Positions 1 to 64,000 of a stretch of DNA of 64,000 bases are shown one piece after another. Location: the NCBI RefSeq assembly GCF_009765995.1, contig NZ_LMUI01000011.1:1-64000 (forward strand), written 5' to 3'. The notes under the pieces were generated by a model. It saw nothing but the letters and a program-made list of their open reading frames with translations. It did not search any database and was not told the DNA's origin. The translations under genes were made by a program, and so were the position numbers. Source of the DNA: Methylocapsa sp. S129 (GTDB lineage: Bacteria > Pseudomonadota > Alphaproteobacteria > Rhizobiales > Beijerinckiaceae). Position 1 is the first letter of the stretch; every line of letters starts with the position of its first letter.

Positions 1-104
1 CCCGCAACAAAAGGCGCTTGAATCACACATCGACCCTAATGGGAATCACTCGTGTGAATGCCGTAGCGCGAAGCGGGAGAAGGGTTTGCCGCGCCTACCT
101 CAGC

Positions 105-3100
105 TCACGAGCACCCCGTCGTCCCCCCGCACGTATCGCACTTCAGGCACGTCCCGTTGCGCACCATCGTAAAGTTGCCGCACTCAGGACACGCCTCGCC
201 GACGTACCCTTTCATCCGCGCTTGCGCGCGCTTGTCGGCCTCGCTCTCGCGCGCGGTCGGCGCCGGGGCGGCGAAGGCGACGCCGCCGAGCGTCGCGGGC
301 GCCTCATCCACGTAGCTCGCGACATCGCCCTTCAGCGCCGTCGCGCCTTGCGTCGCATAGCCATAGGCCCCTGCCCCGCCATGGCCTTGCACGACAGCGG
401 CTTCCCCGCCGGCGCCGCCTTGCACCAGCATCAGCTTGTCCGTCTTCGAGCGCACCAGACCTCTGGAGACGACAGAGGCGCGGGGGGCGGCGCCTTCGGG
501 CGCCTTGCTTTGGTCGACGCCGCCGCCAAGCGCGTCATGGGCGAGGTCTTCGGGGACGACATGGGCGAGGTCGTTGCGGCCGAGGTACGAGATCGCGAGT
601 TCCCGGAAGACATAATCGAGAATCGAGGTCGCGTTCTTGATCGCGTCATTGCCCTGCACGAGGCCGGCCGGCTCGAAGCGCGTGAAGGTGAAGGCCTCGA
701 CATATTCCTCGAGCGGCACGCCGTACTGAAGCCCGAGCGAAATCGCAATCGCGAAATTGTTCATCAACGAGCGGAAGGCGGCGCCTTCCTTGTGCATGTC
801 GATGAAGATTTCGCCAAGGCGCCCATCTTCATATTCGCCAGTGTGCAGATAGACCTTGTGGCCGCCGACGGTGGCCTTCTGGATGTAGCTCTTGCGGCGG
901 TTGGGCAGGCGCTCGCGCTCGCGCTGGCGCTCGACGCGCTCGATGATGCGCTCGACGATTCGCTCCGCCACCGCCGCCGCGCGGGCCGGCGTATTGGCGG
1001 CGACGATCGCCTCGACGGCGTCGATATCCTCCTCGTCGTCGTTCTCGATGAGTTGCGAGTTCAGCGGCTGCGACAGTTTCGAGCCGTCGCGATAGAGCGC
1101 ATTGGCTTTGAGGCCAAGGCGCCAGGACAGCATATAGGCGTCCTTGCAATCCTCGACGCCCGCGTCATTGGGCATGTTGATCGTCTTGGAGATCGCGCCC
1201 GAAATGAACGGCTGCGAGGCCGCCATCATGCGGATGTGGCTCGCCACCGAGAGATAGCGCTTGCCGGTGCGTCCGCACGGATTGGCGCAATCGAACACGC
1301 TATAATGTTCGGCCTTCAGATGCGGCGCGCCTTCCACCGTCATCGCGCCGCAGACATGGATATTGGCGGCGTCGATCTCTTGCTTGGAATAGCCGAGCGT
1401 TGAGAGCAGGTCGAAGCCCGGCTCCTCGATTTTTTCGGCGGGGATTTTCAGCGCGCCGGTGAGGAAATCGGCGCCGAGCGTCCATTTGTTGAAGACGAAG
1501 CGCAGGTCGAAGGCGCCGGCGAGCGCGGCATCGACTTTCGCCAGCGCGGCGGCGTCAAAACCCTTGGCGCGCAAAGTCGCGTGGTTGATGCCCGGCGCCT
1601 GGCCGAGCGAGGCATGGCCGACGGCATAGGCCTCGATCTCGGCGATATGAGACTCGTGGTAACCGAGCGCGCGCAAGGCCTCAGGGACGGCGCGGTTGAT
1701 GATCTTGAAATAACCGCCGCCCGCCAGCTTCTTGTGCTTGACCAGAGCGAAATCGGGCTCGATGCCGGTGGTGTCGCAATCCATCACGAGGCCGATCGTG
1801 CCGGTGGGCGCGACGACCGAGACCTGCGCATTGCGATAGCCGTGCTGCTCGCCCTGAGCGAGCGCCTCGCGCCAGACGCGGCGCGACGCTTCGGACAGAC
1901 CAACCCAGGCGATTCCCGCCTTTTCGAGCGAGGAATGATCGAGCGGCGTCGGCGCGACCGCGAGCGCTTCATAGCCGGCGGCCTCGCCGTCGGCGGCGCG
2001 CGCGTGGTTGCGGATGACGCGCAACATCTGCGCGGCGTTGGGCTTGTGGCCGGGGAAGGCGCCAAGTTCGGCGGCCATTTCGGCCGAGGCGGCATAAGCG
2101 CCGCCGGTCATGATGGCGGAAAGCGCGCCGCAGATCGCGCGGCCCTCTTCGCTGTCATAGGCGATGCCGCAGGACATCAGGAGGCCGCCGATATTGGCGA
2201 AGCCGAGGCCGAGCGTGCGGTAATCGTAAGAATTGCGCGCGATTTCCTTGGAGGGGAACTGCGCCATCGTCACCGAGATTTCGAGCACGATCGTCCACAG
2301 CCGCACGGCATGTTCATACGAGCCGACATCGAACGTGCGCGTGTCGGGGTCGCGGAACTGCAGCAGGTTCAGCGAAGCCAGATTGCAGGCGGTGTCGTCG
2401 AGGAACATATATTCCGAGCACGGATTGCTCGCGCGGATTGGGCCGGAAGCCGGGCAAGTATGCCAGTCGTTGATCGTCGTGTGATATTGCAGGCCGGGAT
2501 CGGCGGAGGCCCAGGCGGCATAGCCGATCTTTTCCCACAGGTCTTTTGCTTTCAGGGTCTTGTGGATCTTGCCGTCGAGCCGGCGCGTCAGGTTCCAGTC
2601 GCTGTCCGCCTCCACCGCCTGCAGGAAGCCGTCGGTGACGCGCACCGAATTGTTGGAATTCTGGCCCGCGACGGTCAGGTACGCCTCCGAATCCCAATCG
2701 GTATCGTAAATGTCGAAATCGAGATTCGTATAGCCCTGCTTGGCGAACTGGATGATGCGCTTGATCATGCCATCGGGCACGTCATTGCGGCGCGCGGCTT
2801 TCACTTCGCGTTTCAGCGCGGGGTTCATCTCGACCGTGAAGCAATCGTCGCCCGAGCCCTCGCAATTGACGCAGGCTTTGAGAATTGCTTTCAGATGGCG
2901 CTTGACGATCTTGGAGCCGGTGACGAGGGCGGCGACTTTCTGCTCCTCCTTCACCTTCCAGTCGATATAGGCCTCGATATCGGGGTGATCGACATCGACC
3001 ACGACCATTTTGGCGGCGCGCCGCGTCGTGCCCCCCGACTTGATCGCGCCCGCCGCGCGGTCGCCGATCTTGAGGAAGGACATCAGGCCGCTGGAGCGCC

Positions 3101-3845
3101 CGCCGCCCGAAAGCTTCTCATTCTCGCCGCGCAACGCCGAGAAATTCGAGCCGGTGCCCGAGCCATATTTGAACAGGCGCGCCTCGCGCACCCACAGATC
3201 CATAATGCCGCCCTCGTTGACGAGATCGTCGGCGACCGACTGGATGAAACAGGCATGCGGCTGCGGGTGCTCGTAGGAGGACTTCGACTTGGTCAGCTTG
3301 CCCGTTTCGAAGTCGACGTAATAATGGCCCTGCCCCGGCCCATCGATTCCATAGGCCCAGTGCAGGCCGGTGTTGAACCATTGCGGGGAATTGGGCGCCG
3401 CCATCTGGCGCGCCAGCATGAAGCGCATTTCGTCATAGAAAGCCTGCGCGTCTTCTTCCGTCTTGAAATATTTGCCCTTCCAACCCCAATAGGTCCAGGC
3501 GCCGGCGAGCCGGTCGAACACTTGTTGCGCCGAAGTCTCCGAGCCGTAGCGCTCCGCCTTGGGCAGCAGGTCAAGCGCCGCCTCGTCGGGGATCGAGCGC
3601 CACAGGAACGAGGGCACGGAATTTTCTTCGACGCGCTTCAGCCGCGCCGGGATTCCCGCCTTGCGGAAATATTTCTGGGCGAGCACGTCGGCCGCCACCT
3701 GGCTCCAGCTCGCGGGCACCTCGATATTGTCGAGGGAGAACACGATCGAGCCGTCCGGATTGCGGATCTCGCTCTTCGTCTTCTGAAATTCGATCAAGGC
3801 ATAGGGTGAAACATTGGCCTTGGTGTAGCGCCGCTCGATCCGCAT
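105..3845 (-). CDS. nrdJ: Vitamin B12-dependent (class II) ribonucleoside-diphosphate reductase
   Basis: Reduces ribonucleotides to deoxyribonucleotides with adenosylcobalamin, so it needs no oxygen-dependent radical centre. The 1246-residue protein has the class II signature: finger-loop NPCSE with the presumed thiyl Cys476, Cys487 in [11 protein letters not shown] eleven residues later, and Cys199 in PHACF as the other redox cysteine. This 11-residue spacing matches the characterised Thermotoga enzyme. A phosphate-binding PTGTIGL motif follows. The C-terminus is a Cys4-type zinc ribbon (CPECG...[13 protein letters not shown]) that probably helps re-reduce the active site. The length is normal for the large alphaproteobacterial form. 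A sigma70-like promoter and NrdR-like boxes lie upstream, and the gene is transcribed alone. Confidence 0.97.
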
Positions 3846-3982
3846 CTCTTCATTCCCAGTTTGGCGGACGCAAGTCCGCTATGACCGCAATGCGGCCCCC
3901 CGATTTCCAGATATGACCTGTCTAGACATGCTCAAGCCGCATGCGGCGGCCACCCGTTCCCGCAGCTCTTCAAGCGGAGGAA

Positions 3983-4011
3983 AGATTACGCCTTTGTGAC
4001 GAAATCGTCAA
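3983..4011 (-). promoter_or_regulatory. Predicted sigma70-type promoter of nrdJ
   Basis: On the minus strand a -35 element TTGACG (4011-4006) and a -10 element TAATCT (3988-3983) are separated by exactly 17 bp. This would start transcription near 3976, about 130 nt before the nrdJ ATG. The -35 overlaps the proximal NrdR-like box. This is a sequence prediction only. Confidence 0.6.
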
Positions 4012-4021
4012 TCCCTTGTGG
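4006..4021. promoter_or_regulatory. Degenerate proximal NrdR-like box
   Basis: CGTCAATCCCTTGTGG shares 9 of 16 positions with the stronger box at 4037-4052 and begins exactly 31 bp from it. This is about three helical turns and is typical of tandem NrdR sites. It overlaps the predicted nrdJ -35, which fits repression. The half-site facing the gene is weak. Confidence 0.45.
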
Positions 4022-4036
4022 CGACAATATCGTCTG

Positions 4037-4052
4037 ACACAAGATATTGTGG
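4037..4052. promoter_or_regulatory. NrdR-box-like palindrome upstream of nrdJ
   Basis: ACACAAGATATTGTGG is close to the known NrdR consensus (ACACWATATATWGTGT type). It lies 31 bp from a second, weaker copy that overlaps the nrdJ promoter. NrdR is the ATP/dATP-sensing repressor of ribonucleotide reductase genes, so position and spacing both support nrdJ as its target. Confidence 0.65.
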
Positions 4053-4253
4053 ACGAAAATGTATAACACGGAATTAACGCTCGGCTCAGGTTGACAGGAT
4101 CGGACGAGTCGGCTCGCCAGCGCAAGCCCGAAATTTTGTTGCCCACGATTCCTCGCCCCGGCGCACGGCGCGCGGCGAATTGCGCGCTGGACAGCCTCGC
4201 CGCGCCTCGTCATAGTCCCGCGCGAAACGATGAAACGCCCTGGGAATAGACCC

Positions 4254-4664
4254 ATGAAACAATTCTTTTTGCGGTTCTTCACCTGGTGGAGCGGGGCGAC
4301 GCTGAACACGTTGTTTTATACGCGCCGCCATGGCGAATTGGTCGGCCAGGACGAATTCGGCAATCAATATTATATGACGCGCGGCGGCGCGGTCGACCCG
4401 GCGCTTGGATTCGTGCGGCGCTGGGTGATTTACAACGGCCAGTCGGAGGCCTCGATGACGCCGCCCGGCTGGAATGGCTGGCTGCATCACACCGTCGACA
4501 CGCCTCCGACCAAGGAAGATTATCGCCCCCGCGACTGGCAGCTTCCACATCTGGGCAATCGCACGGGAACGCCGTTCGCCTATCGTCCGGCCGGCTCGAC
4601 GATGAACACCGGCGAGCACGAGCCCTCTGAGGGCGATTATCACGCCTGGACGCCGGGCGGCTGA
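4254..4664 (+). CDS. NADH:ubiquinone oxidoreductase accessory subunit, NDUFA12 family
   Basis: A 136-residue homologue of the mitochondrial complex I accessory subunit NDUFA12 (B17.2), which in Alphaproteobacteria sits on the peripheral arm of respiratory complex I. Family features are the N-terminal FFTWWSGATLNTLFYTRR segment, GELVGQDEFGNQYY, the RRWVIYNG core and the PPGWNGWLHH motif. The chosen ATG begins MKQFFLRF, as is usual in the family; an in-frame ATG eight codons earlier (4230) is possible. DUF2155 follows 106 bp downstream. As I recall, these two genes are often next to aat in related genomes, whereas here aat is at 17.1 kb. Confidence 0.93.
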   Translation: MKQFFLRFFTWWSGATLNTLFYTRRHGELVGQDEFGNQYYMTRGGAVDPALGFVRRWVIYNGQSEASMTPPGWNGWLHHTVDTPPTKEDYRPRDWQLPHLGNRTGTPFAYRPAGSTMNTGEHEPSEGDYHAWTPGG

Positions 4665-4770
4665 GGGGCGGCTCCAGACCCTCGCGCGCCTTCATTTGGC
4701 CCCGCTTTGTCCAGATAGAGGCGCGTGCTATGGGGCGCGGGGTTCAGTGGCGGCGAGTTCGAATCAAACA

Positions 4771-5451
4771 ATGAACGCGAAAACGCGCGGCCGCGCCGCC
4801 TCAATCGTCCTGGGCGCCCTGCTCGCCGCTTTGCCGCTCGCAATCGGTTCCGCCCGAGCCGACAAGATCAAGCATCCGACCGCCGTTTTCGAAGGCCTCG
4901 ACAAGATCACCGGGCGAATCATTTCGTTCGAGGCGGCGATCGACGAAACCGTGCAATTCGGTTCGCTGCAGATCACGCCGCGCGTCTGCTATACGCGGCC
5001 GCCGACCGAAGCGCCGCGGACGGATGTCTTTGTCGAAGTCGACGAAGTCACCGAGAAAAAAACCTACGACCGCATTTTCAGCGGCTGGATGTTCGCGGCG
5101 AGCCCCGGCCTGCACGGCATCGAGCATCCGGTCTACGATATCTGGCTGACCGACTGCAAAGGCGGAACGCAGATCATCCACGAAGCGCCCGAAGTCGCCG
5201 ACGCGCCCGATTCGGCGCCGACCGACGCCGATCCGGCCAATGCGTCGACCGATCCCAAGATCGCGCCTGCTCCCGCTCCCGCGCCCAAAAAGCGCAAGCC
5301 GCCGCCCAAACCGATCGACTCGGTCCTGCCGCCGAGCCCGCTCGATCTTAACAATGCCCCGCCGATCGCGCCTTCGCAGCGCGGCGGCATCATCCGGCGC
5401 TTCTTCCCGACCGACGACCCGCCGATTCCGCCGGGCAATGTGGGGCAGTGA
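4771..5451 (+). CDS. DUF2155 domain-containing exported protein
   Basis: A 226-residue protein with an N-terminal signal peptide (basic MNAKTRGR, then a hydrophobic stretch to about residue 30, cleavage near ARA-D). A DUF2155 domain follows (about residues 35-125), containing DKITGRI, ITPRVCYTRPP and the closing GIEHPVYDIWLTDC. The two conserved cysteines could form a disulfide in the periplasm. The C-terminal third is Pro/Ala-rich and probably disordered. The family function is unknown. An in-frame ATG at 4696 would precede the signal peptide and is disfavoured. The gene converges with the aldo/keto reductase, leaving 25 bp. Confidence 0.88.
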   Translation: MNAKTRGRAASIVLGALLAALPLAIGSARADKIKHPTAVFEGLDKITGRIISFEAAIDETVQFGSLQITPRVCYTRPPTEAPRTDVFVEVDEVTEKKTYDRIFSGWMFAASPGLHGIEHPVYDIWLTDCKGGTQIIHEAPEVADAPDSAPTDADPANASTDPKIAPAPAPAPKKRKPPPKPIDSVLPPSPLDLNNAPPIAPSQRGGIIRRFFPTDDPPIPPGNVGQ

Positions 5452-5476
5452 GCGGGCTTACGCCTAGACGCGTTGG

Positions 5477-6550
5477 TCATGTTCTGGGGGCGATCTTCAC
5501 ATCGCCGAATATGACGCCCCGCGTCATCGGGCGCGCCAGGAATTCGTGAGGAAAGCCGAGACTGATCGCGCTCGCAGCGTCGAGACGCGCACGCTGATCG
5601 TCGGTCATCGCCACTTCAAGCGCGCCAAGATTGTCCTCAAGCTGCGCCAATGTCCTGGCTCCCATGATCGGTGACGCAACCGCCGGATTGAGGAGCGTCC
5701 AGGCGAGCGCCACCTGCGAGGGCGTCCTGCCGGTCTCCGCCGCCACCGCTTTGACCACCTCGGCGATCGCGAGTCCCCGCTCGCTCAGCCCGCCATTGGC
5801 GGCGGCGATATTCTTGCGCGTGCCAACGGCGTCGGCGCTTCCCCCGCCATGGTCGAGATCGGCCTTACTGTATTTGCCGGCCAGCACGCCGCTCGCCAGC
5901 GGCGACCACGGAATCACGCCGAGGCCCATTTCGCGCGCCATCGGGATGAGATCGCGCTCCACCGTGCGCTCGATCAGGCTGTATTCGACCTGCAAGGCGA
6001 TAAGCGGCGACCAGCCGCGCAGGTCGGCGATCGCCTGCATGCGCGAGACCTGCCAGGCCGGCGTATCGGAAATGCCGATATAGACGACTTTGCCGGCGCG
6101 CACGAGATCGTCCATCGCGCGCAGCACCTCCTCGACCGGCGTCGTGAAGTCCCAGGCGTGGAGATAGAGAAGATCAATGTAGTCGGTCTTGAGCCGATCG
6201 AGGCTTGCCTCGACGGAGCGCACCATGCTCTTGCGGTGATTGCCGCCGGAATTCGGATCGCCGGGCCGTGAGGTCAGCGTGTATTTGGTGGCGATGACCA
6301 ATCGCTCTCGCCGGTCGCCCGTAAATTCGCCGATGAAGCGCTCCGACGTTCCGTTCGTATAATGATTGGCCGTGTCGATGAAGTTGCCGCCGCGATCGAC
6401 ATAGGCGTCGAAAATGCGGCGCGCTTCGCGCGCGTCCGAACCCCAGCCCCAGTCCATGCCGAACGTCATGGCGCCGAGCGCCAGCGGCGAAACCCGAAGG
6501 CCCGAACGACCCAGAAGGCGGTAAGCGTTCAGGGAAAGTGCGTTGTTCAT
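5477..6550 (-). CDS. Aldo/keto reductase
   Basis: A 357-residue NADPH-dependent aldo/keto reductase (TIM barrel) of the YajO/YghZ-like branch. The catalytic tetrad is visible as Asp59 and Tyr64 (FIDTANHY), Lys89 (IATKYT) and His131 (LYLHAWD). The cofactor end carries SPLASGVLAGKY. The start is set at MNNALSLNAYRLLG, because the 19 codons upstream have no family match and would run into the divergent regulator's promoter. The gene is divergent from a LysR regulator with a 98-bp gap, the classic arrangement for control of the enzyme by its neighbour. The natural substrate cannot be told. Confidence 0.9.
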   Translation of the reverse strand: MNNALSLNAYRLLGRSGLRVSPLALGAMTFGMDWGWGSDAREARRIFDAYVDRGGNFIDTANHYTNGTSERFIGEFTGDRRERLVIATKYTLTSRPGDPNSGGNHRKSMVRSVEASLDRLKTDYIDLLYLHAWDFTTPVEEVLRAMDDLVRAGKVVYIGISDTPAWQVSRMQAIADLRGWSPLIALQVEYSLIERTVERDLIPMAREMGLGVIPWSPLASGVLAGKYSKADLDHGGGSADAVGTRKNIAAANGGLSERGLAIAEVVKAVAAETGRTPSQVALAWTLLNPAVASPIMGARTLAQLEDNLGALEVAMTDDQRARLDAASAISLGFPHEFLARPMTRGVIFGDVKIAPRT

Positions 6551-6648
6551 GGAACCATCTCCTGCGGTTGACGCCACCAAGATGGCCTTCTGGCATTCTT
6601 TCCTCAATCCGATATGATCTGCATAAGCTATTTAGAAACGAGTACAGA

Positions 6649-7614
6649 ATGCGCGGCAGCGACTATGCCGAGATGCGGGCCTTCGCCGCCATTATCGAAT
6701 ATGGCGGCTTCGCCCGCGCCGCCTCTCATCTGGGCGTCTCGCCTTCGGCGCTGAGTCAGACCATCCGCGGCCTGGAGGAGCGGCTTGGCGTCCGGTTGCT
6801 CAATCGGACCACCCGCAGCGTGGCGCCGAGCGAGGCGGGGGCGAGATTTCTCTCACGTCTCCTTCCCGCACTCGCCGATCTCGATTCGGCCATCGCCGAC
6901 GTAAGCACGTTACGCGACGCGCCGTCGGGCTCTCTTCGCATCAACGCGCCGCGCATCGCGGCCGTTCATTATCTCGCGCCGCTGATCGGCCCGTTCCTTG
7001 AGGCCTATCCCGACATTACGCTCGACATTGTCGCCGACGACAGGCTGGTCGACATCGTTGCGAGCCGTTTCGACGCGGGCGTCAGGCTGGGCGAAATGGT
7101 GGAGAAGGACATGGTCGCCGTAAAATTTGGCGGCGACAGGGAAATGATGGTCGTCGCCGCGCCCGCCTATCTCGATCGCTTGGGCGCGCCCGAAACGCCG
7201 CGCGACCTGCGGCGCCACCGCTGCATCAATTTGCGCTGGCCGACCGATCTCAGCCTCTATCGCTGGGAGTTCGAGCGCGACGGGGAGAAGCTAGAGGCAA
7301 TGGTGGAGGGCCCCCTCATCGTCAACGAGCCGGACGTCGCAATCCAAGCCGTCCTTGACGGCGTCGGCGTCGCCTATCTCTTCGACCATCAGGTCCGGCC
7401 CCTGATCGCGGCCGGGAAGTTGACGCATCTCCTCAAAGAATGGTCGCCGGCCTTTCCGGGTTTCTATCTCTACTATCCCAGCCGGCGCCAAATGCTCCCG
7501 GCGCTGCGCGCCTTCATAGATTTTATCAGCCGACCCTCCGGAAAAGAGCTGACGAACAGAATCAGGTCGAACAGTCTCATGCCTGTTCCGGCCCATAGGG
7601 CGGACGCGGAATAG
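6649..7614 (+). CDS. LysR-family transcriptional regulator
   Basis: A 321-residue regulator. The N-terminal winged helix-turn-helix (about residues 5-62) contains GGFARAASHLGVSPSALSQTIRGLEERLGVRLLNRTTR split over its helices. A LysR substrate-binding domain (about 90-290) follows. The ATG at 6649 gives the usual short lead-in to the helix-turn-helix; longer in-frame starts from 6538 overlap the divergent aldo/keto reductase and are rejected. It probably controls that reductase. Its 3' end overlaps the convergent Anbu peptidase gene by 38 bp. Confidence 0.9.
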   Translation: MRGSDYAEMRAFAAIIEYGGFARAASHLGVSPSALSQTIRGLEERLGVRLLNRTTRSVAPSEAGARFLSRLLPALADLDSAIADVSTLRDAPSGSLRINAPRIAAVHYLAPLIGPFLEAYPDITLDIVADDRLVDIVASRFDAGVRLGEMVEKDMVAVKFGGDREMMVVAAPAYLDRLGAPETPRDLRRHRCINLRWPTDLSLYRWEFERDGEKLEAMVEGPLIVNEPDVAIQAVLDGVGVAYLFDHQVRPLIAAGKLTHLLKEWSPAFPGFYLYYPSRRQMLPALRAFIDFISRPSGKELTNRIRSNSLMPVPAHRADAE

Positions 7615-8341
7615 CGGCATGGGCGGCGCGCAGCGCCGCCGACCAGCGCTCGCGCAAATCGCGAAAGTAGGGATCGGACGCCTCGATGCGCGCATCGACC
7701 TCAAAGGCGTGTGTATCGCGCCGCACCAAGGCGATGTCGATCGGCAGGCCGACGCTGAGATTGGATTTCAGCGTCGAATCCATCGAGATCAGGCCGATCT
7801 TCAGCGCGTCATAGAGATCCGTCTTATAATTGACGGCGCGATCGAGGATCGGCTTGCCATATTTATGCTCGCCGAGTTGCAGGAACGGCGCATCGGGCGA
7901 GCATTCGATGAAATTGCCGGCGGAATAGACCATGAAGAGACGCGGCCGCTCCTTGCCGATCTGGCCGCCGATCAGAAACGTCACCTGAAACGCGACGCTC
8001 TCCTGCTGATAGGCGTCGGTGTCGATGCGCCGGACCTGACGCGCCGCCCGGCCGACAAGCTGGGCGACCGCATACATATTGGGGGCCTGGTCGATCGTCG
8101 TCACGCCGGGGGCTTCCGGCCCGGGCGCTTCATGGTTCTCCACACCCTCGGTGAGAAGGTTGATGACATTTTGCGTCGCCGAAAGATTGCCCGCGGTTGC
8201 GATGGCGATCGCATGGCGCCCCTCGCCATGAAACAGATGCAGCTTGCGATAGGTCGAAATGTCGTCAAGCCCCGCATTGGTGCGGGTGTCGGCGATCATG
8301 ACCAGTCCGTCGGCCACGAGAATCCCACAGCAATAAGTCAT
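7577..8341 (-). CDS. Anbu / bacterial proteasome-homologue peptidase
   Basis: A 254-residue Ntn-hydrolase of the Anbu type (COG3484, HslV/20S-beta-like). The start MTYCCGIL exposes Thr2 as N-terminal nucleophile after Met removal. Asp18 (IADTRTNAG) and Lys33 (YRKLHLF) supply the remaining active-site residues, so this ATG is required rather than the upstream in-frame one at 8404. In known Anbu loci this gene follows circularly permuted ATP-grasp, alpha-E and transglutaminase genes. Here those three lie on the same strand and in the right order, but at 13.6-17.0 kb, with unrelated genes between. The role of Anbu is still poorly defined. Confidence 0.92.
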   Translation of the reverse strand: MTYCCGILVADGLVMIADTRTNAGLDDISTYRKLHLFHGEGRHAIAIATAGNLSATQNVINLLTEGVENHEAPGPEAPGVTTIDQAPNMYAVAQLVGRAARQVRRIDTDAYQQESVAFQVTFLIGGQIGKERPRLFMVYSAGNFIECSPDAPFLQLGEHKYGKPILDRAVNYKTDLYDALKIGLISMDSTLKSNLSVGLPIDIALVRRDTHAFEVDARIEASDPYFRDLRERWSAALRAAHAAIPRPPYGPEQA

Positions 8342-8444
8342 CCGATTCGCTCCCGCCGCGCACGTTAGCCGGATGAGGCGCCCGCGGAAACAGACGCATA
8401 GCATTTATGTGTATGGATCCCGCGACGGCGAAGGCCGTCTGGAT

Positions 8445-9275
8445 TCAATCGCTCCCACGACGATATTGCGAGGGCGCCTGCCCGACCATCGTCTTGAAGT
8501 CGCGCGCAAAATGGGCCTGGTCGAAATAGCCGAGCTCCTGCGCGAAGCGGGTGAGATCGAGGGTTTCGGCGCCGGCAAGGCGAAAAGCCGCCTCATGCAG
8601 GCGAGAGCGGCGGATCGCCCATTTTGGCGAGACCCCGACATAGTCGCTGAACAGGCGCTGGAGCGCGCGCGGGCTGAGATTGAAGGCGACGGCAAGCTGG
8701 TCAATCCTGGTGATGTCCCGATCGGCGTCGATCCTGGAGACGATCCGATTGACGAGATCGGCGTTCGCGTCGGATTCGGGGATATTGCGCCGCAAGATCG
8801 CCTCGGCGGCGGCGACCATGCCTTCGTCGTCGGGCGCGGTGAGAACGCCTGTTTCGGCCTCCGCCCCATCGAGACCATAGATCGGGGCTAATGGCGTCGT
8901 CCGGTCGGTGATCGTGATCAGCGGCGCGCGCAGCAGGCCGCGAAATCCGCCGGGCAGGAATCTCACGCCGAGCACCCTGCCCCGATTTTCCTGGCGATAC
9001 TCAAAGGCGCCGCGCATCACGCCGAAAATCGCGGTGCGCCCGGCGTCGAAAACCAGATTGACGTTGGGATAGGGAAGCGTGCGCTGGAGATGAGGCGGCT
9101 GACCGCATAGATCCCACGCCACAATCCAGTAATGTTCGATAAATCCCGCCAGGTCCTGACCGGGGAGATAGCGCGCCAGCCGGAATTTCTGTTTCGCCAA
9201 AGCCGGGTCCAGGACGCCCTTGGGTTCGGCGGCGACAGTGCGCAAATTCGTTTCCGACGCCGGTTCGATGGGCAT
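8445..9275 (-). CDS. AraC-family transcriptional regulator with DUF6597-type sensor domain
   Basis: A 276-residue protein. The N-terminal part has the LPGQDLAGFIEHYWIVAWDL motif and the FLPGGFRGLL segment typical of the DUF6597-type sensor domain. The C-terminal 100 residues form an AraC double helix-turn-helix, with LAVAFNLSPRALQRLFSDYVGVSPKW and FAQELGYFDQAHFARDFK as the two recognition units. It is divergent from a glutathione S-transferase gene 118 bp away, a plausible target. The ligand is unknown. Confidence 0.88.
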   Translation of the reverse strand: MPIEPASETNLRTVAAEPKGVLDPALAKQKFRLARYLPGQDLAGFIEHYWIVAWDLCGQPPHLQRTLPYPNVNLVFDAGRTAIFGVMRGAFEYRQENRGRVLGVRFLPGGFRGLLRAPLITITDRTTPLAPIYGLDGAEAETGVLTAPDDEGMVAAAEAILRRNIPESDANADLVNRIVSRIDADRDITRIDQLAVAFNLSPRALQRLFSDYVGVSPKWAIRRSRLHEAAFRLAGAETLDLTRFAQELGYFDQAHFARDFKTMVGQAPSQYRRGSD

Positions 9276-9393
9276 GAATCAATCGCCTCTCGCGTCGCGT
9301 TTTTCCAAGGCGGGCAGCCAACAGCGCTCTATAGGCCTCCCGAGCGGTTCGCGGTACGCTTCTTCTCCCAGCCGCGTCAGGAGACGAGCCAGC

Positions 9394-10071
9394 ATGCTTT
9401 CAAACGACCCGATCATTCTGTTCCATTCGCCGCAGTCGCGCTCGGCGGCGACAAGAACCCTGCTCGAAGAACTCGGCGCGCCTTATAGACTTCGCATCCT
9501 CAACATGAAAATGGGCGAGCAACGTCAAGCGCCCTATCTCGCGATCAATCCGCTCGGCAAAGTGCCCGCGATCCATCATCGCGGCGCGCTCGTCACCGAA
9601 CAGGTGGCGATTTTTCTCTATCTCGCGGACCTGTTCCCGGAAATGGGCCTGACGCCTGCGCTAAACGATCCCCGGCGCGGGCCCTACCTGCGTTGGATGG
9701 TCTATTACGCCGCCTGTTACGAACCCGCCCTTGTCGACCGCGCCATGAAGCGCGAGCAAGCCCCGCTCGCCATGTCGCCCTATGGCGCCTTCGACACGAT
9801 GCACGACGCTATCACAGGGCAATTGTCGAAATCGGCTTATTTCCTTGGCGAGGATATCACGGCTGTCGACATTCTATGGGGCCTCGCGTTGAAATGGGGC
9901 GCGATGTTCGGCATCCTGCCGGCAAACGCCATCGTCGCCGATTATGTGAAACGGGTGACCGCGCGACCGGCCTTCGCCAAGGTGGAGGCGATGGACGCCG
10001 AACTCGCCCTTGGGCACGAGGCGGAAAAAGCGCGCGCGGCGGCCGCTGCCCAAGAGGTCGCCCAGCGATAA
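9394..10071 (+). CDS. Glutathione S-transferase family protein
   Basis: A 225-residue protein with the two GST parts: a thioredoxin-like N-terminal domain (about residues 5-80) with the cis-proline loop GKVPAIHH and the glutathione gamma-glutamyl contact region TEQVAIFLYLAD, and an all-helical C-terminal domain. The YFLGEDITAVDILWGLAL segment is the usual N-capping/ITAxD motif of helix 6. The start MLSNDPI at 9394 has an AGGAG-like ribosome site upstream. Longer in-frame starts overlap the divergent AraC gene. It probably detoxifies electrophiles; the substrate is unknown. Confidence 0.9.
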   Translation: MLSNDPIILFHSPQSRSAATRTLLEELGAPYRLRILNMKMGEQRQAPYLAINPLGKVPAIHHRGALVTEQVAIFLYLADLFPEMGLTPALNDPRRGPYLRWMVYYAACYEPALVDRAMKREQAPLAMSPYGAFDTMHDAITGQLSKSAYFLGEDITAVDILWGLALKWGAMFGILPANAIVADYVKRVTARPAFAKVEAMDAELALGHEAEKARAAAAAQEVAQR

Positions 10072-10073
10072 AA

Positions 10074-10118
10074 AGCTGACGCTTGATACCCGCTAGGAAA
10101 TGGCCTGAGTCGACCCGA
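10074..10118 (+). repeat. Imperfect direct repeat, left copy
   Basis: A 45-bp intergenic sequence starting AGCTGACGCTTGATACC, just after the GST stop. It matches 11946-11990 at 38 of 45 positions in the same orientation. The two copies bracket the SDR/AraC gene pair. Confidence 0.7.
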
Positions 10119-10162
10119 GACGGTTATGGGCCAGGGCCGAGGCGTCACCCGAAACTAGGCGT

Positions 10163-10897
10163 TCAGTCTTGGGCTGTCGGTCGGATGACAATGCTGCCGA
10201 CGTCGACATCGGCTGGCTGCTCAATCGCGTAGGCGACGCCGCGAGCAATCGAAGACGGTGGGATTGCAACATTGGAGACGCGTTCCCCAATCGCCGCCTT
10301 CACTGCGGGATCGGTTATCGAGCTTGCAAAGTTGGTCGAGATCATTCCCGGCGAAATCTCGGTGACCCTCAGATGCGGTCCCGCTTCCTGCCTCAACGCT
10401 TCGCTAATGGTCCGCACCGCGTTTTTGGTCGCGGCATAAACACCCATGGTTGGAAGGATTTTAATTCCCGCAGTCGAGACGATATTGATGACGTGGCCCG
10501 ATTGTTGAAGCTTGAAGACGGGCAACGCGGCAGCGATGCCATACAGTGCGCCACGCAGATTGACGTCGATCATGGCGTCCCAGTCCTCTACGCGCAGCGC
10601 ATCGAAACGGGATATGGGCCCAATCCCGGCATTGTTCACAATGACGTCGAGTCTGCCGCCACGCTCAATCGCCAGTTCGACGAGCGCTTCAAGATCGCTC
10701 CGGTGGCGGACATCGGTCACCTTGTACACGGCCTTACCGCCTGCAGCGGTAATCTCGTCCACGATCGCCGCGAGCGCTTCCTCGTTGCGAGCCCCTAACA
10801 CGACAAAAGCCCCGCGTTCCGCGAGCAGTTTCGCCGTCGCGCGGCCGATCCCGCTGCTTGCGCCCGTGATGGCGACGACCTTGCCTTCGATGCCCAA
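10163..10897 (-). CDS. SDR-family NAD(P)-dependent oxidoreductase
   Basis: A 244-residue classical short-chain dehydrogenase/reductase. The Rossmann dinucleotide motif TGASSGIG is at residues 11-18, the structural NNAG at 88-91, and the catalytic Ser141, Tyr154 and Lys158 (YAATK). It is closest in feel to YdfG/serine-dehydrogenase-like SDRs, but the substrate cannot be inferred. It is divergent from an AraC regulator with a 90-bp gap, and the pair is flanked by imperfect direct repeats, suggesting a mobile cassette. Confidence 0.92.
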   Translation of the reverse strand: MGIEGKVVAITGASSGIGRATAKLLAERGAFVVLGARNEEALAAIVDEITAAGGKAVYKVTDVRHRSDLEALVELAIERGGRLDVIVNNAGIGPISRFDALRVEDWDAMIDVNLRGALYGIAAALPVFKLQQSGHVINIVSTAGIKILPTMGVYAATKNAVRTISEALRQEAGPHLRVTEISPGMISTNFASSITDPAVKAAIGERVSNVAIPPSSIARGVAYAIEQPADVDVGSIVIRPTAQD

Positions 10898-10987
10898 TGC
10901 GATTCTCCTTCATCGAAGAAGATGTGCGCTTGGCTCAAGATTAGCTATGCTAGGACGTCTATGGATTTGTCGCGATCGTCTAAAGCC

Positions 10988-11884
10988 ATGACTGACCCGC
11001 TATCGGATGTCCTCAACGTTCTTGGCGCAAGGGTGACCCGCCGCACCCGGCTGGAGGCCGCAGGACGATGGGCGCTCACATTTCCAGCTCTCGACCGGCT
11101 TAAGTTCGTGGCGCTGCTGCGGGGAACCGGCTGGATGATGCTGCCGGGGCGCCCCCCGCGGCTCATGAGCGCAGGGGATGTCTGCCTACTCGGACGCACG
11201 ACCTATGCGATAGCCAGCGACCCGGCGCTACCGCCCCTCGATGGCCAAACCTTCTACGGCGCGCCCGGCTGCAATTCGGCGCGCCTCGGAGGCGACGATG
11301 CGGTTGCGATCGGGGGAACCATCGCGTTCGCCCCAGGGAACGCGGACTTCCTGCTCGGCATGCTGCCCGATTTCCTGTTCATTCCCCGATCCTCGGCCGC
11401 ATCTGGAGCGATGGCGACGATCCTTGAGCTCATGAATGGCGAGGTCGGGCGGGACATCATCGGTAGCGAAATCGTAAGCGCCCGGCTCGCTGACGTTTTG
11501 CTGGTGGAGGCGATCCGCGCCTATGCGGGAAGCGCTGAGCAGATCGAGATCGGGTGGCTTGGCGCTCTGTCAGATGCCCGGCTCGGTCGGGTGCTTCGCG
11601 TCATTCACGGAGGCATCGCGCAGCCGTGGACGGTGGCCCATCTCGCTGGCGTGGCCGGCATGTCGCGGGCCGCCTTTTCTGCGGAGTTCACGCGCCGAGT
11701 AGGACAACCGCCGCTCGCCTACGTGCGGGCATGGCGTCTCACCATTGCTCGTGCGGCGCTGGCGCGTGGCGATGAGACTGTCGCCGGCATAGCGAGCAAG
11801 GTTGGCTATACCTCGCAGAGTGCATTCGGCCACGCTTTCAGGCGCGCCTTCGGCTCACCTCCAAAAGCTGATGCTCGATCGTGA
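10988..11884 (+). CDS. AraC-family transcriptional regulator (cupin_6-type)
   Basis: A 298-residue regulator with an N-terminal cupin-like sensor domain. Its opening DPLSDVLNVLGARVTRRTRLEA and the GDVCLLGR loop are typical of the cupin_6 AraC group. The C-terminal AraC helix-turn-helix contains WTVAHLAGVAGMSRAAFSAEF split over two helices and the second unit VGYTSQSAFGHAFRRAFG. The ATG at 10988 gives the family's normal N-terminus; an in-frame ATG at 10922 is less likely. It presumably controls the divergent SDR gene. Confidence 0.9.
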   Translation: MTDPLSDVLNVLGARVTRRTRLEAAGRWALTFPALDRLKFVALLRGTGWMMLPGRPPRLMSAGDVCLLGRTTYAIASDPALPPLDGQTFYGAPGCNSARLGGDDAVAIGGTIAFAPGNADFLLGMLPDFLFIPRSSAASGAMATILELMNGEVGRDIIGSEIVSARLADVLLVEAIRAYAGSAEQIEIGWLGALSDARLGRVLRVIHGGIAQPWTVAHLAGVAGMSRAAFSAEFTRRVGQPPLAYVRAWRLTIARAALARGDETVAGIASKVGYTSQSAFGHAFRRAFGSPPKADARS

Positions 11885-11906
11885 AGAGCGGCGGCTCGCG
11901 AGCCCA

Positions 11907-11928
11907 TGATCCCGGAAGCCCGGGATCA
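11907..11928. terminator. Inverted repeat after the AraC gene, possible terminator
   Basis: A perfect 9-bp stem, TGATCCCGG (11907-11915) and CCGGGATCA (11920-11928), with a 4-base AAGC loop. It starts 23 bp after the AraC stop. There is no T-tract, so it may act as an RNA stabiliser, weak terminator or protein site. The rest of 11885-12019 holds only this hairpin and the direct repeat at 11946. Confidence 0.45.
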
Positions 11929-11945
11929 AACAACGAGTGATGAAG

Positions 11946-11990
11946 AGCTGACGCCTGATACGGGCTGGGAAATGGCTGGAGTCCACCCGG
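11946..11990 (+). repeat. Imperfect direct repeat, right copy
   Basis: A 45-bp copy matching 10074-10118 at 38 of 45 positions, in the gap between the AraC stop and the convergent TetR gene. The repeat-to-repeat distance is 1872 bp and encloses exactly the SDR and AraC genes. Confidence 0.7.
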
Positions 11991-12019
11991 CGTCGACATT
12001 CACGCGGTCTCAGCGGCGC

Positions 12020-12715
12020 TCAAACCGGACCTCTTTCGATAACGGGAGAGGGACGATGAGGCTGGACTGCGGCGGCCGGTTGCGAAGGAACTTTCGCCGC
12101 CTCCAAATACGAGCGGCACATGAAGATGAGCTGCTGTTGGACGCCGCATGCCCACGGCTTCGGCAAGCTGCGATCAAACAGGCTCCGGACGGTCCCAAAA
12201 AGCGAAGTGAGGAGCGTGAGGTTGACGATCGTGAGATCGGCGAATTTGGCGTCCGGGGCGCTGGCGAACATCGTGGAGGTCGCGAGTTCAACGCGCTTGG
12301 AAAAAGCCTCGACCAAGGGCGTGGTGTCGACTTCCGCGGCAACCAGGTAGAGGGCGCGGGTCACTTTGCATCGCACGATCTTTGCGCGCCAATAGGCCTC
12401 CACGAGCGCTTCGGCCATCTGGCCAACCCGCGCGCCATGCTGCTCCCGGCACACTTGTTCCACGCTGGCCGCCACGATGTCGAAATAGCGCTCAGTCACC
12501 GCGTAAAGCAGCGCCTGCTTGTTGGGGAAATACTGATACATCGTGCCAACGGAGGCGCCGGCTCTTGCCGCCACGCGCGTCGTGGTCAGCCGAGCAGGTC
12601 CCACCGCGACTAGAACCTGAATGGTTGCCTCCAGAATGGCTTCCAATGTCGCGGTTGCACGCGCCTGGCGCGGCGTTTTCCGGGCGGTCAGGCGAACTTG
12701 AGCGGTCGAAGCCAT
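12020..12715 (-). CDS. TetR-family transcriptional regulator
   Basis: A 231-residue repressor. The helix-turn-helix lies at about residues 20-65, with LTTTRVAARAGASVGTMYQY followed by FPNKQALLYAV, the standard TetR_N signature. The helical C-terminal ligand domain is of unknown specificity. It is divergent from an SDR gene with a 71-bp gap that would hold a shared operator, so local repression of that reductase is likely. Confidence 0.92.
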   Translation of the reverse strand: MASTAQVRLTARKTPRQARATATLEAILEATIQVLVAVGPARLTTTRVAARAGASVGTMYQYFPNKQALLYAVTERYFDIVAASVEQVCREQHGARVGQMAEALVEAYWRAKIVRCKVTRALYLVAAEVDTTPLVEAFSKRVELATSTMFASAPDAKFADLTIVNLTLLTSLFGTVRSLFDRSLPKPWACGVQQQLIFMCRSYLEAAKVPSQPAAAVQPHRPSPVIERGPV

Positions 12716-12786
12716 AAGCGAATCCCGTAGCTGAAGGATCGTTCATATATTTAGCGTGGGGACACAAACCAACCCACGGAGTTTAT

Positions 12787-13518
12787 ATGACCGGCACTCA
12801 TCGCATCGCGCTCGTCACCGGCGCAAACAAGGGCATCGGATTGGAGATCGCGCGCCAACTCGCGCAGGCCGGCGTCTTCGTCATCATCGGCGCCAGAGAC
12901 GCCGAACGGGGCAAGGCTGCGGTCAAGGATCTTTCATCGCAGGGGCTCGACGCCTCGTTTGTTCATCTCGACCTCCTCGATGAAGCGAGCATAGCCGCCG
13001 CTGCCGCCACGATCTCGGAGGAACACGGCCGCCTCGACATTCTCGTCAACAACGCCGGCATCGTGGATTGGGATGACGGCGTTCCGAGCCGCGCCTCGCT
13101 GCAAGCCGTCCGTCGCGTAGTCGAAACCAACTTCTTCGGCGCCCTGGCGGTGACGCAGGCCATGCTGCCGCTGCTGCGAAAATCGACGGCGGCACGGATC
13201 GTGAACCTGTCCAGCGCTTTGGCGTCGCTGGCTGGGAACGGCGATCCGACGTCCTCTTATTATTCGGCGCAACTGATCGGCTACAACGCCTCAAAGGCGG
13301 CGCTCAACATGCTGACCGTCCAACTCAGCGAAGAACTCCGCGGCACCCCGCACATCGTGAACTCGGTGAGCCCAGGATATGTGAAGACGGACCTCACCGG
13401 GGGCAACGGTTTCTTGACTCCAGAACAAGGAGCGAAGACGCCAGTCAAATTCGCGTTGCTCGGAGATGATGTTGTTTCCGGCCGATCCGTTTATGCGGAC
13501 GGCGAAATCGCGTGGTGA
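12787..13518 (+). CDS. SDR-family oxidoreductase (carbonyl-reductase-like)
   Basis: A 243-residue short-chain dehydrogenase with TGANKGIG at residues 11-18, NNAG at 88-91, and catalytic Ser143, Tyr166 and Lys170 (YNASK). The TGANKGIGLE form and the long insert before the catalytic Tyr resemble the eukaryote-like carbonyl reductase 1/menthol reductase branch of SDRs. It is paired divergently with the TetR gene and is likely de-repressed by a carbonyl compound. The substrate is not known. Confidence 0.92.
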   Translation: MTGTHRIALVTGANKGIGLEIARQLAQAGVFVIIGARDAERGKAAVKDLSSQGLDASFVHLDLLDEASIAAAAATISEEHGRLDILVNNAGIVDWDDGVPSRASLQAVRRVVETNFFGALAVTQAMLPLLRKSTAARIVNLSSALASLAGNGDPTSSYYSAQLIGYNASKAALNMLTVQLSEELRGTPHIVNSVSPGYVKTDLTGGNGFLTPEQGAKTPVKFALLGDDVVSGRSVYADGEIAW

Positions 13519-13554
13519 CAGCCTGAACGGCCGGAGAACACGCATAAGGCGGGG

Positions 13555-13584
13555 CGGCTTTCCAGCTTCGACAGCGGAAAGCCG
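13555..13584 (+). terminator. Hairpin downstream of the SDR gene, possible terminator
   Basis: A perfect 9-bp stem, CGGCTTTCC (13555-13563) and GGAAAGCCG (13576-13584), with a 12-base loop. It starts 36 bp after the SDR stop and before the convergent transglutaminase gene. There is no clear T-run. Confidence 0.45.
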
Positions 13585-13646
13585 TCAGTCCGGAATCCAC
13601 CCCCAGCGGCCCTTCGGCAAGGGCGCTAAGTGCGTGATTTTCACCA

Positions 13647-14486
13647 CTAGCCCTGACTTTGACTCTGGCTTTGGCCCTGCCATTGCGCCGGGGCGATGCT
13701 CAGCGAAACGTCGAGCGTTTCATTGCCAAATCCCGCGCGCGCGCCGCGAACAGGCGCCGCGCTCTGATAATCGAAGCCGACGGCGACGCGCACGTAATGC
13801 TCGTCGGTGCAGGTGTCGTTGGCGGCGTCAAAGGCGACCCAGCCAAGAACGGGGACGTAGGATTCCGCCCAGGCATGGCCGGCGTTTTGCGAAGCGCCGT
13901 CCGGCCGCACGAGATAGCCGCTGACATAGCGCGAAGGGATGCCCAGCCAGCGCGAACAGGCGATGAAAATATGCGCGAAATCCTGGCAAACGCCGCGGCG
14001 CAGCGCGAAGGCTTCGGCCGCCGTGGTCGTCGAGAGCGTCGGCGCGGGATCGAAGGTCATCGTTTCATGAATGGCGGCCATCAGCGGATGCAGGCGTTCG
14101 AGCGCCTCGCTCTTGTCTCCCGCCGCGTCTTCCGCAAATTTGCGCAAGGCGCCATTGGCTTCGGCCAAATGCGCGGCGCGCAGATAAATTTCAGGCGGCA
14201 ACGGCTCGACCGCGCCGCGCACGACGCCCACTGAATCGAAGGTTTCGACCTCGCCCTCGGCGATCACGCCGATCCGCTCGATCGGACCGGGATGGGAGAA
14301 GGAATGGACGATATTGCCCAGCGAATCCTCGCTTTGCCGCAAGATGCAATCGACATCCGTCGAGATGCGCCAACGCACGACATGTTGCCCCTCGAAGCTG
14401 CGCGGCGTCAGACGCAAGATCTGAATGATCGACCGCGCGGCCGGTTCATAGGTATAGGCGGTTTCGTGCGAAATCCTGATCCGCAT
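13647..14486 (-). CDS. Transglutaminase-like protease of the Anbu cluster
   Basis: A 279-residue protein with the bacterial transglutaminase N-terminal beta domain (about residues 1-80) and a papain-like transglutaminase core. The catalytic triad is Cys167 (RRGVCQDFAH), His204 (NAGHAWAE) and Asp220 (WVAFDAAND). This COG1305 type accompanies COG2307 and COG2308 genes and often Anbu. It is the last gene of a minus-strand operon after ATP-grasp and alpha-E, 115 bp after the latter. The C-terminus ends in a short Gln/Ser repeat (QGQSQSQSQG) that is unusual and looks slippage-derived. Confidence 0.93.
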   Translation of the reverse strand: MRIRISHETAYTYEPAARSIIQILRLTPRSFEGQHVVRWRISTDVDCILRQSEDSLGNIVHSFSHPGPIERIGVIAEGEVETFDSVGVVRGAVEPLPPEIYLRAAHLAEANGALRKFAEDAAGDKSEALERLHPLMAAIHETMTFDPAPTLSTTTAAEAFALRRGVCQDFAHIFIACSRWLGIPSRYVSGYLVRPDGASQNAGHAWAESYVPVLGWVAFDAANDTCTDEHYVRVAVGFDYQSAAPVRGARAGFGNETLDVSLSIAPAQWQGQSQSQSQG

Positions 14487-14601
14487 CGCGCGTTCTCAAC
14501 TCTCTGTTCCGATAGATCCTGAAAATGGTCCGCTTCACGGTTGCGCCTCGGGCCCGTTCGCCTTCGAGGTTCCGCGCGGCGGCGCCTCAAGCGCGACGCC
14601 G

Positions 14602-15561
14602 CTATGTGAACAAATATTGCTCCGATATCGTCGTCGCGAGCTTGGCGTTGTCCTCCAGAAAGACGGTGATGAATTCATGGAGACCGTTCTGGAATATTTC
14701 CGACATTGTCGCGCGCTCGAGGCGTGAGAGCATCGCGCGCGCCTGACGCTGCGAAGCGCCGCTGCGGCCGTCGTCGCGCGCCAGGGAATCGAGCGCCCGG
14801 TCGATGCTTTCGTAGCAGGAGATGAGGGAGCGCGGCATCGCGGGCTTGAGGATCAGCAGGTCGGCGATCAGCCAGGGCTTGACCCGGTCGCGATAGACCC
14901 AGTGATAGGAAGTGGTCGCCGAAACCGCGCGCAGAATCGCGACCCATTGAAAATAATCCAGCGAGCCGCCGACCTCCTCGTCCGAGGGCAGCAGCAGGTG
15001 ATATTTCACGTCGAGAAGCCGCGCGGTATTATCGGCGCGCTCGACAAAAATGCCGAGACGATTGAACCAATAGGCATCGTTGCGCAGCATGGTCCGATAA
15101 CAGGCGCCGTCAAAATCGAGCGAGGCCTTTTTGACGTAATCGAGGAACCGCGCGAGCGACTCGCGATCGAAATCCTTGGCGCCGCGGCGGCGCGATTCGA
15201 AACGTTTGAGCTCGAGCCACGCGTCGTTGATCGCCGTCCAGGTTTCAGCCGTCAGCGCCGTGCGCACCGCGCGCCCCGTCGCTCTCGCATTCTCCAGACA
15301 ATTGCAGATCGACGAGGGATTGGAGCGGTCGAAGGTGAGGAATTCGACGGCGGCGGGCTCATCGAGCGTTTCATGGCTCGTGTGAAAGGCGTCGAGGGCG
15401 CCGACGGAGGACAGGGCGCCCTCCCATTCCGCCATGTCCTCAGGCCCGGATTTGGGCAGGATTTCGAGGCGCAACGTCGCCTCGATCGTGCGCGCGGTGA
15501 AATCGGCGCGCTCCATCGAGCGCGCCAGCCAGAAAAGGTTGTCCGCGGTGCGCGCCAGCAT
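14602..15561 (-). CDS. Alpha-E domain protein (COG2307)
   Basis: A 319-residue, mainly helical protein with the alpha-E start MLARTADNLFWLARSMERAD, repeated later as YWFNRLGIFVERADNTARLL. These mark a duplicated unit of the family. The biochemical role is unknown; it always travels with the circularly permuted ATP-grasp protein, and the two may form an amide-bond-forming complex. Its start codon lies 3 bp after the ATP-grasp stop, so the genes are translationally linked. Confidence 0.93.
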   Translation of the reverse strand: MLARTADNLFWLARSMERADFTARTIEATLRLEILPKSGPEDMAEWEGALSSVGALDAFHTSHETLDEPAAVEFLTFDRSNPSSICNCLENARATGRAVRTALTAETWTAINDAWLELKRFESRRRGAKDFDRESLARFLDYVKKASLDFDGACYRTMLRNDAYWFNRLGIFVERADNTARLLDVKYHLLLPSDEEVGGSLDYFQWVAILRAVSATTSYHWVYRDRVKPWLIADLLILKPAMPRSLISCYESIDRALDSLARDDGRSGASQRQARAMLSRLERATMSEIFQNGLHEFITVFLEDNAKLATTISEQYLFT

Positions 15562-15564
15562 CGT

Positions 15565-17013
15565 TCAGGCGCTCCCGCCAACGCCGGCGTCAATATCGAC
15601 GATCCAGGTGTCTTTGGTGCCGCCGCCCTGGCTGGAATTGACCACCAGCGATCCTTCCGTCAATGCGACGCGGGTCAGGCCGCCCGGCACGATCTTCACG
15701 CCATTGGTCCCCGACAAGGCGAAGGGGCGCAAATCCACATGGCGGGGCGACACGCCGCTGTCGAACGAAGCGGGGCATGTCGACAGCGCCAATGTCGGCT
15801 GGGCGATGAAATTGGCGGGATCGGCCTTCAGCTTGGCGGCGAAGATTTCGCGCTGGGCGGCGCTGGCGTGCGGGCCCACCAGCATCCCGTAGCCGCCCGA
15901 GCCATTGACCTCCTTGACCACCAGATTGCTCAGATTGTCCAGCACATGGGAAAGCGCCGCCGGCTCGCGGCAGCGGAATGTCGGCACGTTCTGCAGCAGC
16001 GGGTCCTCCCCCAGATAAAAACGGATGATATCAGGCACATAACTGTAAAGCGCCTTGTCGTCGGCGACGCCGGTGCCCACTGCATTGGCAATGGTCACAT
16101 TGCCTGCCAAATAGGCGCCCATCAGGCCAGGCACGCCGAGCATCGAGCCCGGATTGAACACCAGCGGATCGAGGAAGTCGTCATCGACGCGCCGATAGAT
16201 GACGTCGACACGCTGCGGACCCCGCGTCGTGCGCATATAGACGACCTCTTCGGCGACGAACAGATCGCGGCCCTCGACAAGTTCGACGCCCAGTTTGTCG
16301 GCGAGAAAGGAATGTTCGTAATAGGCCGAATTGAAGGGCCCGGGGGTCAGCAGCACGATGACGGCTTCCCCATAGCCGGCGCGGGGCGCCACCGAGCGCA
16401 GGCACGACAAAAGCGCGTCAGGGTAATCCTCGACTGGCGCGACGCGGTGCTGGGCGAAGAGATCGGGCATCAGGCGCATCGTCACTTCGCGATTTTCCAG
16501 CATGTAGGAAACGCCGGACGGCGTGCGCGCATTGTCCTCGAGCACGTAAAACGCATCGCCGTCGACGCGCACGATGTCGATGCCCGCAATATGCACCCAG
16601 ATGTCGTGGGGCGCGCGCCGCCCGATCATTTCGGGCCGGTAATAGGGATTGCGCAAGATGAGTTCGGGCGGGATCAGGCCCTCTTTCAGGATCGCGCGCG
16701 GTCCGTAGACGTCGCGCAGGAAGAGGTTGAGCGCATTGACGCGCTGGACGAGGCCGGCCTCCAGCCGGGTCCATTCGGCGCGCGAGATCAGACGCGGAAT
16801 GATGTCGAAGGGAATGAGGCGCTCGGCGGCGTCCTTGTCGCCATAGACGCCGAAAGTGATGCCGATCCGGCGAAACATATATTCGGCCTGCGCGCGGCGC
16901 GCCGCCAGCACATCGGCTGGCGTATCCTCGAGCCATTGCTCAATATGCCGGTAAAGCGGCCGCACGTCCTTCTTTTCGAGGCCCATTTCATCAAAGAAGA
17001 GCGGCGCCGGCAT
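15565..17013 (-). CDS. Circularly permuted ATP-grasp protein (COG2308)
   Basis: A 482-residue predicted ATP-grasp ligase with permuted domain order. Conserved elements are YMFRRIGITFGVYGD, the RPEMIGR and HIAGIDIVRVDGDAFYVLEDN segments, TPSGVSYMLENR, TPGPFNSAYYEH, and the basic loop VVKEVNGSGGYGMLVGP near residue 390. It probably makes a peptide or amide bond. First gene of the minus-strand trio with alpha-E and transglutaminase. In the Anbu pathway model these enzymes build or cleave a small peptide, which remains a hypothesis. Confidence 0.94.
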   Translation of the reverse strand: MPAPLFFDEMGLEKKDVRPLYRHIEQWLEDTPADVLAARRAQAEYMFRRIGITFGVYGDKDAAERLIPFDIIPRLISRAEWTRLEAGLVQRVNALNLFLRDVYGPRAILKEGLIPPELILRNPYYRPEMIGRRAPHDIWVHIAGIDIVRVDGDAFYVLEDNARTPSGVSYMLENREVTMRLMPDLFAQHRVAPVEDYPDALLSCLRSVAPRAGYGEAVIVLLTPGPFNSAYYEHSFLADKLGVELVEGRDLFVAEEVVYMRTTRGPQRVDVIYRRVDDDFLDPLVFNPGSMLGVPGLMGAYLAGNVTIANAVGTGVADDKALYSYVPDIIRFYLGEDPLLQNVPTFRCREPAALSHVLDNLSNLVVKEVNGSGGYGMLVGPHASAAQREIFAAKLKADPANFIAQPTLALSTCPASFDSGVSPRHVDLRPFALSGTNGVKIVPGGLTRVALTEGSLVVNSSQGGGTKDTWIVDIDAGVGGSA

Positions 17014-17096
17014 TCATGACCCCCCGATGGCGACCAAAACCAAGCTAAGACTAGCAAAAGCCATACCGTCACGACGCAAGCGGTCCTCGTCTTCCA

Positions 17097-17756
17097 TCAG
17101 CATCGCCCTAGATGGGCCAGAACCTCGCGCCCGCTCATCGGATGCGAGACCGGCCATGCAGTGAAATCGGCGTCAATGCTGAGCGCTTGTCCGAGCATTT
17201 GCAAGTAGGCTTCCCTGTCGACCTCGACGGCGCCGAGGCTGGCCAGGTGCGGCGTAACGAATTGGGTGTCGAGCAGGCGGTAGCCGCCAAGGCGCAGACG
17301 CGCGATCAGATGGGCGAGCGCGACCTTCGAGGCGTCGCGCGCCAGATGGAACATGCTCTCGCCAAAAAACGCCGCGCCGAGCGATACGCCATAGAGGCCG
17401 CCAACCAGCGCGCCATCTTGAAAGACCTCAATCGAATGGGCGCGTCCAGCCTCGAAAAGCTCCCGATACAGGCGGCGGATTTCGGCGTTGATCCAGGTTT
17501 TCTCGCGGCTCGCGCAGGCGATGACGACCGTATCGAAATGGCCGTCGGCGCGAATCTCGAAACGATCCGAACGCAGGGTCTTGACGAGGCTCCTGGAGAG
17601 GATGAGGCCGTCGAGCGGAAATATGCCGCGCTCCTTAGGGTCGACCCAGAACAGGGTCGAGGAATCGCTGCTCTCGGCCATCGGAAACAAGCCGATCGAA
17701 TAGGCCCGCAGCAGAATATCGGCTGTGATTTCGAAGGATTGGGCGGGGCGCGACAT
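17097..17756 (-). CDS. aat: Leucyl/phenylalanyl-tRNA--protein transferase
   Basis: Transfers Leu or Phe from tRNA to proteins with N-terminal Arg or Lys, marking them for ClpAP through the N-degron pathway. At 219 residues it has normal family length, with the hallmarks ILLRAYSIGLFPMAE, FWVDPKERGIFPLDG, CASREKTWI, GLYGVSLGAAFFGESMF and YRLLDTQFVTPHLASLGA. The start MSRPAQSFEIT is fixed by homology; a much longer in-frame opening to 18866 is a shadow of metY on the other strand. Divergent from metY. Confidence 0.96.
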   Translation of the reverse strand: MSRPAQSFEITADILLRAYSIGLFPMAESSDSSTLFWVDPKERGIFPLDGLILSRSLVKTLRSDRFEIRADGHFDTVVIACASREKTWINAEIRRLYRELFEAGRAHSIEVFQDGALVGGLYGVSLGAAFFGESMFHLARDASKVALAHLIARLRLGGYRLLDTQFVTPHLASLGAVEVDREAYLQMLGQALSIDADFTAWPVSHPMSGREVLAHLGRC

Positions 17757-17879
17757 CGCGCGATGGTGCGGCGCGATTCCAGCCGGGTCAAGCGGCGCGG
17801 CGCTCGCGCGCGCGCAAAGTTTGCCTTTCCCCGTTCCGCCCAATCTGCGACCATGGCGCCTATCAGCAGGGAGGACGAT

Positions 17880-19160
17880 ATGAGCGACCAGGAGCCGGGG
17901 TTTTCGACCCTTTCGATCCATGCCGGCGCGCGGCCCGACCCGACGACGGGGGCCAGGGCGACGCCGATCTATCAAACCACCGCCTTCGTTTTCGACGACG
18001 TCGACCATGCCGCCTCGCTGTTCGGCCTGCAGGCGTTCGGCAATATCTATACGAGGATCACCAACCCGACGACAGCCGTGCTGGAGGAGCGCGTGGCGGC
18101 GTTGGAGGGCGGACCGGCGGCGCTCGCCGTCGCCTCGGGCCATGCGGCGCAGGCGATCGTTTTCCACGCCCTCATGCAGCCGGGCGACGAATTCGTTGCT
18201 TCGACAAAGCTTTACGGCGGTTCGATCAATCAGTTCAACCACGCCTTTAAGAGCTTCGGCTGGCAGGTGAAATGGGCCAATCCCGACGATCCCGCTTCGT
18301 TTCAGGCCGCCATCACCGAAAAAACCAAGGCTATTTTCGTCGAGTCGATCGCCAACCCTGGCGGCGTCGTCACTGACCTCGACGCGATCGCGGCGATCGC
18401 CAAGGGCGCCAATGTGCCCTTCATCGTCGACAACACGCTCGCCACGCCCTGGCTGACGCGCCCGATCGAGCATGGCGCCGACATCGTCATTCATTCGGCG
18501 ACCAAATATCTGGGCGGCCACGGCAATTCGATGGGCGGCGTGATCGTCGACGGCGGCTCGTTCAACTGGGCCGGCGACAAGCGCTATCCCATGCTGTCGG
18601 CGCCGCGGCCCGAATATAACGGCATGGTGCTGGCCGAGACTTTCGGCAATTTCGCCTTCGCCATCGCCTGCCGGGTGCTGGGCCTGCGCGATCTCGGGCC
18701 GGCGATCTCGCCGTTCAATTCGTTCCTGATCCTGACCGGCATCGAGACGCTGTCTTTGCGCATGCAGCGCCATTGCGACAATACGCTCGCGGTCGCGCAG
18801 CATCTGGAAAAGCACGAAAAGGTCGGCTGGGTTTCCTACGCGGGCCTGGCGGGCAATCGCTATCACGCGCTGGCGCAGAAATACTGCCCGAAGGGCGCCG
18901 GCGGCGTCTTCACTTTCGGCGTCAAGGGCGGCTATGACGCGGGTATTTCATTGGTGCGCAACCTGAAATTGTTCTCGCATCTGGCCAATATCGGCGACAC
19001 GCGTTCGCTGGTCATCCACCCCGCGTCGACAACGCATCGCCAGCTCAGCGACGCGCAGAAGACGGCGGCGGGCGCGGGGCCGGACGTGGTGCGGCTGTCG
19101 ATAGGGATCGAGGATGTGGCGGATTTGATCGCGGATCTGGATGAGGCGCTGGCGGGGTAG
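17880..19160 (+). CDS. metY: O-acetylhomoserine aminocarboxypropyltransferase/sulfhydrylase
   Basis: A 426-residue Cys/Met-metabolism PLP enzyme of the MetY type, which makes homocysteine (or methionine with methanethiol) from O-acetylhomoserine. Characteristic motifs are STLSIHAGARPDPTTGARA, NIYTRITNPTTAVLEERVA, the PLP-binding HSATKYLGGHGNSMGG with Lys209, and the C-terminal VRLSIGIEDVADLIADL. The length and the long DxxT-type lid segment separate it from the shorter MetZ/MetB. The ATG has a strong GGGAGG ribosome site. No SAM riboswitch is visible in the 123-bp leader. Confidence 0.95.
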   Translation: MSDQEPGFSTLSIHAGARPDPTTGARATPIYQTTAFVFDDVDHAASLFGLQAFGNIYTRITNPTTAVLEERVAALEGGPAALAVASGHAAQAIVFHALMQPGDEFVASTKLYGGSINQFNHAFKSFGWQVKWANPDDPASFQAAITEKTKAIFVESIANPGGVVTDLDAIAAIAKGANVPFIVDNTLATPWLTRPIEHGADIVIHSATKYLGGHGNSMGGVIVDGGSFNWAGDKRYPMLSAPRPEYNGMVLAETFGNFAFAIACRVLGLRDLGPAISPFNSFLILTGIETLSLRMQRHCDNTLAVAQHLEKHEKVGWVSYAGLAGNRYHALAQKYCPKGAGGVFTFGVKGGYDAGISLVRNLKLFSHLANIGDTRSLVIHPASTTHRQLSDAQKTAAGAGPDVVRLSIGIEDVADLIADLDEALAG

Positions 19161-19170
19161 AGTATCCCGA

Positions 19171-20253
19171 TCACGATTGCTGCCGGGCGTGGGCCTCATC
19201 GCCCGTCGCCTTCCAATTCACCACCGCCATGCCGAACAGCAGCATTGCGAAAGCCTGGTGCAGCAGCCCCGCCCAGATCGGCACAACCAGCAGCAGCGCG
19301 AGCACCCCGAGCGCGGCCTGCGACAGCGCGAGAGCGCCAACCGCCGCGGCGCGGCGCGCCAATGCCGTCCCCGGCGCCGCCCGCGCGACGGCGAAAGCCT
19401 GCCATAGCGCGAGCGCAACGACGACATAGGCGAGCAGCCGGTGCTGGAACTGCACTGTCGTCACGTCTTCAAACAGATTGCGCCACCACGGCGACAGATT
19501 GAACAGTCCCTCGGGGATCAGCCTGCCGTCCATCAGCGGCCAGGTGTTGTAGATGAGCCCGGCGCGCAGGCCGGCGACCAGCGCGCCGAAGCCGATCTGA
19601 CAGAAGACAAGAATGGCGATCAAGCCACTCAAGGCGGCAAAGCGCCGGCTCGCCGCCGCACGCGGGCGCTGACGCAGGCCGACCGCCGCCCAGAGCAGCG
19701 CGCCAAAAGTCGCCGTCCCGATCAAGAGATGGAGCGTCAGCCGATATTGCGACACTTCGACGCGTTCGCTGAGACCGGAGGCGACCATCCACCAGCCGAC
19801 GATCGGCTCGAGAGCCAGCAGGCCCGTCGCGACGAGAACCTGCCGCCCGAGCGCGCCGGCAAGCTGACCGCGGCGCCAGAACCAAAGCAGCGGCAAGATA
19901 AAGGCGAGGCCGATAATGCGCGCCAGCAGTCGATGGCTCCATTCCCAATAGAAAATGGTTTTGAATCCATCGAGATCCATGTCGGGATTGAGCTGGGAAT
20001 ATTGGGGAATCTGCTTGTAGCGCGCAAATTCCGCCTGCCATTCGGCCTCGCCCAGAGGCGGCACGACTCCGGTCACCGGCTTCCATTGCGTGATCGAAAG
20101 GCCGGATTCGGTCAGCCTTGTCGCTCCGCCGACCAGAACCATCGCAAACACCAGCGCGGCGACGGCGAACAGCCAAATCCGGACGTCGCGCATTTTCGGG
20201 CGCGCCAACGTGGCTTCGGCGATCGGCGCGGCGAGGCTTTCCATGGCGGACAT
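19171..20253 (-). CDS. ctaA: Heme A synthase (COX15/CtaA)
   Basis: Oxidises heme O to heme A for aa3-type cytochrome oxidase. The 360-residue membrane protein has about eight transmembrane helices in two four-helix halves. Heme-ligand motifs are present as GGATRLTESGLSITQWKPV, the EWSHRLLAR histidine, TLHLLIGT, QFQHRLLAY and LHQAFAMLL. The start MSAMESLAAP is chosen because a GGAG ribosome site sits about 6 nt before it; a further in-frame ATG at 20325 lacks one. It is divergent from the small DUF2842 gene. Confidence 0.95.
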   Translation of the reverse strand: MSAMESLAAPIAEATLARPKMRDVRIWLFAVAALVFAMVLVGGATRLTESGLSITQWKPVTGVVPPLGEAEWQAEFARYKQIPQYSQLNPDMDLDGFKTIFYWEWSHRLLARIIGLAFILPLLWFWRRGQLAGALGRQVLVATGLLALEPIVGWWMVASGLSERVEVSQYRLTLHLLIGTATFGALLWAAVGLRQRPRAAASRRFAALSGLIAILVFCQIGFGALVAGLRAGLIYNTWPLMDGRLIPEGLFNLSPWWRNLFEDVTTVQFQHRLLAYVVVALALWQAFAVARAAPGTALARRAAAVGALALSQAALGVLALLLVVPIWAGLLHQAFAMLLFGMAVVNWKATGDEAHARQQS

Positions 20254-20357
20254 GCAATACTCCAAAACGGCGCGCTTGAAACGCCAGCCGCCCCGAGACA
20301 TAAACGCCCCTGTCGTCCGCCACAAATGACTTGGCGCCGCAGTCTTTGGAGAAGCCC

Positions 20358-20573
20358 ATGACCCGTCGCTCCCGCAAATTCATCGGCGGCGCCGTCATGC
20401 TCGTTTTTGTGTGTTTTTATGCGTTGATCGCCATGGCGCTCGCCCAGGCGCGACCGCTGCAGGAGGCGCCCGCTCTCGTCCAGAGCCTCGGCTATGTCAT
20501 TCTGGGTCTCGCTTGGACCTTGCCGCTGATGCCGCTCATCAAATGGATGGAGCGGCCCGACCGTCAGGCCTGA
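20358..20573 (+). CDS. DUF2842 small membrane protein
   Basis: A 71-residue protein with two predicted transmembrane helices (about residues 8-30 and 43-63) separated by a short loop, ending in a charged tail. It matches the alphaproteobacterial DUF2842 family in length and pattern (RRSRKFIGG, then WTLPLMPLIKWM). The start is supported by a TGGAGAAG ribosome site. It lies back to back with ctaA, so a role near heme/oxidase biogenesis is possible, but the family is uncharacterised. Confidence 0.85.
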   Translation: MTRRSRKFIGGAVMLVFVCFYALIAMALAQARPLQEAPALVQSLGYVILGLAWTLPLMPLIKWMERPDRQA

Positions 20574-20576
20574 GCC

Positions 20577-21632
20577 TCACGCCGCATTGACCCGCCGCCC
20601 CCGGTTCCAAAGCGCGAAGGGCGCGCCCGACAGCAGCACCTCGAAATAGCCGATATCCTGCCAATTGCCGTTGACGGAAACGCGCGGCAGCGCGGTCAGA
20701 TGATCTCCATGGCCCGGGAAAATCATGCCGGGCCGCGTCGTCACGGCGCTGGCGAAACCGAATTCGCGCGCCAAAGCGAATTCGCGCTGGCCAGCGCTGG
20801 TCGGATCGCCGACGGGATAGGCAAAATGACGAACGGTCTGGCCGAGCTTCTCCTCGATCCGCTCTTTCGAGCCCAGCATTTCGGCCCGCACGACGTCATC
20901 AGGCCATTTGGCAAGCATTTTGTGGCTGATCGTATGGGCGCCGATCGTCGCTAGCGGGTGCCGGGCGAGCGCGGCGATCCCGGTCCAATCCATGCACAGA
21001 GCCGAGACGATCGCGGCGCCGTCGACGCCGTTTCGCGCAGCCAGCGCCCCGACGATCCGCAGCAACCGCTCTTCGGAGCTGGCGCGCAACGCCCAATAGA
21101 TCCGGGCGAAGGCCTCGGACTTCTCCTGTGGCGTGCGCGTCGGCATGGCGAGCGACAGATCGCTATCGGCGATTTCGACGCTTTCGGCCGTGCGCAAGGC
21201 TTCCTCAAGTTCGAGCCACCACATGCCGGCGGTTCGGTCGGCGAAACCCGTCGCGACATAGACCGTGAACGGCGCTTGATGGCGCTCCAGGATGGGCAGC
21301 GCAAAATCCACGGTGTCGCGATAGCCGTCGTCGAAAGTGAGCGCGACAAACGGCCGGGCGCCGCCCTGGGCGAGCCGGTTCAAGGCCTCATCCAGCGTGA
21401 CAAGATCGAAACCCATCCGCTTGACGAGTCCAAGCGTCGCGTCGAGGAATTCCGGCGTGATCTCAAGCAGCCGATTGGGCGTAAAGCCCGGCGTCGGCGG
21501 CCGCCAGGGGCGGACATTGTGCAGCATCAGCACGGCGCCCTGCCCTTGCGTCGCCGCGGCGGCGAGCCGGTGCAGCCCGGTGAGGCGAAAGGCGGTAAAA
21601 CCGGCCCCGATGATCCTGTCTTTCAAACCCAT
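20577..21632 (-). CDS. Polysaccharide deacetylase (CE4 family)
   Basis: A 351-residue protein with a NodB-homology domain at about residues 90-300. The metal/catalytic motif TFDDGY is at residues 99-104, and the metal histidines are in GAHTISHKML. No signal peptide is clear, so it may act on a lipid-linked or cytoplasmic-side glycan. It opens the exopolysaccharide locus, divergent from the GNAT gene. It probably removes acetyl groups from the locus's polymer or its precursor. Confidence 0.9.
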   Translation of the reverse strand: MGLKDRIIGAGFTAFRLTGLHRLAAAATQGQGAVLMLHNVRPWRPPTPGFTPNRLLEITPEFLDATLGLVKRMGFDLVTLDEALNRLAQGGARPFVALTFDDGYRDTVDFALPILERHQAPFTVYVATGFADRTAGMWWLELEEALRTAESVEIADSDLSLAMPTRTPQEKSEAFARIYWALRASSEERLLRIVGALAARNGVDGAAIVSALCMDWTGIAALARHPLATIGAHTISHKMLAKWPDDVVRAEMLGSKERIEEKLGQTVRHFAYPVGDPTSAGQREFALAREFGFASAVTTRPGMIFPGHGDHLTALPRVSVNGNWQDIGYFEVLLSGAPFALWNRGRRVNAA

Positions 21633-21777
21633 AGGCGCTCCGCAGCCTCGCTTAGCAGAGCAAGATTGCCAAGTGCTTACGCTCGGTCAGACGCTCTCGG
21701 AATCGCCGCCGCGGGCGCCGTCAACAAAGCCTTGACGGTTTTCGGACATAAAAGTCCCTACGCTGGAAAAGGGAAAT

Positions 21778-23031
21778 ATGTTGAACCACGCGCCTCGCCT
21801 CGCGACAGATTCGATGGCGTTCGCCGCGGCGCGCGACAGCGCCGGAGCGCCCGCGCCCTTCGCCCATTGTGAAGTCTTCGACGATCTGGACAGCGCGCGC
21901 GCGCCCTGGATGGAGATGGAAAGACTGGCGCTGGCGTCGCCCTATCAGCGCTATGGCTTTGTCGAGGCGTGGCAGCAGACAACCGGCCGCGCCCGCGCGA
22001 TCGCGCCGATGATTGTCGTCGCGCGCGACGCGGCGGGCCGCGTGAGCGCGATTCTGCCCTTGGGCCGCTCGCGGCGCGGCCCCGTCTGGGTCGCCGAATT
22101 TCTCGGCGGCGCGGACGCCAATTTCAAGATGGGATTGTTTCGCGCAGACATCGATGTCGGGCGCGAGGCGATCGTCGATTTGTTGCGCCGTGCGGCGCGC
22201 ATGACCCGTCCGCATGTCGATGTGTTCTGGCTGACCAACCAGCCCGTTTCCTGGCAGGGCGCCGCCAATCCGATGGCCGTCCTGCCGCGGCAGCTCAGTC
22301 CAAGCTTTGGGCACAAAAGCGCCCTCACCAAGGATTTCAACGGCTGGCTGAGAGACCATCACTCGAAAGAGGCGCAAAAGAAATTGCGCAAAAAAACTAA
22401 GCGCCTCAATGAGATCGGAGGCGTTTCGCACGTTATCGCGCAAGATGAGGCGCGCGCTCGCGCCATCCTCGCCGCGTTCTTCAGCCAGAAGCAAGCGCAT
22501 ACGCGCGCCGTTGGCCTGGCGAACCCCTATCAGGAGCCGCATACGGCTCGGTTTTTTGACATCGCAGCGACGAGGGATATGGCTGAAGGGGCGCAGGTCC
22601 TCGAACTTCATGCGCTGATGAGCGGCGAACGCATCGTCGCGACCTTCGGCGGCGGCGCACAAGGCGACCGTTTCTGCGGCATGTTCATTTCCTATGACGC
22701 GGACCCCGAGATATCGCGATGCAGCCCCGGCCAATTGCTGATCCTCGAAATCATCCGCGATCTGAGCGCGCGCGGCTTTGCGACTTTTGACCTCGGCGTT
22801 GGCGAGGCGCGCTACAAGGACGCCAATTGCGAGACCGACGAACCCTTGTTCGACGCGGCCGTCGCCGTCACGCCCGTCGGCTTTGCCGCTGGCGCAGCCG
22901 CGCTGCTGCAGCAGCGGATCAAGCGCTGGATCAAGCACACGCCCTGGGCCTGGAGGCTCGCCGACCGCCTGCGTCGCCGCGCCTTTCTTCTGTCTGGGCG
23001 AGCGGCCCAGCCCCAGCGCCACGATCTCTGA
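21778..23031 (+). CDS. GNAT/BioF2-like acetyltransferase of the polysaccharide locus
   Basis: A 417-residue protein of the CelD/BcsL-like group (Acetyltransf_6, PF13480). Typical elements are WMEMERLALASPYQRYGFVEAW near the N-terminus, RKKTKRLNEIGG in the middle, and a late FDLGVGEARYKDANC strand-loop. These proteins are thought to acylate sugars or lipids during polysaccharide assembly. The divergent neighbour is a CE4 deacetylase, so the locus holds both an acylase-type and a deacylase-type gene. The exact substrate is unknown. Confidence 0.82.
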   Translation: MLNHAPRLATDSMAFAAARDSAGAPAPFAHCEVFDDLDSARAPWMEMERLALASPYQRYGFVEAWQQTTGRARAIAPMIVVARDAAGRVSAILPLGRSRRGPVWVAEFLGGADANFKMGLFRADIDVGREAIVDLLRRAARMTRPHVDVFWLTNQPVSWQGAANPMAVLPRQLSPSFGHKSALTKDFNGWLRDHHSKEAQKKLRKKTKRLNEIGGVSHVIAQDEARARAILAAFFSQKQAHTRAVGLANPYQEPHTARFFDIAATRDMAEGAQVLELHALMSGERIVATFGGGAQGDRFCGMFISYDADPEISRCSPGQLLILEIIRDLSARGFATFDLGVGEARYKDANCETDEPLFDAAVAVTPVGFAAGAAALLQQRIKRWIKHTPWAWRLADRLRRRAFLLSGRAAQPQRHDL

Positions 23032-23061
23032 CGCTGCTCGCTGCAAAGGCGCCGCGCCGCC

Positions 23062-25182
23062 TCAGGCGGCTCTGTCGACTTGCGGGCGGTCGCTGGCGGG
23101 AACAAAGCCGAGGACGTCGCCGGCCGCGCCGCCCATCGCCTCTCGCACATGAGGAAGCGCGCTGTGCAACCGCGACGCCGACGCGACCACAACCGCCTTG
23201 TGCACATGCTCCATCGCCGCCAGCGCCAGATCGGAACGCCAATCCGACGCATGGATCACGACGAATGCGTAAGACGCGACAAGCGCGTTCAGGACCTCGT
23301 CGAGACCGTCGCTTGAGATGTCGCCGGGGCCGGCGGGGATGACATCGAGGTCGGACGACAGATCGCGGTGCATGACCTCGGCGAAAGAAGCCTCGCCCGC
23401 CATCAATTCGCTCATGCCGAGCGGACCACGGTCGACCTCCGCATCCCGATAGAAAGCGTCGGCGAACCAATCCTGGGTCTCGCCGAGGTCCACGAGAATC
23501 GCGCGCCCATGCCGGCTCAGATTGCGTGCGACCGCGAGCGACGTCGGCAGGCTCCCGCTCGATCCTTCTCCCGCGATCAGCGTCAGCAGGGCGACGCCGG
23601 GCTCGGCGATCGCCCGGAGATGAGCGACCACCGCTTCGACCGACGCGAAGTCGCCGTGCAAGGCGTCCGGCGCAAGGGGCTCGTCATTCCCCGGATCGCG
23701 CTCCAGATCGCGGTCGGACGCCTCCTCATCCTCGCGGCGGCGCGCCGCAAGGGGGAGATCCGCGACGCGGGCGACGTCCGAGTCCGGCGTCAAAAGCGCC
23801 TGGGAAACGACGATCCCGGTCGAGAGAAGAAGTCCGGCCAACGTTCCCAGCGCGAGGGTCTCGATCTTCTTGGGGAAGGTCGGGCTGCGCGGCGCGCTGG
23901 CGACCGAAATGACGCGCGCGTCGGCGGGCGATGCGTTGTCGGCGTCGCGGGCGATCGCTTCGCGATATTTCTGCACGTAGGATTCAAGCTGGTCGCGGGC
24001 GGCATGCGCATCGAGCTCCAGCGCGCGCAATTGAACCTCGTCGACATTGCCGGTGGCGACAGTCTTGGACTGCGCCGCCAGCGCCGCGTTGAGGCTGTTC
24101 ACCTGCGCAGCGGCGAGGCGCGCGTCATTCTCCAATCCGCGGGCGGCCTTGTCGACCGCAATGCGTATTTCTGCGTCGAGGCCCTCAAGCTGCGCCGCCA
24201 GTTCCTTCATGCGGGGATGGCCGGGCAGCAGCGTTCGCGATTCCTGGGCGATCTGCGCCTTGAGAGCGACGCGCTGTTCGCCATAGCGGCGCAGCGATTC
24301 ATCCTTGGCGAATTCGGGCGCATCCATCAACCGGCCATCGCGCAGCAGCGAACGCATCATCTGCGCCTTGGCCAAAGCTTCCGATTGCGCGGTGCGGGCG
24401 GCCGACAATTGCGTATTCATGTCCACCAGTTGCTGCCCCGGCACCGTCATATTATTGCTGCCGGCGAGCAGTCCCGATTGCGCGCGGTAATTTTCGACCT
24501 TTGCGTCCGTTTCGGCGACCTTGCCGCGCAATTCGTCAATTTTGGAGGCGAGCCATGCGCTGGCGGCCTTGGCCGAATTCTTCTTGGCGCTTTCCTGCGC
24601 TTCGAGAAAGAGCTGCGCGACGACATTGGCGCCGCGCGCCGCCAGCTCCGGATCCTGGCTGACAAATTCGATTTGCAACACGCGCGTCCTCGCAACAGGA
24701 AACGCCGTGAGGCGAGAGAGGAAAGCCTCGACGATGCGCTCCTCGCCCGCCTGACCCGCAGCCGAACCCGCCAAGCCCACCGTCGATAATATCAGCGACA
24801 ACGGGCTGGTCGAAACAGTCTTGTTGAACTCGGGACGGTTGACGAGATCGAGCTTGGCGATCGCCTGGCGCGCCAGGTCCGGCGACGTGATCGTTTCGGC
24901 CTGGCTTTGCACCGCTTCCGGATCGAGCGCCGGGATCTGTTCCGCGCCAGCCTTATCGGGTCGAGTGTAATAGCTCTCCTGATTTTCAAGAAGAACCTTG
25001 GCGACGCCGGTATAGCGGGCGGGGAGCAGAGCCACGACAGCGAGCGCCAGCCCAAAAGCCGCCAGCGTCGGAAGGATAATCCACCATTTGCGGCGGGCGA
25101 TGGCGCGAAAGAGTTGCGGCATGTCAATAGCGCCGTCGCGCGGCTGACCGGCGCCGTCCTCTTTCATCCAGTCCCCTTCCAT
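23062..25182 (-). CDS. Wzz/GumC polysaccharide co-polymerase fused to a degenerate BY-kinase domain
   Basis: A 706-residue inner-membrane protein. The N-terminal Wzz domain has a first transmembrane helix in RRKWWIILPTLAAFGLALAV, followed by a long periplasmic coiled-coil region (GumC-type) and a second helix near TLALGTLAGLLLSTGIVVSQ. The C-terminal ~200 residues have the fold order of a bacterial tyrosine kinase, but the Walker A reads AGEGSSGSLPTS (near residue 539), with no GKS/T lysine. Walker A' is ILVDLGETQD, and there is no C-terminal tyrosine cluster. The start MEGDWMKEDG has a GGGAG ribosome site. It is divergent from wza. Confidence 0.88.
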   Translation of the reverse strand: MEGDWMKEDGAGQPRDGAIDMPQLFRAIARRKWWIILPTLAAFGLALAVVALLPARYTGVAKVLLENQESYYTRPDKAGAEQIPALDPEAVQSQAETITSPDLARQAIAKLDLVNRPEFNKTVSTSPLSLILSTVGLAGSAAGQAGEERIVEAFLSRLTAFPVARTRVLQIEFVSQDPELAARGANVVAQLFLEAQESAKKNSAKAASAWLASKIDELRGKVAETDAKVENYRAQSGLLAGSNNMTVPGQQLVDMNTQLSAARTAQSEALAKAQMMRSLLRDGRLMDAPEFAKDESLRRYGEQRVALKAQIAQESRTLLPGHPRMKELAAQLEGLDAEIRIAVDKAARGLENDARLAAAQVNSLNAALAAQSKTVATGNVDEVQLRALELDAHAARDQLESYVQKYREAIARDADNASPADARVISVASAPRSPTFPKKIETLALGTLAGLLLSTGIVVSQALLTPDSDVARVADLPLAARRREDEEASDRDLERDPGNDEPLAPDALHGDFASVEAVVAHLRAIAEPGVALLTLIAGEGSSGSLPTSLAVARNLSRHGRAILVDLGETQDWFADAFYRDAEVDRGPLGMSELMAGEASFAEVMHRDLSSDLDVIPAGPGDISSDGLDEVLNALVASYAFVVIHASDWRSDLALAAMEHVHKAVVVASASRLHSALPHVREAMGGAAGDVLGFVPASDRPQVDRAA

Positions 25183-25339
25183 CAATCGACTCCCGCCAAG
25201 CGAACGCAACGCCCCCGCGAGTTTATGCGCGATTAAGGTTGCTGGTCGGTTAAGAGCGCCGCACGCCATCGTTGGCTTTTCGTTAACCATGCGCCGCTAC
25301 AAACAAGGCTCAGTTCGAATTCCTGACGCGGCCAATCAA

Positions 25340-25900
25340 ATGCGGAAATGCTCCATCGCGATCGTCCTGCTAACGAGCGGCTTGATGGCGGCTTGCGCGG
25401 GGCCGCAATATCCCTCGGATCTGCTGCGCGCCCAGTTCAATGCGCCCTATCTGCTGGCGAGCGGCGATCGTGTGCGCATTATCGTGTTTGGCCAGGAAAA
25501 CCTGTCGAACTCCTTCTCGGTCGACGGCGCCGGCAACATATCCATGCCTTTGATCGGCATCGTTAGGGCGAATGGCCTCACGACGACCGATCTCGAGCGC
25601 GTCGTCGAAGAGCGCCTGCGCAATGGGTTCATTCGCGAGCCGCGAGTGTCGATCGAGGTCGAGGCGTACAGGCCTTTCTTCGTGTTGGGCGAAGTGACGA
25701 CAGCGGGCCAATATCCGTTCATCAACGGAATGACTGTCCAAAACGCGGTGGCGGTCGCCGGCGGCTACACCCCGCGCGGATCGCAGAGCGATGTCGACGT
25801 CACGCGCATCGTTAACGGACGCGCGGTCACATTCGCGGCGCCGATCACATTTCCGGTGCGGCCGGGCGATACGATCAAGGTTCGGGAACGTTTCTTTTAG
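25340..25900 (+). CDS. Polysaccharide export outer-membrane lipoprotein, Wza-type
   Basis: A 186-residue protein with a lipoprotein signal peptide (MRKCSIAIVLLTSGLMAAC, lipobox LMAAC). A Poly_export domain follows (LASGDRVRIIVFGQENLSNSF, VDGAGNISMPLIG), then one SLBB domain (FFVLGEVTTAGQYPF). This is the short form that lacks the C-terminal helix of E. coli Wza, common in alphaproteobacterial exopolysaccharide loci. It would form the export channel and work with the divergent Wzz/GumC protein. An in-frame ATG at 25289 would sit before the signal peptide and is rejected. Confidence 0.93.
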   Translation: MRKCSIAIVLLTSGLMAACAGPQYPSDLLRAQFNAPYLLASGDRVRIIVFGQENLSNSFSVDGAGNISMPLIGIVRANGLTTTDLERVVEERLRNGFIREPRVSIEVEAYRPFFVLGEVTTAGQYPFINGMTVQNAVAVAGGYTPRGSQSDVDVTRIVNGRAVTFAAPITFPVRPGDTIKVRERFF

Positions 25901-25949
25901 GTTATCGGACTATTCAGGGACTCGCGCTGATTGAGTGGAGTCCTGAAGG

Positions 25950-27155
25950 ATGAACGCGGAGCAAAACGCCCAAGCCCATAAATTACGTATTCTCCATGTG
26001 TTCCGGGCGCCGCTGGGGGGATTGTTTCGTCATGTCATCGACTTGGCCAACGAGCAGGTCGCTCGCGGTCATGACGTCGGGCTGTTCTTCGACAGTCAAT
26101 CAAAGGGCGACCATGTCGCCGCCGCCCTGGCGCGCATATCGGGCGGATTGAGCCTGGGCGCATCCGGCTGTCCCATTCGTCGCAATCCGCATCCCAGCGA
26201 CGCGATCGCCATCGCGCGCTTCATGAAGAAAATTGACGAGGTCAAGCCGCACATCGTCCATGGCCATGGTTCGAAAGGCGGCCTTTACGCCCGGTCGCCC
26301 GGATTGCTGCAGCCGGCGGCCGGTCCTGTGCGCGCCTACACGCCGCATGGCGGCAGCTTCAATTATCAGCCAGGCAGCCTGATGCACCGCGCCTATATGG
26401 CGACCGAAAAGCTCATGACCCTGTCGACCGACGTGTTCCTGTTTGAAAGCGCCTATATCGCCGGCCGCTTCGACGCATTCGTCGGCTCGAAGACCGGCAT
26501 AAGACGGATTGTCGCCAACGGCATCAGTTGCGCCGAATTCGTGCCTGTGGCGCCCGATTCCGACGCCGCCGATTTTCTTTATGTCGGCGAATTGCGCGCC
26601 GCCAAAGGCATCGACACATTGCTCGACGCGATCGCGCTCGCGGGATCGAAACTCGGCGCGATCCCGCGCGCGGTGCTGGTCGGCTCGGGGCCGGACAAGG
26701 AAGTCCTGCTCGCCCACGCACAGAGACTTGGCATCGCGCACCGCCTGTCGTTTCCAGGACCCATGGCCGTGCGGGAAGCCTTCAAACTCGGGCGGATCAT
26801 GGTCGTGCCCTCGCGGGCCGAATCGCTACCCTATGTCGTGCTCGAGGCGGCCGCGGCGCGCGTGCCGCTGGTCTCGACGGATGTCGGAGGAATCCCGGAA
26901 ATATTCGGTCCCTATCGTGATCGCCTGGGCCCGAGCGACAATGCGGCGGACCTTTGCGCGCGGATGCTGGCGACCATGCGCCTTCCCAAGGTCGAGCTCG
27001 AGCGCCAACTCGCCGAACTCGCCGCCTATGTCGAAAAACACTTCTCGATCCGCACAATGGTCGATTCCGTCATGGAGGGCTATGGCGAGGCGATGGCGCG
27101 GCGCGCGCCCGACCGGCCCAGAGCCAGACTCTCCAACATGCCTTCGAACGCCTGA
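25950..27155 (+). CDS. Glycosyltransferase family 4
   Basis: A 401-residue GT-B glycosyltransferase. The N-terminal domain opens LRILHVFRAPLGGLFRHVIDLA with a glycine-rich acceptor loop. The C-terminal domain has the nucleotide-sugar site around VVPSRAESLPYVVLEAAAARVPLVSTDVGGIPE (read in parts), including the E-x7-E pattern of GT4 enzymes. It adds a sugar to the growing repeat unit on the cytoplasmic face. The phosphoglycosyltransferase starts 8 bp after its stop, so the two are in one operon. Confidence 0.92.
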   Translation: MNAEQNAQAHKLRILHVFRAPLGGLFRHVIDLANEQVARGHDVGLFFDSQSKGDHVAAALARISGGLSLGASGCPIRRNPHPSDAIAIARFMKKIDEVKPHIVHGHGSKGGLYARSPGLLQPAAGPVRAYTPHGGSFNYQPGSLMHRAYMATEKLMTLSTDVFLFESAYIAGRFDAFVGSKTGIRRIVANGISCAEFVPVAPDSDAADFLYVGELRAAKGIDTLLDAIALAGSKLGAIPRAVLVGSGPDKEVLLAHAQRLGIAHRLSFPGPMAVREAFKLGRIMVVPSRAESLPYVVLEAAAARVPLVSTDVGGIPEIFGPYRDRLGPSDNAADLCARMLATMRLPKVELERQLAELAAYVEKHFSIRTMVDSVMEGYGEAMARRAPDRPRARLSNMPSNA

Positions 27156-27163
27156 GAGAAATC

Positions 27164-28693
27164 ATGGCCGCCTTTTCAGCACGAGACATGCAACGCCTGG
27201 AAGCCCCAGCGCCGGTGGACGTCGCGCGCCGCGACACCGCCAAGGTCGAATTATTGAACAGATTGGCGGCTGAGCCGGCCAGGGCCGCTTATTCGCCGAT
27301 CGTCCTGGCGGGATTGGTTCGAGCCGCGGAATTCGTCTTGGTCCTGGTGACGGGAGCGCTGATTTATCAATTCTACGTCGCCGCCGCTGTCGGCTATCAG
27401 CCAGGCTATTTTATCATGACGCCGACGGTCGCGATTATGTCGATCCTCGTGTTCCAGGTCTTGCAGACCTATAATCTGGCGGCGTTCCACCAACCGTTGC
27501 GGCAGGTTCTCCGGCTTGCGGGCGGCTGGGCGTTCGTCTTTCTCGTCGTGTTCGCGGCGCTGTTCTTTCTCAAGCTCGATGGAATGGTGTCGCGCGTCTG
27601 GATCGCCAGTTGGTTTCTCACTGGCGTCGCCATGCTTGCGATGGAGCGCGCGCTTCTGGCGCGCATCACGGCGGGCATGGCCAGGAGCGGACGCCTGGCG
27701 CGGCGCGCCGTGGTTGTCGGCGGAGGCGAGTTCGGCCACGAATTGCTGCGCGATTTTGGCGCGGCCAAGAGTCCTGAGATCAGCATGCTGGGCGTTTTCG
27801 ACGACCGCAACGACGACCGCTCACCCCTGACGGTCGAGGGATTTCCCAAACTCGGCAATGTCGACGATCTCGTCGAGTTCGCCCGCCACACGCGCATCGA
27901 TCTCGTGATCTTCGCGCTGCCGATCACCGCCGAGCAACGCATCCTGCAGATGCTGCGCAAATTATGGGTGCTGCCGATCGACATTCGCCTCGCCGCCCAC
28001 GCCAATCGTCTGCGCTTTCGCCCGCGCTCCTATTCCTATGTCGGCCAGGTTCCGGTTCTCGATCTTTTCGACAAGCCAATCGCCGATTGGGACGTCGTCA
28101 TCAAGCTGGCCTTCGACAAGATCGTCGGCGCGCTCGCGCTTATCGCGCTCTCGCCCGTTCTTCTGGCGACTGCGATCGCGGTCAAGCTGGATTCGCCCGG
28201 CCCCGTTTTATTCCGTCAGCGGCGTTACGGGTTCAACAATGAACTGGTCGAGGTGTACAAATTCCGGTCGATGTACGCCGACAAAACCGATGCGACGGCG
28301 GCCAAACTGGTGACGCGCAACGATGCGCGCGTGACGCGGGTGGGCCGGTTCATTCGCAAGACGTCGCTCGACGAACTGCCGCAATTGCTCAATGTCGTGT
28401 TCAAGGGCAATCTGTCGCTAGTCGGGCCGCGCCCGCACGCCGTGCATGCCAAGGCCGCCGACCGACAATATGACGAGGTCGTCGACGGTTATTTTGCCCG
28501 CCATCGCGTGCGTCCCGGCATTACAGGCTGGGCGCAGGTCAACGGTTGGCGCGGCGAAACCGACACGCAGGAAAAAATCCAGCAGCGCGTCGAGCACGAT
28601 CTCTATTACATCGAGAACTGGTCGATCCTGTTCGATCTCTACATTCTTGCGATGACGCCGCTCTCGCTGATCAAGACCAAGAACGCGTTCTGA
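27164..28693 (+). CDS. Undecaprenyl-phosphate sugar phosphotransferase (polyisoprenyl-phosphate hexose-1-P transferase)
   Basis: A 509-residue initiating enzyme that loads a hexose-1-phosphate, usually glucose, onto undecaprenyl phosphate. The N-terminal half has four to five transmembrane helices, then a soluble CoA-binding-like domain (RRAVVVGGGEFGHELL). The C-terminal catalytic domain shows the family signatures VKLDSPGPVLFRQRRYG, VYKFRSMY, TSLDELPQLLNV, LSLVGPRP and RPGITGWAQVNGWRG. It matches the WcaJ/PssY-type full-length form. The ATG at 27164 follows the GT4 gene by 8 bp with a GAGAG ribosome site. Confidence 0.95.
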   Translation: MAAFSARDMQRLEAPAPVDVARRDTAKVELLNRLAAEPARAAYSPIVLAGLVRAAEFVLVLVTGALIYQFYVAAAVGYQPGYFIMTPTVAIMSILVFQVLQTYNLAAFHQPLRQVLRLAGGWAFVFLVVFAALFFLKLDGMVSRVWIASWFLTGVAMLAMERALLARITAGMARSGRLARRAVVVGGGEFGHELLRDFGAAKSPEISMLGVFDDRNDDRSPLTVEGFPKLGNVDDLVEFARHTRIDLVIFALPITAEQRILQMLRKLWVLPIDIRLAAHANRLRFRPRSYSYVGQVPVLDLFDKPIADWDVVIKLAFDKIVGALALIALSPVLLATAIAVKLDSPGPVLFRQRRYGFNNELVEVYKFRSMYADKTDATAAKLVTRNDARVTRVGRFIRKTSLDELPQLLNVVFKGNLSLVGPRPHAVHAKAADRQYDEVVDGYFARHRVRPGITGWAQVNGWRGETDTQEKIQQRVEHDLYYIENWSILFDLYILAMTPLSLIKTKNAF

Positions 28694-28942
28694 ACAGCGG
28701 AAGATCATCTGGCGGCGCGAAGGGCGACCTCCAACCATCTTATGACATGGCGAGCAGCGACAACGCATGCTCGCCTTGAATAGTAATTTTCGCGAAGGCG
28801 CCGCCTGAAATGGCCGCGACCGAGCGCGGCGCATCCCATGAAAGCCACGCTCGCCTTCATCATTCAACAAGTAAACGCAGGATTAGCAAATGCTTGGGCA
28901 TAGTTGATTGAGCAAGACTTATGGTTTCAGGAACATTCGAGC

Positions 28943-30100
28943 ATGCATCAAGCTCTCTACTCTGCGAAGTCATCTGTCACAATTTTTGGCTCGGCCCGGA
29001 CGGTTACATGCGCCGTGATGGATTATTCGCGGCGGCTGTGCGACGCGATCAACGCGCACAGACCAGGCTTCGCCGCCGTGGAGACGATCGAACCGACGCG
29101 TCCCGTCGCCTTTGTCGGGGCGATCGTCGAGGTTCTGCGGCGTGGATCGATCGTGCATTTTCAGCTTCCCATCGAAGGCTGGGGCAATAGTCTCTTGCCG
29201 GGATCGGCGCTGATGGCGGCCCGGGCCGCGACCCGAAAGGGGCGCATCATCATCACTCTACATGAATGGACCTCGCTTAACCAGTTGCGCTATCTCTCGA
29301 TGATCCCCGATCTTCTGGCGTCAGACGGCTTCGTCTTCGTCTCACCGAAGCAGCGCGCTTCGTTTTTAGGGACGCCGCTGGTCGGACGCGCAAAAAAACA
29401 GGCCACACGCGTCATCCCGATCGGGCCGAATATATTGCCGTCCCGCATCGATCCAGACCGCGTTGCGCAGGAACGAACCAAGACCCGGGGCATTGGAGCA
29501 GCGCAGGCCGAGATCGTCATCGGCTATTTCGGCGTTCTCTATGCGAGCAAGCGACCGGACATGCTCTTGCGTGTCGTTCGGGAGCTACAGGATCGCGGCA
29601 TTAAGGCGCGGCTGTTGGTTTGCGGCGATTTCCTCTGGGACAAGCCGAAGGACCGGGAGGCCTTTTTCGCCTTAGCCAGTCAGCTTGGCGTCGTGGAGTG
29701 GCTCGATTTCCGGGGCCGCATCGACGCGGAGGACGAGCTCATGGCGACTCTTGCCGCGGCGGACGTGTTTCTGCTGCCCTTCACCGATGGCGTCAGCGTG
29801 CGCCGAGGCAGTTTCCAGGCCGTTAGCCAACTCGCCATTCCGTTGGTCTCGACCGTCCCCGAGGATCAGGCCGAATTCGATCTCTCCCCATCGCTGAAAA
29901 CCAAGATCGGCAATCCGGCGACCGTCCTTTGCCCAGTGAACGCGTCAGCGGAAACCTTCGCCGACGCCATCATTGCAGCTATCGCCCACAAGGAGGACGC
30001 CGTGGGAGTCTCTTTGACCGGTTTGTGGGATGAAGCAGCGATTGCCCATCTCGATATCTACGACACTTTCAAAGCGCGCGGCGACGTGCAGCGCCTCTGA
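28943..30100 (+). CDS. Glycosyltransferase (GT-B type)
   Basis: A 385-residue protein with a GT4-like C-terminal half: EIVIGYFGVLYASKRPDML starts the second Rossmann domain, GVVEWLDFRGRI follows, and the ADVFLLPFTDGVSVRRGSF segment forms the donor site. The N-terminal half is divergent (TIFGSARTVTCAVMDYSRRL). The ATG at 28943 is preferred over an in-frame TTG at 28904. The 249-bp gap before it holds no other gene. It presumably extends the repeat unit. Confidence 0.8.
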   Translation: MHQALYSAKSSVTIFGSARTVTCAVMDYSRRLCDAINAHRPGFAAVETIEPTRPVAFVGAIVEVLRRGSIVHFQLPIEGWGNSLLPGSALMAARAATRKGRIIITLHEWTSLNQLRYLSMIPDLLASDGFVFVSPKQRASFLGTPLVGRAKKQATRVIPIGPNILPSRIDPDRVAQERTKTRGIGAAQAEIVIGYFGVLYASKRPDMLLRVVRELQDRGIKARLLVCGDFLWDKPKDREAFFALASQLGVVEWLDFRGRIDAEDELMATLAAADVFLLPFTDGVSVRRGSFQAVSQLAIPLVSTVPEDQAEFDLSPSLKTKIGNPATVLCPVNASAETFADAIIAAIAHKEDAVGVSLTGLWDEAAIAHLDIYDTFKARGDVQRL

Positions 30101-30406
30101 AGTCACGGCGAAATCCCGAGCAGCTTGGGCCTTGGGCGCCGCACCCTGGACGCCCCGCGGCGTTGACGGTCTCTTAACGCTACGCGTGGAATTATCGAGA
30201 GCTAAAATGAGCGGCCCGAGCCGTCATCGCTCCCGATCCGCGAAAGGCCGAGCCATGAGGGCCGCAAACGTCATCCCTCGTCCGCCAATCTGCCGAACAT
30301 TGGCCGCGCGCGGTCCGTGCCAACGCCGCATGCCGGCCGGCGACATGACGAGGTCGACCATGACTCCTTGTCCCCTATCAAACACAACAGCGCCCGTCGG
30401 ACCGCT
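30101..30406. other. Gene-free interval in the polysaccharide locus
   Basis: This 306-bp stretch lies between the glycosyltransferase and the ligase/polymerase. I see no convincing coding frame, RNA gene, strong hairpin or repeat. Openings in the interval lack a ribosome site and family resemblance. It may carry a promoter for the next gene. Confidence 0.5.
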
Positions 30407-31690
30407 ATGAGCGATGTCGCGCTTCCCCCCAAAAGCGGCGCGGCGCGTAACGCGCCCCTCAGGCTTTCGATCTCCGGCGCGCTGCGAGGCGTGCTGTGGC
30501 TATTCGTCGCTTGCGGCGCATTCGCGAGCATCGAGCCATCGCCTTACGAGATCATGTTCTTGATTGCTTTGCCGGCGTTCGCCGTTCGCGGGCTGCGGTT
30601 CGACCGCACCCTGATCCCTTTGATCTTTGGACTTGCATTGTTCAACGTCGGCGGTGTCCTGGCGCTGATTCCGTTCCTCGACGATCGCGATAGCGTCATC
30701 TTCATCGCGATCTCCGTCTATATCTCGATCACGGCTGTATTCTTCGCCGCGCTCATCGCCAAAAGCCCCCTGGAAAGCATGGGAACGATCCGTTCGGGCT
30801 ATATCATGGCCGGTTGCATCGCCAGTTGCGCTGGGATCGTTGGCTATTTCGACATCGGCGGCATGGCCGAGCATTTTACACTCAATGAACGCGCCGCCGG
30901 GACGTTCAAGGATCCGAACGTGCTCGGCTCGTTCCTTGTGCCGCCGCTTGTCTGGCTGACGCAGGACATCATGCTCAAACGCGGGCGAATGCTGCGCGCG
31001 ATCGTTCCGATTCTTGTAATACTGACGGCGCTGCTGCTCAGCTTTTCGCGCGGCTCGTGGGGCGTGTGGGCGGGTTCGACGGCGCTGATGATCGGCCTGA
31101 CGTTTTTCACCACTCGCTCGCCCGCGCTGCGCCAACGTATCGTTGCACTATCGATCCTGGGTGCGGTCGCCGTGCTGATACTCCTCGCGATCGCCCTATC
31201 GATCCCATCCATTCGAGATGTTTTCGAAATACGCGCGTCGTTGAACCAGTACTACGATGTCGGCGAAACCGGGCGTTTTGGCGATCAGTTGCGCTCGCTG
31301 CCGATGTTGCTGGATTTGCCGTTCGGATTCGGTCCGCTCCAATACCGCAATCACTTCCAGGGAACCGATCCGCATGACGTCTATATCAACGCCTTCGCCT
31401 CCTACGGATGGATCGGAGGTCTGTTCTTTGCGGCTCTCACAGTCGCCACGGTGTATATTGGCTGGCGCCTGGTCCTTCAGAAAACGCCGTTCCAAACGGA
31501 GGCCATTGCAGTCTGGTCCTGTCTGTTCATTCAGATGTTGCAAGGCTTCCAGATCGACACCGACCATTGGCGCCACCTTTTTTTGCTGATGGGCGCAACG
31601 TTCGGCCTCGCCGCCGCTTCGCAAAGCTATTTGCAGCGGCAAAAGGCGGCGATCATGCGACCAGCGCCGGCGTATGGACGCAAACCATAA
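30407..31690 (+). CDS. O-antigen ligase/polymerase-like membrane protein
   Basis: A 427-residue polytopic membrane protein with about ten to twelve hydrophobic helices. The periplasmic region has the Wzy/WaaL-family hallmarks: FKDPNVLGSFLVPPLVWL, LLLSFSRGSWG, and PHDVYINAFASYGWIGGLFF with the conserved H-D-x3-N. It would polymerise or ligate the exopolysaccharide units in the periplasm. The start MSDVALPPKS is chosen as a short cytoplasmic lead. An in-frame upstream ATG (30317) adds a charged, non-conserved stretch. Confidence 0.88.
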   Translation: MSDVALPPKSGAARNAPLRLSISGALRGVLWLFVACGAFASIEPSPYEIMFLIALPAFAVRGLRFDRTLIPLIFGLALFNVGGVLALIPFLDDRDSVIFIAISVYISITAVFFAALIAKSPLESMGTIRSGYIMAGCIASCAGIVGYFDIGGMAEHFTLNERAAGTFKDPNVLGSFLVPPLVWLTQDIMLKRGRMLRAIVPILVILTALLLSFSRGSWGVWAGSTALMIGLTFFTTRSPALRQRIVALSILGAVAVLILLAIALSIPSIRDVFEIRASLNQYYDVGETGRFGDQLRSLPMLLDLPFGFGPLQYRNHFQGTDPHDVYINAFASYGWIGGLFFAALTVATVYIGWRLVLQKTPFQTEAIAVWSCLFIQMLQGFQIDTDHWRHLFLLMGATFGLAAASQSYLQRQKAAIMRPAPAYGRKP

Positions 31691-31815
31691 CCGCATAGCC
31701 GCCCTTCTTTTCAGATGGACGGCGCACAGCGTCAACTCTTGGCCACAGACGGACGACCGCTCAGACGTCGAGTCACCCTCAGGTAGGCGCGTTCATTCCC
31801 GCGGTCCCTAGCCCA

Positions 31816-32661
31816 TCACCGGCGGGCCAGCGTATAGGCGTAGGTCGTCAGCGCGCGCCAATCGTTCTTTTCCGCCAGATGCTGCAAAGCCGCGTCCGCC
31901 TCGCGCAGCAAGGGAATGTGGCGGAAATAGCCATGCCGCCAAAACGGCGCGATCAGAATCTGCGAAAAGCCGCATTCGGCCAGGATCGGCTCGACCTTCG
32001 ACGGTTCGGTGAAGCACATTTCATAACGCGCGGGAAATTTCGGGTAACCGCCGTCATGGCGATGGCGGAAGAACAGGCGCAGGATGCGCGCTGTCAGCGT
32101 CTCGGGCAGCAGCCAGTTGACAACGAAGGGCGGCGCGTAGAGCGTCGGATGAAAGGCGAGCGCGACGCCGCCGGGCGCGAGCAAGCTATGCATATTGGCC
32201 CAGGCGCGCGGCGCATTGCGCACATGCTCGAACACCATGCGCGAAATGATGAGATCGAAGCGTCCCGCCCAAGAGGGGTCGATGTCGCCCGCGACATCGA
32301 ACTGCGCCTTGTTGAATTCGGCCGGCGCCAGCGATAATTCGCGCGCGTCGATATCGTTGACGGTCAGGTCGATTCCGGCGGCCGTCGCTTCGGCCGGCGT
32401 CAGAAGCGGGCCGCGACCGCCGCCGATTTCGAGCAGGCGCACCCTTCCCTCGCTATGGCGCCCGCTCTGACGGCAGGCCTGCGCGAACGCCAGGACGGCC
32501 GGACGATAATTGTCCCAGGCCCAGCCCTCGGAGCAATCGTAACCGAGCCGGCGCAACGGCTCGGCGAGAAACGGCGCCTGGCTCAGACGCTGTTCCACCC
32601 TCAATTCACGTTCGGAAACTTCGCCCACGAACGGGCGGGCCCATTGCGTCGCATAATCCAT
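31816..32661 (-). CDS. Class I SAM-dependent methyltransferase
   Basis: A 281-residue methyltransferase with SAM motif I LLEIGGGRGPLL, acidic loop LTVNDIDARELS, motif II FDLIISRMVFEHV and post-II LLAPGGVALAFHP. It is in the Methyltransf_11/23 group often found in glycan loci, where such enzymes O-methylate sugars or lipid carriers. The ATG at 32661 has a GGGAG ribosome site 8 nt before it; an ATG five codons upstream overlaps that site. It ends the polysaccharide locus in the opposite orientation. Confidence 0.88.
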   Translation of the reverse strand: MDYATQWARPFVGEVSERELRVEQRLSQAPFLAEPLRRLGYDCSEGWAWDNYRPAVLAFAQACRQSGRHSEGRVRLLEIGGGRGPLLTPAEATAAGIDLTVNDIDARELSLAPAEFNKAQFDVAGDIDPSWAGRFDLIISRMVFEHVRNAPRAWANMHSLLAPGGVALAFHPTLYAPPFVVNWLLPETLTARILRLFFRHRHDGGYPKFPARYEMCFTEPSKVEPILAECGFSQILIAPFWRHGYFRHIPLLREADAALQHLAEKNDWRALTTYAYTLARR

Positions 32662-32900
32662 CGTTCGCACTCCCATCGAACGACGAGCCTTGATGATTAC
32701 ATCTGGAGACGCAATCGTAACCTATTTTTAACCTTACCTGCGCGCCGACGGCCTCGCCCGCCGCCACAATCAACTCGTCGCTGCGCTGCATGAAAGGCGC
32801 GCCGCCTTCATCTCTTGTCGCCGGGGACGAGCCCCCGTCGACATGGTATGATAGGTTAATGTCGTCCGCGGCCGCCGCGCCGCCACCAGGGAGCGCGATC

Positions 32901-33491
32901 ATGAATGTATCGGCGCCATCTCGCGTCACCCGCGCCGCCGAGGGCCTGCCGCGTCGTCGTTTCACGGTGGCCGAGGTCGAGGCGATGGTCGCGGCCGGCG
33001 TGATGGAGGAAGACGAGCGGATCGAGCTGATCGGCGGGGAGCTTGTGCCAATGTCGCCCAAGGGAAATCAGCATGAGGTCGTCAAAGTCGCCTTGCTCCG
33101 CCGCTGGTATCGGGCGGCGCCCGACGATTGCAACCTCGCCCCCGAAACAACATTTCGGCTCTCCGACGACACCTATCTGGAACCCGACGTCGTCATTTAT
33201 CGCCGCGCCGAAGGCCTTAGGCGCCTTTCAGGGCCGGCCGCTTTGCTGGTCGTTGAAATCGCCGACTCGTCGCTTCGCTATGACATGGGCCGCAAGGCGG
33301 CGCTCTATGCGAGCTTTGGCGTGCGCGAACTCTGGGTCGTTGACGCAGTCAAGCTCAGCGCACGGATTTTCAGGGCGCCTTCCGACAAGGGTTACGGCGA
33401 GACCCTCGATTTCAGCGCGGCCGACCGGCTCGTCCCGCTGGTTGCGCCGGCGGCTTTTGCATTGCAGCTCGATGAACTTGAGATCGAGTGA
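32901..33491 (+). CDS. Uma2 family putative nuclease (DUF820)
   Basis: A 196-residue protein of the Uma2/DUF820 family, which has a PD-(D/E)XK-like restriction-endonuclease fold. Visible motifs are RIELIGGELVPMSPKG, then ETTFRLSDDTYLEPDVVIY with the acidic active-site Asp, VVEIADSSLRYD, and KAALYASFGVRELWVVD. No member has a settled function, and these genes often occur in variable regions next to toxin-antitoxin pairs, as here. The start is supported by CAGGGAGCG upstream. Confidence 0.9.
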   Translation: MNVSAPSRVTRAAEGLPRRRFTVAEVEAMVAAGVMEEDERIELIGGELVPMSPKGNQHEVVKVALLRRWYRAAPDDCNLAPETTFRLSDDTYLEPDVVIYRRAEGLRRLSGPAALLVVEIADSSLRYDMGRKAALYASFGVRELWVVDAVKLSARIFRAPSDKGYGETLDFSAADRLVPLVAPAAFALQLDELEIE

Positions 33492-33551
33492 CGGTGGATG
33501 AAAATTGCTCCAGCGATGCCTTGGGGCCTGTACCGCGCCGTATGCGCCCAC

Positions 33552-33764
33552 TCACCCGGGCGTCCGGCGTAGCGCATTGAACGGGACGAGCCCTCCCTTT
33601 TCAGCAATCTTCTGGCGACGGCGCTGCAATTCCTCCAGGAATTCGGGCTCCGCATCACCTTCGTCATCTTCGCTAGCGGCCAAAAGCAGGAGATAATCCT
33701 CCTCGGGCAGCACGGCCAGCCGCTCGCCTGAAGGGGTTACGATGATCTGAACGGCCTTATTCAT
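33552..33764 (-). CDS. Putative antitoxin of a RelE-type pair
   Basis: A 70-residue acidic protein (MNKAVQIIVTPSGERLAVLPEEDYLLLL) resembling RelB/Phd-type antitoxins: a short beta-strand DNA-binding start and an acidic C-terminal toxin-wrapping tail. It begins 1 bp after the RelE stop, so the order is toxin first, antitoxin second, as in HigBA-type loci. In-frame codons up to 33839 overlap the toxin gene and are not needed. Confidence 0.75.
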   Translation of the reverse strand: MNKAVQIIVTPSGERLAVLPEEDYLLLLAASEDDEGDAEPEFLEELQRRRQKIAEKGGLVPFNALRRTPG

Positions 33765-33765
33765 C

Positions 33766-34035
33766 TCACGACTCCGATCGATAAACTTCTCGTCGATGGG
33801 CGATGGCCAAAACGGTGATCTCGGCAGAACGGACATCAAATATGATACGCCAGTCTCCGACCCGCAGGCGCATCGCCGAATCGCCCTTTAACCGCTTGAT
33901 CTGATTTTTCAGGGCCATCGGGTCGAGAGCAAGTTGATCAAGCGCCTTCTCGACCCTCTGCCGCACCATCGAATCCAACGCGTCGAACTCCCGCGCCGCT
34001 TCCGGCGCCAAGACAATCGTCCTGGCTGCGCTCAC
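33766..34035 (-). CDS. RelE/ParE-type toxin
   Basis: An 89-residue toxin of the RelE superfamily: APEAAREFDALDSMVRQRV (helix 1), KRLKGDSAMRLRVGDWRIIFDV (core strands) and a C-terminal IAHRREVY with the His/Arg/Tyr set of mRNA-cleaving RelE toxins. Translation most likely starts at a GTG that overlaps the TGA of the upstream aminotransferase (GTGA, 34035-34032). This coupling is unusual and means the toxin is co-expressed with a metabolic enzyme. Confidence 0.85.
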   Translation of the reverse strand: MSAARTIVLAPEAAREFDALDSMVRQRVEKALDQLALDPMALKNQIKRLKGDSAMRLRVGDWRIIFDVRSAEITVLAIAHRREVYRSES

Positions 34036-35258
34036 GCCGGCTTCTTCAATTGCACGACATTGTGCAGCGTCGCATCGGCTGTCTCGAAGAAGCGCCGCAC
34101 GCCGCGCGCGGCCTGGCGGATGCGCTGTTCGTTTTCGACGAGCGCGAGGCGCACGTAATCGTCGCCATGTTCGCCAAAGCCGATGCCGGGCGCCACCGCC
34201 ACCTCCGCCTTTTCGATCAGCAGTTTGGAAAATTCGAGGCTGCCGAGATGGCGGAATTTCTCCGGCACCGGCGTCCAGGCGAACATGGACGCGCGCGGCG
34301 AGTCGATCACCCAGCCCGCTTGCGCGAAACTCTCGACCATGGCGTCGCGGCGGCGCTTGTAGATCGCGCGCATCTCCTTGATGCAATCGTCGGGCCCATT
34401 GAGCGCGGCGGCCGCCGCGACCTGGATCGGCGTGTAGGCGCCGTAATCGAGATAGGATTTCACGCGAGCCAGCGCCGCCAGAAGCCGCTCGTTGCCGACC
34501 GCAAAACCCATCCGCCAGCCCGCCATCGAAAATGTCTTCGACATCGAGGTGAACTCGACTGCGACGTCGAAGGCGCCCGGCGCCTGCAGCAGCGAGGGCG
34601 GCGGATCGTCGTCGAAATAGACCTCGGAATAGGCCAGATCCGACAGAACGAAAATCTCATGCTTCTTGGCGAAGATCACGAGGTCTTTGTAAAAATCGAG
34701 CGAAGCGACCATCGCGGTCGGATTGGAGGGATAGCAGACCACCACCGCGATCGGCTTGGGGATCGAATGGACAAGGGCGCGCTCCATCGCCACGAAGAAA
34801 TCGGGCGTCGGGTCGGCCGGGATCGAGCGGATCACGCCGCCCGCCATCAGAAAGCCGAAGGCGTGGATCGGATAGGACGGGTTGGGAACCAGCACAACAT
34901 CGCCGGGCGCGGTGATCGCCTGGGCCATATTGGCGAAGCCCTCCTTCGACCCGAGCGTCGCAACGACCTGCGTTTCCGGATTGAGCTTCACGCCAAAGCG
35001 GCGTGCGTAATAGGAGGCTTGCGCGCGGCGCAGGCCGGGAATGCCCTTGGAGGCGGAATAGCGATCCGTGCGCGGCTTGCCCACCGTCTCGATCAGCTTG
35101 TCGAGCACATGTTTGGGCGCCGGCAAATCGGGATTGCCCATGCCAAGATCGACGATGTCGGCGCCTGCCGCGCGAGCCTTGGCCTTGAGCTTGTTGACCT
35201 GCTCGAAGACATAGGGCGGCAAACGCCGCACGCGGTGGAAGTCGCTCATTTCAAACAA
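34032..35258 (-). CDS. PLP-dependent aminotransferase (AlaC/LL-DAP-aminotransferase-like)
   Basis: A 408-residue class I/II aminotransferase. Motifs are DLGMGNPDLPAPKHV, the YSASKGIPGLRRA loop, CYPSNPTA, and the PLP lysine Lys241 in SMSKTFSMAGWRMGF. It resembles AlaC/YfdZ (glutamate-pyruvate aminotransferase), and automatic annotation often calls such proteins LL-diaminopimelate aminotransferase. It probably moves amino groups between glutamate and pyruvate. An in-frame ATG three codons later (35249) is equally possible. Its stop overlaps the toxin start. Confidence 0.9.
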   Translation of the reverse strand: MFEMSDFHRVRRLPPYVFEQVNKLKAKARAAGADIVDLGMGNPDLPAPKHVLDKLIETVGKPRTDRYSASKGIPGLRRAQASYYARRFGVKLNPETQVVATLGSKEGFANMAQAITAPGDVVLVPNPSYPIHAFGFLMAGGVIRSIPADPTPDFFVAMERALVHSIPKPIAVVVCYPSNPTAMVASLDFYKDLVIFAKKHEIFVLSDLAYSEVYFDDDPPPSLLQAPGAFDVAVEFTSMSKTFSMAGWRMGFAVGNERLLAALARVKSYLDYGAYTPIQVAAAAALNGPDDCIKEMRAIYKRRRDAMVESFAQAGWVIDSPRASMFAWTPVPEKFRHLGSLEFSKLLIEKAEVAVAPGIGFGEHGDDYVRLALVENEQRIRQAARGVRRFFETADATLHNVVQLKKPA

Positions 35259-35379
35259 TCCCTCTCATCCCTTGCCGACGCCAAACCTCGGCGATCGGCC
35301 TTGATATAACATTTTCGAGCTATTGAACGCCTATTTGCATGGGGAAAGCGGCAAACTGGATTATTGGGCGCCGGCCGAT

Positions 35380-35898
35380 CTATTGGGGGCTGGCGGCGGC
35401 CGGCGGCGCGACCGGCGGCTTCTTTTTCTTTTCCGCCTTAGCGGCCTTGGCCGCCTCCGCGTCTGCGACCGCTTTCCGGGCCGGAGCAAAATTGGAGCGG
35501 AGGGCGTCGTGGCGCACCTTCACCGCATCGAAGTCGGCCTCAATGGCTTTGAGCTCCGCCGGGGTCTTGACCTTGATCGTATGCTCAAATTCTTTTCGAC
35601 CGACCGGGATATAGTCTTCCTCGCCCGCGGGCCGCGACTTGACGACAAAATCCTGCGGTTCGCCGGGATCAGTGGCCATGCCGATCTTCTTGGCGATCGT
35701 CCGAGTGACGGGAATCTTGGACGCGCTAATCGTCTCGATCTTCTTGGCGACATTTCGGACGATTCCCTCGTCGGGCGGCGGCGCGGCCGGCGCGCTGTCG
35801 TCGGCGCGCGCGCCAACGCCCAGAAAGGCGAACGCCAAAACCACAAGGGCCGCCGTCAGCGCTGTTTTGGCGCGGTCACGCTCGCGACACATCAACAT
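35380..35898 (-). CDS. Exported hypothetical protein
   Basis: I do not recognise this 172-residue protein. It has a signal peptide (RDRAKTALTAALVVLAFAFLG up to GARA-D), a central region rich in Lys and Thr (TRTIAKKIGMATDPGEPQDFVVKSRP), and a Lys/Ala-rich C-terminal helix (AEAAKAAKAEKKKKPP) ending in a Pro/Ala tail. The mature protein would be periplasmic. It is divergent from phaC with a 173-bp gap that contains a short palindrome. Confidence 0.7.
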   Translation of the reverse strand: MLMCRERDRAKTALTAALVVLAFAFLGVGARADDSAPAAPPPDEGIVRNVAKKIETISASKIPVTRTIAKKIGMATDPGEPQDFVVKSRPAGEEDYIPVGRKEFEHTIKVKTPAELKAIEADFDAVKVRHDALRSNFAPARKAVADAEAAKAAKAEKKKKPPVAPPAAASPQ

Positions 35899-35952
35899 GA
35901 ACAGAGACCTGTCTCCAAGGAGGCGCGCCGCAAAAGCGCATTTGGCGGACTA

Positions 35953-35968
35953 TCGCGAAACTTCGCGA
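35953..35968. promoter_or_regulatory. Short palindrome between the hypothetical gene and phaC
   Basis: TCGCGAA (35953-35959) and TTCGCGA (35962-35968) form a 7-bp perfect inverted repeat with a 2-base centre, in a divergent intergenic region upstream of phaC. It could be an operator for either gene. No regulator is implied by sequence alone. Confidence 0.35.
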
Positions 35969-36071
35969 ATATCACGCTAATAAATAGCCTGTTTTGGCAA
36001 TATCGTCCTATTATGTCTGAAACAGGACAGCCCTTAGCGGCGCCGCGCAGACAAAGCCCCGGGGAAGATTG

Positions 36072-38132
36072 ATGGCCAGCGATCCGCCAGACCGCCCGCG
36101 CAGGCGACGCCCGGCGCGTCAGCCCTCGACAGCCAAAACGCCATCGCGGCCTGGGCGGGCCGCCGGCTCCGCCTCCCCGCCCGCCAAGACACCGACTTCG
36201 GGCAAAAAAGCCGCGCCGGAGAGGCGCGAGGCAGCCGCCAAGGTCGCGGCGCCCGAATCGCCCGCCGCAAAGACCGGATTCGTCGCGGAGCCGTCTGCGC
36301 CGCCGCCGCTCGCCGCCGCGCCCGCCCCGCCCCCGCCGTCCCCTGGCGCCGGCGGCGCCCTGCCGTTGCCCAATATCGAGGCGCTGTCGCGCAATGTCGC
36401 GCGCCTCATCGAGGAAGGCGGCAAGGTCGCCGCCGCTTTTCTGGCGCCGCGCGAGTCCGGCGAGATCAAATCGACCTTCAGCGACGACATGTCGGATGCG
36501 GTCGCGACGCTGGGCAAGGTCGCCGAACATTATTATTCCGACCCGCAGCGCGCCTTCCAGGCGCAGGCCGCTCTCTCCACGCAATTCATGGCGCTCTGGG
36601 CGGCGACGCTCCATCGGTTGAATGGCGAGCAGGCCCGCCCAGTCGCCGCGCCCGAGGCGAACGACAAACGCTTCGCCGACCCGGAATGGCGGACCAATCC
36701 CTATTTCGACTTTCTCGCCCAGGCCTATGTGATGACGACGCGCTGGGCGGGCGATCTCGTCAAAAAGGCCGACGAGCTCGATCCGCGCACGCGCGACAAG
36801 GCGCAGTTTTACCTCCGCCAATTGTCGGGCGCGCTGTCGCCTTCCAATTTCATCGCCACCAGCCCCGAACTAATGCGCGCGACCCTCGCGGAAAACGGCG
36901 AGAATCTGGTGCGCGGCATGCATATGATGGCGGAGGACATCGAAGCCGGGCACGGCAATCTGCGCATTCGCCAGACCGATTCCAGCAAGTTCACGCTGGG
37001 CGAGAACATGGCGGCGACGCCTGGCAAAGTCGTCTTCCGCAACGAGTTGATGGAGCTGATCCAATATGCGCCCTCGACGGCGCGCGTCTATAAGCGCCCC
37101 CTGTTGATCGTGCCACCGTGGATCAACAAATTCTACGTTCTCGATCTCAATCCGGAAAAATCGTTCATTCGCTGGGCCGTCGCGCAAGGTCTGACCGTCT
37201 TCGTCATCTCATGGGTCAATCCCGACGAGCGGCATGCGCAAAAGGGCTTTGACGCCTATATGCGCGAGGGGATTTTCACGGCCCTCGACGCGATCGAACA
37301 GGCGACCGGCGAACGCGAGGCGGCCACGATCGGCTATTGCGTCGGCGGCACGCTGCTTTCCGTCGCGCTCGCCTATATGGCCCAGACCGGCGACAAGCGC
37401 ATCGCCAGCGCGACCTTGTTTGCGACGCAGGTCGATTTTTCCGACGCGGGCGATCTGAAGGTTTTCGTCGACAACGAGCAGCTCAAATCGGTCGAAGAGA
37501 AAATGTCCGCCAAGGGCTATCTCGACGGCGCGCAGATGGCGGGCGCTTTCAACATGCTGCGGCCCAACGAACTGATCTGGTCCTATTTCGTCAACAATTA
37601 CCTCAAGGGCAAAGAGCCGATGCCCTTCGACCTCCTGGTGTGGAATTCCGATGCGACGCGCATGCCCGCCGCCAACCATTCGTTCTATCTGCGCAATTGC
37701 TATCTCGACAATAATCTGACGCGCGGGCGCATGGAGGTGGGCGGCAAGACGCTCGACCTGTCGAAGGTGACGATCCCGATCTACGAACTGGCCGCGCGCG
37801 AGGATCATATCGCGCCGGCCAAATCGGTCTTCGTCGGCGCGCAATATTTCGGCGGTCCGGTGCGCTACGTGATGGCGGGCTCGGGTCATATCGCCGGCGT
37901 CGTGAACCCGCCGAGCAAGCCCAAATACCAATATTGGACCGGCGGCCCGGCGCGGGGCGAGTTCGCCACGTGGCTCAAGGACGCGGTCGAATATCCCGGC
38001 AGTTGGTGGCCGGATTGGGCGGCATGGATTGCCGAACAGGCGCCGGAACAGGTTCCCGCGAGGCAGCCAGGCGAAGGCAAGCTGAAGGCGCTTGGCGACG
38101 CGCCGGGCGATTATGTGAAAGTGAAGGTTTGA
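36072..38132 (+). CDS. phaC: Class I poly(3-hydroxyalkanoate) synthase
   Basis: Polymerises (R)-3-hydroxyacyl-CoA into PHA granules. The 686-residue protein has the lipase-like box [10 protein letters not shown] with nucleophile Cys423, general base His606 ([12 protein letters not shown]) and Asp578 (AAREDHIAP). The PhaC N-terminal domain covers about residues 190-370. It is longer than typical class I enzymes (~590 residues) because of an N-terminal ~100-residue Lys/Arg/Pro/Ala-rich, probably disordered extension. No phaA or phaB is nearby. It converges with pyc across a shared hairpin. Confidence 0.96.
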
Positions 38133-38155
38133 ACGCGCCAGGATTTCGCGCGTTC
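38131..38155. terminator. Hairpin between phaC and pyc
   Basis: A perfect 8-bp stem, GAACGCGC (38131-38138) and GCGCGTTC (38148-38155), with a 9-base loop fills the 24-bp gap between the convergent phaC and pyc stops. It could terminate both transcripts, although neither side has a strong T-run. Confidence 0.55.
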
Positions 38156-38156
38156 G

Positions 38157-41100
38157 TCAGGACGCCATGACGATTAACAAATCTTTCGCGTCGACCGGCT
38201 GGCCCGGCGAGATCAATATCTGGCTCACGACGCCATCGAGCGGCGCATGAAGCGCGGTCTCCATCTTCATCGCCTCCATCGTCAGCAGCACGTCGCCCGC
38301 CTTGACCTGCTGGCCTGATTTCACGGAGATCGTCGAGATCGCGCCGGGCATCGGCGCCGCCACATGGGAATCGTTGCCCTCCTCGGCTTTGCGGCGCGCC
38401 GGCAGTTTCGCGGTGGCGGCGCGATTGGGCACTTTGACGACGCGCGGCTGGCCGTTGAGTTCGAAGAAGACGCGGACCTGGCCCTCTTCGTCCGTCTCGC
38501 CGACCGCCTGCAGGCGCACCACGAGCGCCTTGCCTTTTTCGATGGCGAAATTTGTCTCGTCGCCGACCTGCATGCCGTAGAAATAGATCGGCGTCGGCAG
38601 GACGGAGACGGGCCCGTATTTGCGCTCGGCCGCCGCAAAATCCGTAGAGACCTTGGGGTAAAGCAGATAGGAGGCGAGATCCTGCCCGTCGATGTGCCGG
38701 CCCAGGCGCTTTTCCGCCTCCGCCGACTGCGCCGCAAGATCGGCGTCGCCGAGCAGCGAGCCAGGACGCGCCGTCGACGGCGTCTCGCCCTTCAGCGCCT
38801 TCTTTTGCAAAGCCTCCGGCCAGCCGCCGGGCGGCTGACCGAGGTCGCCGCGCAGCATTTCGACGACGGAGCCGGGAAACGCGATCTCGCGATCGGGATC
38901 GAGAACGTCGTCCGGCGTCAGCCCCTGCACCACCATCATCAGCGCCATATCGCCGACCACTTTGGACGACGGCGTGACTTTGACGATGTCGCCAAACATA
39001 TCGTTGACCGCGCGATAGGCCTTGGCGACTTCGCGCCAGCGCCCGTCGAGGCCCAGAGAGCGCGCCTGTTCCTTGAGATTGGTGAACTGGCCGCCCGGCA
39101 TCTCATGAAGATAGACTTCCGAGGCGCCCGATTTCACGTCGTTGTCGAAGGCGGCATATTGCGTGCGCACGCCCTCCCAATAGGCGCTGATCTGGCGGAT
39201 CGCTTCCGGATCGAGACCGGTGTCGCGTTCGGTATGCCGCAGCGCTTCGACAAGCGAGCCAAGGCAAGGCTGCGACGTCGCGCCCGACATCGAATCCATC
39301 GCCGCGTCGATCGCATCGACGCCGACTTCGACCGCGGCCAACACGCTCGCCGCTGAAATGCCGGAAGTGTCATGGGTGTGGAGATGGATGGGCAATCCGA
39401 CCTCCTCCTTCAACGCCTTGACCAAAGCGCGCGCCGCGGCGGGCTTGAGCAGACCCGCCATGTCCTTCAGGCCGAGGATATGGCAACCCGCCTTCTCCAC
39501 CTCCTTGGCGAGGCCGACATAATATTTCAGGGAATATTTGGCGCGATCGGGATCGAAGATATCGCCGGTGTAGCAGATCGCGCCCTCGGCGAGCTTGCCC
39601 GTCTCGCAGACCGCGTCGATCGCGACGCGCATATTCTCGACCCAGTTCAGGCAGTCGAAAATGCGGAACAGATCCATGCCAGCGTCGGCGGATTCCTTGA
39701 CGAAGTGACGCACGACATTGTCGGGATAATTGGTGTAGCCGACGCCATTGGCGCCGCGCAGCAGCATTTGCGTCAGGATGTTGGGCGCCTTCTCGCGCAC
39801 CAGCGCGAGACGCTCCCACGGGTCTTCCGTCAGGAAGCGCATGGCGACGTCGAACGTCGCGCCGCCCCAGCATTCGAGCGAAAGCAATTGCGGCAGGCCG
39901 ACGGCGTAGGATTGCGCCGCCGCGGCGATGTCGTACGTGCGCATCCTCGTCGCCATCAGCGACTGGTGCGCGTCGCGCATCGTCGTGTCGGTGACGAGCA
40001 CGCGTTTCTCCTCGCTCATCCAGGCGGCGAATTTTTGCGGCCCGATCCGATCGAGCCACTGCTTGGCGCCTTCCGCCACGTCGCCCTGCCCTGTCGGGAA
40101 AACCGGCGGCTCGGGCTTGCGCGCCCCCGCCGGCGGGCGGGCGCGCCCTCTCGTTTCGGGATGGCCATTCACGGTGACGTCGGCGACATAGGTCAGCAGC
40201 TTCGTCGCGCGGTCTCGGCGCTTCTTGGCGGCGAACAGTTCCGGCGTCTCGTCGATGAAGCGCGTCGTATATTCGTTGGCGCGGAATTTCGGGTGGTTCA
40301 GCAGCGCTTCAAGGAACGTCAGATTGGTGGCGACGCCGCGGATGCGATATTCCCTGAGCGCGCGATCCATCCGCGCGATGACCTCCGCCGAAGACGGCGC
40401 CCAGGCCGTGACTTTCTCGAGCAAGGGATCGTAAAAGCGCGTGACGACGGCGCCCGAATAGGCCGTGCCGCCGTCGACGCGAATGCCAAAGCCGAAGGCG
40501 CCGCGATAGGCGGTGATGCGCCCGTAATCGGGGATGAAATTGTTGTCGGGATTTTCCGTCGTGATCCGGCACTGCAGCGCATGGCCGTTGAGCCTGATCT
40601 GATCCTGCGGCGGAATGCCGGTCTCCTCAATGCGCCCGAGGCGCCCGCCCTGCAGGATCTTGATCTGCGCCTTGACGATATCGAGCCCGGTCACCTGTTC
40701 GGTGACGGTGTGCTCCACCTGGATACGTGGATTGACCTCAATGAAATAGAAGGCGCCGGTATCGGCGTCCATCAGGAATTCGACGGTGCCGGCGCCGACA
40801 TAATCGGTCGCCTTGCCAATCGCGAGCGCCGCGTCGCACAGGTCCTTGCGCGTCTTCTCGTCGAGATAAGGCGCGGGCGCACGCTCGATCACCTTCTGAT
40901 TGCGCCGCTGGATCGAACAGTCGCGCTCGAACAGATGAACGAGGCCGCCATGCGTATCGCCCAGCAATTGCACTTCGACATGCCGGGCGCGCTGGACAAG
41001 CTTTTCCAGATAGACCTCATCCTTGCCGAAAGCGGCCTTCGCTTCGCGCTTGCCGGCGCTCACGGCGTCGAGCAGCTTGTCCTCGCCGTCGATCGGGCGC

Positions 41101-41648
41101 ATGCCGCGCCCGCCGCCGCCCCAGGACGCCTTGAGCATGACGGGATAGCCGACCTCAAGGGCGAGGCGTTTCACCGCGTTGCTGTCGTCGGGCAGCGGAC
41201 CGGTCGCCGGCATGACGGGCACGCCGACCGAGATCGCGAGATTGCGCGCGGCGACCTTGTTGCCGAGCGTGCGCATCGTCTGAGGCGTGGGGCCGATGAA
41301 GACGATGCCGGCCGCCGCGCAGGCTTCGGCGAATTCCGGACTCTCCGACAGAAAGCCATAGCCCGGGTGGATCGCGTCGGCTTTGGCCGCGACCGCGACG
41401 CGGATCACTTCGGGAATCGAGAGATAGGCCTCCAGCGGCCCCAGATGCAGTTCGCCCGCCGCGCCGCGCCCGACCTGATAGGCCTCGTCCGCCTTAAACC
41501 GGTGCAGCGACAGCTTATCCTCTTCCGCGTAAATCGCGATCGTGCGGATGCCGAGTTCCGACGCCGCGCGAAAAACACGGATCGCGATCTCGCTGCGATT
41601 GGCGACGAGAAGACGCTTGATCGGCGCCGATGTTGCCTCCGTCGTCAT
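38157..41648 (-). CDS. pyc: Pyruvate carboxylase (single-chain)
   Basis: Biotin- and ATP-dependent carboxylation of pyruvate to oxaloacetate, the anaplerotic route into the TCA cycle. The 1163-residue protein holds an N-terminal biotin carboxylase (KRLLVANRSEIAIRVF, ATP loop SWGGGGRGMR, FIEVNPRIQVEHTVTEQVTG), a central carboxyltransferase (TTMRDAHQSLMATRMR, HTHDTSG), and a C-terminal biotinyl domain with the biotin lysine Lys1128 in EAMKMET. The length and domain order are normal for the four-domain tetrameric enzyme. Confidence 0.98.
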   Translation of the reverse strand: MTTEATSAPIKRLLVANRSEIAIRVFRAASELGIRTIAIYAEEDKLSLHRFKADEAYQVGRGAAGELHLGPLEAYLSIPEVIRVAVAAKADAIHPGYGFLSESPEFAEACAAAGIVFIGPTPQTMRTLGNKVAARNLAISVGVPVMPATGPLPDDSNAVKRLALEVGYPVMLKASWGGGGRGMRPIDGEDKLLDAVSAGKREAKAAFGKDEVYLEKLVQRARHVEVQLLGDTHGGLVHLFERDCSIQRRNQKVIERAPAPYLDEKTRKDLCDAALAIGKATDYVGAGTVEFLMDADTGAFYFIEVNPRIQVEHTVTEQVTGLDIVKAQIKILQGGRLGRIEETGIPPQDQIRLNGHALQCRITTENPDNNFIPDYGRITAYRGAFGFGIRVDGGTAYSGAVVTRFYDPLLEKVTAWAPSSAEVIARMDRALREYRIRGVATNLTFLEALLNHPKFRANEYTTRFIDETPELFAAKKRRDRATKLLTYVADVTVNGHPETRGRARPPAGARKPEPPVFPTGQGDVAEGAKQWLDRIGPQKFAAWMSEEKRVLVTDTTMRDAHQSLMATRMRTYDIAAAAQSYAVGLPQLLSLECWGGATFDVAMRFLTEDPWERLALVREKAPNILTQMLLRGANGVGYTNYPDNVVRHFVKESADAGMDLFRIFDCLNWVENMRVAIDAVCETGKLAEGAICYTGDIFDPDRAKYSLKYYVGLAKEVEKAGCHILGLKDMAGLLKPAAARALVKALKEEVGLPIHLHTHDTSGISAASVLAAVEVGVDAIDAAMDSMSGATSQPCLGSLVEALRHTERDTGLDPEAIRQISAYWEGVRTQYAAFDNDVKSGASEVYLHEMPGGQFTNLKEQARSLGLDGRWREVAKAYRAVNDMFGDIVKVTPSSKVVGDMALMMVVQGLTPDDVLDPDREIAFPGSVVEMLRGDLGQPPGGWPEALQKKALKGETPSTARPGSLLGDADLAAQSAEAEKRLGRHIDGQDLASYLLYPKVSTDFAAAERKYGPVSVLPTPIYFYGMQVGDETNFAIEKGKALVVRLQAVGETDEEGQVRVFFELNGQPRVVKVPNRAATAKLPARRKAEEGNDSHVAAPMPGAISTISVKSGQQVKAGDVLLTMEAMKMETALHAPLDGVVSQILISPGQPVDAKDLLIVMAS

Positions 41649-41790
41649 CCTGGTTTCCTATCCTGCGGGTCTGGCCCGCGAGGTCGCGGCAGCTCCATTC
41701 ACGGTGCAAATCCGGCGCCATGGTTTAGCCGGCAAAGCGCGCTCAATTGGCGTGCGGACCAAGGTTTCGTCAACGGGTAAGGACAAGCAC

Positions 41791-42732
41791 ATGCGCATTC
41801 TTGTGGTCGGCGCCGGCGCCATCGGCGGATATTTCGGCGGCCGTCTCCTGGCGGCGGGACGCGACGTCACATTCCTCGTGCGCGCCAAGCGCGCCGCGGC
41901 GCTGAAACGGACCGGCCTTTCGATCCGCAGCCCCGCCGGCAATCTCGATCTGCCCGAGCCGCCGACCGTCGCGGCCGAGGCGCTGCGCGCGCCTTTCGAC
42001 CTCATCCTGCTCAGTTGCAAAGCCTATGATCTCGAAGGCGCGATCGAATCCTTCGCGCCGGCGGTCGGGCCGGAAACGGCGATCCTGCCTTTGCTCAATG
42101 GCATGCGCCAGCTCGATATCCTCGATCGGCGCTTTGGCGAGGGCCATGCTTTGGGCGGCCTGTGCCTGATCTCGGCCTCGCTCGACCCGGAAGGCCGCAT
42201 CTTGCACCTCAACGAACTGCACGGCCTGACGTACGGCGAGCGCGATGGCGCGCGCTCGCCGCGCGTCGAGGCGATCGCGGCGGCGTTCGCGGGCGCGCAT
42301 TTTGACGCGCGGCTCAGCGAGACGATCGTGCAAGAGATGTGGGAGAAATGGGTGTTCATCGCCACCGCCGCCGGCTTGACCTGCCTGATGCGCGCTTCGA
42401 TCGGCGACATTGTCGCGGCGGGAGCGAGCGGCCTCGCCCTGGCGCTCTTCGACGAATGCGCCGATATCGCCAGGCGGCAAGGCCATGCGCCAAGCGGACC
42501 GGTCACGGAGCGGATCCGCGCGATGATCACCGCGAAAGGCTCCGCCACTACCGCTTCGATGCTGCGCGACATCGAGAATGGCGCGCCCGTCGAAGCCGAT
42601 CACATCATTGGCGATTTGATGCGCCGCGGCGAGATCGCACAGGGCGCCTCGCTGCTGGCGATCGCCTATGCCCACCTCAAAGCCTATGAGGCGAGACGGG
42701 CCAGAGGCCAGGCGCCCGCGAAGCTGTCTTAG
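41791..42732 (+). CDS. Ketopantoate reductase-family protein (2-dehydropantoate 2-reductase-like)
   Basis: A 313-residue NADPH enzyme. The nucleotide site GAGAIGGYFGGRL is at the N-terminus, with the catalytic lysine in EMWEKWVFIATAAGLTCLMR and the ApbA C-terminal helical domain. It may make pantoate for CoA, but alphaproteobacteria carry several paralogues with other 2-oxoacid substrates, so no symbol is given. The start is set by homology and a GTAAGGAC ribosome site. The ArsR gene converges on it. Confidence 0.88.
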   Translation: MRILVVGAGAIGGYFGGRLLAAGRDVTFLVRAKRAAALKRTGLSIRSPAGNLDLPEPPTVAAEALRAPFDLILLSCKAYDLEGAIESFAPAVGPETAILPLLNGMRQLDILDRRFGEGHALGGLCLISASLDPEGRILHLNELHGLTYGERDGARSPRVEAIAAAFAGAHFDARLSETIVQEMWEKWVFIATAAGLTCLMRASIGDIVAAGASGLALALFDECADIARRQGHAPSGPVTERIRAMITAKGSATTASMLRDIENGAPVEADHIIGDLMRRGEIAQGASLLAIAYAHLKAYEARRARGQAPAKLS

Positions 42733-42756
42733 CGTCGTCCCGGCGCCTGCACGTGT

Positions 42757-43107
42757 TCAGGAAGCTTTGGAAAGATCGACTGCTTTCGCCGCCCTCGCCT
42801 CGGCGCGGGCGGCGGCGATGATCGAGTCGAGCAGGCCCGGAAACCGCGCGGCGAGATCGTCGATGCGCAGCGAGATCCTGCGATAGGGTCCGTCGATGCG
42901 CGCACGGGTCACGCCCGCCTCGCGCAACCGCGCGAAATGATAGCTAAGGTTCGTTTTCGGGGCGCAGGCGTCAAAGGCCATGCAGGCGGCTTCACCGTCC
43001 TCGAACAGTCCCAGCACGATCTGCCGCCGCGTCGGTTCGCTCAGCGCTTCGAGAACCGCTGACAAATCAATCTGGTCGCGGTCGGGATGATGAATCTCTT
43101 TCGCCAT
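42757..43107 (-). CDS. ArsR-family transcriptional repressor
   Basis: A 116-residue winged-helix repressor: VLEALSEPTRRQIVLGLFEDGEAAC, recognition helix NLSYHFARLREAGVTRARIDG, and a C-terminal dimer helix. The start MAKEIHHPDRD matches family length; an in-frame ATG at 43188 would run into the operators. It has no classical metal-site cysteine pair (ELCVCDL), so it probably senses a small molecule or redox state. It is divergent from an MFS exporter, with two similar palindromes between. Confidence 0.9.
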   Translation of the reverse strand: MAKEIHHPDRDQIDLSAVLEALSEPTRRQIVLGLFEDGEAACMAFDACAPKTNLSYHFARLREAGVTRARIDGPYRRISLRIDDLAARFPGLLDSIIAAARAEARAAKAVDLSKAS

Positions 43108-43136
43108 GGCGGGACAATAAGGCGGCGGCGCTATTA

Positions 43137-43154
43137 ATTCAAGACTTATTGAAC
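43137..43154. promoter_or_regulatory. Predicted ArsR-type operator, copy 1
   Basis: ATTCAAGACTTATTGAAC is an inverted repeat of TTCAA/TTGAA half-sites in the ArsR-MFS intergenic region. It matches the copy at 43183-43200 in both half-sites. Tandem operators at a divergent promoter are typical of autoregulated efflux genes. Confidence 0.6.
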
Positions 43155-43182
43155 TCATTGACAAGGCATAGCGAGATCGATA

Positions 43183-43200
43183 GTTCAATAGATATTGAAC
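43183..43200. promoter_or_regulatory. Predicted ArsR-type operator, copy 2
   Basis: GTTCAATAGATATTGAAC is a near-perfect 18-bp palindrome lying 13 bp before the MFS start and 46 bp from copy 1. Binding here would block transcription or initiation of the exporter gene. Confidence 0.65.
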
Positions 43201-43213
43201 TCATGGAGCGACC

Positions 43214-44440
43214 ATGCTGCTACGCCTCCTGCCTCTCGTCCTCGGCACCTTCGCAATCGGCACCGAGACATTCATGATCACCGGTGTTTTGCCGACCATC
43301 GCCGCCGATCTACAGGTCTCGCCCGCCGCGGCCGGCGGCCTGGTGACTATTTTCGCCCTCACTTATGCGGTCGGATCGCCGCTGGTGGCGATCGCATCGG
43401 CGGGCATGGAGCGCAAACGCCTGCTCACCCTTGCGATGGGCGCTTTCGCGCTCGCCAATCTTGCCGCCGCCTTCGCCCCGAATTTCGGCTGGCTGCTCGC
43501 CGCACGCGTCTTGCTGGCGCTCACGGCGGGCGCCTTCGTGCCGGCGGCAACCGCCTTCGCCACCGCGATGCATGAACCGTCGCGGCGCGGCCGCGCGGTC
43601 GCGTTCGTCTATGCCGGCATGACATCCGCAATGGTCATTGGCGTGCCGGGCGGGACGCTCGTCGCGGCCGCCGCCAATTGGCGCGCGACCTTCCTCGGCG
43701 TCGCTTTGCTCGCCCTCCTCGCACTTGCCGGCGTCGTCGCCATCCTGCCGCGGCTGAAGGGAATGGGAACGGTAAGCTTGCAGGCGCGCCTTGCGGCCGC
43801 GCGGCGGCCGGATGTCTTGCGGCTCCTCACCCTGACGACGCTCACGCTTTGCGGGGCCTTCGCCGCCAACACCTATCTTGGCGTCCTGCTGCAGGCGACG
43901 TTCGGCGTCACGACCAATCAACTTGCAGGCCTGCTGATGCTGCTTGGAATGGTCAGTTTCGCCGGCAATCTCATTGGCGGCTATGGGGCCGACCGCTGGA
44001 ACCGCGAGCGCTTCATCGCCGCGATCCTCGCGGTTCTCATCGTTGCTTTCGTTCTGTTGTCGGTCGGCGCTCAACTGGGCGGCGCCGCAGGCGGCGCGAT
44101 TGTCCTCGCGGGGCTGACGATCTGGGGTCTGTTTGGTTGGGCCTTTCCCGCCGCGCAGCAGGCGCGGCTCATCTCGCTTGATCCCGCGCTCGCGCAGGTG
44201 ACGCTCTCGCTCAATGCGTCGGCGCTCTACATCGGCGCCGCCGCCGGCTCGACTTTGGGTGGACTGGCGATCCGCCAATGGTCGATCGGCGCCCTTGGAT
44301 GGGCGGCTGCGCTCTGCGAAGGCGCGGCCCTGACGTTTCTCGTGGCGACAGAAATGCGCATCCGCGCGACCAGGGCGCAAGACAAGGCGACGTCATGCCC
44401 GAGCGCGGAGGGAGAAGCGGCGAGCGCCGTCGCGCGCTGA
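43214..44440 (+). CDS. MFS transporter (drug/sugar exporter type)
   Basis: A 408-residue protein with about twelve transmembrane helices, of the AraJ/YdhP-like DHA1 group: opening LVLGTFAIGTETFMITGVLPTIAADL, the motif-A-like loop after helix 2, GAFVPAATAFATAMHEPSRRGRA, and GVPGGTLVAAAANWRATF. It probably exports a drug or metabolite. The ArsR operators lie just upstream. The gene ends 25 bp before the broken prfB 3' end. Confidence 0.92.
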   Translation: MLLRLLPLVLGTFAIGTETFMITGVLPTIAADLQVSPAAAGGLVTIFALTYAVGSPLVAIASAGMERKRLLTLAMGAFALANLAAAFAPNFGWLLAARVLLALTAGAFVPAATAFATAMHEPSRRGRAVAFVYAGMTSAMVIGVPGGTLVAAAANWRATFLGVALLALLALAGVVAILPRLKGMGTVSLQARLAAARRPDVLRLLTLTTLTLCGAFAANTYLGVLLQATFGVTTNQLAGLLMLLGMVSFAGNLIGGYGADRWNRERFIAAILAVLIVAFVLLSVGAQLGGAAGGAIVLAGLTIWGLFGWAFPAAQQARLISLDPALAQVTLSLNASALYIGAAAGSTLGGLAIRQWSIGALGWAAALCEGAALTFLVATEMRIRATRAQDKATSCPSAEGEAASAVAR

Positions 44441-44465
44441 GACGCGGAGGGGGATGGGAGCCCCG

Positions 44466-44543
44466 CTCCACGTCCTCCGCCACGACCGCGCGACCCGACA
44501 GCTTGTGCGCGCGCGAGGCTTCCATGAACGGATCGAGATCGCC
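44466..44543 (-). pseudogene. prfB 3'-end fragment (displaced copy)
   Basis: 78 bp on the minus strand encode DLDPFMEAS-R-AHKLSGRAVVAEDVE, matching the last residues of the intact RF2 gene at 52908-52985. The two agree at 69 of 78 positions. The 31 bp at 44513-44543 are identical to 52955-52985, and all nine mismatches lie toward the 3' end. Similarity stops abruptly at 44543. The fragment has no start, has lost the stop codon found in prfB, and is in the same orientation as prfB. It probably marks one end of an inserted segment. Confidence 0.88.
44513..44543 (-). repeat. 31-bp exact direct repeat with prfB, possible attachment core (left)
   Basis: Identical to 52955-52985. It is the only perfectly conserved part of the duplicated prfB end and sits at the abrupt similarity border, as a recombination core would. 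The att function is inferred; no integrase gene is seen in the window. Confidence 0.55.
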
Positions 44544-44554
44544 GGCTTTCGGCG

Positions 44555-45706
44555 CTAATGCGCGTGAACCGGCTGGGTGAGGAAGCGTTCGCGCGAAACG
44601 GGAATGGACGGTTCACCCGCGACATCGGAAGCCGCCGCCCGCTCTTCCAACATCGAACGCAGGATATCCAGGCCGGCTTCGAAATTGCTCCGCACAGTCG
44701 GCCAGACTTGCTCGAAGAAGGCTAAGTCTTTCGGCTTCGGCTTGGCGAAGCGGAGCTCGAAACGCGTGCCGCCGTCCGCCCGTCCCTCGAACGCATAGGT
44801 GAACAGGATTTTCGAGGCGCCCGGGATCGGCAATAGCGCCGTCAAGGTCACGTAATCGAACGGGCGCCAGTCGAGAATGTCCTCGATGATGGCGTCCTTG
44901 CCGTGTACGCAATGGTTCCGCGTGCCGGCCCCGCGGCGGCCGTTTACGGCCGCTTCAACGAGGCTATCGCTTCGCTGCCAGCGAGAGTGATGCGCGGGCG
45001 AGGTGACGAACTCCCAAACGGCCGGCGGCGGCGGCGCAAAATCCCTTTCGATCACTCGGAACGCGCGGTCGCGATCGACGATGATCCGCGTGGCCTCGTT
45101 TTCCGTCGTCCAGGCCTGTTCGAGGTCGCGAATCCAGCACTTTGTTTCGCCGATGATGTCGATGGCCTCATCATGCTCGGCAAGGCCTTGCGCCGCGGGA
45201 TCAATCTCCATCGCCCGCACGCAGGCGTCGGAGTAAAGCGCATAGGCATGTCGGCCGAACTTCTTGTTGACTTCGTTTTTGAGGAGGCGATGCACGAGAA
45301 TCACGTCTCGCCCTGCGAGCTCCTCTTGGCCTCCCATCCTCTGCTTGATGAACTCGCCGTAATGAACGACGAACTTCACATCCAGACTCTGCATCAGGCT
45401 GCACGCCTGACACTCGCAGCTATTCGCCTGCTTGATGCTGCGCAGCCGCTTGCGGAAAGCGAAATACGCCGACTCGATCGCATCCTGCAGGAGCGATCCG
45501 TCGACCTTATTCGCGAGCGCGTAGACGAACGCCGCGTCGCCCTCGAATTTGGCGAGACGGAACGTCGGACGGAGCGCTCGCAGCAGCGTATCCATGATGT
45601 CGGCGATGATGTCCTGAGCGTGGTCGAGCTCAGCGCCAGACATGAAGTTTGTATAGCCCGAAATGTCCGCGATCACGAAACAGGCTGATTCTGTCTTCGG
45701 AAGCAT
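44555..45706 (-). CDS. DUF2652 (cyclase-like) protein fused to an SRPBCC domain
   Basis: A 383-residue two-part protein. The N-terminal DUF2652 region (about residues 1-190) is adenylate-cyclase-like: CFVIADISGYTNFM and KFEGDAAFVYA hold the two metal-Asp positions of class III cyclases. A CECQAC motif may bind metal. The C-terminal half (about 215-355) is a START/SRPBCC lipid- or ligand-binding fold (FAPPPPAVWEFVTSPAHHSRW). Cyclase activity is unproven. It starts just inside the left border of the predicted island. Confidence 0.82.
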   Translation of the reverse strand: MLPKTESACFVIADISGYTNFMSGAELDHAQDIIADIMDTLLRALRPTFRLAKFEGDAAFVYALANKVDGSLLQDAIESAYFAFRKRLRSIKQANSCECQACSLMQSLDVKFVVHYGEFIKQRMGGQEELAGRDVILVHRLLKNEVNKKFGRHAYALYSDACVRAMEIDPAAQGLAEHDEAIDIIGETKCWIRDLEQAWTTENEATRIIVDRDRAFRVIERDFAPPPPAVWEFVTSPAHHSRWQRSDSLVEAAVNGRRGAGTRNHCVHGKDAIIEDILDWRPFDYVTLTALLPIPGASKILFTYAFEGRADGGTRFELRFAKPKPKDLAFFEQVWPTVRSNFEAGLDILRSMLEERAAASDVAGEPSIPVSRERFLTQPVHAH

Positions 45707-45978
45707 CGCACCCCTCTCAGCTCGGCGACACGCAGCGCGCTACGATCTTTGGCCACCCCCGGCCTTCTGGGCTAACTTATCGTTACCATGCGACCACGGA
45801 AAGACGAACGACCGCTTTCGACCCGAGGCGGTCGCTCGACCGTCCGGTCGCCTATCCGAACAACGGACATTTCGTGATGACCGCAATAGGCCGGTTTGCG
45901 CCGTTGCCGACGGCGACGGACCTTTCGCCGCTGTCCATACGCACAATAGCGGCCAGCTTCCGCTCGGGCGCGCCTGCA

Positions 45979-46884
45979 TCATCTGCCAGAAAGACCACCG
46001 ATCGCTTCAACCAGAAAATCGATGAACAGGCGCGCACGCAACGGAAGTTGACGTCCAAACGGGTGCAGGACGTAAACCGGCTCCGTAGACATGGGTATCT
46101 CCGGTAACACGATGCGTAGGCGACCGTTTGCAAGATCGTCCTGAATCGCCAGGCGCATGAACTGCGTGATGCCGGCACCCTCCAGGGCGGCCACAATCAG
46201 GTAGTGAGCGTCATCTGTATCGAAGGGCCCCTCAGGGACAATTCGCGTCCCATCGGCAAATGTAAAGGCGAGGGGCCGGCCGGCGCGCAAATAGCGAAGG
46301 CAGGCGTGTTGCTTGAGGGCATCGATCGACCTGGGCGCGCCTCGACGATCGAGATACCCGGGCGATGCGGCCAGGACATAGTGCAGGGCGCCTAACGAAC
46401 GGCCGATCAGACTGGTGTCTTGCAGTTCCCCAAAGCGCACCGCGATGTCGAAGCTTTCGCGGATCAGGTCCACGCGGCGATCCGTGACGCTCAGCTCGAG
46501 CTTGATATCCGGATAGCGGTCGAGGAAAGAACCGGCCCACGCGGCGATCAGCGGGCGTCCGAACGTCGTTGGCACGGTCACCCGAAGCAAGCCCCGCACG
46601 TTCTCGGGAACCTGGACGATGTCTTCAGCTTCTTCGATGGCGCGCAGATGGGGAGCCACGCGTTCGTAATACGCGGCGCCCTCGGCAGTTGGGCTGAGCG
46701 TGCGCGTCGAACGTTGCAGAAGGCGCACGCCGAGACGCTGCTCGAGACGGGCGACGCTTTTTGACACTGCCGACGGGCTGGCGCCCATCAACCGGGCGGC
46801 GCTGGCAAAGGAACCTGCGTCTACCGTCCGTACAAAGGCGACAAGCCCAGCGGTCTTCTCCAAGATCGTCGCCATTCCGGACAT
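45979..46884 (-). CDS. LysR-family transcriptional regulator
   Basis: A 301-residue regulator with helix-turn-helix GSFASAARLMGASPSAVSKS, then VARLEQRLGVRLLQRSTRT, and a substrate-binding domain of the CrgA/AaeR-like group (FDIAVRFGEL, SPGYLDRRGAP). It is divergent from an AraC regulator (112-bp gap). The 272-bp gap on its 3' side, toward the DUF2652 gene, holds nothing recognisable. No obvious target enzyme is adjacent. Confidence 0.9.
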   Translation of the reverse strand: MSGMATILEKTAGLVAFVRTVDAGSFASAARLMGASPSAVSKSVARLEQRLGVRLLQRSTRTLSPTAEGAAYYERVAPHLRAIEEAEDIVQVPENVRGLLRVTVPTTFGRPLIAAWAGSFLDRYPDIKLELSVTDRRVDLIRESFDIAVRFGELQDTSLIGRSLGALHYVLAASPGYLDRRGAPRSIDALKQHACLRYLRAGRPLAFTFADGTRIVPEGPFDTDDAHYLIVAALEGAGITQFMRLAIQDDLANGRLRIVLPEIPMSTEPVYVLHPFGRQLPLRARLFIDFLVEAIGGLSGR

Positions 46885-46996
46885 CCATTCATGAAAGAAC
46901 TGAACTTTGGCTGTCTATTCAGCCACGCGCGATCGAATATATACACCCTGTCTTTGACCTCTGCCTCCGCGGCACACCAGCCCAACGAAGATCCTC

Positions 46997-47905
46997 ATGG
47001 ACGCACGTGAGATCGAGTCACTCATCGCAAGACGGTTCGGATTGGCGCGCGCGCCAACCTTCGTGGCGCGCACATCCGTGTTGAAGCATCCGATTATATT
47101 CACACATCTGCGGAGTACAGAAGCTCGGCACCGGCGATCGATGGACGTTCCACGTGAACAATCCTTTTCGTTCCAAGTGCCTCTGCATACCTCTTTTCCT
47201 TGGCAGGCATGGTTTTCCGGAAAGCAAAGGATTGTCTCCCCCGCCACGCCGGGCAGCGCCTATCTCTTTGACCTGACCAAGAATCCAACGGTTGCTCTTG
47301 ATACCGCTTTCAACACGGTTCGTTTTAACATCTCTCAGGCTGCGCTTGACGAACTGGCCTATGATGGCGGGCTTCGCAGAGCAAAGGGGCTGTACTCACC
47401 TTCGTTAGGGCGCCCGGACCCCATTATGGTCGGCCTGGCCCAAACGCTCGTCGCAGCGATGGAGCAGCCCGGCGCCGGAACAGGTCTATTTGTTGATTAC
47501 ATTGCATTGGCGTTCCATGCTCACATCCTTCACGCCTATGGCAATGTTCCCGTCGAGCAAGTTTCAGGGCGCGGCGGCCTTGCACGTTGGCAGCTTCGTC
47601 GAGCCTGTGAGTTTATCGAAGCAAACCTAGCTGGCGATCCCTCAATTACGGATGTGGCGGCTCTATGCGGCTTGTCGAGCGACTATTTCGCCAAGGCGTT
47701 TAAGCAGACCACTGGAGCGCCGCCTCATGCATGGCTTTTGATGAGGCGCATCGAACGCGCGAAACGGCTCTTGAGCGAAACAAACCTTGAAATTGCTGAA
47801 ATCGCATTCGCATGCGGATTTGTTGATCAGAGCCATCTCAGCCGCACTTTTGTGAAACGCGAGGGGTGCAGTCCCGGAAAATGGCGTCGTCTTCGTCGGA
47901 ATTAA
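46997..47905 (+). CDS. AraC-family transcriptional regulator
   Basis: A 302-residue regulator with an N-terminal AraC-binding-like domain (FSFQVPLHTSFPWQAWFSG) and a C-terminal AraC double helix-turn-helix (DVAALCGLSSDYFAKAFKQ, then IAFACGFVDQSHLSRTFVKREG). Its base composition is unlike its neighbours: 47281-47340 has 28 of 60 G/C and 47761-47820 has 27 of 60, against about 70% in the flanking core genes. This supports recent acquisition within the prfB-bounded segment. Confidence 0.9.
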   Translation: MDAREIESLIARRFGLARAPTFVARTSVLKHPIIFTHLRSTEARHRRSMDVPREQSFSFQVPLHTSFPWQAWFSGKQRIVSPATPGSAYLFDLTKNPTVALDTAFNTVRFNISQAALDELAYDGGLRRAKGLYSPSLGRPDPIMVGLAQTLVAAMEQPGAGTGLFVDYIALAFHAHILHAYGNVPVEQVSGRGGLARWQLRRACEFIEANLAGDPSITDVAALCGLSSDYFAKAFKQTTGAPPHAWLLMRRIERAKRLLSETNLEIAEIAFACGFVDQSHLSRTFVKREGCSPGKWRRLRRN

Positions 47906-48221
47906 CCAAGATCCCGCACAGTCCGGCAGCAGAAGATAGCCGGCGAGACTTTCATCGACCGGGCTAAGATCCGCCGTTCGCACGCCTGCCAGATCCAGAG
48001 ACTGACTTCTACCGAAACGCCAGGATCATCCAATTCAATCGTCGCCTCGTCTTCTACATTTTTGACGCTCCTAGTGGTCGCCGCAAGACAAGGAAAAGCG
48101 GCCTGAAGCGAACCCCATCGGGGACCGTTGACGCCTTCCCTTAGCGGGAACGGGAGGCTGAAGGTCAGTTACGAACCCATAGCTAACAGGTTTTCACCTT
48201 TAACTGAAAAGGAGAATGGTC
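47906..48221. other. Gene-free interval upstream of the alpha/beta hydrolase
   Basis: A 316-bp gap with no convincing gene. Around 48128-48160 a TTGACG followed by a CTTCCC...GGGA dyad vaguely recalls MerR-type promoters, but no -10 fits. The last 20 bp carry the AAGGAG ribosome site of the next gene. Confidence 0.5.
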
Positions 48222-48911
48222 ATGACACAGCATGTTAAGAACGTGGTCCTGGTGCATGGGGCTTTCGCGGATGGCTCCGGCTGGAAGAGGGTCGCCGACA
48301 TCCTCATGAATGATGGCTACAAGGTGTCGGTGGCGCAGCCTCCCGAGACTTCGTACGCCGACGACCAAAAATATACGAAGGCCGCAATCGACGCTATGGG
48401 CGGCCCAGTGGTTCTGGTCGGCCACAGCTATGGCGGGTCCATCATCACCGAGGCCGGCAATCATCCAAACGTTAAAGCTCTTGTCTATATCGCCGCCTTT
48501 GCCCTCGATGAAGGTGAGAGCTGTGCGTCGATCGAACAGGCCGTGCCGCAAGCCTCCAAAGCGTTCAAACCGGACGGCAACGGGCTTTGGTGGATTGACC
48601 AGGCGCATTTCGCCGCCGACTTCGCGGCGGATATTCCACGGGATGAGGCGGAGTTCATGGCTATATCGCAGGTGCCGATCTCTACCGACTCGTTCACCCA
48701 CAAGGTTACAAATCCCGCCTGGAAGCACAAACCCACCTGGTACATGGTCGCCACCGAAGACCGGTCGATCAATCCGGAGCAGGAGCGCATGATGGCGAAG
48801 CGCGCCAAGGCCAAGACGGTCGAAGTAAATGCCAGCCATGTAGCCTACATGTCTAACCCGAAGGAAACAGCCAAGCTCATCGAAGAGGCTGCCGCGGGCG
48901 CCAATCAGTAA
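48222..48911 (+). CDS. Alpha/beta hydrolase (plant methylesterase-like)
   Basis: A 229-residue alpha/beta-fold hydrolase: oxyanion loop LVHGAFADGSGWK, nucleophile elbow GHSYGG (Ser), an acid in VATEDRSINP and catalytic His in NASHVAYMSNP. The length and the HGAFADGSGW motif fit the small salicylate-esterase/hydroxynitrile-lyase-like group common in soil bacteria. ATG 48222 has a strong AGGAG site about 7 nt before; the ATG at 48216 overlaps that spacing. A hairpin terminator follows. The substrate is unknown. Confidence 0.9.
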   Translation: MTQHVKNVVLVHGAFADGSGWKRVADILMNDGYKVSVAQPPETSYADDQKYTKAAIDAMGGPVVLVGHSYGGSIITEAGNHPNVKALVYIAAFALDEGESCASIEQAVPQASKAFKPDGNGLWWIDQAHFAADFAADIPRDEAEFMAISQVPISTDSFTHKVTNPAWKHKPTWYMVATEDRSINPEQERMMAKRAKAKTVEVNASHVAYMSNPKETAKLIEEAAAGANQ

Positions 48912-48922
48912 CGTGAACCGTC

Positions 48923-48951
48923 CCCCTTGCGGTATCTGCTATCGCAAGGGG
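48923..48951 (+). terminator. Rho-independent-like terminator of the alpha/beta hydrolase
   Basis: A 9-bp perfect stem, CCCCTTGCG (48923-48931) and CGCAAGGGG (48943-48951), with an 11-base loop, followed by ATTATTT, 11 bp after the stop codon. Confidence 0.7.
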
Positions 48952-49029
48952 ATTATTTGCGCGACAGAGGATCACTCGCTTTGATGACCTAGTGAAAACC
49001 GACATCAATGGATCACGAAGGGAAAAAAG

Positions 49030-49725
49030 ATGGAAAATCAAACCATCATCATGTCTGTGGATGGAACGTTCGGCGCCTACACCGCACGGCCGAAGGGCTT
49101 GCGGGCTCCCGCCGTGGTCGTTCTGCAAGAGCTTTTCGGGGTCAACGCCGACATCCGCAAGACCTGCGACGAACTGGCCGAACAAGGCTTCCTTGCGGTC
49201 GCGCCTGACCTGTTTTGGCGTCAGGAGCCGGGCGTCGATCTCAGCGTCACCTCCGAACCCGACTGGCAACACGGTCTCCGGCTCTATCAGGCTTATGACC
49301 GCGACGTTGGCGTAAGGGACGTCAAGGACACCGTCGACATCGTGGCCAAATTGCCCGAGTGCACCGGTAAAGTTGCGGTCCTAGGCTATTGTCTTGGCGC
49401 GCTGATAACCTTCCTGACCGCCGCGCGCTACGACGTCGACGCTGCGGTCGCCTATCATGGCGGCGACACCGAGAAATATCTGGGCGAGGTCAGCGGCCTC
49501 CGCGCGCCGCTGCTCATGCACCTGGGCGAAGAGGACGAGTTCATTTCCAAACCCGCGCAAGCCGAGATCAAAGCGGCGCTTGCCCGTAAGGCAAACGCGA
49601 CGATCTACAGCTATCCAGGTCAGCGTCATGCCTTCTCTCGGCATAACGGGGCGCACTACAACGCTGCGGCGGCAGCGCTTGCCAACAGGCGGACAAACGA
49701 ATTTCTGCATCAACAACTGCAATGA
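49030..49725 (+). CDS. Dienelactone hydrolase family protein
   Basis: A 231-residue carboxymethylenebutenolidase-like hydrolase: Cys nucleophile in GYCLGA, the interacting Glu in VLQELFGV, Asp in GEEDEF and His in PGQRHAFSR. These enzymes open dienelactones from chlorocatechol or related ring cleavage, but many paralogues act on other esters. Neighbours include an enol-lactonase-like gene, hinting at aromatic or lactone breakdown. A strong hairpin terminator follows. Confidence 0.92.
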   Translation: MENQTIIMSVDGTFGAYTARPKGLRAPAVVVLQELFGVNADIRKTCDELAEQGFLAVAPDLFWRQEPGVDLSVTSEPDWQHGLRLYQAYDRDVGVRDVKDTVDIVAKLPECTGKVAVLGYCLGALITFLTAARYDVDAAVAYHGGDTEKYLGEVSGLRAPLLMHLGEEDEFISKPAQAEIKAALARKANATIYSYPGQRHAFSRHNGAHYNAAAAALANRRTNEFLHQQLQ

Positions 49726-49729
49726 CCTT

Positions 49730-49758
49730 CGCGCCAGTCGCTTCGAGCGGCTGGCGCG
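49730..49758 (+). terminator. Strong hairpin terminator after the dienelactone hydrolase
   Basis: A 12-bp stem with one G-U pair, CGCGCCAGTCGC (49730-49741) and GCGGCTGGCGCG (49747-49758), with a TTCGA loop, then CATTTAT. It begins 5 bp past the stop. Confidence 0.75.
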
Positions 49759-49922
49759 CATTTATACGGCAGCTTGGCACGGCGATCTGCAGGAGGCGGA
49801 CCGTCGCCTCTTCACCCGCAGCAGTCGATTCGGCCCGTCGTCTGAACGTCCGCTTCGGAGGATCGGAGACCGTCGGCTGAACGGCTATTTTGGGCGCAAA
49901 GCAGGCCTCGAAGGGGTCCAGC

Positions 49923-50714
49923 TCAGCGCAGAAAACCGAGCGCCGCCTCCATGAACTCGGCAGGATATTCGACGTTCGACAAGTGAACCGCGGGCAGGAC
50001 AACCAGCTTTGCTCCGGGCAACGTCGCCGCGATGAGCTCGCTGTGGCTGAGGGCTGTCACAGTGTCGTGCTCGCCGGCGATCACCAGCGTCGGCCGGGAA
50101 ATCAGCGCTATGGTGCGGCGAAGGTCCGCATCGCGAACCGCCGCGTACAATCCAGCGAGCCCGTGCCGGTCGATCGCCTGCAGCATGGCGCGGAATTTCT
50201 CAACGACGGGCGCCTTGCCCGTCAGCATAGGCGCAGGGAACCAGTTGCCCAGGAACATTTCGGCGGTTTCCGACATGTCCGGCGCCTGCAACACGGCGGC
50301 GATCCGCTCGTCAAACAGCCTGGCCGGCCCGAGATAGGACGAGGTGTTGCTCAGGATCAGACGGTCGATCCGCTCGGGCGCATGAACGCCGAGCCATTGC
50401 CCGACGAAGCCGCCCAGCGACAGGCCGAGGAAGTGCGCGCGCTCAATGCTCAGGGCGTCGAGCAGTTCGATCATGTCGCGGCCAAGCCGGTCGAGCGAAT
50501 AGGCGCCGACGGGAACGCTTGACGCGCCGTGGCCGCGAAAGTCGTAGCGCAGAACGCGGAAATGTTTCGACAAGTCCTCGATCTGCATGTCCCACATCCG
50601 CAGCGTCGTGCCGATGGAGTTCGATAGCGCCAGCACTGGCTTGTTAGCTTCTCCTTCGAGGCGATAGGCGATGCGGGTCCCGTCGCCGACGGTAACGAAA
50701 TTCAGATCATTCAT
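49923..50714 (-). CDS. 3-oxoadipate enol-lactonase-like alpha/beta hydrolase
   Basis: A 263-residue alpha/beta hydrolase close to PcaD: ALSNSIGTTLRMWDMQIEDL, nucleophile GLSLGG, VIAGEHDTVT acid and a His in PAVHLSNVEYP. PcaD converts 3-oxoadipate enol-lactone to 3-oxoadipate in the beta-ketoadipate pathway, but no other pca genes are present, so the exact substrate is open. The start MNDLNFVTVGDG is set by homology. It is divergent from a LysR regulator, its probable controller. Confidence 0.88.
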   Translation of the reverse strand: MNDLNFVTVGDGTRIAYRLEGEANKPVLALSNSIGTTLRMWDMQIEDLSKHFRVLRYDFRGHGASSVPVGAYSLDRLGRDMIELLDALSIERAHFLGLSLGGFVGQWLGVHAPERIDRLILSNTSSYLGPARLFDERIAAVLQAPDMSETAEMFLGNWFPAPMLTGKAPVVEKFRAMLQAIDRHGLAGLYAAVRDADLRRTIALISRPTLVIAGEHDTVTALSHSELIAATLPGAKLVVLPAVHLSNVEYPAEFMEAALGFLR

Positions 50715-50819
50715 GATGAAGGCGCCTTCCTTGTGGACCGCTATGGGAAGGAAACCGTAGTTGCTTCGCGTTTTCGGTGATATTACAAAGATTGGATAAT
50801 CTCTGTAAGAAAATCTGAC

Positions 50820-51773
50820 ATGTCCGAATTCACCTTGCACGACTTGCAATGTTTCGACGCGGTCGCCCGCGCCGGCGGCTTCCAACCTGCGGCGGCTCTG
50901 CTGCATCGCTCGCACCCGGCGGTGTTCGCCGCCGTCGCAAAGCTGGAGCGACAACTCGACTTTATTCTTCTGGATCGCAGCGGCTATCGCGTGCGCCTCA
51001 CCGACGCGGGGCTATCGTTCCACGACCGGGCGCAATCGCTGCTGCGCGAGTTGGAAGGCCTGCGCATCCACGCTGCTCAATTGTCGATGGGCGAAGAAAG
51101 CGAGATCCATGTGGTGATCGGCGACCTCTGCCCGCGCCCACAGGCTCTGGGGATGCTCGGACGGTTCTTCGCCCAGCGCCCGGGCACGCGCCTGCATCTG
51201 CACTTCGAAGCAGTGGGCGGCCCGTGGGAGCGCCTCTTCGATGGCGAAGCCGATTTGATTCTGCATTGGATCGACAAGAGCGACCCGCGGGTGGAATGGG
51301 TCGATCTGTGCAAAATTCCGTTCGTTCCCGTGGTCGCGCCAGGCTTTCTGCCGGAGCGGACCCAGCGCCCCATCACGCCGGATCAGATGCGCGCGTTCAC
51401 CCAATGCGTCATGCGCGACACGGCCCGCCATTCGTCGCAACAAGATTATTTCATGATCGAAGGCGCCCCTCAATGCATGGTCGCCGATCAGGGCATGAAG
51501 AAGGAAATCATCCTGCAGGGCCTCGGATGGGGCCACATGCCCCGCTTCTTGATCGAAGAAGAACTGCGCAAGGGACGCCTGCAATCCATCGCCGGTCGTC
51601 ATCTGCCAGGCAGCAATCAGGAGCTGGTGGCGGCGCGCCGCTGCGACCGGCCGCAAGGACCGATCTCGAACCGTCTGTGGGATTACATCCAGCAGCAGGC
51701 GCCGACGTTGCGCGGCGCGCTCGAAACCGGGAAACGCAGCCAGCGCGCAAAACCGCGGCGCGGCGGCAAGTGA
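50820..51773 (+). CDS. LysR-family transcriptional regulator
   Basis: A 317-residue regulator: FTLHDLQCFDAVARAGGFQPAAALLHRSHPAVFAAVAKLERQLDF covers the helix-turn-helix (read in parts), followed by a substrate-binding domain (SEIHVVIGDLCPRP). It is divergent from the enol-lactonase-like gene with a 105-bp gap, which suggests it controls that gene. The C-terminus is very basic (GKRSQRAKPRRGGK). Confidence 0.88.
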   Translation: MSEFTLHDLQCFDAVARAGGFQPAAALLHRSHPAVFAAVAKLERQLDFILLDRSGYRVRLTDAGLSFHDRAQSLLRELEGLRIHAAQLSMGEESEIHVVIGDLCPRPQALGMLGRFFAQRPGTRLHLHFEAVGGPWERLFDGEADLILHWIDKSDPRVEWVDLCKIPFVPVVAPGFLPERTQRPITPDQMRAFTQCVMRDTARHSSQQDYFMIEGAPQCMVADQGMKKEIILQGLGWGHMPRFLIEEELRKGRLQSIAGRHLPGSNQELVAARRCDRPQGPISNRLWDYIQQQAPTLRGALETGKRSQRAKPRRGGK

Positions 51774-51840
51774 GCTCTTCGAGGCCGTTCAAGAAAGCCG
51801 AATATTGGCGATTCTCAACCCATTTGGCGGACTCGCCCAC

Positions 51841-52611
51841 TCAGCGCCTAGACGATTCCTCGCCTGCATTCTGCTGATAAATATGGGTCGCGCGGACGAC
51901 GAAGATCAGGAGCACGACCAGAGATGGCCACTGGAACCAGAAGTGGCCACTCCAGGAGAATAGGTTGATCGCGCCGAGGAACGCCACGATCGCGCCGGAC
52001 CGGATCGCGGTCACGATCAGCGCCTGCTGTCTCGTCCGCGGCGTAACGCTCTGGGCGCCCCTGATGTCGACAGGCGGCCTGACGGCGTCGACCATGACTG
52101 CGCTATAGACGGGCACTTCGGCGTCGATATTCTTCAACCGCTGAGGCCCGAGGAAATTGAAGCTAAGGCTGAGCTTGTTCTTTACCTGATCGAACACAGT
52201 GCCCGAAATTAGAAGGCCGCCAGGTTCCGCCATGGACTGAAGCCGCGCCGCGATATTGACGTCATCGCCGAATATGTCGTCGCGCTCTACGATCACGTCG
52301 CCGAGATTGATGCCGATGCGGAACCACATCTGCCGGTCGGGCTCGAGCTTCTGATTGTGCTCGGCAAGCTGGCGCTGGATTTCGACGGCCGTCTGAACCG
52401 CCATGACGGAGCTCGGGAACTCCGCCAGCACACAGTCGCCTGCGGTGCTCACCACCCGCCCACGATGCTGGGCGATAAGCCCGGTCATGACGCCCTTATA
52501 TTCGTTGAGCAGCGCCAGCGTCCCGGCCTCGTCCAGCCCCATTAAACGGCTGTAGCCAAAGACGTCGGCCGAAAGGATATTGGTCAGCCTGCGTTCGATC
52601 TGGGTGCTCAT
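51841..52611 (-). CDS. Class III adenylate/guanylate cyclase with C-terminal membrane helices
   Basis: A 256-residue cyclase. The catalytic domain (about residues 1-170) has both metal aspartates, Asp16 (LSADVFGYSRLMG) and Asp59 (AGDCVLAEFPS), and the GDDVNIAARLQ motif with the Asn/Arg pair used in catalysis. The C-terminus has two predicted transmembrane helices (about 203-221 and 224-242). The layout is reversed from classical enzymes, catalytic part first and membrane part last. It lies near the right end of the predicted island. Confidence 0.88.
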   Translation of the reverse strand: MSTQIERRLTNILSADVFGYSRLMGLDEAGTLALLNEYKGVMTGLIAQHRGRVVSTAGDCVLAEFPSSVMAVQTAVEIQRQLAEHNQKLEPDRQMWFRIGINLGDVIVERDDIFGDDVNIAARLQSMAEPGGLLISGTVFDQVKNKLSLSFNFLGPQRLKNIDAEVPVYSAVMVDAVRPPVDIRGAQSVTPRTRQQALIVTAIRSGAIVAFLGAINLFSWSGHFWFQWPSLVVLLIFVVRATHIYQQNAGEESSRR

Positions 52612-52904
52612 GCCTGATACTGCTTGGACGATCTTGTGGAGATCATAACATTTCGTGGGTGGTCGAAATCCTGGACCGGAACGTTCTGGTCCCAGGCGCT
52701 CACAAAGTCACGTCCGTACAGCCTCAACTATGACCGCCTCCATAACATTGTTGCCACCGCCTGGGGGCGGACCGGCGACCTTGCTGAACGCGGCGCATAA
52801 GTCCGGAGACTAATCGACCGGCGTGCTGGCTGGCAATCGGAAACTGCCCGAAATCCTGCGCCAGAAAGGCCTGAGGCGGCAGCCCTCGACCAGCCCTGGG
52901 GCTC
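52612..52904. other. Intergenic gap at the right island border
   Basis: A 293-bp region between the cyclase and prfB. I see no coding frame, integrase remnant, tRNA or strong hairpin. The border of the duplicated prfB end begins just to the right, at 52908. Confidence 0.5.
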
Positions 52905-54033
52905 TTACTCCACATCCTCGACCACGACCGTGCGGCCGGACAGCTTATGGGCGAGCGAGGCTTCCATGAACGGATCGAGATCGCCATCGAGCACATCGCT
53001 CGGCGTGCCTGAGACATGGCCGGTGCGCAGGTCCTTGACCATCTGATAGGGTTGCAGCACGTATGAACGGATTTGGTGGCCCCAGCCGATTTCGGTTTTG
53101 GAGGCGGCGTCGGCGGTGGCGGCGGCTTCCCGCTTTTCGAGCTCGCGCTCGTAGATGCGCGCGCGCAACATGCCCCAGGCGGTCGCGCGGTTCTTGTGCT
53201 GCGAGCGTTCGGACTGGCAGGCGACGACGATGCCGGTGGGGAGATGGGTGATGCGCACCGCCGATTCCGTCTTGTTGACGTGCTGGCCGCCGGCGCCCGA
53301 GGCGCGATAGACGTCGATGCGGCAATCGCCTTCGTTGACGTCGACGACGATGCGGTCATCGACGACGGGATAGACCCAGACCGAAGCGAAGCTGGTGTGG
53401 CGGCGCGCATTGGAATCGAACGGCGAGATGCGCACGAGGCGGTGGACGCCCGATTCCGTCTTCATCCAGCCATGCGCGTTATGGCCCTTGATGATCAAAG
53501 TCGCCGATTTGATGCCCGCTTCATCGCCTGCCGTCTCTTCGGCAAGGTCGACTTCAAATCCGCGGCGCTCGCCCCAGCGCATATACATGCGCAGCAGCAT
53601 GCGCGCCCAGTCGCAGCTCTCCGTGCCCCCGGCGCCCGAATGGACCTCGACATAGGTGTCGTTGCCGTCCGCCTCGCCCGACAGCAGCGCCTCCAACTGG
53701 CGGCGCTCGCCCTCGGCTTTCAGCCCTTTGAGAATATTGACGCCTTCCTGTTCAGCGTCGGCATCGCCCTCCATTTCGCCCAGTTCGACGAGCGTGACCG
53801 CATCGTCGAGATCGCGCTGGATTTTGGCGAGCGAACCGAGGCGATCCTCCAGCAGGGTGCGCTCGCGCATCAGTTTTTGCGCGGCCTCCGCGTCGTTCCA
53901 GAGGCCAGGATCCTCGGCTTTGGCGTTCAGTTCGGCGAGACGGCGCGTCGCAGTCTCGACGTCAAAGATGCCTCCTCAGCAATCCCATGGATTGCTTGAT
54001 GTTTTCGACAAGGGACTCGGCTTCGGCGCGCAT
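52905..54033 (-). CDS. prfB: Peptide chain release factor 2 (with programmed +1 frameshift)
   Basis: Terminates translation at UGA and UAA. The gene starts at ATG 54033 (MRAEAESLVENIKQSMG), reads through an in-frame TGA at codon 24 by a +1 shift, and continues to 52905. RF2 motifs are RISPFDSNARRHTSFASVWVYP (the SPF tripeptide) and the catalytic GGQ in YRASGAGGQHVNK. The total is about 375 residues, normal for RF2. It is autoregulated: low RF2 allows the shift. Its last 78 bp are duplicated at 44466-44543. The shifted frame alone would give an ATG at 53870, which is internal. Confidence 0.97.
52955..52985 (-). repeat. 31-bp exact direct repeat within prfB, possible attachment core (right)
   Basis: Identical to 44513-44543 and in the same orientation. 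Crossover inside this block would join the prfB body to the displaced 3' end and excise about 8.4 kb. The att role is an inference. Confidence 0.55.
53961..53976 (-). promoter_or_regulatory. prfB +1 programmed-frameshift signal
   Basis: On the coding strand AGGAGG-CAT-CTT-TGA-C: an internal Shine-Dalgarno-like AGGAGG (53976-53971), one codon, the slippery CTT (53967-53965), and the in-frame TGA (53964-53962) followed by C. The spacing is the same as in the E. coli prfB signal. Confidence 0.95.
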
Positions 54034-54149
54034 GGGAGGGCTCTGGGACCGGGAAAGAGAGAATCGAAGAAAGTCATATGGGATCGACCGGGCCGTTGGC
54101 TACGCCCTATTGGCGACGGGTTCAAGGCCGGGCGCCCAAACGCGCCGAT

Positions 54150-55541
54150 TCAGGCGACGCGGCGCAGAGGCTTGCTCGACACGCTGCGATCAAGGTCGAA
54201 ACGATCGACGAGATGGGCGAGCCCCTCTGCGTCGCCCGCGAGCGCCTGACTGGCCGCGGCGGCTTCCTCCACCATCGCGGCGGTGCGCTGGACGGCCTGC
54301 TCGACTTCGTTGACCGCTGAATTGACCTCATTGAGGCTGCTCGCCTGATCGCGAACCGCGGCCGCGATCGTCATCGCCAGGCCATTGATTTCGGCGACTT
54401 CGGCGACGATCTGCTCCAGCGCCGCCCCCGTCTTGCTCACGAGATCGACGCCGCGGTCGACCTCGGCCTTGGAGGTGTTGATCAGCGCCTTGATCTCTTT
54501 GGCCGCCGCCGCGGAGCGCTGCGCCAAAGCGCGCACTTCCTGGGCGACCACGGCAAAGCCCCTGCCCGCTTCGCCCGCGCGCGCCGCCTCGACGCCGGCG
54601 TTGAGCGCCAAAAGATTGGTCTGGAACGCAATCTCGTCAATGACGCCGACGATCTGGCCGATCTTCTGGGAGGATTTTTCGATGCCGACCACCGCCGTCA
54701 CGGCTTCCCGAACGATTTCTCCGCCCTGCTCGGCGCCGCGCCGCGCCGAAGCGGAGACTTCGGCGGACCTTTGGGCGCTTTGCGCCGTGCGCGTCACCGC
54801 GGCTGCGACCTCGTCCAATGTCGCGGCGGTTTCCTCCAGGCTCGCCGCCTGCCGTTCCGATTGTTTGGAAAGATTGCCAATCGTGACGCCAATCTCGCCG
54901 GCGCCCGCCTTCAGGCTGTCCACCGCGCCATCAACCTCCGCCATCGCGTTGCTCAGCGCGTCGGCGGCGGCGTTGAAATCGGTGCGGATCTGTTCGTAGC
55001 CGGAATCAAATTCCGCATCGAGCCGGACGGTCAGATCGCGGTCGGCAAGGCGGCTGAGCGCGGCGGCCAGAGAATCGACGACCCGCGCCTGCTGGCGCGC
55101 CAGGTTTTCCTGGACCTCGCGCGCCTTTTGCTCGGCCTCGCGCAGCGCGACGACGGCCCGCATGTCGCCCCAGAACGAGATGACCGCCTGCCTGCCGCCG
55201 ATCGTCGCCGCCAGCAGCGTCACCATGACCGGCAGCAACGCCCCATCGAGCCGCTGGTGCATCCATTCGAACCGGTAGATGCGGTCGCGCAGCACCGCCG
55301 TCATATTCTCGGGACCGATATCGGCCGACCGGCGGCCGTTCGGCTGGAATTCGGGCGAAAGCAATTCGGGTTTCAGGCCGATCAGCTTGTCGCGGCCGCA
55401 ATTCATCAGCTTTTCCAACGCCGGATTGCATTCGGAAATCACCCCGCCGTCGATGACGAAATAGGCGTCCGGCGAGTTCTCAAAGACGAACTCGGCTGCG
55501 TCCTGACGAATGGAAGGTTTCCGTTTCCCCAACCCGAACAT
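54150..55541 (-). CDS. Soluble methyl-accepting chemotaxis-type receptor with PAS domain
   Basis: A 463-residue receptor without transmembrane segments. A PAS domain near residues 15-130 ([29 protein letters not shown]) is followed by a signalling coiled coil with the hairpin tip [37 protein letters not shown] (read in parts), diagnostic of MCPs. It would sit in the cytoplasm and signal to CheA. No che genes are in the window. The ATG at 55541 ([10 protein letters not shown]) is favoured over a GTG at 55583; neither has a strong ribosome site. Confidence 0.88.
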
Positions 55542-55823
55542 CGCCGCCCCAAGAATTGAGAATCGATCGAGGAACGTAGTCACCGAAAGATTAAAATTAT
55601 GCTAGGATTCACACAGACTTGAGCGCTTGTGAGCGGGCGGGATTCGATCAGTCGCCGCCAAAAATCCCGTTGTCTTCCACGGACTTGCCTTGCTGGTCAC
55701 CCGGGGCGGCGTTTGCGGAACGACCGTCCCGTAAAGCCAAATGCGAGGGCGCCTGATGCGTCCCTGGAACTTCTGAACCCTCGCTGCGTTATCACAATAT
55801 CGGACTTGGCCGAGGACGCGAAA

Positions 55824-56093
55824 ATGGCAAACGTTGAATATTTCGACGATGAAGGCGCGGCGGCTCTCAGCGACGGCGAGATTCAATCAGTCGCCCGTCG
55901 CCAGCTCATCGGCTCGCTCGTCGTGGTCGTCATCATCGCCGCGGTTGCGGCGCTTACGGCCCTCCGGCCTGTGCATTTCGATATAGCCGGCATCGCCCCC
56001 CAAAAATCCGCGGCGATCCAGCAGCCCTCCTTTGTGACCCTTCCAGGACAGCGTGTCGCCGGTCTGGTGCGGCATGAGGTCGAGCTGCCCTAA
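55824..56093 (+). CDS. Small single-pass membrane protein, hypothetical
   Basis: I do not recognise this 89-residue protein. It has an acidic N-terminus (MANVEYFDDEGAAALSDGE), one strong transmembrane segment (LIGSLVVVVIIAAVAALTAL, about residues 28-47), and a short polar tail. The codon pattern fits the genome. The gap to the next gene (about 350 bp to 56443) holds the palindrome at 56327 and an AT-rich stretch. Confidence 0.6.
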   Translation: MANVEYFDDEGAAALSDGEIQSVARRQLIGSLVVVVIIAAVAALTALRPVHFDIAGIAPQKSAAIQQPSFVTLPGQRVAGLVRHEVELP

Positions 56094-56326
56094 GAGGCCT
56101 TCAGGCCGCCGGCCCGCCGTTCAATTCCGGACGCGCAAGGACTTCGGTCGCGCAACGTTTTAACCCCTCATTGCAGACGGGACTGGCGCCCGCTGGTCTG
56201 CCGCCTTCCGCCATCGCCGCTTTCACGGACCACGCCGCTCAAACGGTCGCGACGGGGCCGAAGAGAAAGCGCGTTCGCTGATCGGTCGCGATAAATCCGG
56301 GGGCGCAGCGCGCTTAACCTGGAACC

Positions 56327-56344
56327 AGATATACTCGTATATCT
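56327..56344. promoter_or_regulatory. Operator-like palindrome upstream of the MFS gene
   Basis: AGATATAC (56327-56334) and GTATATCT (56337-56344) make a perfect 8-bp inverted repeat with a 2-base centre. It lies in the AT-rich stretch before the MFS gene and is a likely site for a repressor of the transporter or the catabolic genes. No regulator gene is adjacent. Confidence 0.5.
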
Positions 56345-56442
56345 ATTCCTCTTATATCCGGCTGCGATTGATGAGAGATTGGGGTCTCGTCACGGGGTCC
56401 CCAGGTGTCCGCGCTCGCAATGCCTCAGTCTTCTGTTCGCTC

Positions 56443-57672
56443 ATGAGCGCTCGCCCGGCAAATCCGGTCGCGGCTCCCACGGCCGGCGTCGAGTCGCAAT
56501 ATTGGCTCCGCAACATGACGGTCTGCCTGGTCGGCTCGTTCACGACGATCGTCGCGATGACGCTGATGCTGCCGTTTCTGCCTCTTTACGTCGAGCAGCT
56601 CGGCGTCAGGGATCAGGCGGCGATCGTGCAATGGTCGGGCATCGCTTATGGGGCGAGCTTCTTCACGGCGGCGCTTGTCGCGCCGCTTTGGGGCTGGCTC
56701 GCCGATCTCCATGGACGCAAGCTGATGCTGATCCGCGCCAGCCTCGGCATGACGATCGCGATGCCGCTGATCGGCATGGCGCAGGATGTCTGGCAATTGG
56801 TGGCGTTGCGCCTCCTCGTCGGCCTGCTCGGCGGCTATTCCTCGGGATCGATGGTGCTGGTGGCGACCCAAACGCCCAAAGACCGCTCGGGATGGGCGCT
56901 CGGCATGTTGGCGTCGGGAATCATGGCGGGCAATCTCGTCGGCCCGCTGATCGGCGGCGCGCTGCCGCCGCTGATCGGCATCCGCGATACGTTCTGGGCG
57001 GCGGGAGCGGTCATCTTCCTGACTTTTCTGGCGACCACGTTCCTGATCAAGGAGGAGCGTCGTCCGCCCCGTGCGAAATCAGCCCGGCGCGGCGGATGGG
57101 CGGCGATCCCCGACAAACGTCCCGCGCTGGCGATGATGTTCACCGGCATGCTGCTGATGTTCGCCACTATGTCGATCGAGCCGATCATCACGGTTTATGT
57201 GGCGCAGCTCGTCCGCGACCAGAGCGAGGTGACGCTGGTGTCGGGAATTGTCATGTCCGCGGCGGCGCTGGGCAGCATTCTGTCGGCCTCGCGTCTCGGC
57301 AAGCTCGCCGACCGCGTCGGCCATTGGAACGTGATCGTCGGCGCGCTCGCCGCCTGCGCGCTGCTGCTGATCCCGCAGGCTTTCGTGACGCAGGGCTGGC
57401 AACTCGTCGGATTGCGTTTCCTGATGGGCCTGGCGCTCGGCGGCCTCCTGCCCTGCATCGCCAGCGTCATCCGGCACAATGTCCCGGACGGCGTCGGCGG
57501 CGCGATCCTTGGTTATTCCACCTCGGCCCAATATGCTGGCCAGGTCACAGGCCCACTCGTCGGAGGTTTCATCGGCGGCCATTTCGGCATGCGCGCGGTG
57601 TTCCTAGGAACGTCAGTGTTGATCGCCTGCGGCGCGGTTTATAATTGGGCGGTGCGGTCGGCGGAGCGCTAA
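56443..57672 (+). CDS. MFS transporter (DHA1 type)
   Basis: A 409-residue twelve-helix major-facilitator protein. Features are LMLPFLPLYVEQLGV in helix 1, the motif-A loop GWLADLHGRKLMLIR after helix 2, the antiporter-type GMLASGIMAGNLVGPLIGG in helix 5, and a second motif-A-like loop RLGKLADRVGHW after helix 8. It resembles TetA/YajR-like efflux pumps more than importers. The ATG at 56443 is uncertain; in-frame starts reach back to 56371. It is followed after 62 bp by the ammonia-lyase gene and may share its operon. Confidence 0.88.
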   Translation: MSARPANPVAAPTAGVESQYWLRNMTVCLVGSFTTIVAMTLMLPFLPLYVEQLGVRDQAAIVQWSGIAYGASFFTAALVAPLWGWLADLHGRKLMLIRASLGMTIAMPLIGMAQDVWQLVALRLLVGLLGGYSSGSMVLVATQTPKDRSGWALGMLASGIMAGNLVGPLIGGALPPLIGIRDTFWAAGAVIFLTFLATTFLIKEERRPPRAKSARRGGWAAIPDKRPALAMMFTGMLLMFATMSIEPIITVYVAQLVRDQSEVTLVSGIVMSAAALGSILSASRLGKLADRVGHWNVIVGALAACALLLIPQAFVTQGWQLVGLRFLMGLALGGLLPCIASVIRHNVPDGVGGAILGYSTSAQYAGQVTGPLVGGFIGGHFGMRAVFLGTSVLIACGAVYNWAVRSAER

Positions 57673-57734
57673 GCGCCCCATCGTCCGGCTTGTTTTCAGC
57701 ATACAAGATCAACGTGCCCGTGAGAACGCCCGAG

Positions 57735-58808
57735 ATGAACGCCTCTTCCCTCCCGCGTCAAACCGCCGAAGAAATAGCCGCGGAATTGCTACGTCTTTCG
57801 CCAGCCTATGCGCCGACCCCGCTTATCGATCTTCCCGAGCTCGCAAGCGCGCTCGGCGTCGCGCAGATTCTCGCCAAGGACGAGGGGCGCCGGCTCCTGG
57901 GGAGCTTCAAATCCCTTGGCGGCGTCTATGCCGGCCTGCGCGCGCTCGCCAGAGCCTCGGGAACGGATATCGCCGGCGTGCTCGGACGGGCCGACCGCGG
58001 CGCCGCCTTGCCTGCGCTGGTTTGCGCCAGCGACGGCAACCATGGCCTCGCCGTCGCCGCGGCCGCCCATTTCGCCGGCGCGCCAGCGCGGGTGTACCTG
58101 CATCACCGCGTTCCAGCGGCGCGCGCCCAGCGGATCGCGGCGCAAGGCGCCGAAATCCGCTGGGTGGACGGCGCCTATGACGACGCGGTCGACGCCGCCG
58201 TCGAAGCGGCGCGGGCCGGCGCCGGCATTCTCGTCGCCGACACATCGGACGATCCCGATGATCCAATCGTCGCCGACGTGATGTCCGGCTATGGAATCAT
58301 CGCCGCCGAAATTCGCGATCGGGTCGAAGCTGCAGGCCATCAGCGGCCGACGCATCTTTTTGTGCAAGCGGGCGTCGGCGGCCTCGCCTGTGCGATGGCG
58401 GATGGCTTGAAATCATGGCTGGCGCCGCCCGCGATCCTGGTCGTCGTCGAGCCGGAAAAGGCGGCCTGCGTCGCGGCCGCTCTTGCCGAAGGCGGCCTTC
58501 CCCGCGTGCCTGGAAACCTCGAAACCGTCGCCGAAATGCTGTCCTGCGGCAAGGCGAGCGCGCCCGCGATGGACGCGTTGCGCCGGGCTGGCGCGCGCGC
58601 CATCGCAGTTCCTGAGGACGAACTCGCCAAAGCGCCGCGCGAACTGCGAAAAGGGGGCGGGCCCCTCACCACGCCGTCGGGCGCGACAGGCCTCGCCGGA
58701 TTGTTGCGCGCGATCGGCGAAGAGAGCGACGCGAATTTCGCCATCGACGCGGCGAGCCGCATTCTTCTCATCGTCAGCGAGGCCGAAATCGAAGGCGAGG
58801 CGACGTGA
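57735..58808 (+). CDS. PLP-dependent ammonia-lyase, diaminopropionate ammonia-lyase-like
   Basis: A 357-residue fold-type II PLP enzyme. The PLP lysine is Lys59 in GSFKSLGG; CASDGNHGLAVAAAAH, and a GVGGLACAM phosphate loop, are as in DpaL/YgeX and threonine dehydratases. DpaL releases ammonia from 2,3-diaminopropionate to give pyruvate. The next two genes (amidohydrolase and M20) recall the E. coli ygeX-ygeY context. Its TGA overlaps the GTG of the next gene. The substrate is inferred. Confidence 0.85.
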   Translation: MNASSLPRQTAEEIAAELLRLSPAYAPTPLIDLPELASALGVAQILAKDEGRRLLGSFKSLGGVYAGLRALARASGTDIAGVLGRADRGAALPALVCASDGNHGLAVAAAAHFAGAPARVYLHHRVPAARAQRIAAQGAEIRWVDGAYDDAVDAAVEAARAGAGILVADTSDDPDDPIVADVMSGYGIIAAEIRDRVEAAGHQRPTHLFVQAGVGGLACAMADGLKSWLAPPAILVVVEPEKAACVAAALAEGGLPRVPGNLETVAEMLSCGKASAPAMDALRRAGARAIAVPEDELAKAPRELRKGGGPLTTPSGATGLAGLLRAIGEESDANFAIDAASRILLIVSEAEIEGEAT

Positions 58809-60046
58809 CTTCCCTATCAATCGATTCCCAACGCCTGTTCGCGCGCATCCGGCAATTGGGCGAGATCGGCCGCGATGAAGCCGGAAGGCTCACGCGTCTG
58901 GCCGCTTCGGACGCCGACAAGGCCGGGCGTGATGCGCTGGCAGGCTGGATCAAGGACGCCGGCCTCGAACTGGCGGTCGATCGCCTCGGCAATATGTTCG
59001 GCATCTGGCGCGGCGCGGATCGCAGCAACCTCGCGCCGGTGATGATCGGCTCGCATATCGACACCGTCGTCGACGCTGGAATCTACGATGGCTGCTTCGG
59101 CGTCCTTGCCGGCCTGGAAGTCGTCGAGACGCTGGCAGCTGCGGACTTCGTTCCGTCGCGCCCGATCGTGGTCGCCGCCTTCACCAATGAGGAAGGCGTG
59201 CGCTACGCACCCGATATGATGGGCTCGCTCGTCTATGCCGGCGGGCTTGGCGTCGATGAAGCGCTGGCGTCGGTCGACGCGGATGGAGCGACGCTTGGCG
59301 CGGAACTGGCGCGCATCGGCTATGCCGGGCAAAAGGAGCCGGGCTTCCTGCGCCCGCACGCCTATATCGAACTTCACATCGAACAGGGGCCGATTCTCGA
59401 TCGCGAGGGGATCGCCATCGGCGCCGTGGAGAATCTGCAGGGCATTTCATGGCGGCGCGTGACGATCGAAGGCGTCGCCAATCATGCCGGCACGACGCCG
59501 ATGGCGATGCGGCGCGACGCGGGCTATGCGGCCGCCAAGGTCGTCGCCTTCCTGCATGATCTTGCCGCCGGCGCCAACGCCCCGACCGTGGCGACGGTCG
59601 GCTGCATGCGCTTTGAGCCGAATGCGATCAATGTGATCCCCGCGCGCGCCATTTTCACCATCGATCTGCGCGAGCCGGATGAAGCGCGATTGCGCGAAGC
59701 GGAAGCGGCGCTTGAGCTTTATCTGACCCAACTGGCGGAGCAGGAATCCGTTTCGATCGCGGTAGAGCGGCTGGCGCGTTTCGAGCCCGTGACGTTCGAC
59801 AATAAGATCGTCCAACTCATCGAGCAGGCCGCTCATCAGCGCGGCCTCAGCGCCAAGCGCATGACTTCGGGCGCCGGCCATGACGCGCAGATGATGGCGC
59901 GCCTCTGCCCGGCCGCGATGATCTTTGTTCCGAGCGTCGACGGCATCAGCCACAATCCGCGCGAACATACGTCTCCCGCCGACCTTGCCGCCGGCGCTAA
60001 TGTGTTGCTCGATGTGGTTCGTCGTCTCGCGGCGGAACAGGAATAG
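58805..60046 (+). CDS. Allantoate / N-carbamoyl-amino-acid amidohydrolase (M20, hydantoinase/carbamoylase family)
   Basis: A 413-residue M20-family metalloenzyme. Metal-ligand motifs are MIGSHIDTVVDAGIYDG and TNEEGVRYAPDMMGS, then ELHIEQGPILDREG, GVANHAGTTPM, and the C-terminal SGAGHDAQMMA and DGISHNPREHT. It cleaves ureido or amide bonds such as those of allantoate or N-carbamoyl-amino acids. A GTG start overlaps the previous TGA (GTGA), so it is translationally coupled to the ammonia-lyase. Confidence 0.92.
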   Translation: MTSLSIDSQRLFARIRQLGEIGRDEAGRLTRLAASDADKAGRDALAGWIKDAGLELAVDRLGNMFGIWRGADRSNLAPVMIGSHIDTVVDAGIYDGCFGVLAGLEVVETLAAADFVPSRPIVVAAFTNEEGVRYAPDMMGSLVYAGGLGVDEALASVDADGATLGAELARIGYAGQKEPGFLRPHAYIELHIEQGPILDREGIAIGAVENLQGISWRRVTIEGVANHAGTTPMAMRRDAGYAAAKVVAFLHDLAAGANAPTVATVGCMRFEPNAINVIPARAIFTIDLREPDEARLREAEAALELYLTQLAEQESVSIAVERLARFEPVTFDNKIVQLIEQAAHQRGLSAKRMTSGAGHDAQMMARLCPAAMIFVPSVDGISHNPREHTSPADLAAGANVLLDVVRRLAAEQE

Positions 60047-60051
60047 AATCC

Positions 60052-61215
60052 ATGGCGAAGCTCGATCTCGACGCGCTTGCAAAAGAGATGACGGAATGGC
60101 GCCATGATCTCCACGCCCATCCCGAATTTGGCTTCGAGGAGAAGCGCACGGCGGCGTTCGTCGCGGCCAAGCTGCGGGGCTTCGGCCTCGACGAAATCGC
60201 CGAAGGAATCGGCGGCACCGGCATTGTCGGCGCGCTGCGCCTTGGAACGTCCAATCGCGCCATTGCGCTCAGGGCCGATATGGATGCATTGCGCATCGAT
60301 GAGCAGGGAACGCAGGCTTATAAGTCTCGACATTCCGGGCTGATGCACGCTTGCGGCCACGACGGGCATACCGCGATGTTGCTCGGCGCGGCCAAATTGC
60401 TCGCCGCCGAGGGGGGCTTTGACGGCGCCATTCGATTCATCTTCCAACCGGCCGAGGAATGGGGCAAGGGCGCGCTCGCCATGCTCGCCGATGGCCTAAT
60501 GGCGCGCTTTCCCTTTGACGAAATCTACGGCCTGCACAATTGGCCGGGCTTGCCGGTCGGCAGTTTCGAAACGCGAGTCGGTCCGCTGCTGGCGGCCGAG
60601 GATAATTTCGAGATCACGCTCAACGGCATCGGCGGCCATGCGGCGCGCCCGCATGAGGGGCGCGAGGTTCTCGTCGCCGCTTGCGCGCTCGTCGTCAGCC
60701 TGCAAACGATTGTGGCGCGCCGGCTCAACCCAGCCGATATCGCCGTCGTCTCGGCGACTGAGCTGATCGCCGACGGCGCGCGCAATATCCTGCCGGGCAT
60801 GGCGCGCGTGCTCGGCGACGCGAGAAGCTTCCGCCCCGAAGTCAGCGCCGAAATCGAAGCGCAGATCCGGCGCATCGCGGCGGGGACCGCAGCCCTCTAC
60901 GATTGCTCGGCCGAAGTCGCCTACATCAGGGAGTTCACGCCGCTCGTGAACGATGCCGAAGCCACCCGAGCGGCGCTGGCGGCGGCCGCGACCGTCTTTA
61001 ACCCCGCCGCGATCCGCGGCGACCGGGAGCCGCTCACGGCCTCGGAAGATTTCGCCCGTTTCCTCGATCACGCGCCCGGATGTTTCGCCTTCATCGGCAA
61101 CGGCGAAAATTCCGCGCCGCTGCATAACCCCTGCTACGATTTCAACGACGCGGCCCTCCTTGACGGCGCGCGTTTCTATGCGGCGATCGCGCGGCAGCGA
61201 CTGCCGGCGGGCTGA
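60052..61215 (+). CDS. M20-family amidohydrolase (hippurate hydrolase-like)
   Basis: A 387-residue metallo-aminoacylase: EFGFEEKRTAAFVAAKL, ALRADMDALRI, HACGHDGHTAMLLGAAKLL with the dinuclear metal Asp/His, FQPAEEWGKGA, and dimerisation-domain GIGGHAARPHEG. It removes an acyl group from an N-acyl amino acid. It lies 5 bp after the previous gene, so the three enzymes form one catabolic operon, probably deacylating or decarbamoylating a modified amino acid before ammonia release. Confidence 0.93.
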   Translation: MAKLDLDALAKEMTEWRHDLHAHPEFGFEEKRTAAFVAAKLRGFGLDEIAEGIGGTGIVGALRLGTSNRAIALRADMDALRIDEQGTQAYKSRHSGLMHACGHDGHTAMLLGAAKLLAAEGGFDGAIRFIFQPAEEWGKGALAMLADGLMARFPFDEIYGLHNWPGLPVGSFETRVGPLLAAEDNFEITLNGIGGHAARPHEGREVLVAACALVVSLQTIVARRLNPADIAVVSATELIADGARNILPGMARVLGDARSFRPEVSAEIEAQIRRIAAGTAALYDCSAEVAYIREFTPLVNDAEATRAALAAAATVFNPAAIRGDREPLTASEDFARFLDHAPGCFAFIGNGENSAPLHNPCYDFNDAALLDGARFYAAIARQRLPAG

Positions 61216-61287
61216 GGGAAGAGTGTTCTTTTCAGCCCCGCCGCGAATGGTCTTCGAATCACCGACCTCGCAGTCGGAGTTTGATGG

Positions 61288-61776
61288 TCAAAGGTGGGGA
61301 GTTTCGTCTTTCGTCGCCCATTTCTTCGCGAGAGCTTCAAAATCGGAGAAGACGGTCCAAACGCGCGTGTTCGCGCGCAATTGCGTGACGAAGGGCTTGA
61401 CGGATATCCAATCGTTGACGAGCGTCGACCGACACCACTTTTTATAGAGGCCCTCGTCGATCGTTCCCTCTGAAATACCGATTGCGACCAGTTCGTAGCG
61501 ATTCAAAACGGCGCGCATCGCCACCGCCTCCTTGGCGCTTTCGTTGCCTGGCGCCGCCCATTTTGCGAGGTCCCCGCCGTTCTTCGCCTTCAGAAATTCC
61601 GTGCGCTCGGAAAGAGGGGTTTCGTGGGTTTGCTCATTGATCAGAAGATCGAGGGTCGCGCGGCGACGGGCGATGCGCACATTCCACGCGATCGAGAAGA
61701 TCACGCCGATCGCAGAAACAACTATGGCCCCTGTTTGAACACAGAGGCCATAGAACTGAATTTCATCGGTCGTCAT
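61288..61776 (-). CDS. DUF4760-like membrane-anchored protein
   Basis: A 162-residue protein with one N-terminal transmembrane segment (TGAIVVSAIGVIFSIAWNV, about residues 15-33) and a helical cytoplasmic region with the DUF4760-type stretch LNRYELVAIGISEGTIDEGLYKKW. Function is unknown; such genes are often sporadic. It has no clear ribosome site of its own, and a tiny ORF ends 6 bp before its ATG. Confidence 0.7.
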   Translation of the reverse strand: MTTDEIQFYGLCVQTGAIVVSAIGVIFSIAWNVRIARRRATLDLLINEQTHETPLSERTEFLKAKNGGDLAKWAAPGNESAKEAVAMRAVLNRYELVAIGISEGTIDEGLYKKWCRSTLVNDWISVKPFVTQLRANTRVWTVFSDFEALAKKWATKDETPHL

Positions 61777-61782
61777 AAGTGA

Positions 61783-61848
61783 TTATTTGGGTCGGACTTC
61801 GCCGCCAAGGGGCCTTGTCTCGCCGCCCCATCCTTCGCACATGTGCAT
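61783..61848 (-). CDS. Possible small protein/leader ORF upstream of the DUF4760-like gene
   Basis: A 21-codon frame (MHMCEGWGGETRPLGGEVRPK) with a GGAGG ribosome site 5 nt before its ATG, ending in TAA 6 nt before the next gene's ATG. Spacing suggests translational coupling. The peptide is not recognised. The short length means it could be chance; the ribosome site and spacing are the only support. The remainder of 61849-62110 shows nothing. Confidence 0.35.
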   Translation of the reverse strand: MHMCEGWGGETRPLGGEVRPK

Positions 61849-62110
61849 AGGAGCCTCCATTTTTACTCGCGGGAGCGACCCCGACGTTGAGTTACAGGTC
61901 GTCCACCCCAGGTAGAATGTCAAGAAGCGTCTTCCTTAACAAATCTCCACCTTAAGGGTTGCGGAAGCCCTAATTCTCCTTCCCCGATCGTTGCGCTCCG
62001 ATCCCCGCGGACGGCCGATGGGTTCGGCGGCGCGCTCATGCACATTTGTGCGTATGCTCAAACAACCCTCCGGAATCGTCCAGAAAATGGAAAACCCCGC
62101 CCGGCGCTGA

Positions 62111-62596
62111 TTATCCCCCGCCGCCGAGATCGCGCCGCATCAGCGCATGGGGCTTGTCCTTATGCACGACGGTCTGGACGGTGCGCCAACCCGCACGGAG
62201 ATAAACCTTCTCCGCCCGCCTGGTGTAGAGCCAGAGCGTGGGGATCGAAATCTTCCGGCATTGGTCTTCCACCGCGACGATCAGCGTCGCGGCGAGCCCC
62301 TGCCCGCGCGCCGCGGGTTCGACGAATACGCCCGCCAGCCACGGCGTCAGATCGGGGCGCTCTTCGAGATCGCTTTCGGCCAGGCTGGCCGTGCCGACGG
62401 GCTCGCCATCGACGAGCAGAACGAAGGTTTTGGGCATTCGCGGCGCCGTGACGGAGGTCTGGACGGCCTCCAGCGTCTGTTGCAGGGAATGACCGCCGGC
62501 GCGCCAGAACTCGGTCCAGAGCCAGGACGCGACCAGCGGCGCGAGGTCGGGCCGCTCAGAGGTCGAAACGACCTGACGCCTGGAGTCTTCGATCAT
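62111..62596 (-). CDS. GNAT-family N-acetyltransferase
   Basis: A 161-residue acetyltransferase. The fold is clear from VLLVDGEPVGTASL, then TPWLAGVFVEPAARGQGLAATLI, which carries the acetyl-CoA pyrophosphate-binding R-G-Q-G-L-A motif A, and LWLYTRRAEKVYLRAGWRTV, the motif B tail. The acceptor is unknown. It stands alone between the DUF4760-like gene and the gap before mrcA. Confidence 0.9.
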   Translation of the reverse strand: MIEDSRRQVVSTSERPDLAPLVASWLWTEFWRAGGHSLQQTLEAVQTSVTAPRMPKTFVLLVDGEPVGTASLAESDLEERPDLTPWLAGVFVEPAARGQGLAATLIVAVEDQCRKISIPTLWLYTRRAEKVYLRAGWRTVQTVVHKDKPHALMRRDLGGGG

Positions 62597-62896
62597 CGCG
62601 TTCTCCGCGTTCGATCAGGCAATTTCTGTTTTAGAGAATTGTTTCCTCGACACTGCGGCTTTTCCGTCGCATAATGATTTGTTTTGCGGCGACGAAGGCG
62701 TCAGCGGAGGGTCGAGAGGACAAAGTTCGCTTGAGGTTTGGCGGAAGTTTCGAAAAAAGAGAATTTTCTAGATTTTTCGCTTGCAACCCTTTGATATCGC
62801 TCATTCCCGCCAGATAAAAATTTTACCAACCCCTTGATATCATTGACTCGGCCCGCTTCGTCTCTTTTTTGTCGAATCCGGGCCGCGACGGCTCGC
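62597..62896. other. AT-rich gap between GNAT and mrcA
   Basis: A 300-bp stretch noticeably richer in A/T than its surroundings, with no convincing gene. It contains two near-identical 16-mers (62785-62800 and 62828-62843) and a loose inverted repeat past the mrcA stop that may act as its terminator. Confidence 0.5.
62783..62847. repeat. Pair of 16-bp direct repeats
   Basis: AACCCTTTGATATC-type copy at 62783-62804 and AACCCCTTGATATC-type copy at 62826-62847. The 16-bp core differs at one base, and starts are 43 bp apart, about four helical turns. This fits either a regulatory protein site pair or a remnant of a recombination site. The role is unknown. Confidence 0.45.
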
Positions 62897-64000
62897 CTAG
62901 TAAAGGCCGCCCGTCCCTGAGCCGACCGCCTTCTCGATGTCAGGCGAAACATTGAGGACATGGGGCGATTCCCCGCCATCGCCCGCAGCATAGGAGTCCG
63001 GCGGCCCGGTGCCCGGTTTGAAAGCCTCGAGGATCGAGCCCGGGCCGCTGGAGCGCGTGCCGGTATGGGCGTCGACCGAAATCAGCTTGATGCCGGGGGG
63101 CACGCGGAACGGCGTATCGGGCGTGTCTTTGAGCGCCAATTTCATGAAGTCGCGGAAAATCGGCGCGGTATAGAGCGCGGCCTGCGCGGAATCGCCGAGG
63201 GAACGCGGATGGTCGTAACCCATGAACACGCCGAAGGCGAGATCGGGCGAATAGCCGACGAACCACAGGTCCTTGGCGTCGTTGGTGGTGCCCGTCTTGC
63301 CGGCCAGATGCTTGCCCAATTCCCGGATGCCGGCGCCGGCCGCCGTGCCGCGCTGGATAACGCCCTCCATGATCGAGGTGATCTGATAGGCGGTCAGCGG
63401 ATCAATCACCTGCTCGCGCGTATCGATCAGCTTCGGCTCGCTCTGATCGTCCCAATGCGTCGCGTCGCAGCCCTGGCAAATGCGCTCGTCGTGCTTGTAG
63501 ATCGTATGGCCCCAGCGATCCTGGATGCGGTCGATCAGGGTCGCCTTGATGCGCCGGCCGCCATTGGCGAACATCGAATAGGCGGTCACCATGCGCAGCA
63601 CCGTCGTCTCGCCGGCGCCCAGCGACATCGAGAGATAGGGCGGCAGATCGTCGTAAATGCCAAAACGCTTGGCGTATTCGACGATCAGCGGCATGCCGAT
63701 GTCGCGCGCCAGACGCACCGTCATCTGATTGATCGAATGTTCGACGCCAAAACGCAGCGTATGCGGGCCGCCCGACTTGCCTTCAAAATTTTGCGGCGAC
63801 CACATCTCGCCATTGCCCTGGTCGACTTCGATCGGCTCATCGAGCTCAATCGAGGACGGCGTATAGCCGTTGTCGAGCGCGGTCGCATAGACGAGCGGTT
63901 TGAAGGACGAGCCGGGCTGGCGCTTGGCCTGGGTGGCGCGATTGAATTCCGACTGGTCGAAAGAGAAGCCGCCGACCATCGCCAGGACGCGGCCGGTGAA
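62897..64000 (-). CDS. mrcA: Penicillin-binding protein 1A (bifunctional, C-terminal part)
   Basis: The C-terminal 367 residues of a class A penicillin-binding protein that polymerises and cross-links peptidoglycan. All transpeptidase motifs are here: SxxK in QPGSSFKP, SxN in HSINQM and KTGT in GKTGTTNDAKD. The reading frame stays open to the window end (…FTGRVLAMVGGF), so the glycosyltransferase domain and start lie outside. The gene is cut only by the window edge, not truncated. It ends in a Gly/Ser-rich tail. Confidence 0.96.
   Translation of the reverse strand, partial: FTGRVLAMVGGFSFDQSEFNRATQAKRQPGSSFKPLVYATALDNGYTPSSIELDEPIEVDQGNGEMWSPQNFEGKSGGPHTLRFGVEHSINQMTVRLARDIGMPLIVEYAKRFGIYDDLPPYLSMSLGAGETTVLRMVTAYSMFANGGRRIKATLIDRIQDRWGHTIYKHDERICQGCDATHWDDQSEPKLIDTREQVIDPLTAYQITSIMEGVIQRGTAAGAGIRELGKHLAGKTGTTNDAKDLWFVGYSPDLAFGVFMGYDHPRSLGDSAQAALYTAPIFRDFMKLALKDTPDTPFRVPPGIKLISVDAHTGTRSSGPGSILEAFKPGTGPPDSYAAGDGGESPHVLNVSPDIEKAVGSGTGGLY

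Follow-up and report, generated by a model that had tools for sequence, protein, structure and literature searches.

What accounts for a second copy of the 3′ end of prfB, the gene for release factor 2 (RF2), lying 8.4 kb from the intact gene in Methylocapsa sp. S129? Both copies fall within a 64,000-nt stretch of DNA (the window), which is part of a 1.15-Mb contig in a draft genome of 6.87 Mb and 62 contigs. The main reading frame of intact prfB occupies 52905–53870 on the minus strand; the top-ranked relative of its protein among the best 80 named loci is from a Beijerinckiaceae MAG (80% protein identity). A fragment at 44466–44543, also on the minus strand, comprises the last 26 sense codons of the gene and no stop codon. 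A sequence-only reading had proposed that these two copies bound an element that integrated into the end of prfB, and the repeat it described was found again in full: 44466–44543 and 52908–52985 agree at 69 of 78 positions (88%), in the same orientation and with a spacing of 8442, and share an identical 31-bp core (44513–44543 and 52955–52985) that encodes GDLDPFMEAS near the RF2 C-terminus. Across the whole genome, only prfB itself gives a better match to the gene than the fragment does (E 2.6e-21), which excludes a chance origin.

An exact 31-mer repeat in a draft genome of 62 contigs could in principle reflect a mis-join by the assembler at the repeat. We consider such an artefact very improbable, because the two copies differ over the adjacent 47 bp and the order of the 1.15-Mb contig matches that of a congener (G010) on both sides. 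A further possibility, which the sequence-only reading had raised against itself, is that the fragment is a conserved, overlapping piece of some other gene. The fragment sits between the stop codons of an MFS transporter gene outside the segment (43214–44440, plus strand; 25 bp from the outer border) and a DUF2652 gene (11 bp from the inner border) and is outside both reading frames. A relative of the DUF2652 gene in the congener G009 has no adjoining prfB tail, and what comes after the MFS gene in G010 is a small ORF and then the real prfB end. An overlapping gene was thus discarded as an explanation.

The second copy has not kept its coding integrity. At the stop position it reads CGG where intact prfB reads TAA, and its translation carries three amino-acid changes found in none of eight congeners, while third codon positions hold six of the nine differences between the two copies. 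Judged by these features, the displaced copy is a decayed gene end that has lost its stop codon and acquired three amino-acid changes.

The 8.4-kb segment between the copies contains eight genes, every one with a Pfam match. Following the fragment come a DUF2652 and polyketide cyclase/SRPBCC (Polyketide_cyc2) protein (44555–45706, minus strand), a LysR-type regulator (45979–46884, minus), an AraC-type regulator (46997–47905, plus), an alpha/beta hydrolase (48216–48911, plus), a dienelactone hydrolase family protein (49030–49725, plus), a pcaD-like alpha/beta hydrolase that matches a gene annotated as pcaD, 3-oxoadipate enol-lactonase (49923–50714, minus; the start codon is our choice), a second LysR-type regulator (50820–51773, plus) and a Guanylate_cyc-domain protein (51841–52611, minus). 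The gene content read from the sequence alone, including two LysR regulators and three alpha/beta hydrolases (one of them a dienelactone hydrolase), is thereby confirmed, and the cargo is accessory in nature. The G+C content of the segment is 60.3%, compared with 62.9% for 1–34 kb, and the AraC gene is indeed AT-richer, with the lowest G+C of 19 genes measured (55.6%; GC3 55.8%). The composition check proposed for this region thus gave a G+C difference, but codon usage does not separate the two prfB copies and is uninformative on which of them is foreign.

Nucleotide relatives of the cargo lie in separate places. The DUF2652 gene has a 77% identical counterpart at a different locus of G009, the block 51840–52704 is 83% identical to another locus in G010, the pcaD-like gene and the neighboring LysR gene are 79% identical to the same divergent pair on the Rhizobium plasmid pAtK84c, and the dienelactone hydrolase gene is 77% identical to a Methylovirgula plasmid gene. 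Among the matches listed from 59 relatives, with at most five candidates scored in most genomes, the longest nucleotide match to the segment is about 1.15 kb; the best of the plasmid records accounts for 22% of the 8,000 segment bases searched. In these relatives and plasmid records we did not find the segment as one unit. As far as these matches tell, the cargo is a patchwork.

We found no gene in the segment that could have moved it. Pfam matches of the eight genes include no recombinase, transposase, relaxase or phage family, and seven selected intergenic frames from three gaps gave only a sub-threshold Phage_fiber_2 match (47902–48165, E 0.14). The S129 genome has 14 tyrosine recombinase (PF00589) matches, none of them on the prfB contig; its two resolvase-domain matches are both on that contig, approximately 0.45 and 0.82 Mb away. 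In the eight congeners, too, the contigs that carry prfB have no PF00589 match. Neither a tyrosine nor a serine recombinase was found in or near the segment, in agreement with the absence of an integrase noted earlier, and the accompanying idea of an old or defective element is plausible. The 64,000-nt window contains no tRNA gene, and no Rfam family matches within 42–64 kb at the gathering threshold. A peptide at 52711–52743 (minus strand), MEAVIVEAVRT, resembles the start of a thiolase; that reading was dropped for want of support in Pfam, PDB, plasmid and family-genome searches.

If the segment was inserted, relatives that lack it should have prfB next to the ArsR/MFS pair, as the sequence-only reading predicted. 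Eight congeners have readable sequence downstream of prfB (1.3–16 kb each), and the segment is found in that sequence in none of them. In G010, the gene order is mrcA–prfB–small ORF–MFS–ArsR, followed by a block matching 34.0–38.1 kb of the window, with neither segment nor fragment. The prediction is borne out in that prfB faces the pair, but a single ORF of about 640 bp intervenes and G010 is only one of eight congeners; approximately 0.8 kb stands there in place of 44544–52904. The MFS gene is convergent with prfB in S129 as in G010, and the adjoining regulator gene (42757–43188, minus strand) matches HTH_20 at E 1.6e-5, slightly under the Pfam cut-off, "ArsR" being the name given in the sequence-only reading. 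The G010 arrangement is thus close to the predicted empty state. The remaining seven congeners have neither the MFS/ArsR pair nor the segment downstream of prfB, and G009 has a terminase-domain ORF in this position.

Alternatively, the fragment and the segment may have separate histories, with a prfB tail brought in beside the MFS gene, or left there by an older rearrangement, and accessory genes accumulating independently. The cargo pieces do match unrelated loci and replicons, the ArsR–MFS stretch is less similar to G010 than prfB is (72% compared with 82% nucleotide identity), and several stretches at this locus are missing from G010. We nonetheless regard separate arrival as unlikely: only 11 bp lie between the inner border of the fragment and the stop codon that ends the first cargo gene, and the G010 order suggests that the MFS gene is an old neighbor of prfB.

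The distribution of differences between the two copies is informative about how they arose. All nine mismatches fall within the outer 47 bp, while the 31 bp nearest the body of prfB are identical, a pattern with P = 0.0075 if mismatches were placed randomly. For comparison, we placed gene ends in 55 of 96 prfB loci (lengths of 78 and 81, and one misplaced at 867) and used the 21 with exactly 78 nt. Thirty between-species pairs drawn from these 21 ends, which are not independent of one another, have 7–11 outer differences; none has an identical core, and each has 1–7 core differences instead. Across the outer 47 bp, the intact end differs from those of the eight congeners at 8–14 sites. The argument from the identical core depends on 31 bp.

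Comparison with individual congeners bears on the origin of the two ends. The fragment differs from the congener G004 at six outer sites and the intact end differs from it at eight; of the six third-position sites that distinguish the two copies, five show the G004 base in the fragment. Together with amino-acid changes private to the fragment, these third-position states fit a gene end that was once functional and later decayed. In the seven other congeners, the gene end resembles the intact copy more than the fragment, and the comparison therefore gives no proof that the fragment is native.

At gene-end integration sites, the end of the gene is duplicated at the borders of the insertion and the gene is restored. 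Integration that swaps gene ends in this way predicts that the copies are identical in the core and diverge like separate alleles outside it, that the body of the gene carries a functional copy, and that a decaying original lies on the far side beside the former neighbor; the sequence fits all four predictions if the fragment is taken as the original. The position of the border at the edge of the identical stretch would be best explained by a recombinase, though none is present. Insertion at the 3′ end of prfB is the best-supported and most likely reading of the locus.

We can outline how such an insertion may have proceeded. In an ancestor of S129, prfB would have faced MFS/ArsR, as it does in present-day G010. 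Incoming DNA with a prfB 3′ end of foreign origin would then have crossed over with the chromosome within the 31-bp core, most likely through a tyrosine-type site-specific recombinase working on a circular element in which attP included a copy of the gene end. The resident prfB body would have gained a new functional 3′ end (the candidate attL), and what we infer to be the original end would have moved 8.4 kb away, next to the MFS gene (the candidate attR). Later, the integrase gene would have disappeared and unrelated accessory genes would have replaced the interior. We tentatively favor this mechanism, an ancient site-specific event with subsequent loss of the integrase, but place it only slightly ahead of recombination with foreign DNA that has a prfB end of its own. 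Integration at this site draws on the repeat, its core, the outer divergence and the G010 order, but no recombinase and no second example were found, nor was the cargo found together in the relatives and plasmid records searched. Further observations that run against the favored mechanism are the patchwork nature of that cargo, two other stretches that lack end repeats (see below), and the lost stop codon and the roughly 800 bp between prfB and the MFS gene in G010, which need extra events.

The gene order of G010 is in fact that of the window except that three stretches are missing: 38133–42796, 44544–52904 and 54037–62896. The first of these (4.7 kb) encodes a pyruvate carboxylase and a further ORF, and G010 carries about 1.5 kb of other DNA in its place. 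The last (8.9 kb) lies directly upstream of prfB and encodes an MCP, an MFS protein, a PLP enzyme, two M20 peptidases, a DUF4760 protein and a GNAT protein. As mrcA adjoins prfB in seven of the eight congeners, and 83 of 96 prfB loci have an mrcA-like gene in the sequence retrieved, this 8.9-kb stretch between mrcA and prfB is an insertion in its own right. No end repeats of at least 24 nt join the ends of either the 4.7-kb or the 8.9-kb stretch. Accessory DNA thus seems to accumulate here by other routes too.

Such a locus gives some weight to homology-assisted illegitimate recombination, in which the prfB 3′ end of a relative and its downstream genes would have entered through homology inside prfB at one end and end-joining or microhomology at the other, with no site-specific recombinase involved. 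Neither the S129 genome near the segment nor the prfB contigs of the eight congeners offer an integrase, the stretches 38133–42796 and 54037–62896 show no repeat at their ends, and the outer-end divergence fits alleles of two species. The DNA just 3′ of prfB, 1.3–5 kb from the eight congeners and 8.5 kb from S129, also shows no pairwise nucleotide similarity at E 1e-5 in the nine genomes. A search of 396 other genomes from the order with the 206 bp immediately 3′ of prfB gave no hit at E 1e-4, with at most two candidates scored in most of them. This route gives no reason, however, for the inner border to coincide with 31 bp of perfect identity, a coincidence with the low P value given above and no counterpart in the 30 comparable pairs. 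We see it as almost as probable as site-specific integration with later integrase loss.

If prfB were a recurrent integration site, other genomes should contain islands ending in prfB fragments, with a recombinase linked to them, for which the sequence-only reading proposed a search. No such case was found in the collections searched. Of 96 prfB loci, 95 include the gene end (L048 does not), and none of these contains a second prfB end like that of the window, the downstream sequence ranging from 43 bp to about 16 kb (below 50 bp in L075 and L095 and 314 bp in L070). Weak self-matches occur in 14 of the 96 loci at E up to 1e-3 (65–86% over 28–77 bp). The best of these (E 2.4e-7, against 1.4e-22 for the repeat in the window) is away from the gene end; matches that do overlap that end have no more than 84% identity (over 31 bp) and were taken as background. 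A core pattern matched in 153 of 397 family genomes, S129 included, and had no match in 244; this pattern misses tails with a changed core, and single matches were accepted as they stood. Among the matches listed, three genomes have two core matches (S129, G068 and G297), and no second genuine prfB tail occurs in the 152 matching genomes other than S129 (of 396). The second matches in G068 and G297 were rejected, as their similarity to prfB ends after a few residues. A tblastn search with the prfB C-terminus (81 aa) matched 48 of 50,697 phage records; of the 20 listed, three are annotated as prfB or release factor 2 and 17 have no such annotation. A single core-pattern match in IMG/VR has prfB similarity over about 11 residues (E 0.15) and was taken as chance. 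It is doubtful, though conceivable, that the conserved C-terminal GDLDPFMEAS codons of prfB are a genuine attachment site for an unseen integrase family in Beijerinckiaceae relatives and that the segment is a decayed remnant of such an element.

Protein-coding genes are established targets of integration. According to two reports, Mesorhizobium islands and ICEs integrate at guaA, radC and dusA (PMC8627217), and SGI1 integrates at the 3′ end of trmE (PMC8409611). The parts of the main text available for PMC12884075 and PMC8627217 do not mention prfB. We found no open-access report that links prfB to an island, attB, an integration site or an integrative element; most subscription journals fall outside this scope, so such coverage makes weak evidence of novelty.

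A comparison with known systems places the S129 segment near several of them. Islands and ICEs at protein-coding genes carry an integrase and recur in many genomes. The S129 segment is like them in having a protein-coding target and a gene end duplicated at both borders, and differs in having no integrase and in being one case only. At the prfB end we thus find a direct repeat and an empty site in a relative (G010, one of eight congeners), and neither a linked site-specific recombinase nor, in the collections searched, related elements at the same site. Cis-mobilizable elements (CIMEs) are att-flanked segments without recombination genes, and the S129 segment shares with them two att-like borders, accessory cargo and the lack of a recombination module, though no parent ICE or IME sharing its att site was found in the collections searched. 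SXT/R391 ICEs offer a parallel in the choice of a release-factor gene, as they insert at prfC. That gene encodes RF3, a different protein from the RF2 encoded by prfB, and SXT brings an integrase of its own and targets the 5′ end of prfC. The kind of relic seen in S129 is thus familiar, and prfB may be new as the target gene. At present, S129 mainly provides a single, clear case in which a gene end has been duplicated at a locus prone to insertion, within one genus. Should site-specific integration prove to be the true reading, the protein-coding attachment sites would come to include a highly conserved gene of translation.

The interval between prfB and an mrcA-like gene holds an 8.9-kb stretch (54037-62896) that is, on sequence comparison, an insertion separating the two genes. 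This stretch encodes an MCP, an MFS protein, a PLP enzyme, two M20 peptidases, a DUF4760 protein and a GNAT protein. In G010, a congener that lacks both the accessory segment and the prfB fragment, the sequences matching its two sides are separated by only ~90 bp, and mrcA adjoins prfB in seven of the eight congeners compared. A short intergenic repeat lies at 62763-62824, with at least 11 further copies elsewhere in the genome (76-84% identity among the matches listed).

Also missing from the corresponding place in G010 is 38133-42796, which contains a pyruvate carboxylase gene and one further ORF; a 77% match to this pyruvate carboxylase lies on another contig in the genome G003.

Beside prfB, the minus strand at 52711-52743 encodes the peptide MEAVIVEAVRT, followed by a stop. 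This peptide resembles a thiolase start, a reading dropped as unsupported in Pfam, PDB, plasmid and family-genome searches.

In congener G009, the DNA 3' of prfB (L043:14712-19980, within its prfB locus) contains an ORF with a Terminase_6C domain, a gene for a 630-aa protein and a third ORF that presumably resembles a REP-associated transposase, the latter two having no match in Pfam. Across the genus, the prfB 3' flank looks insertion-prone.
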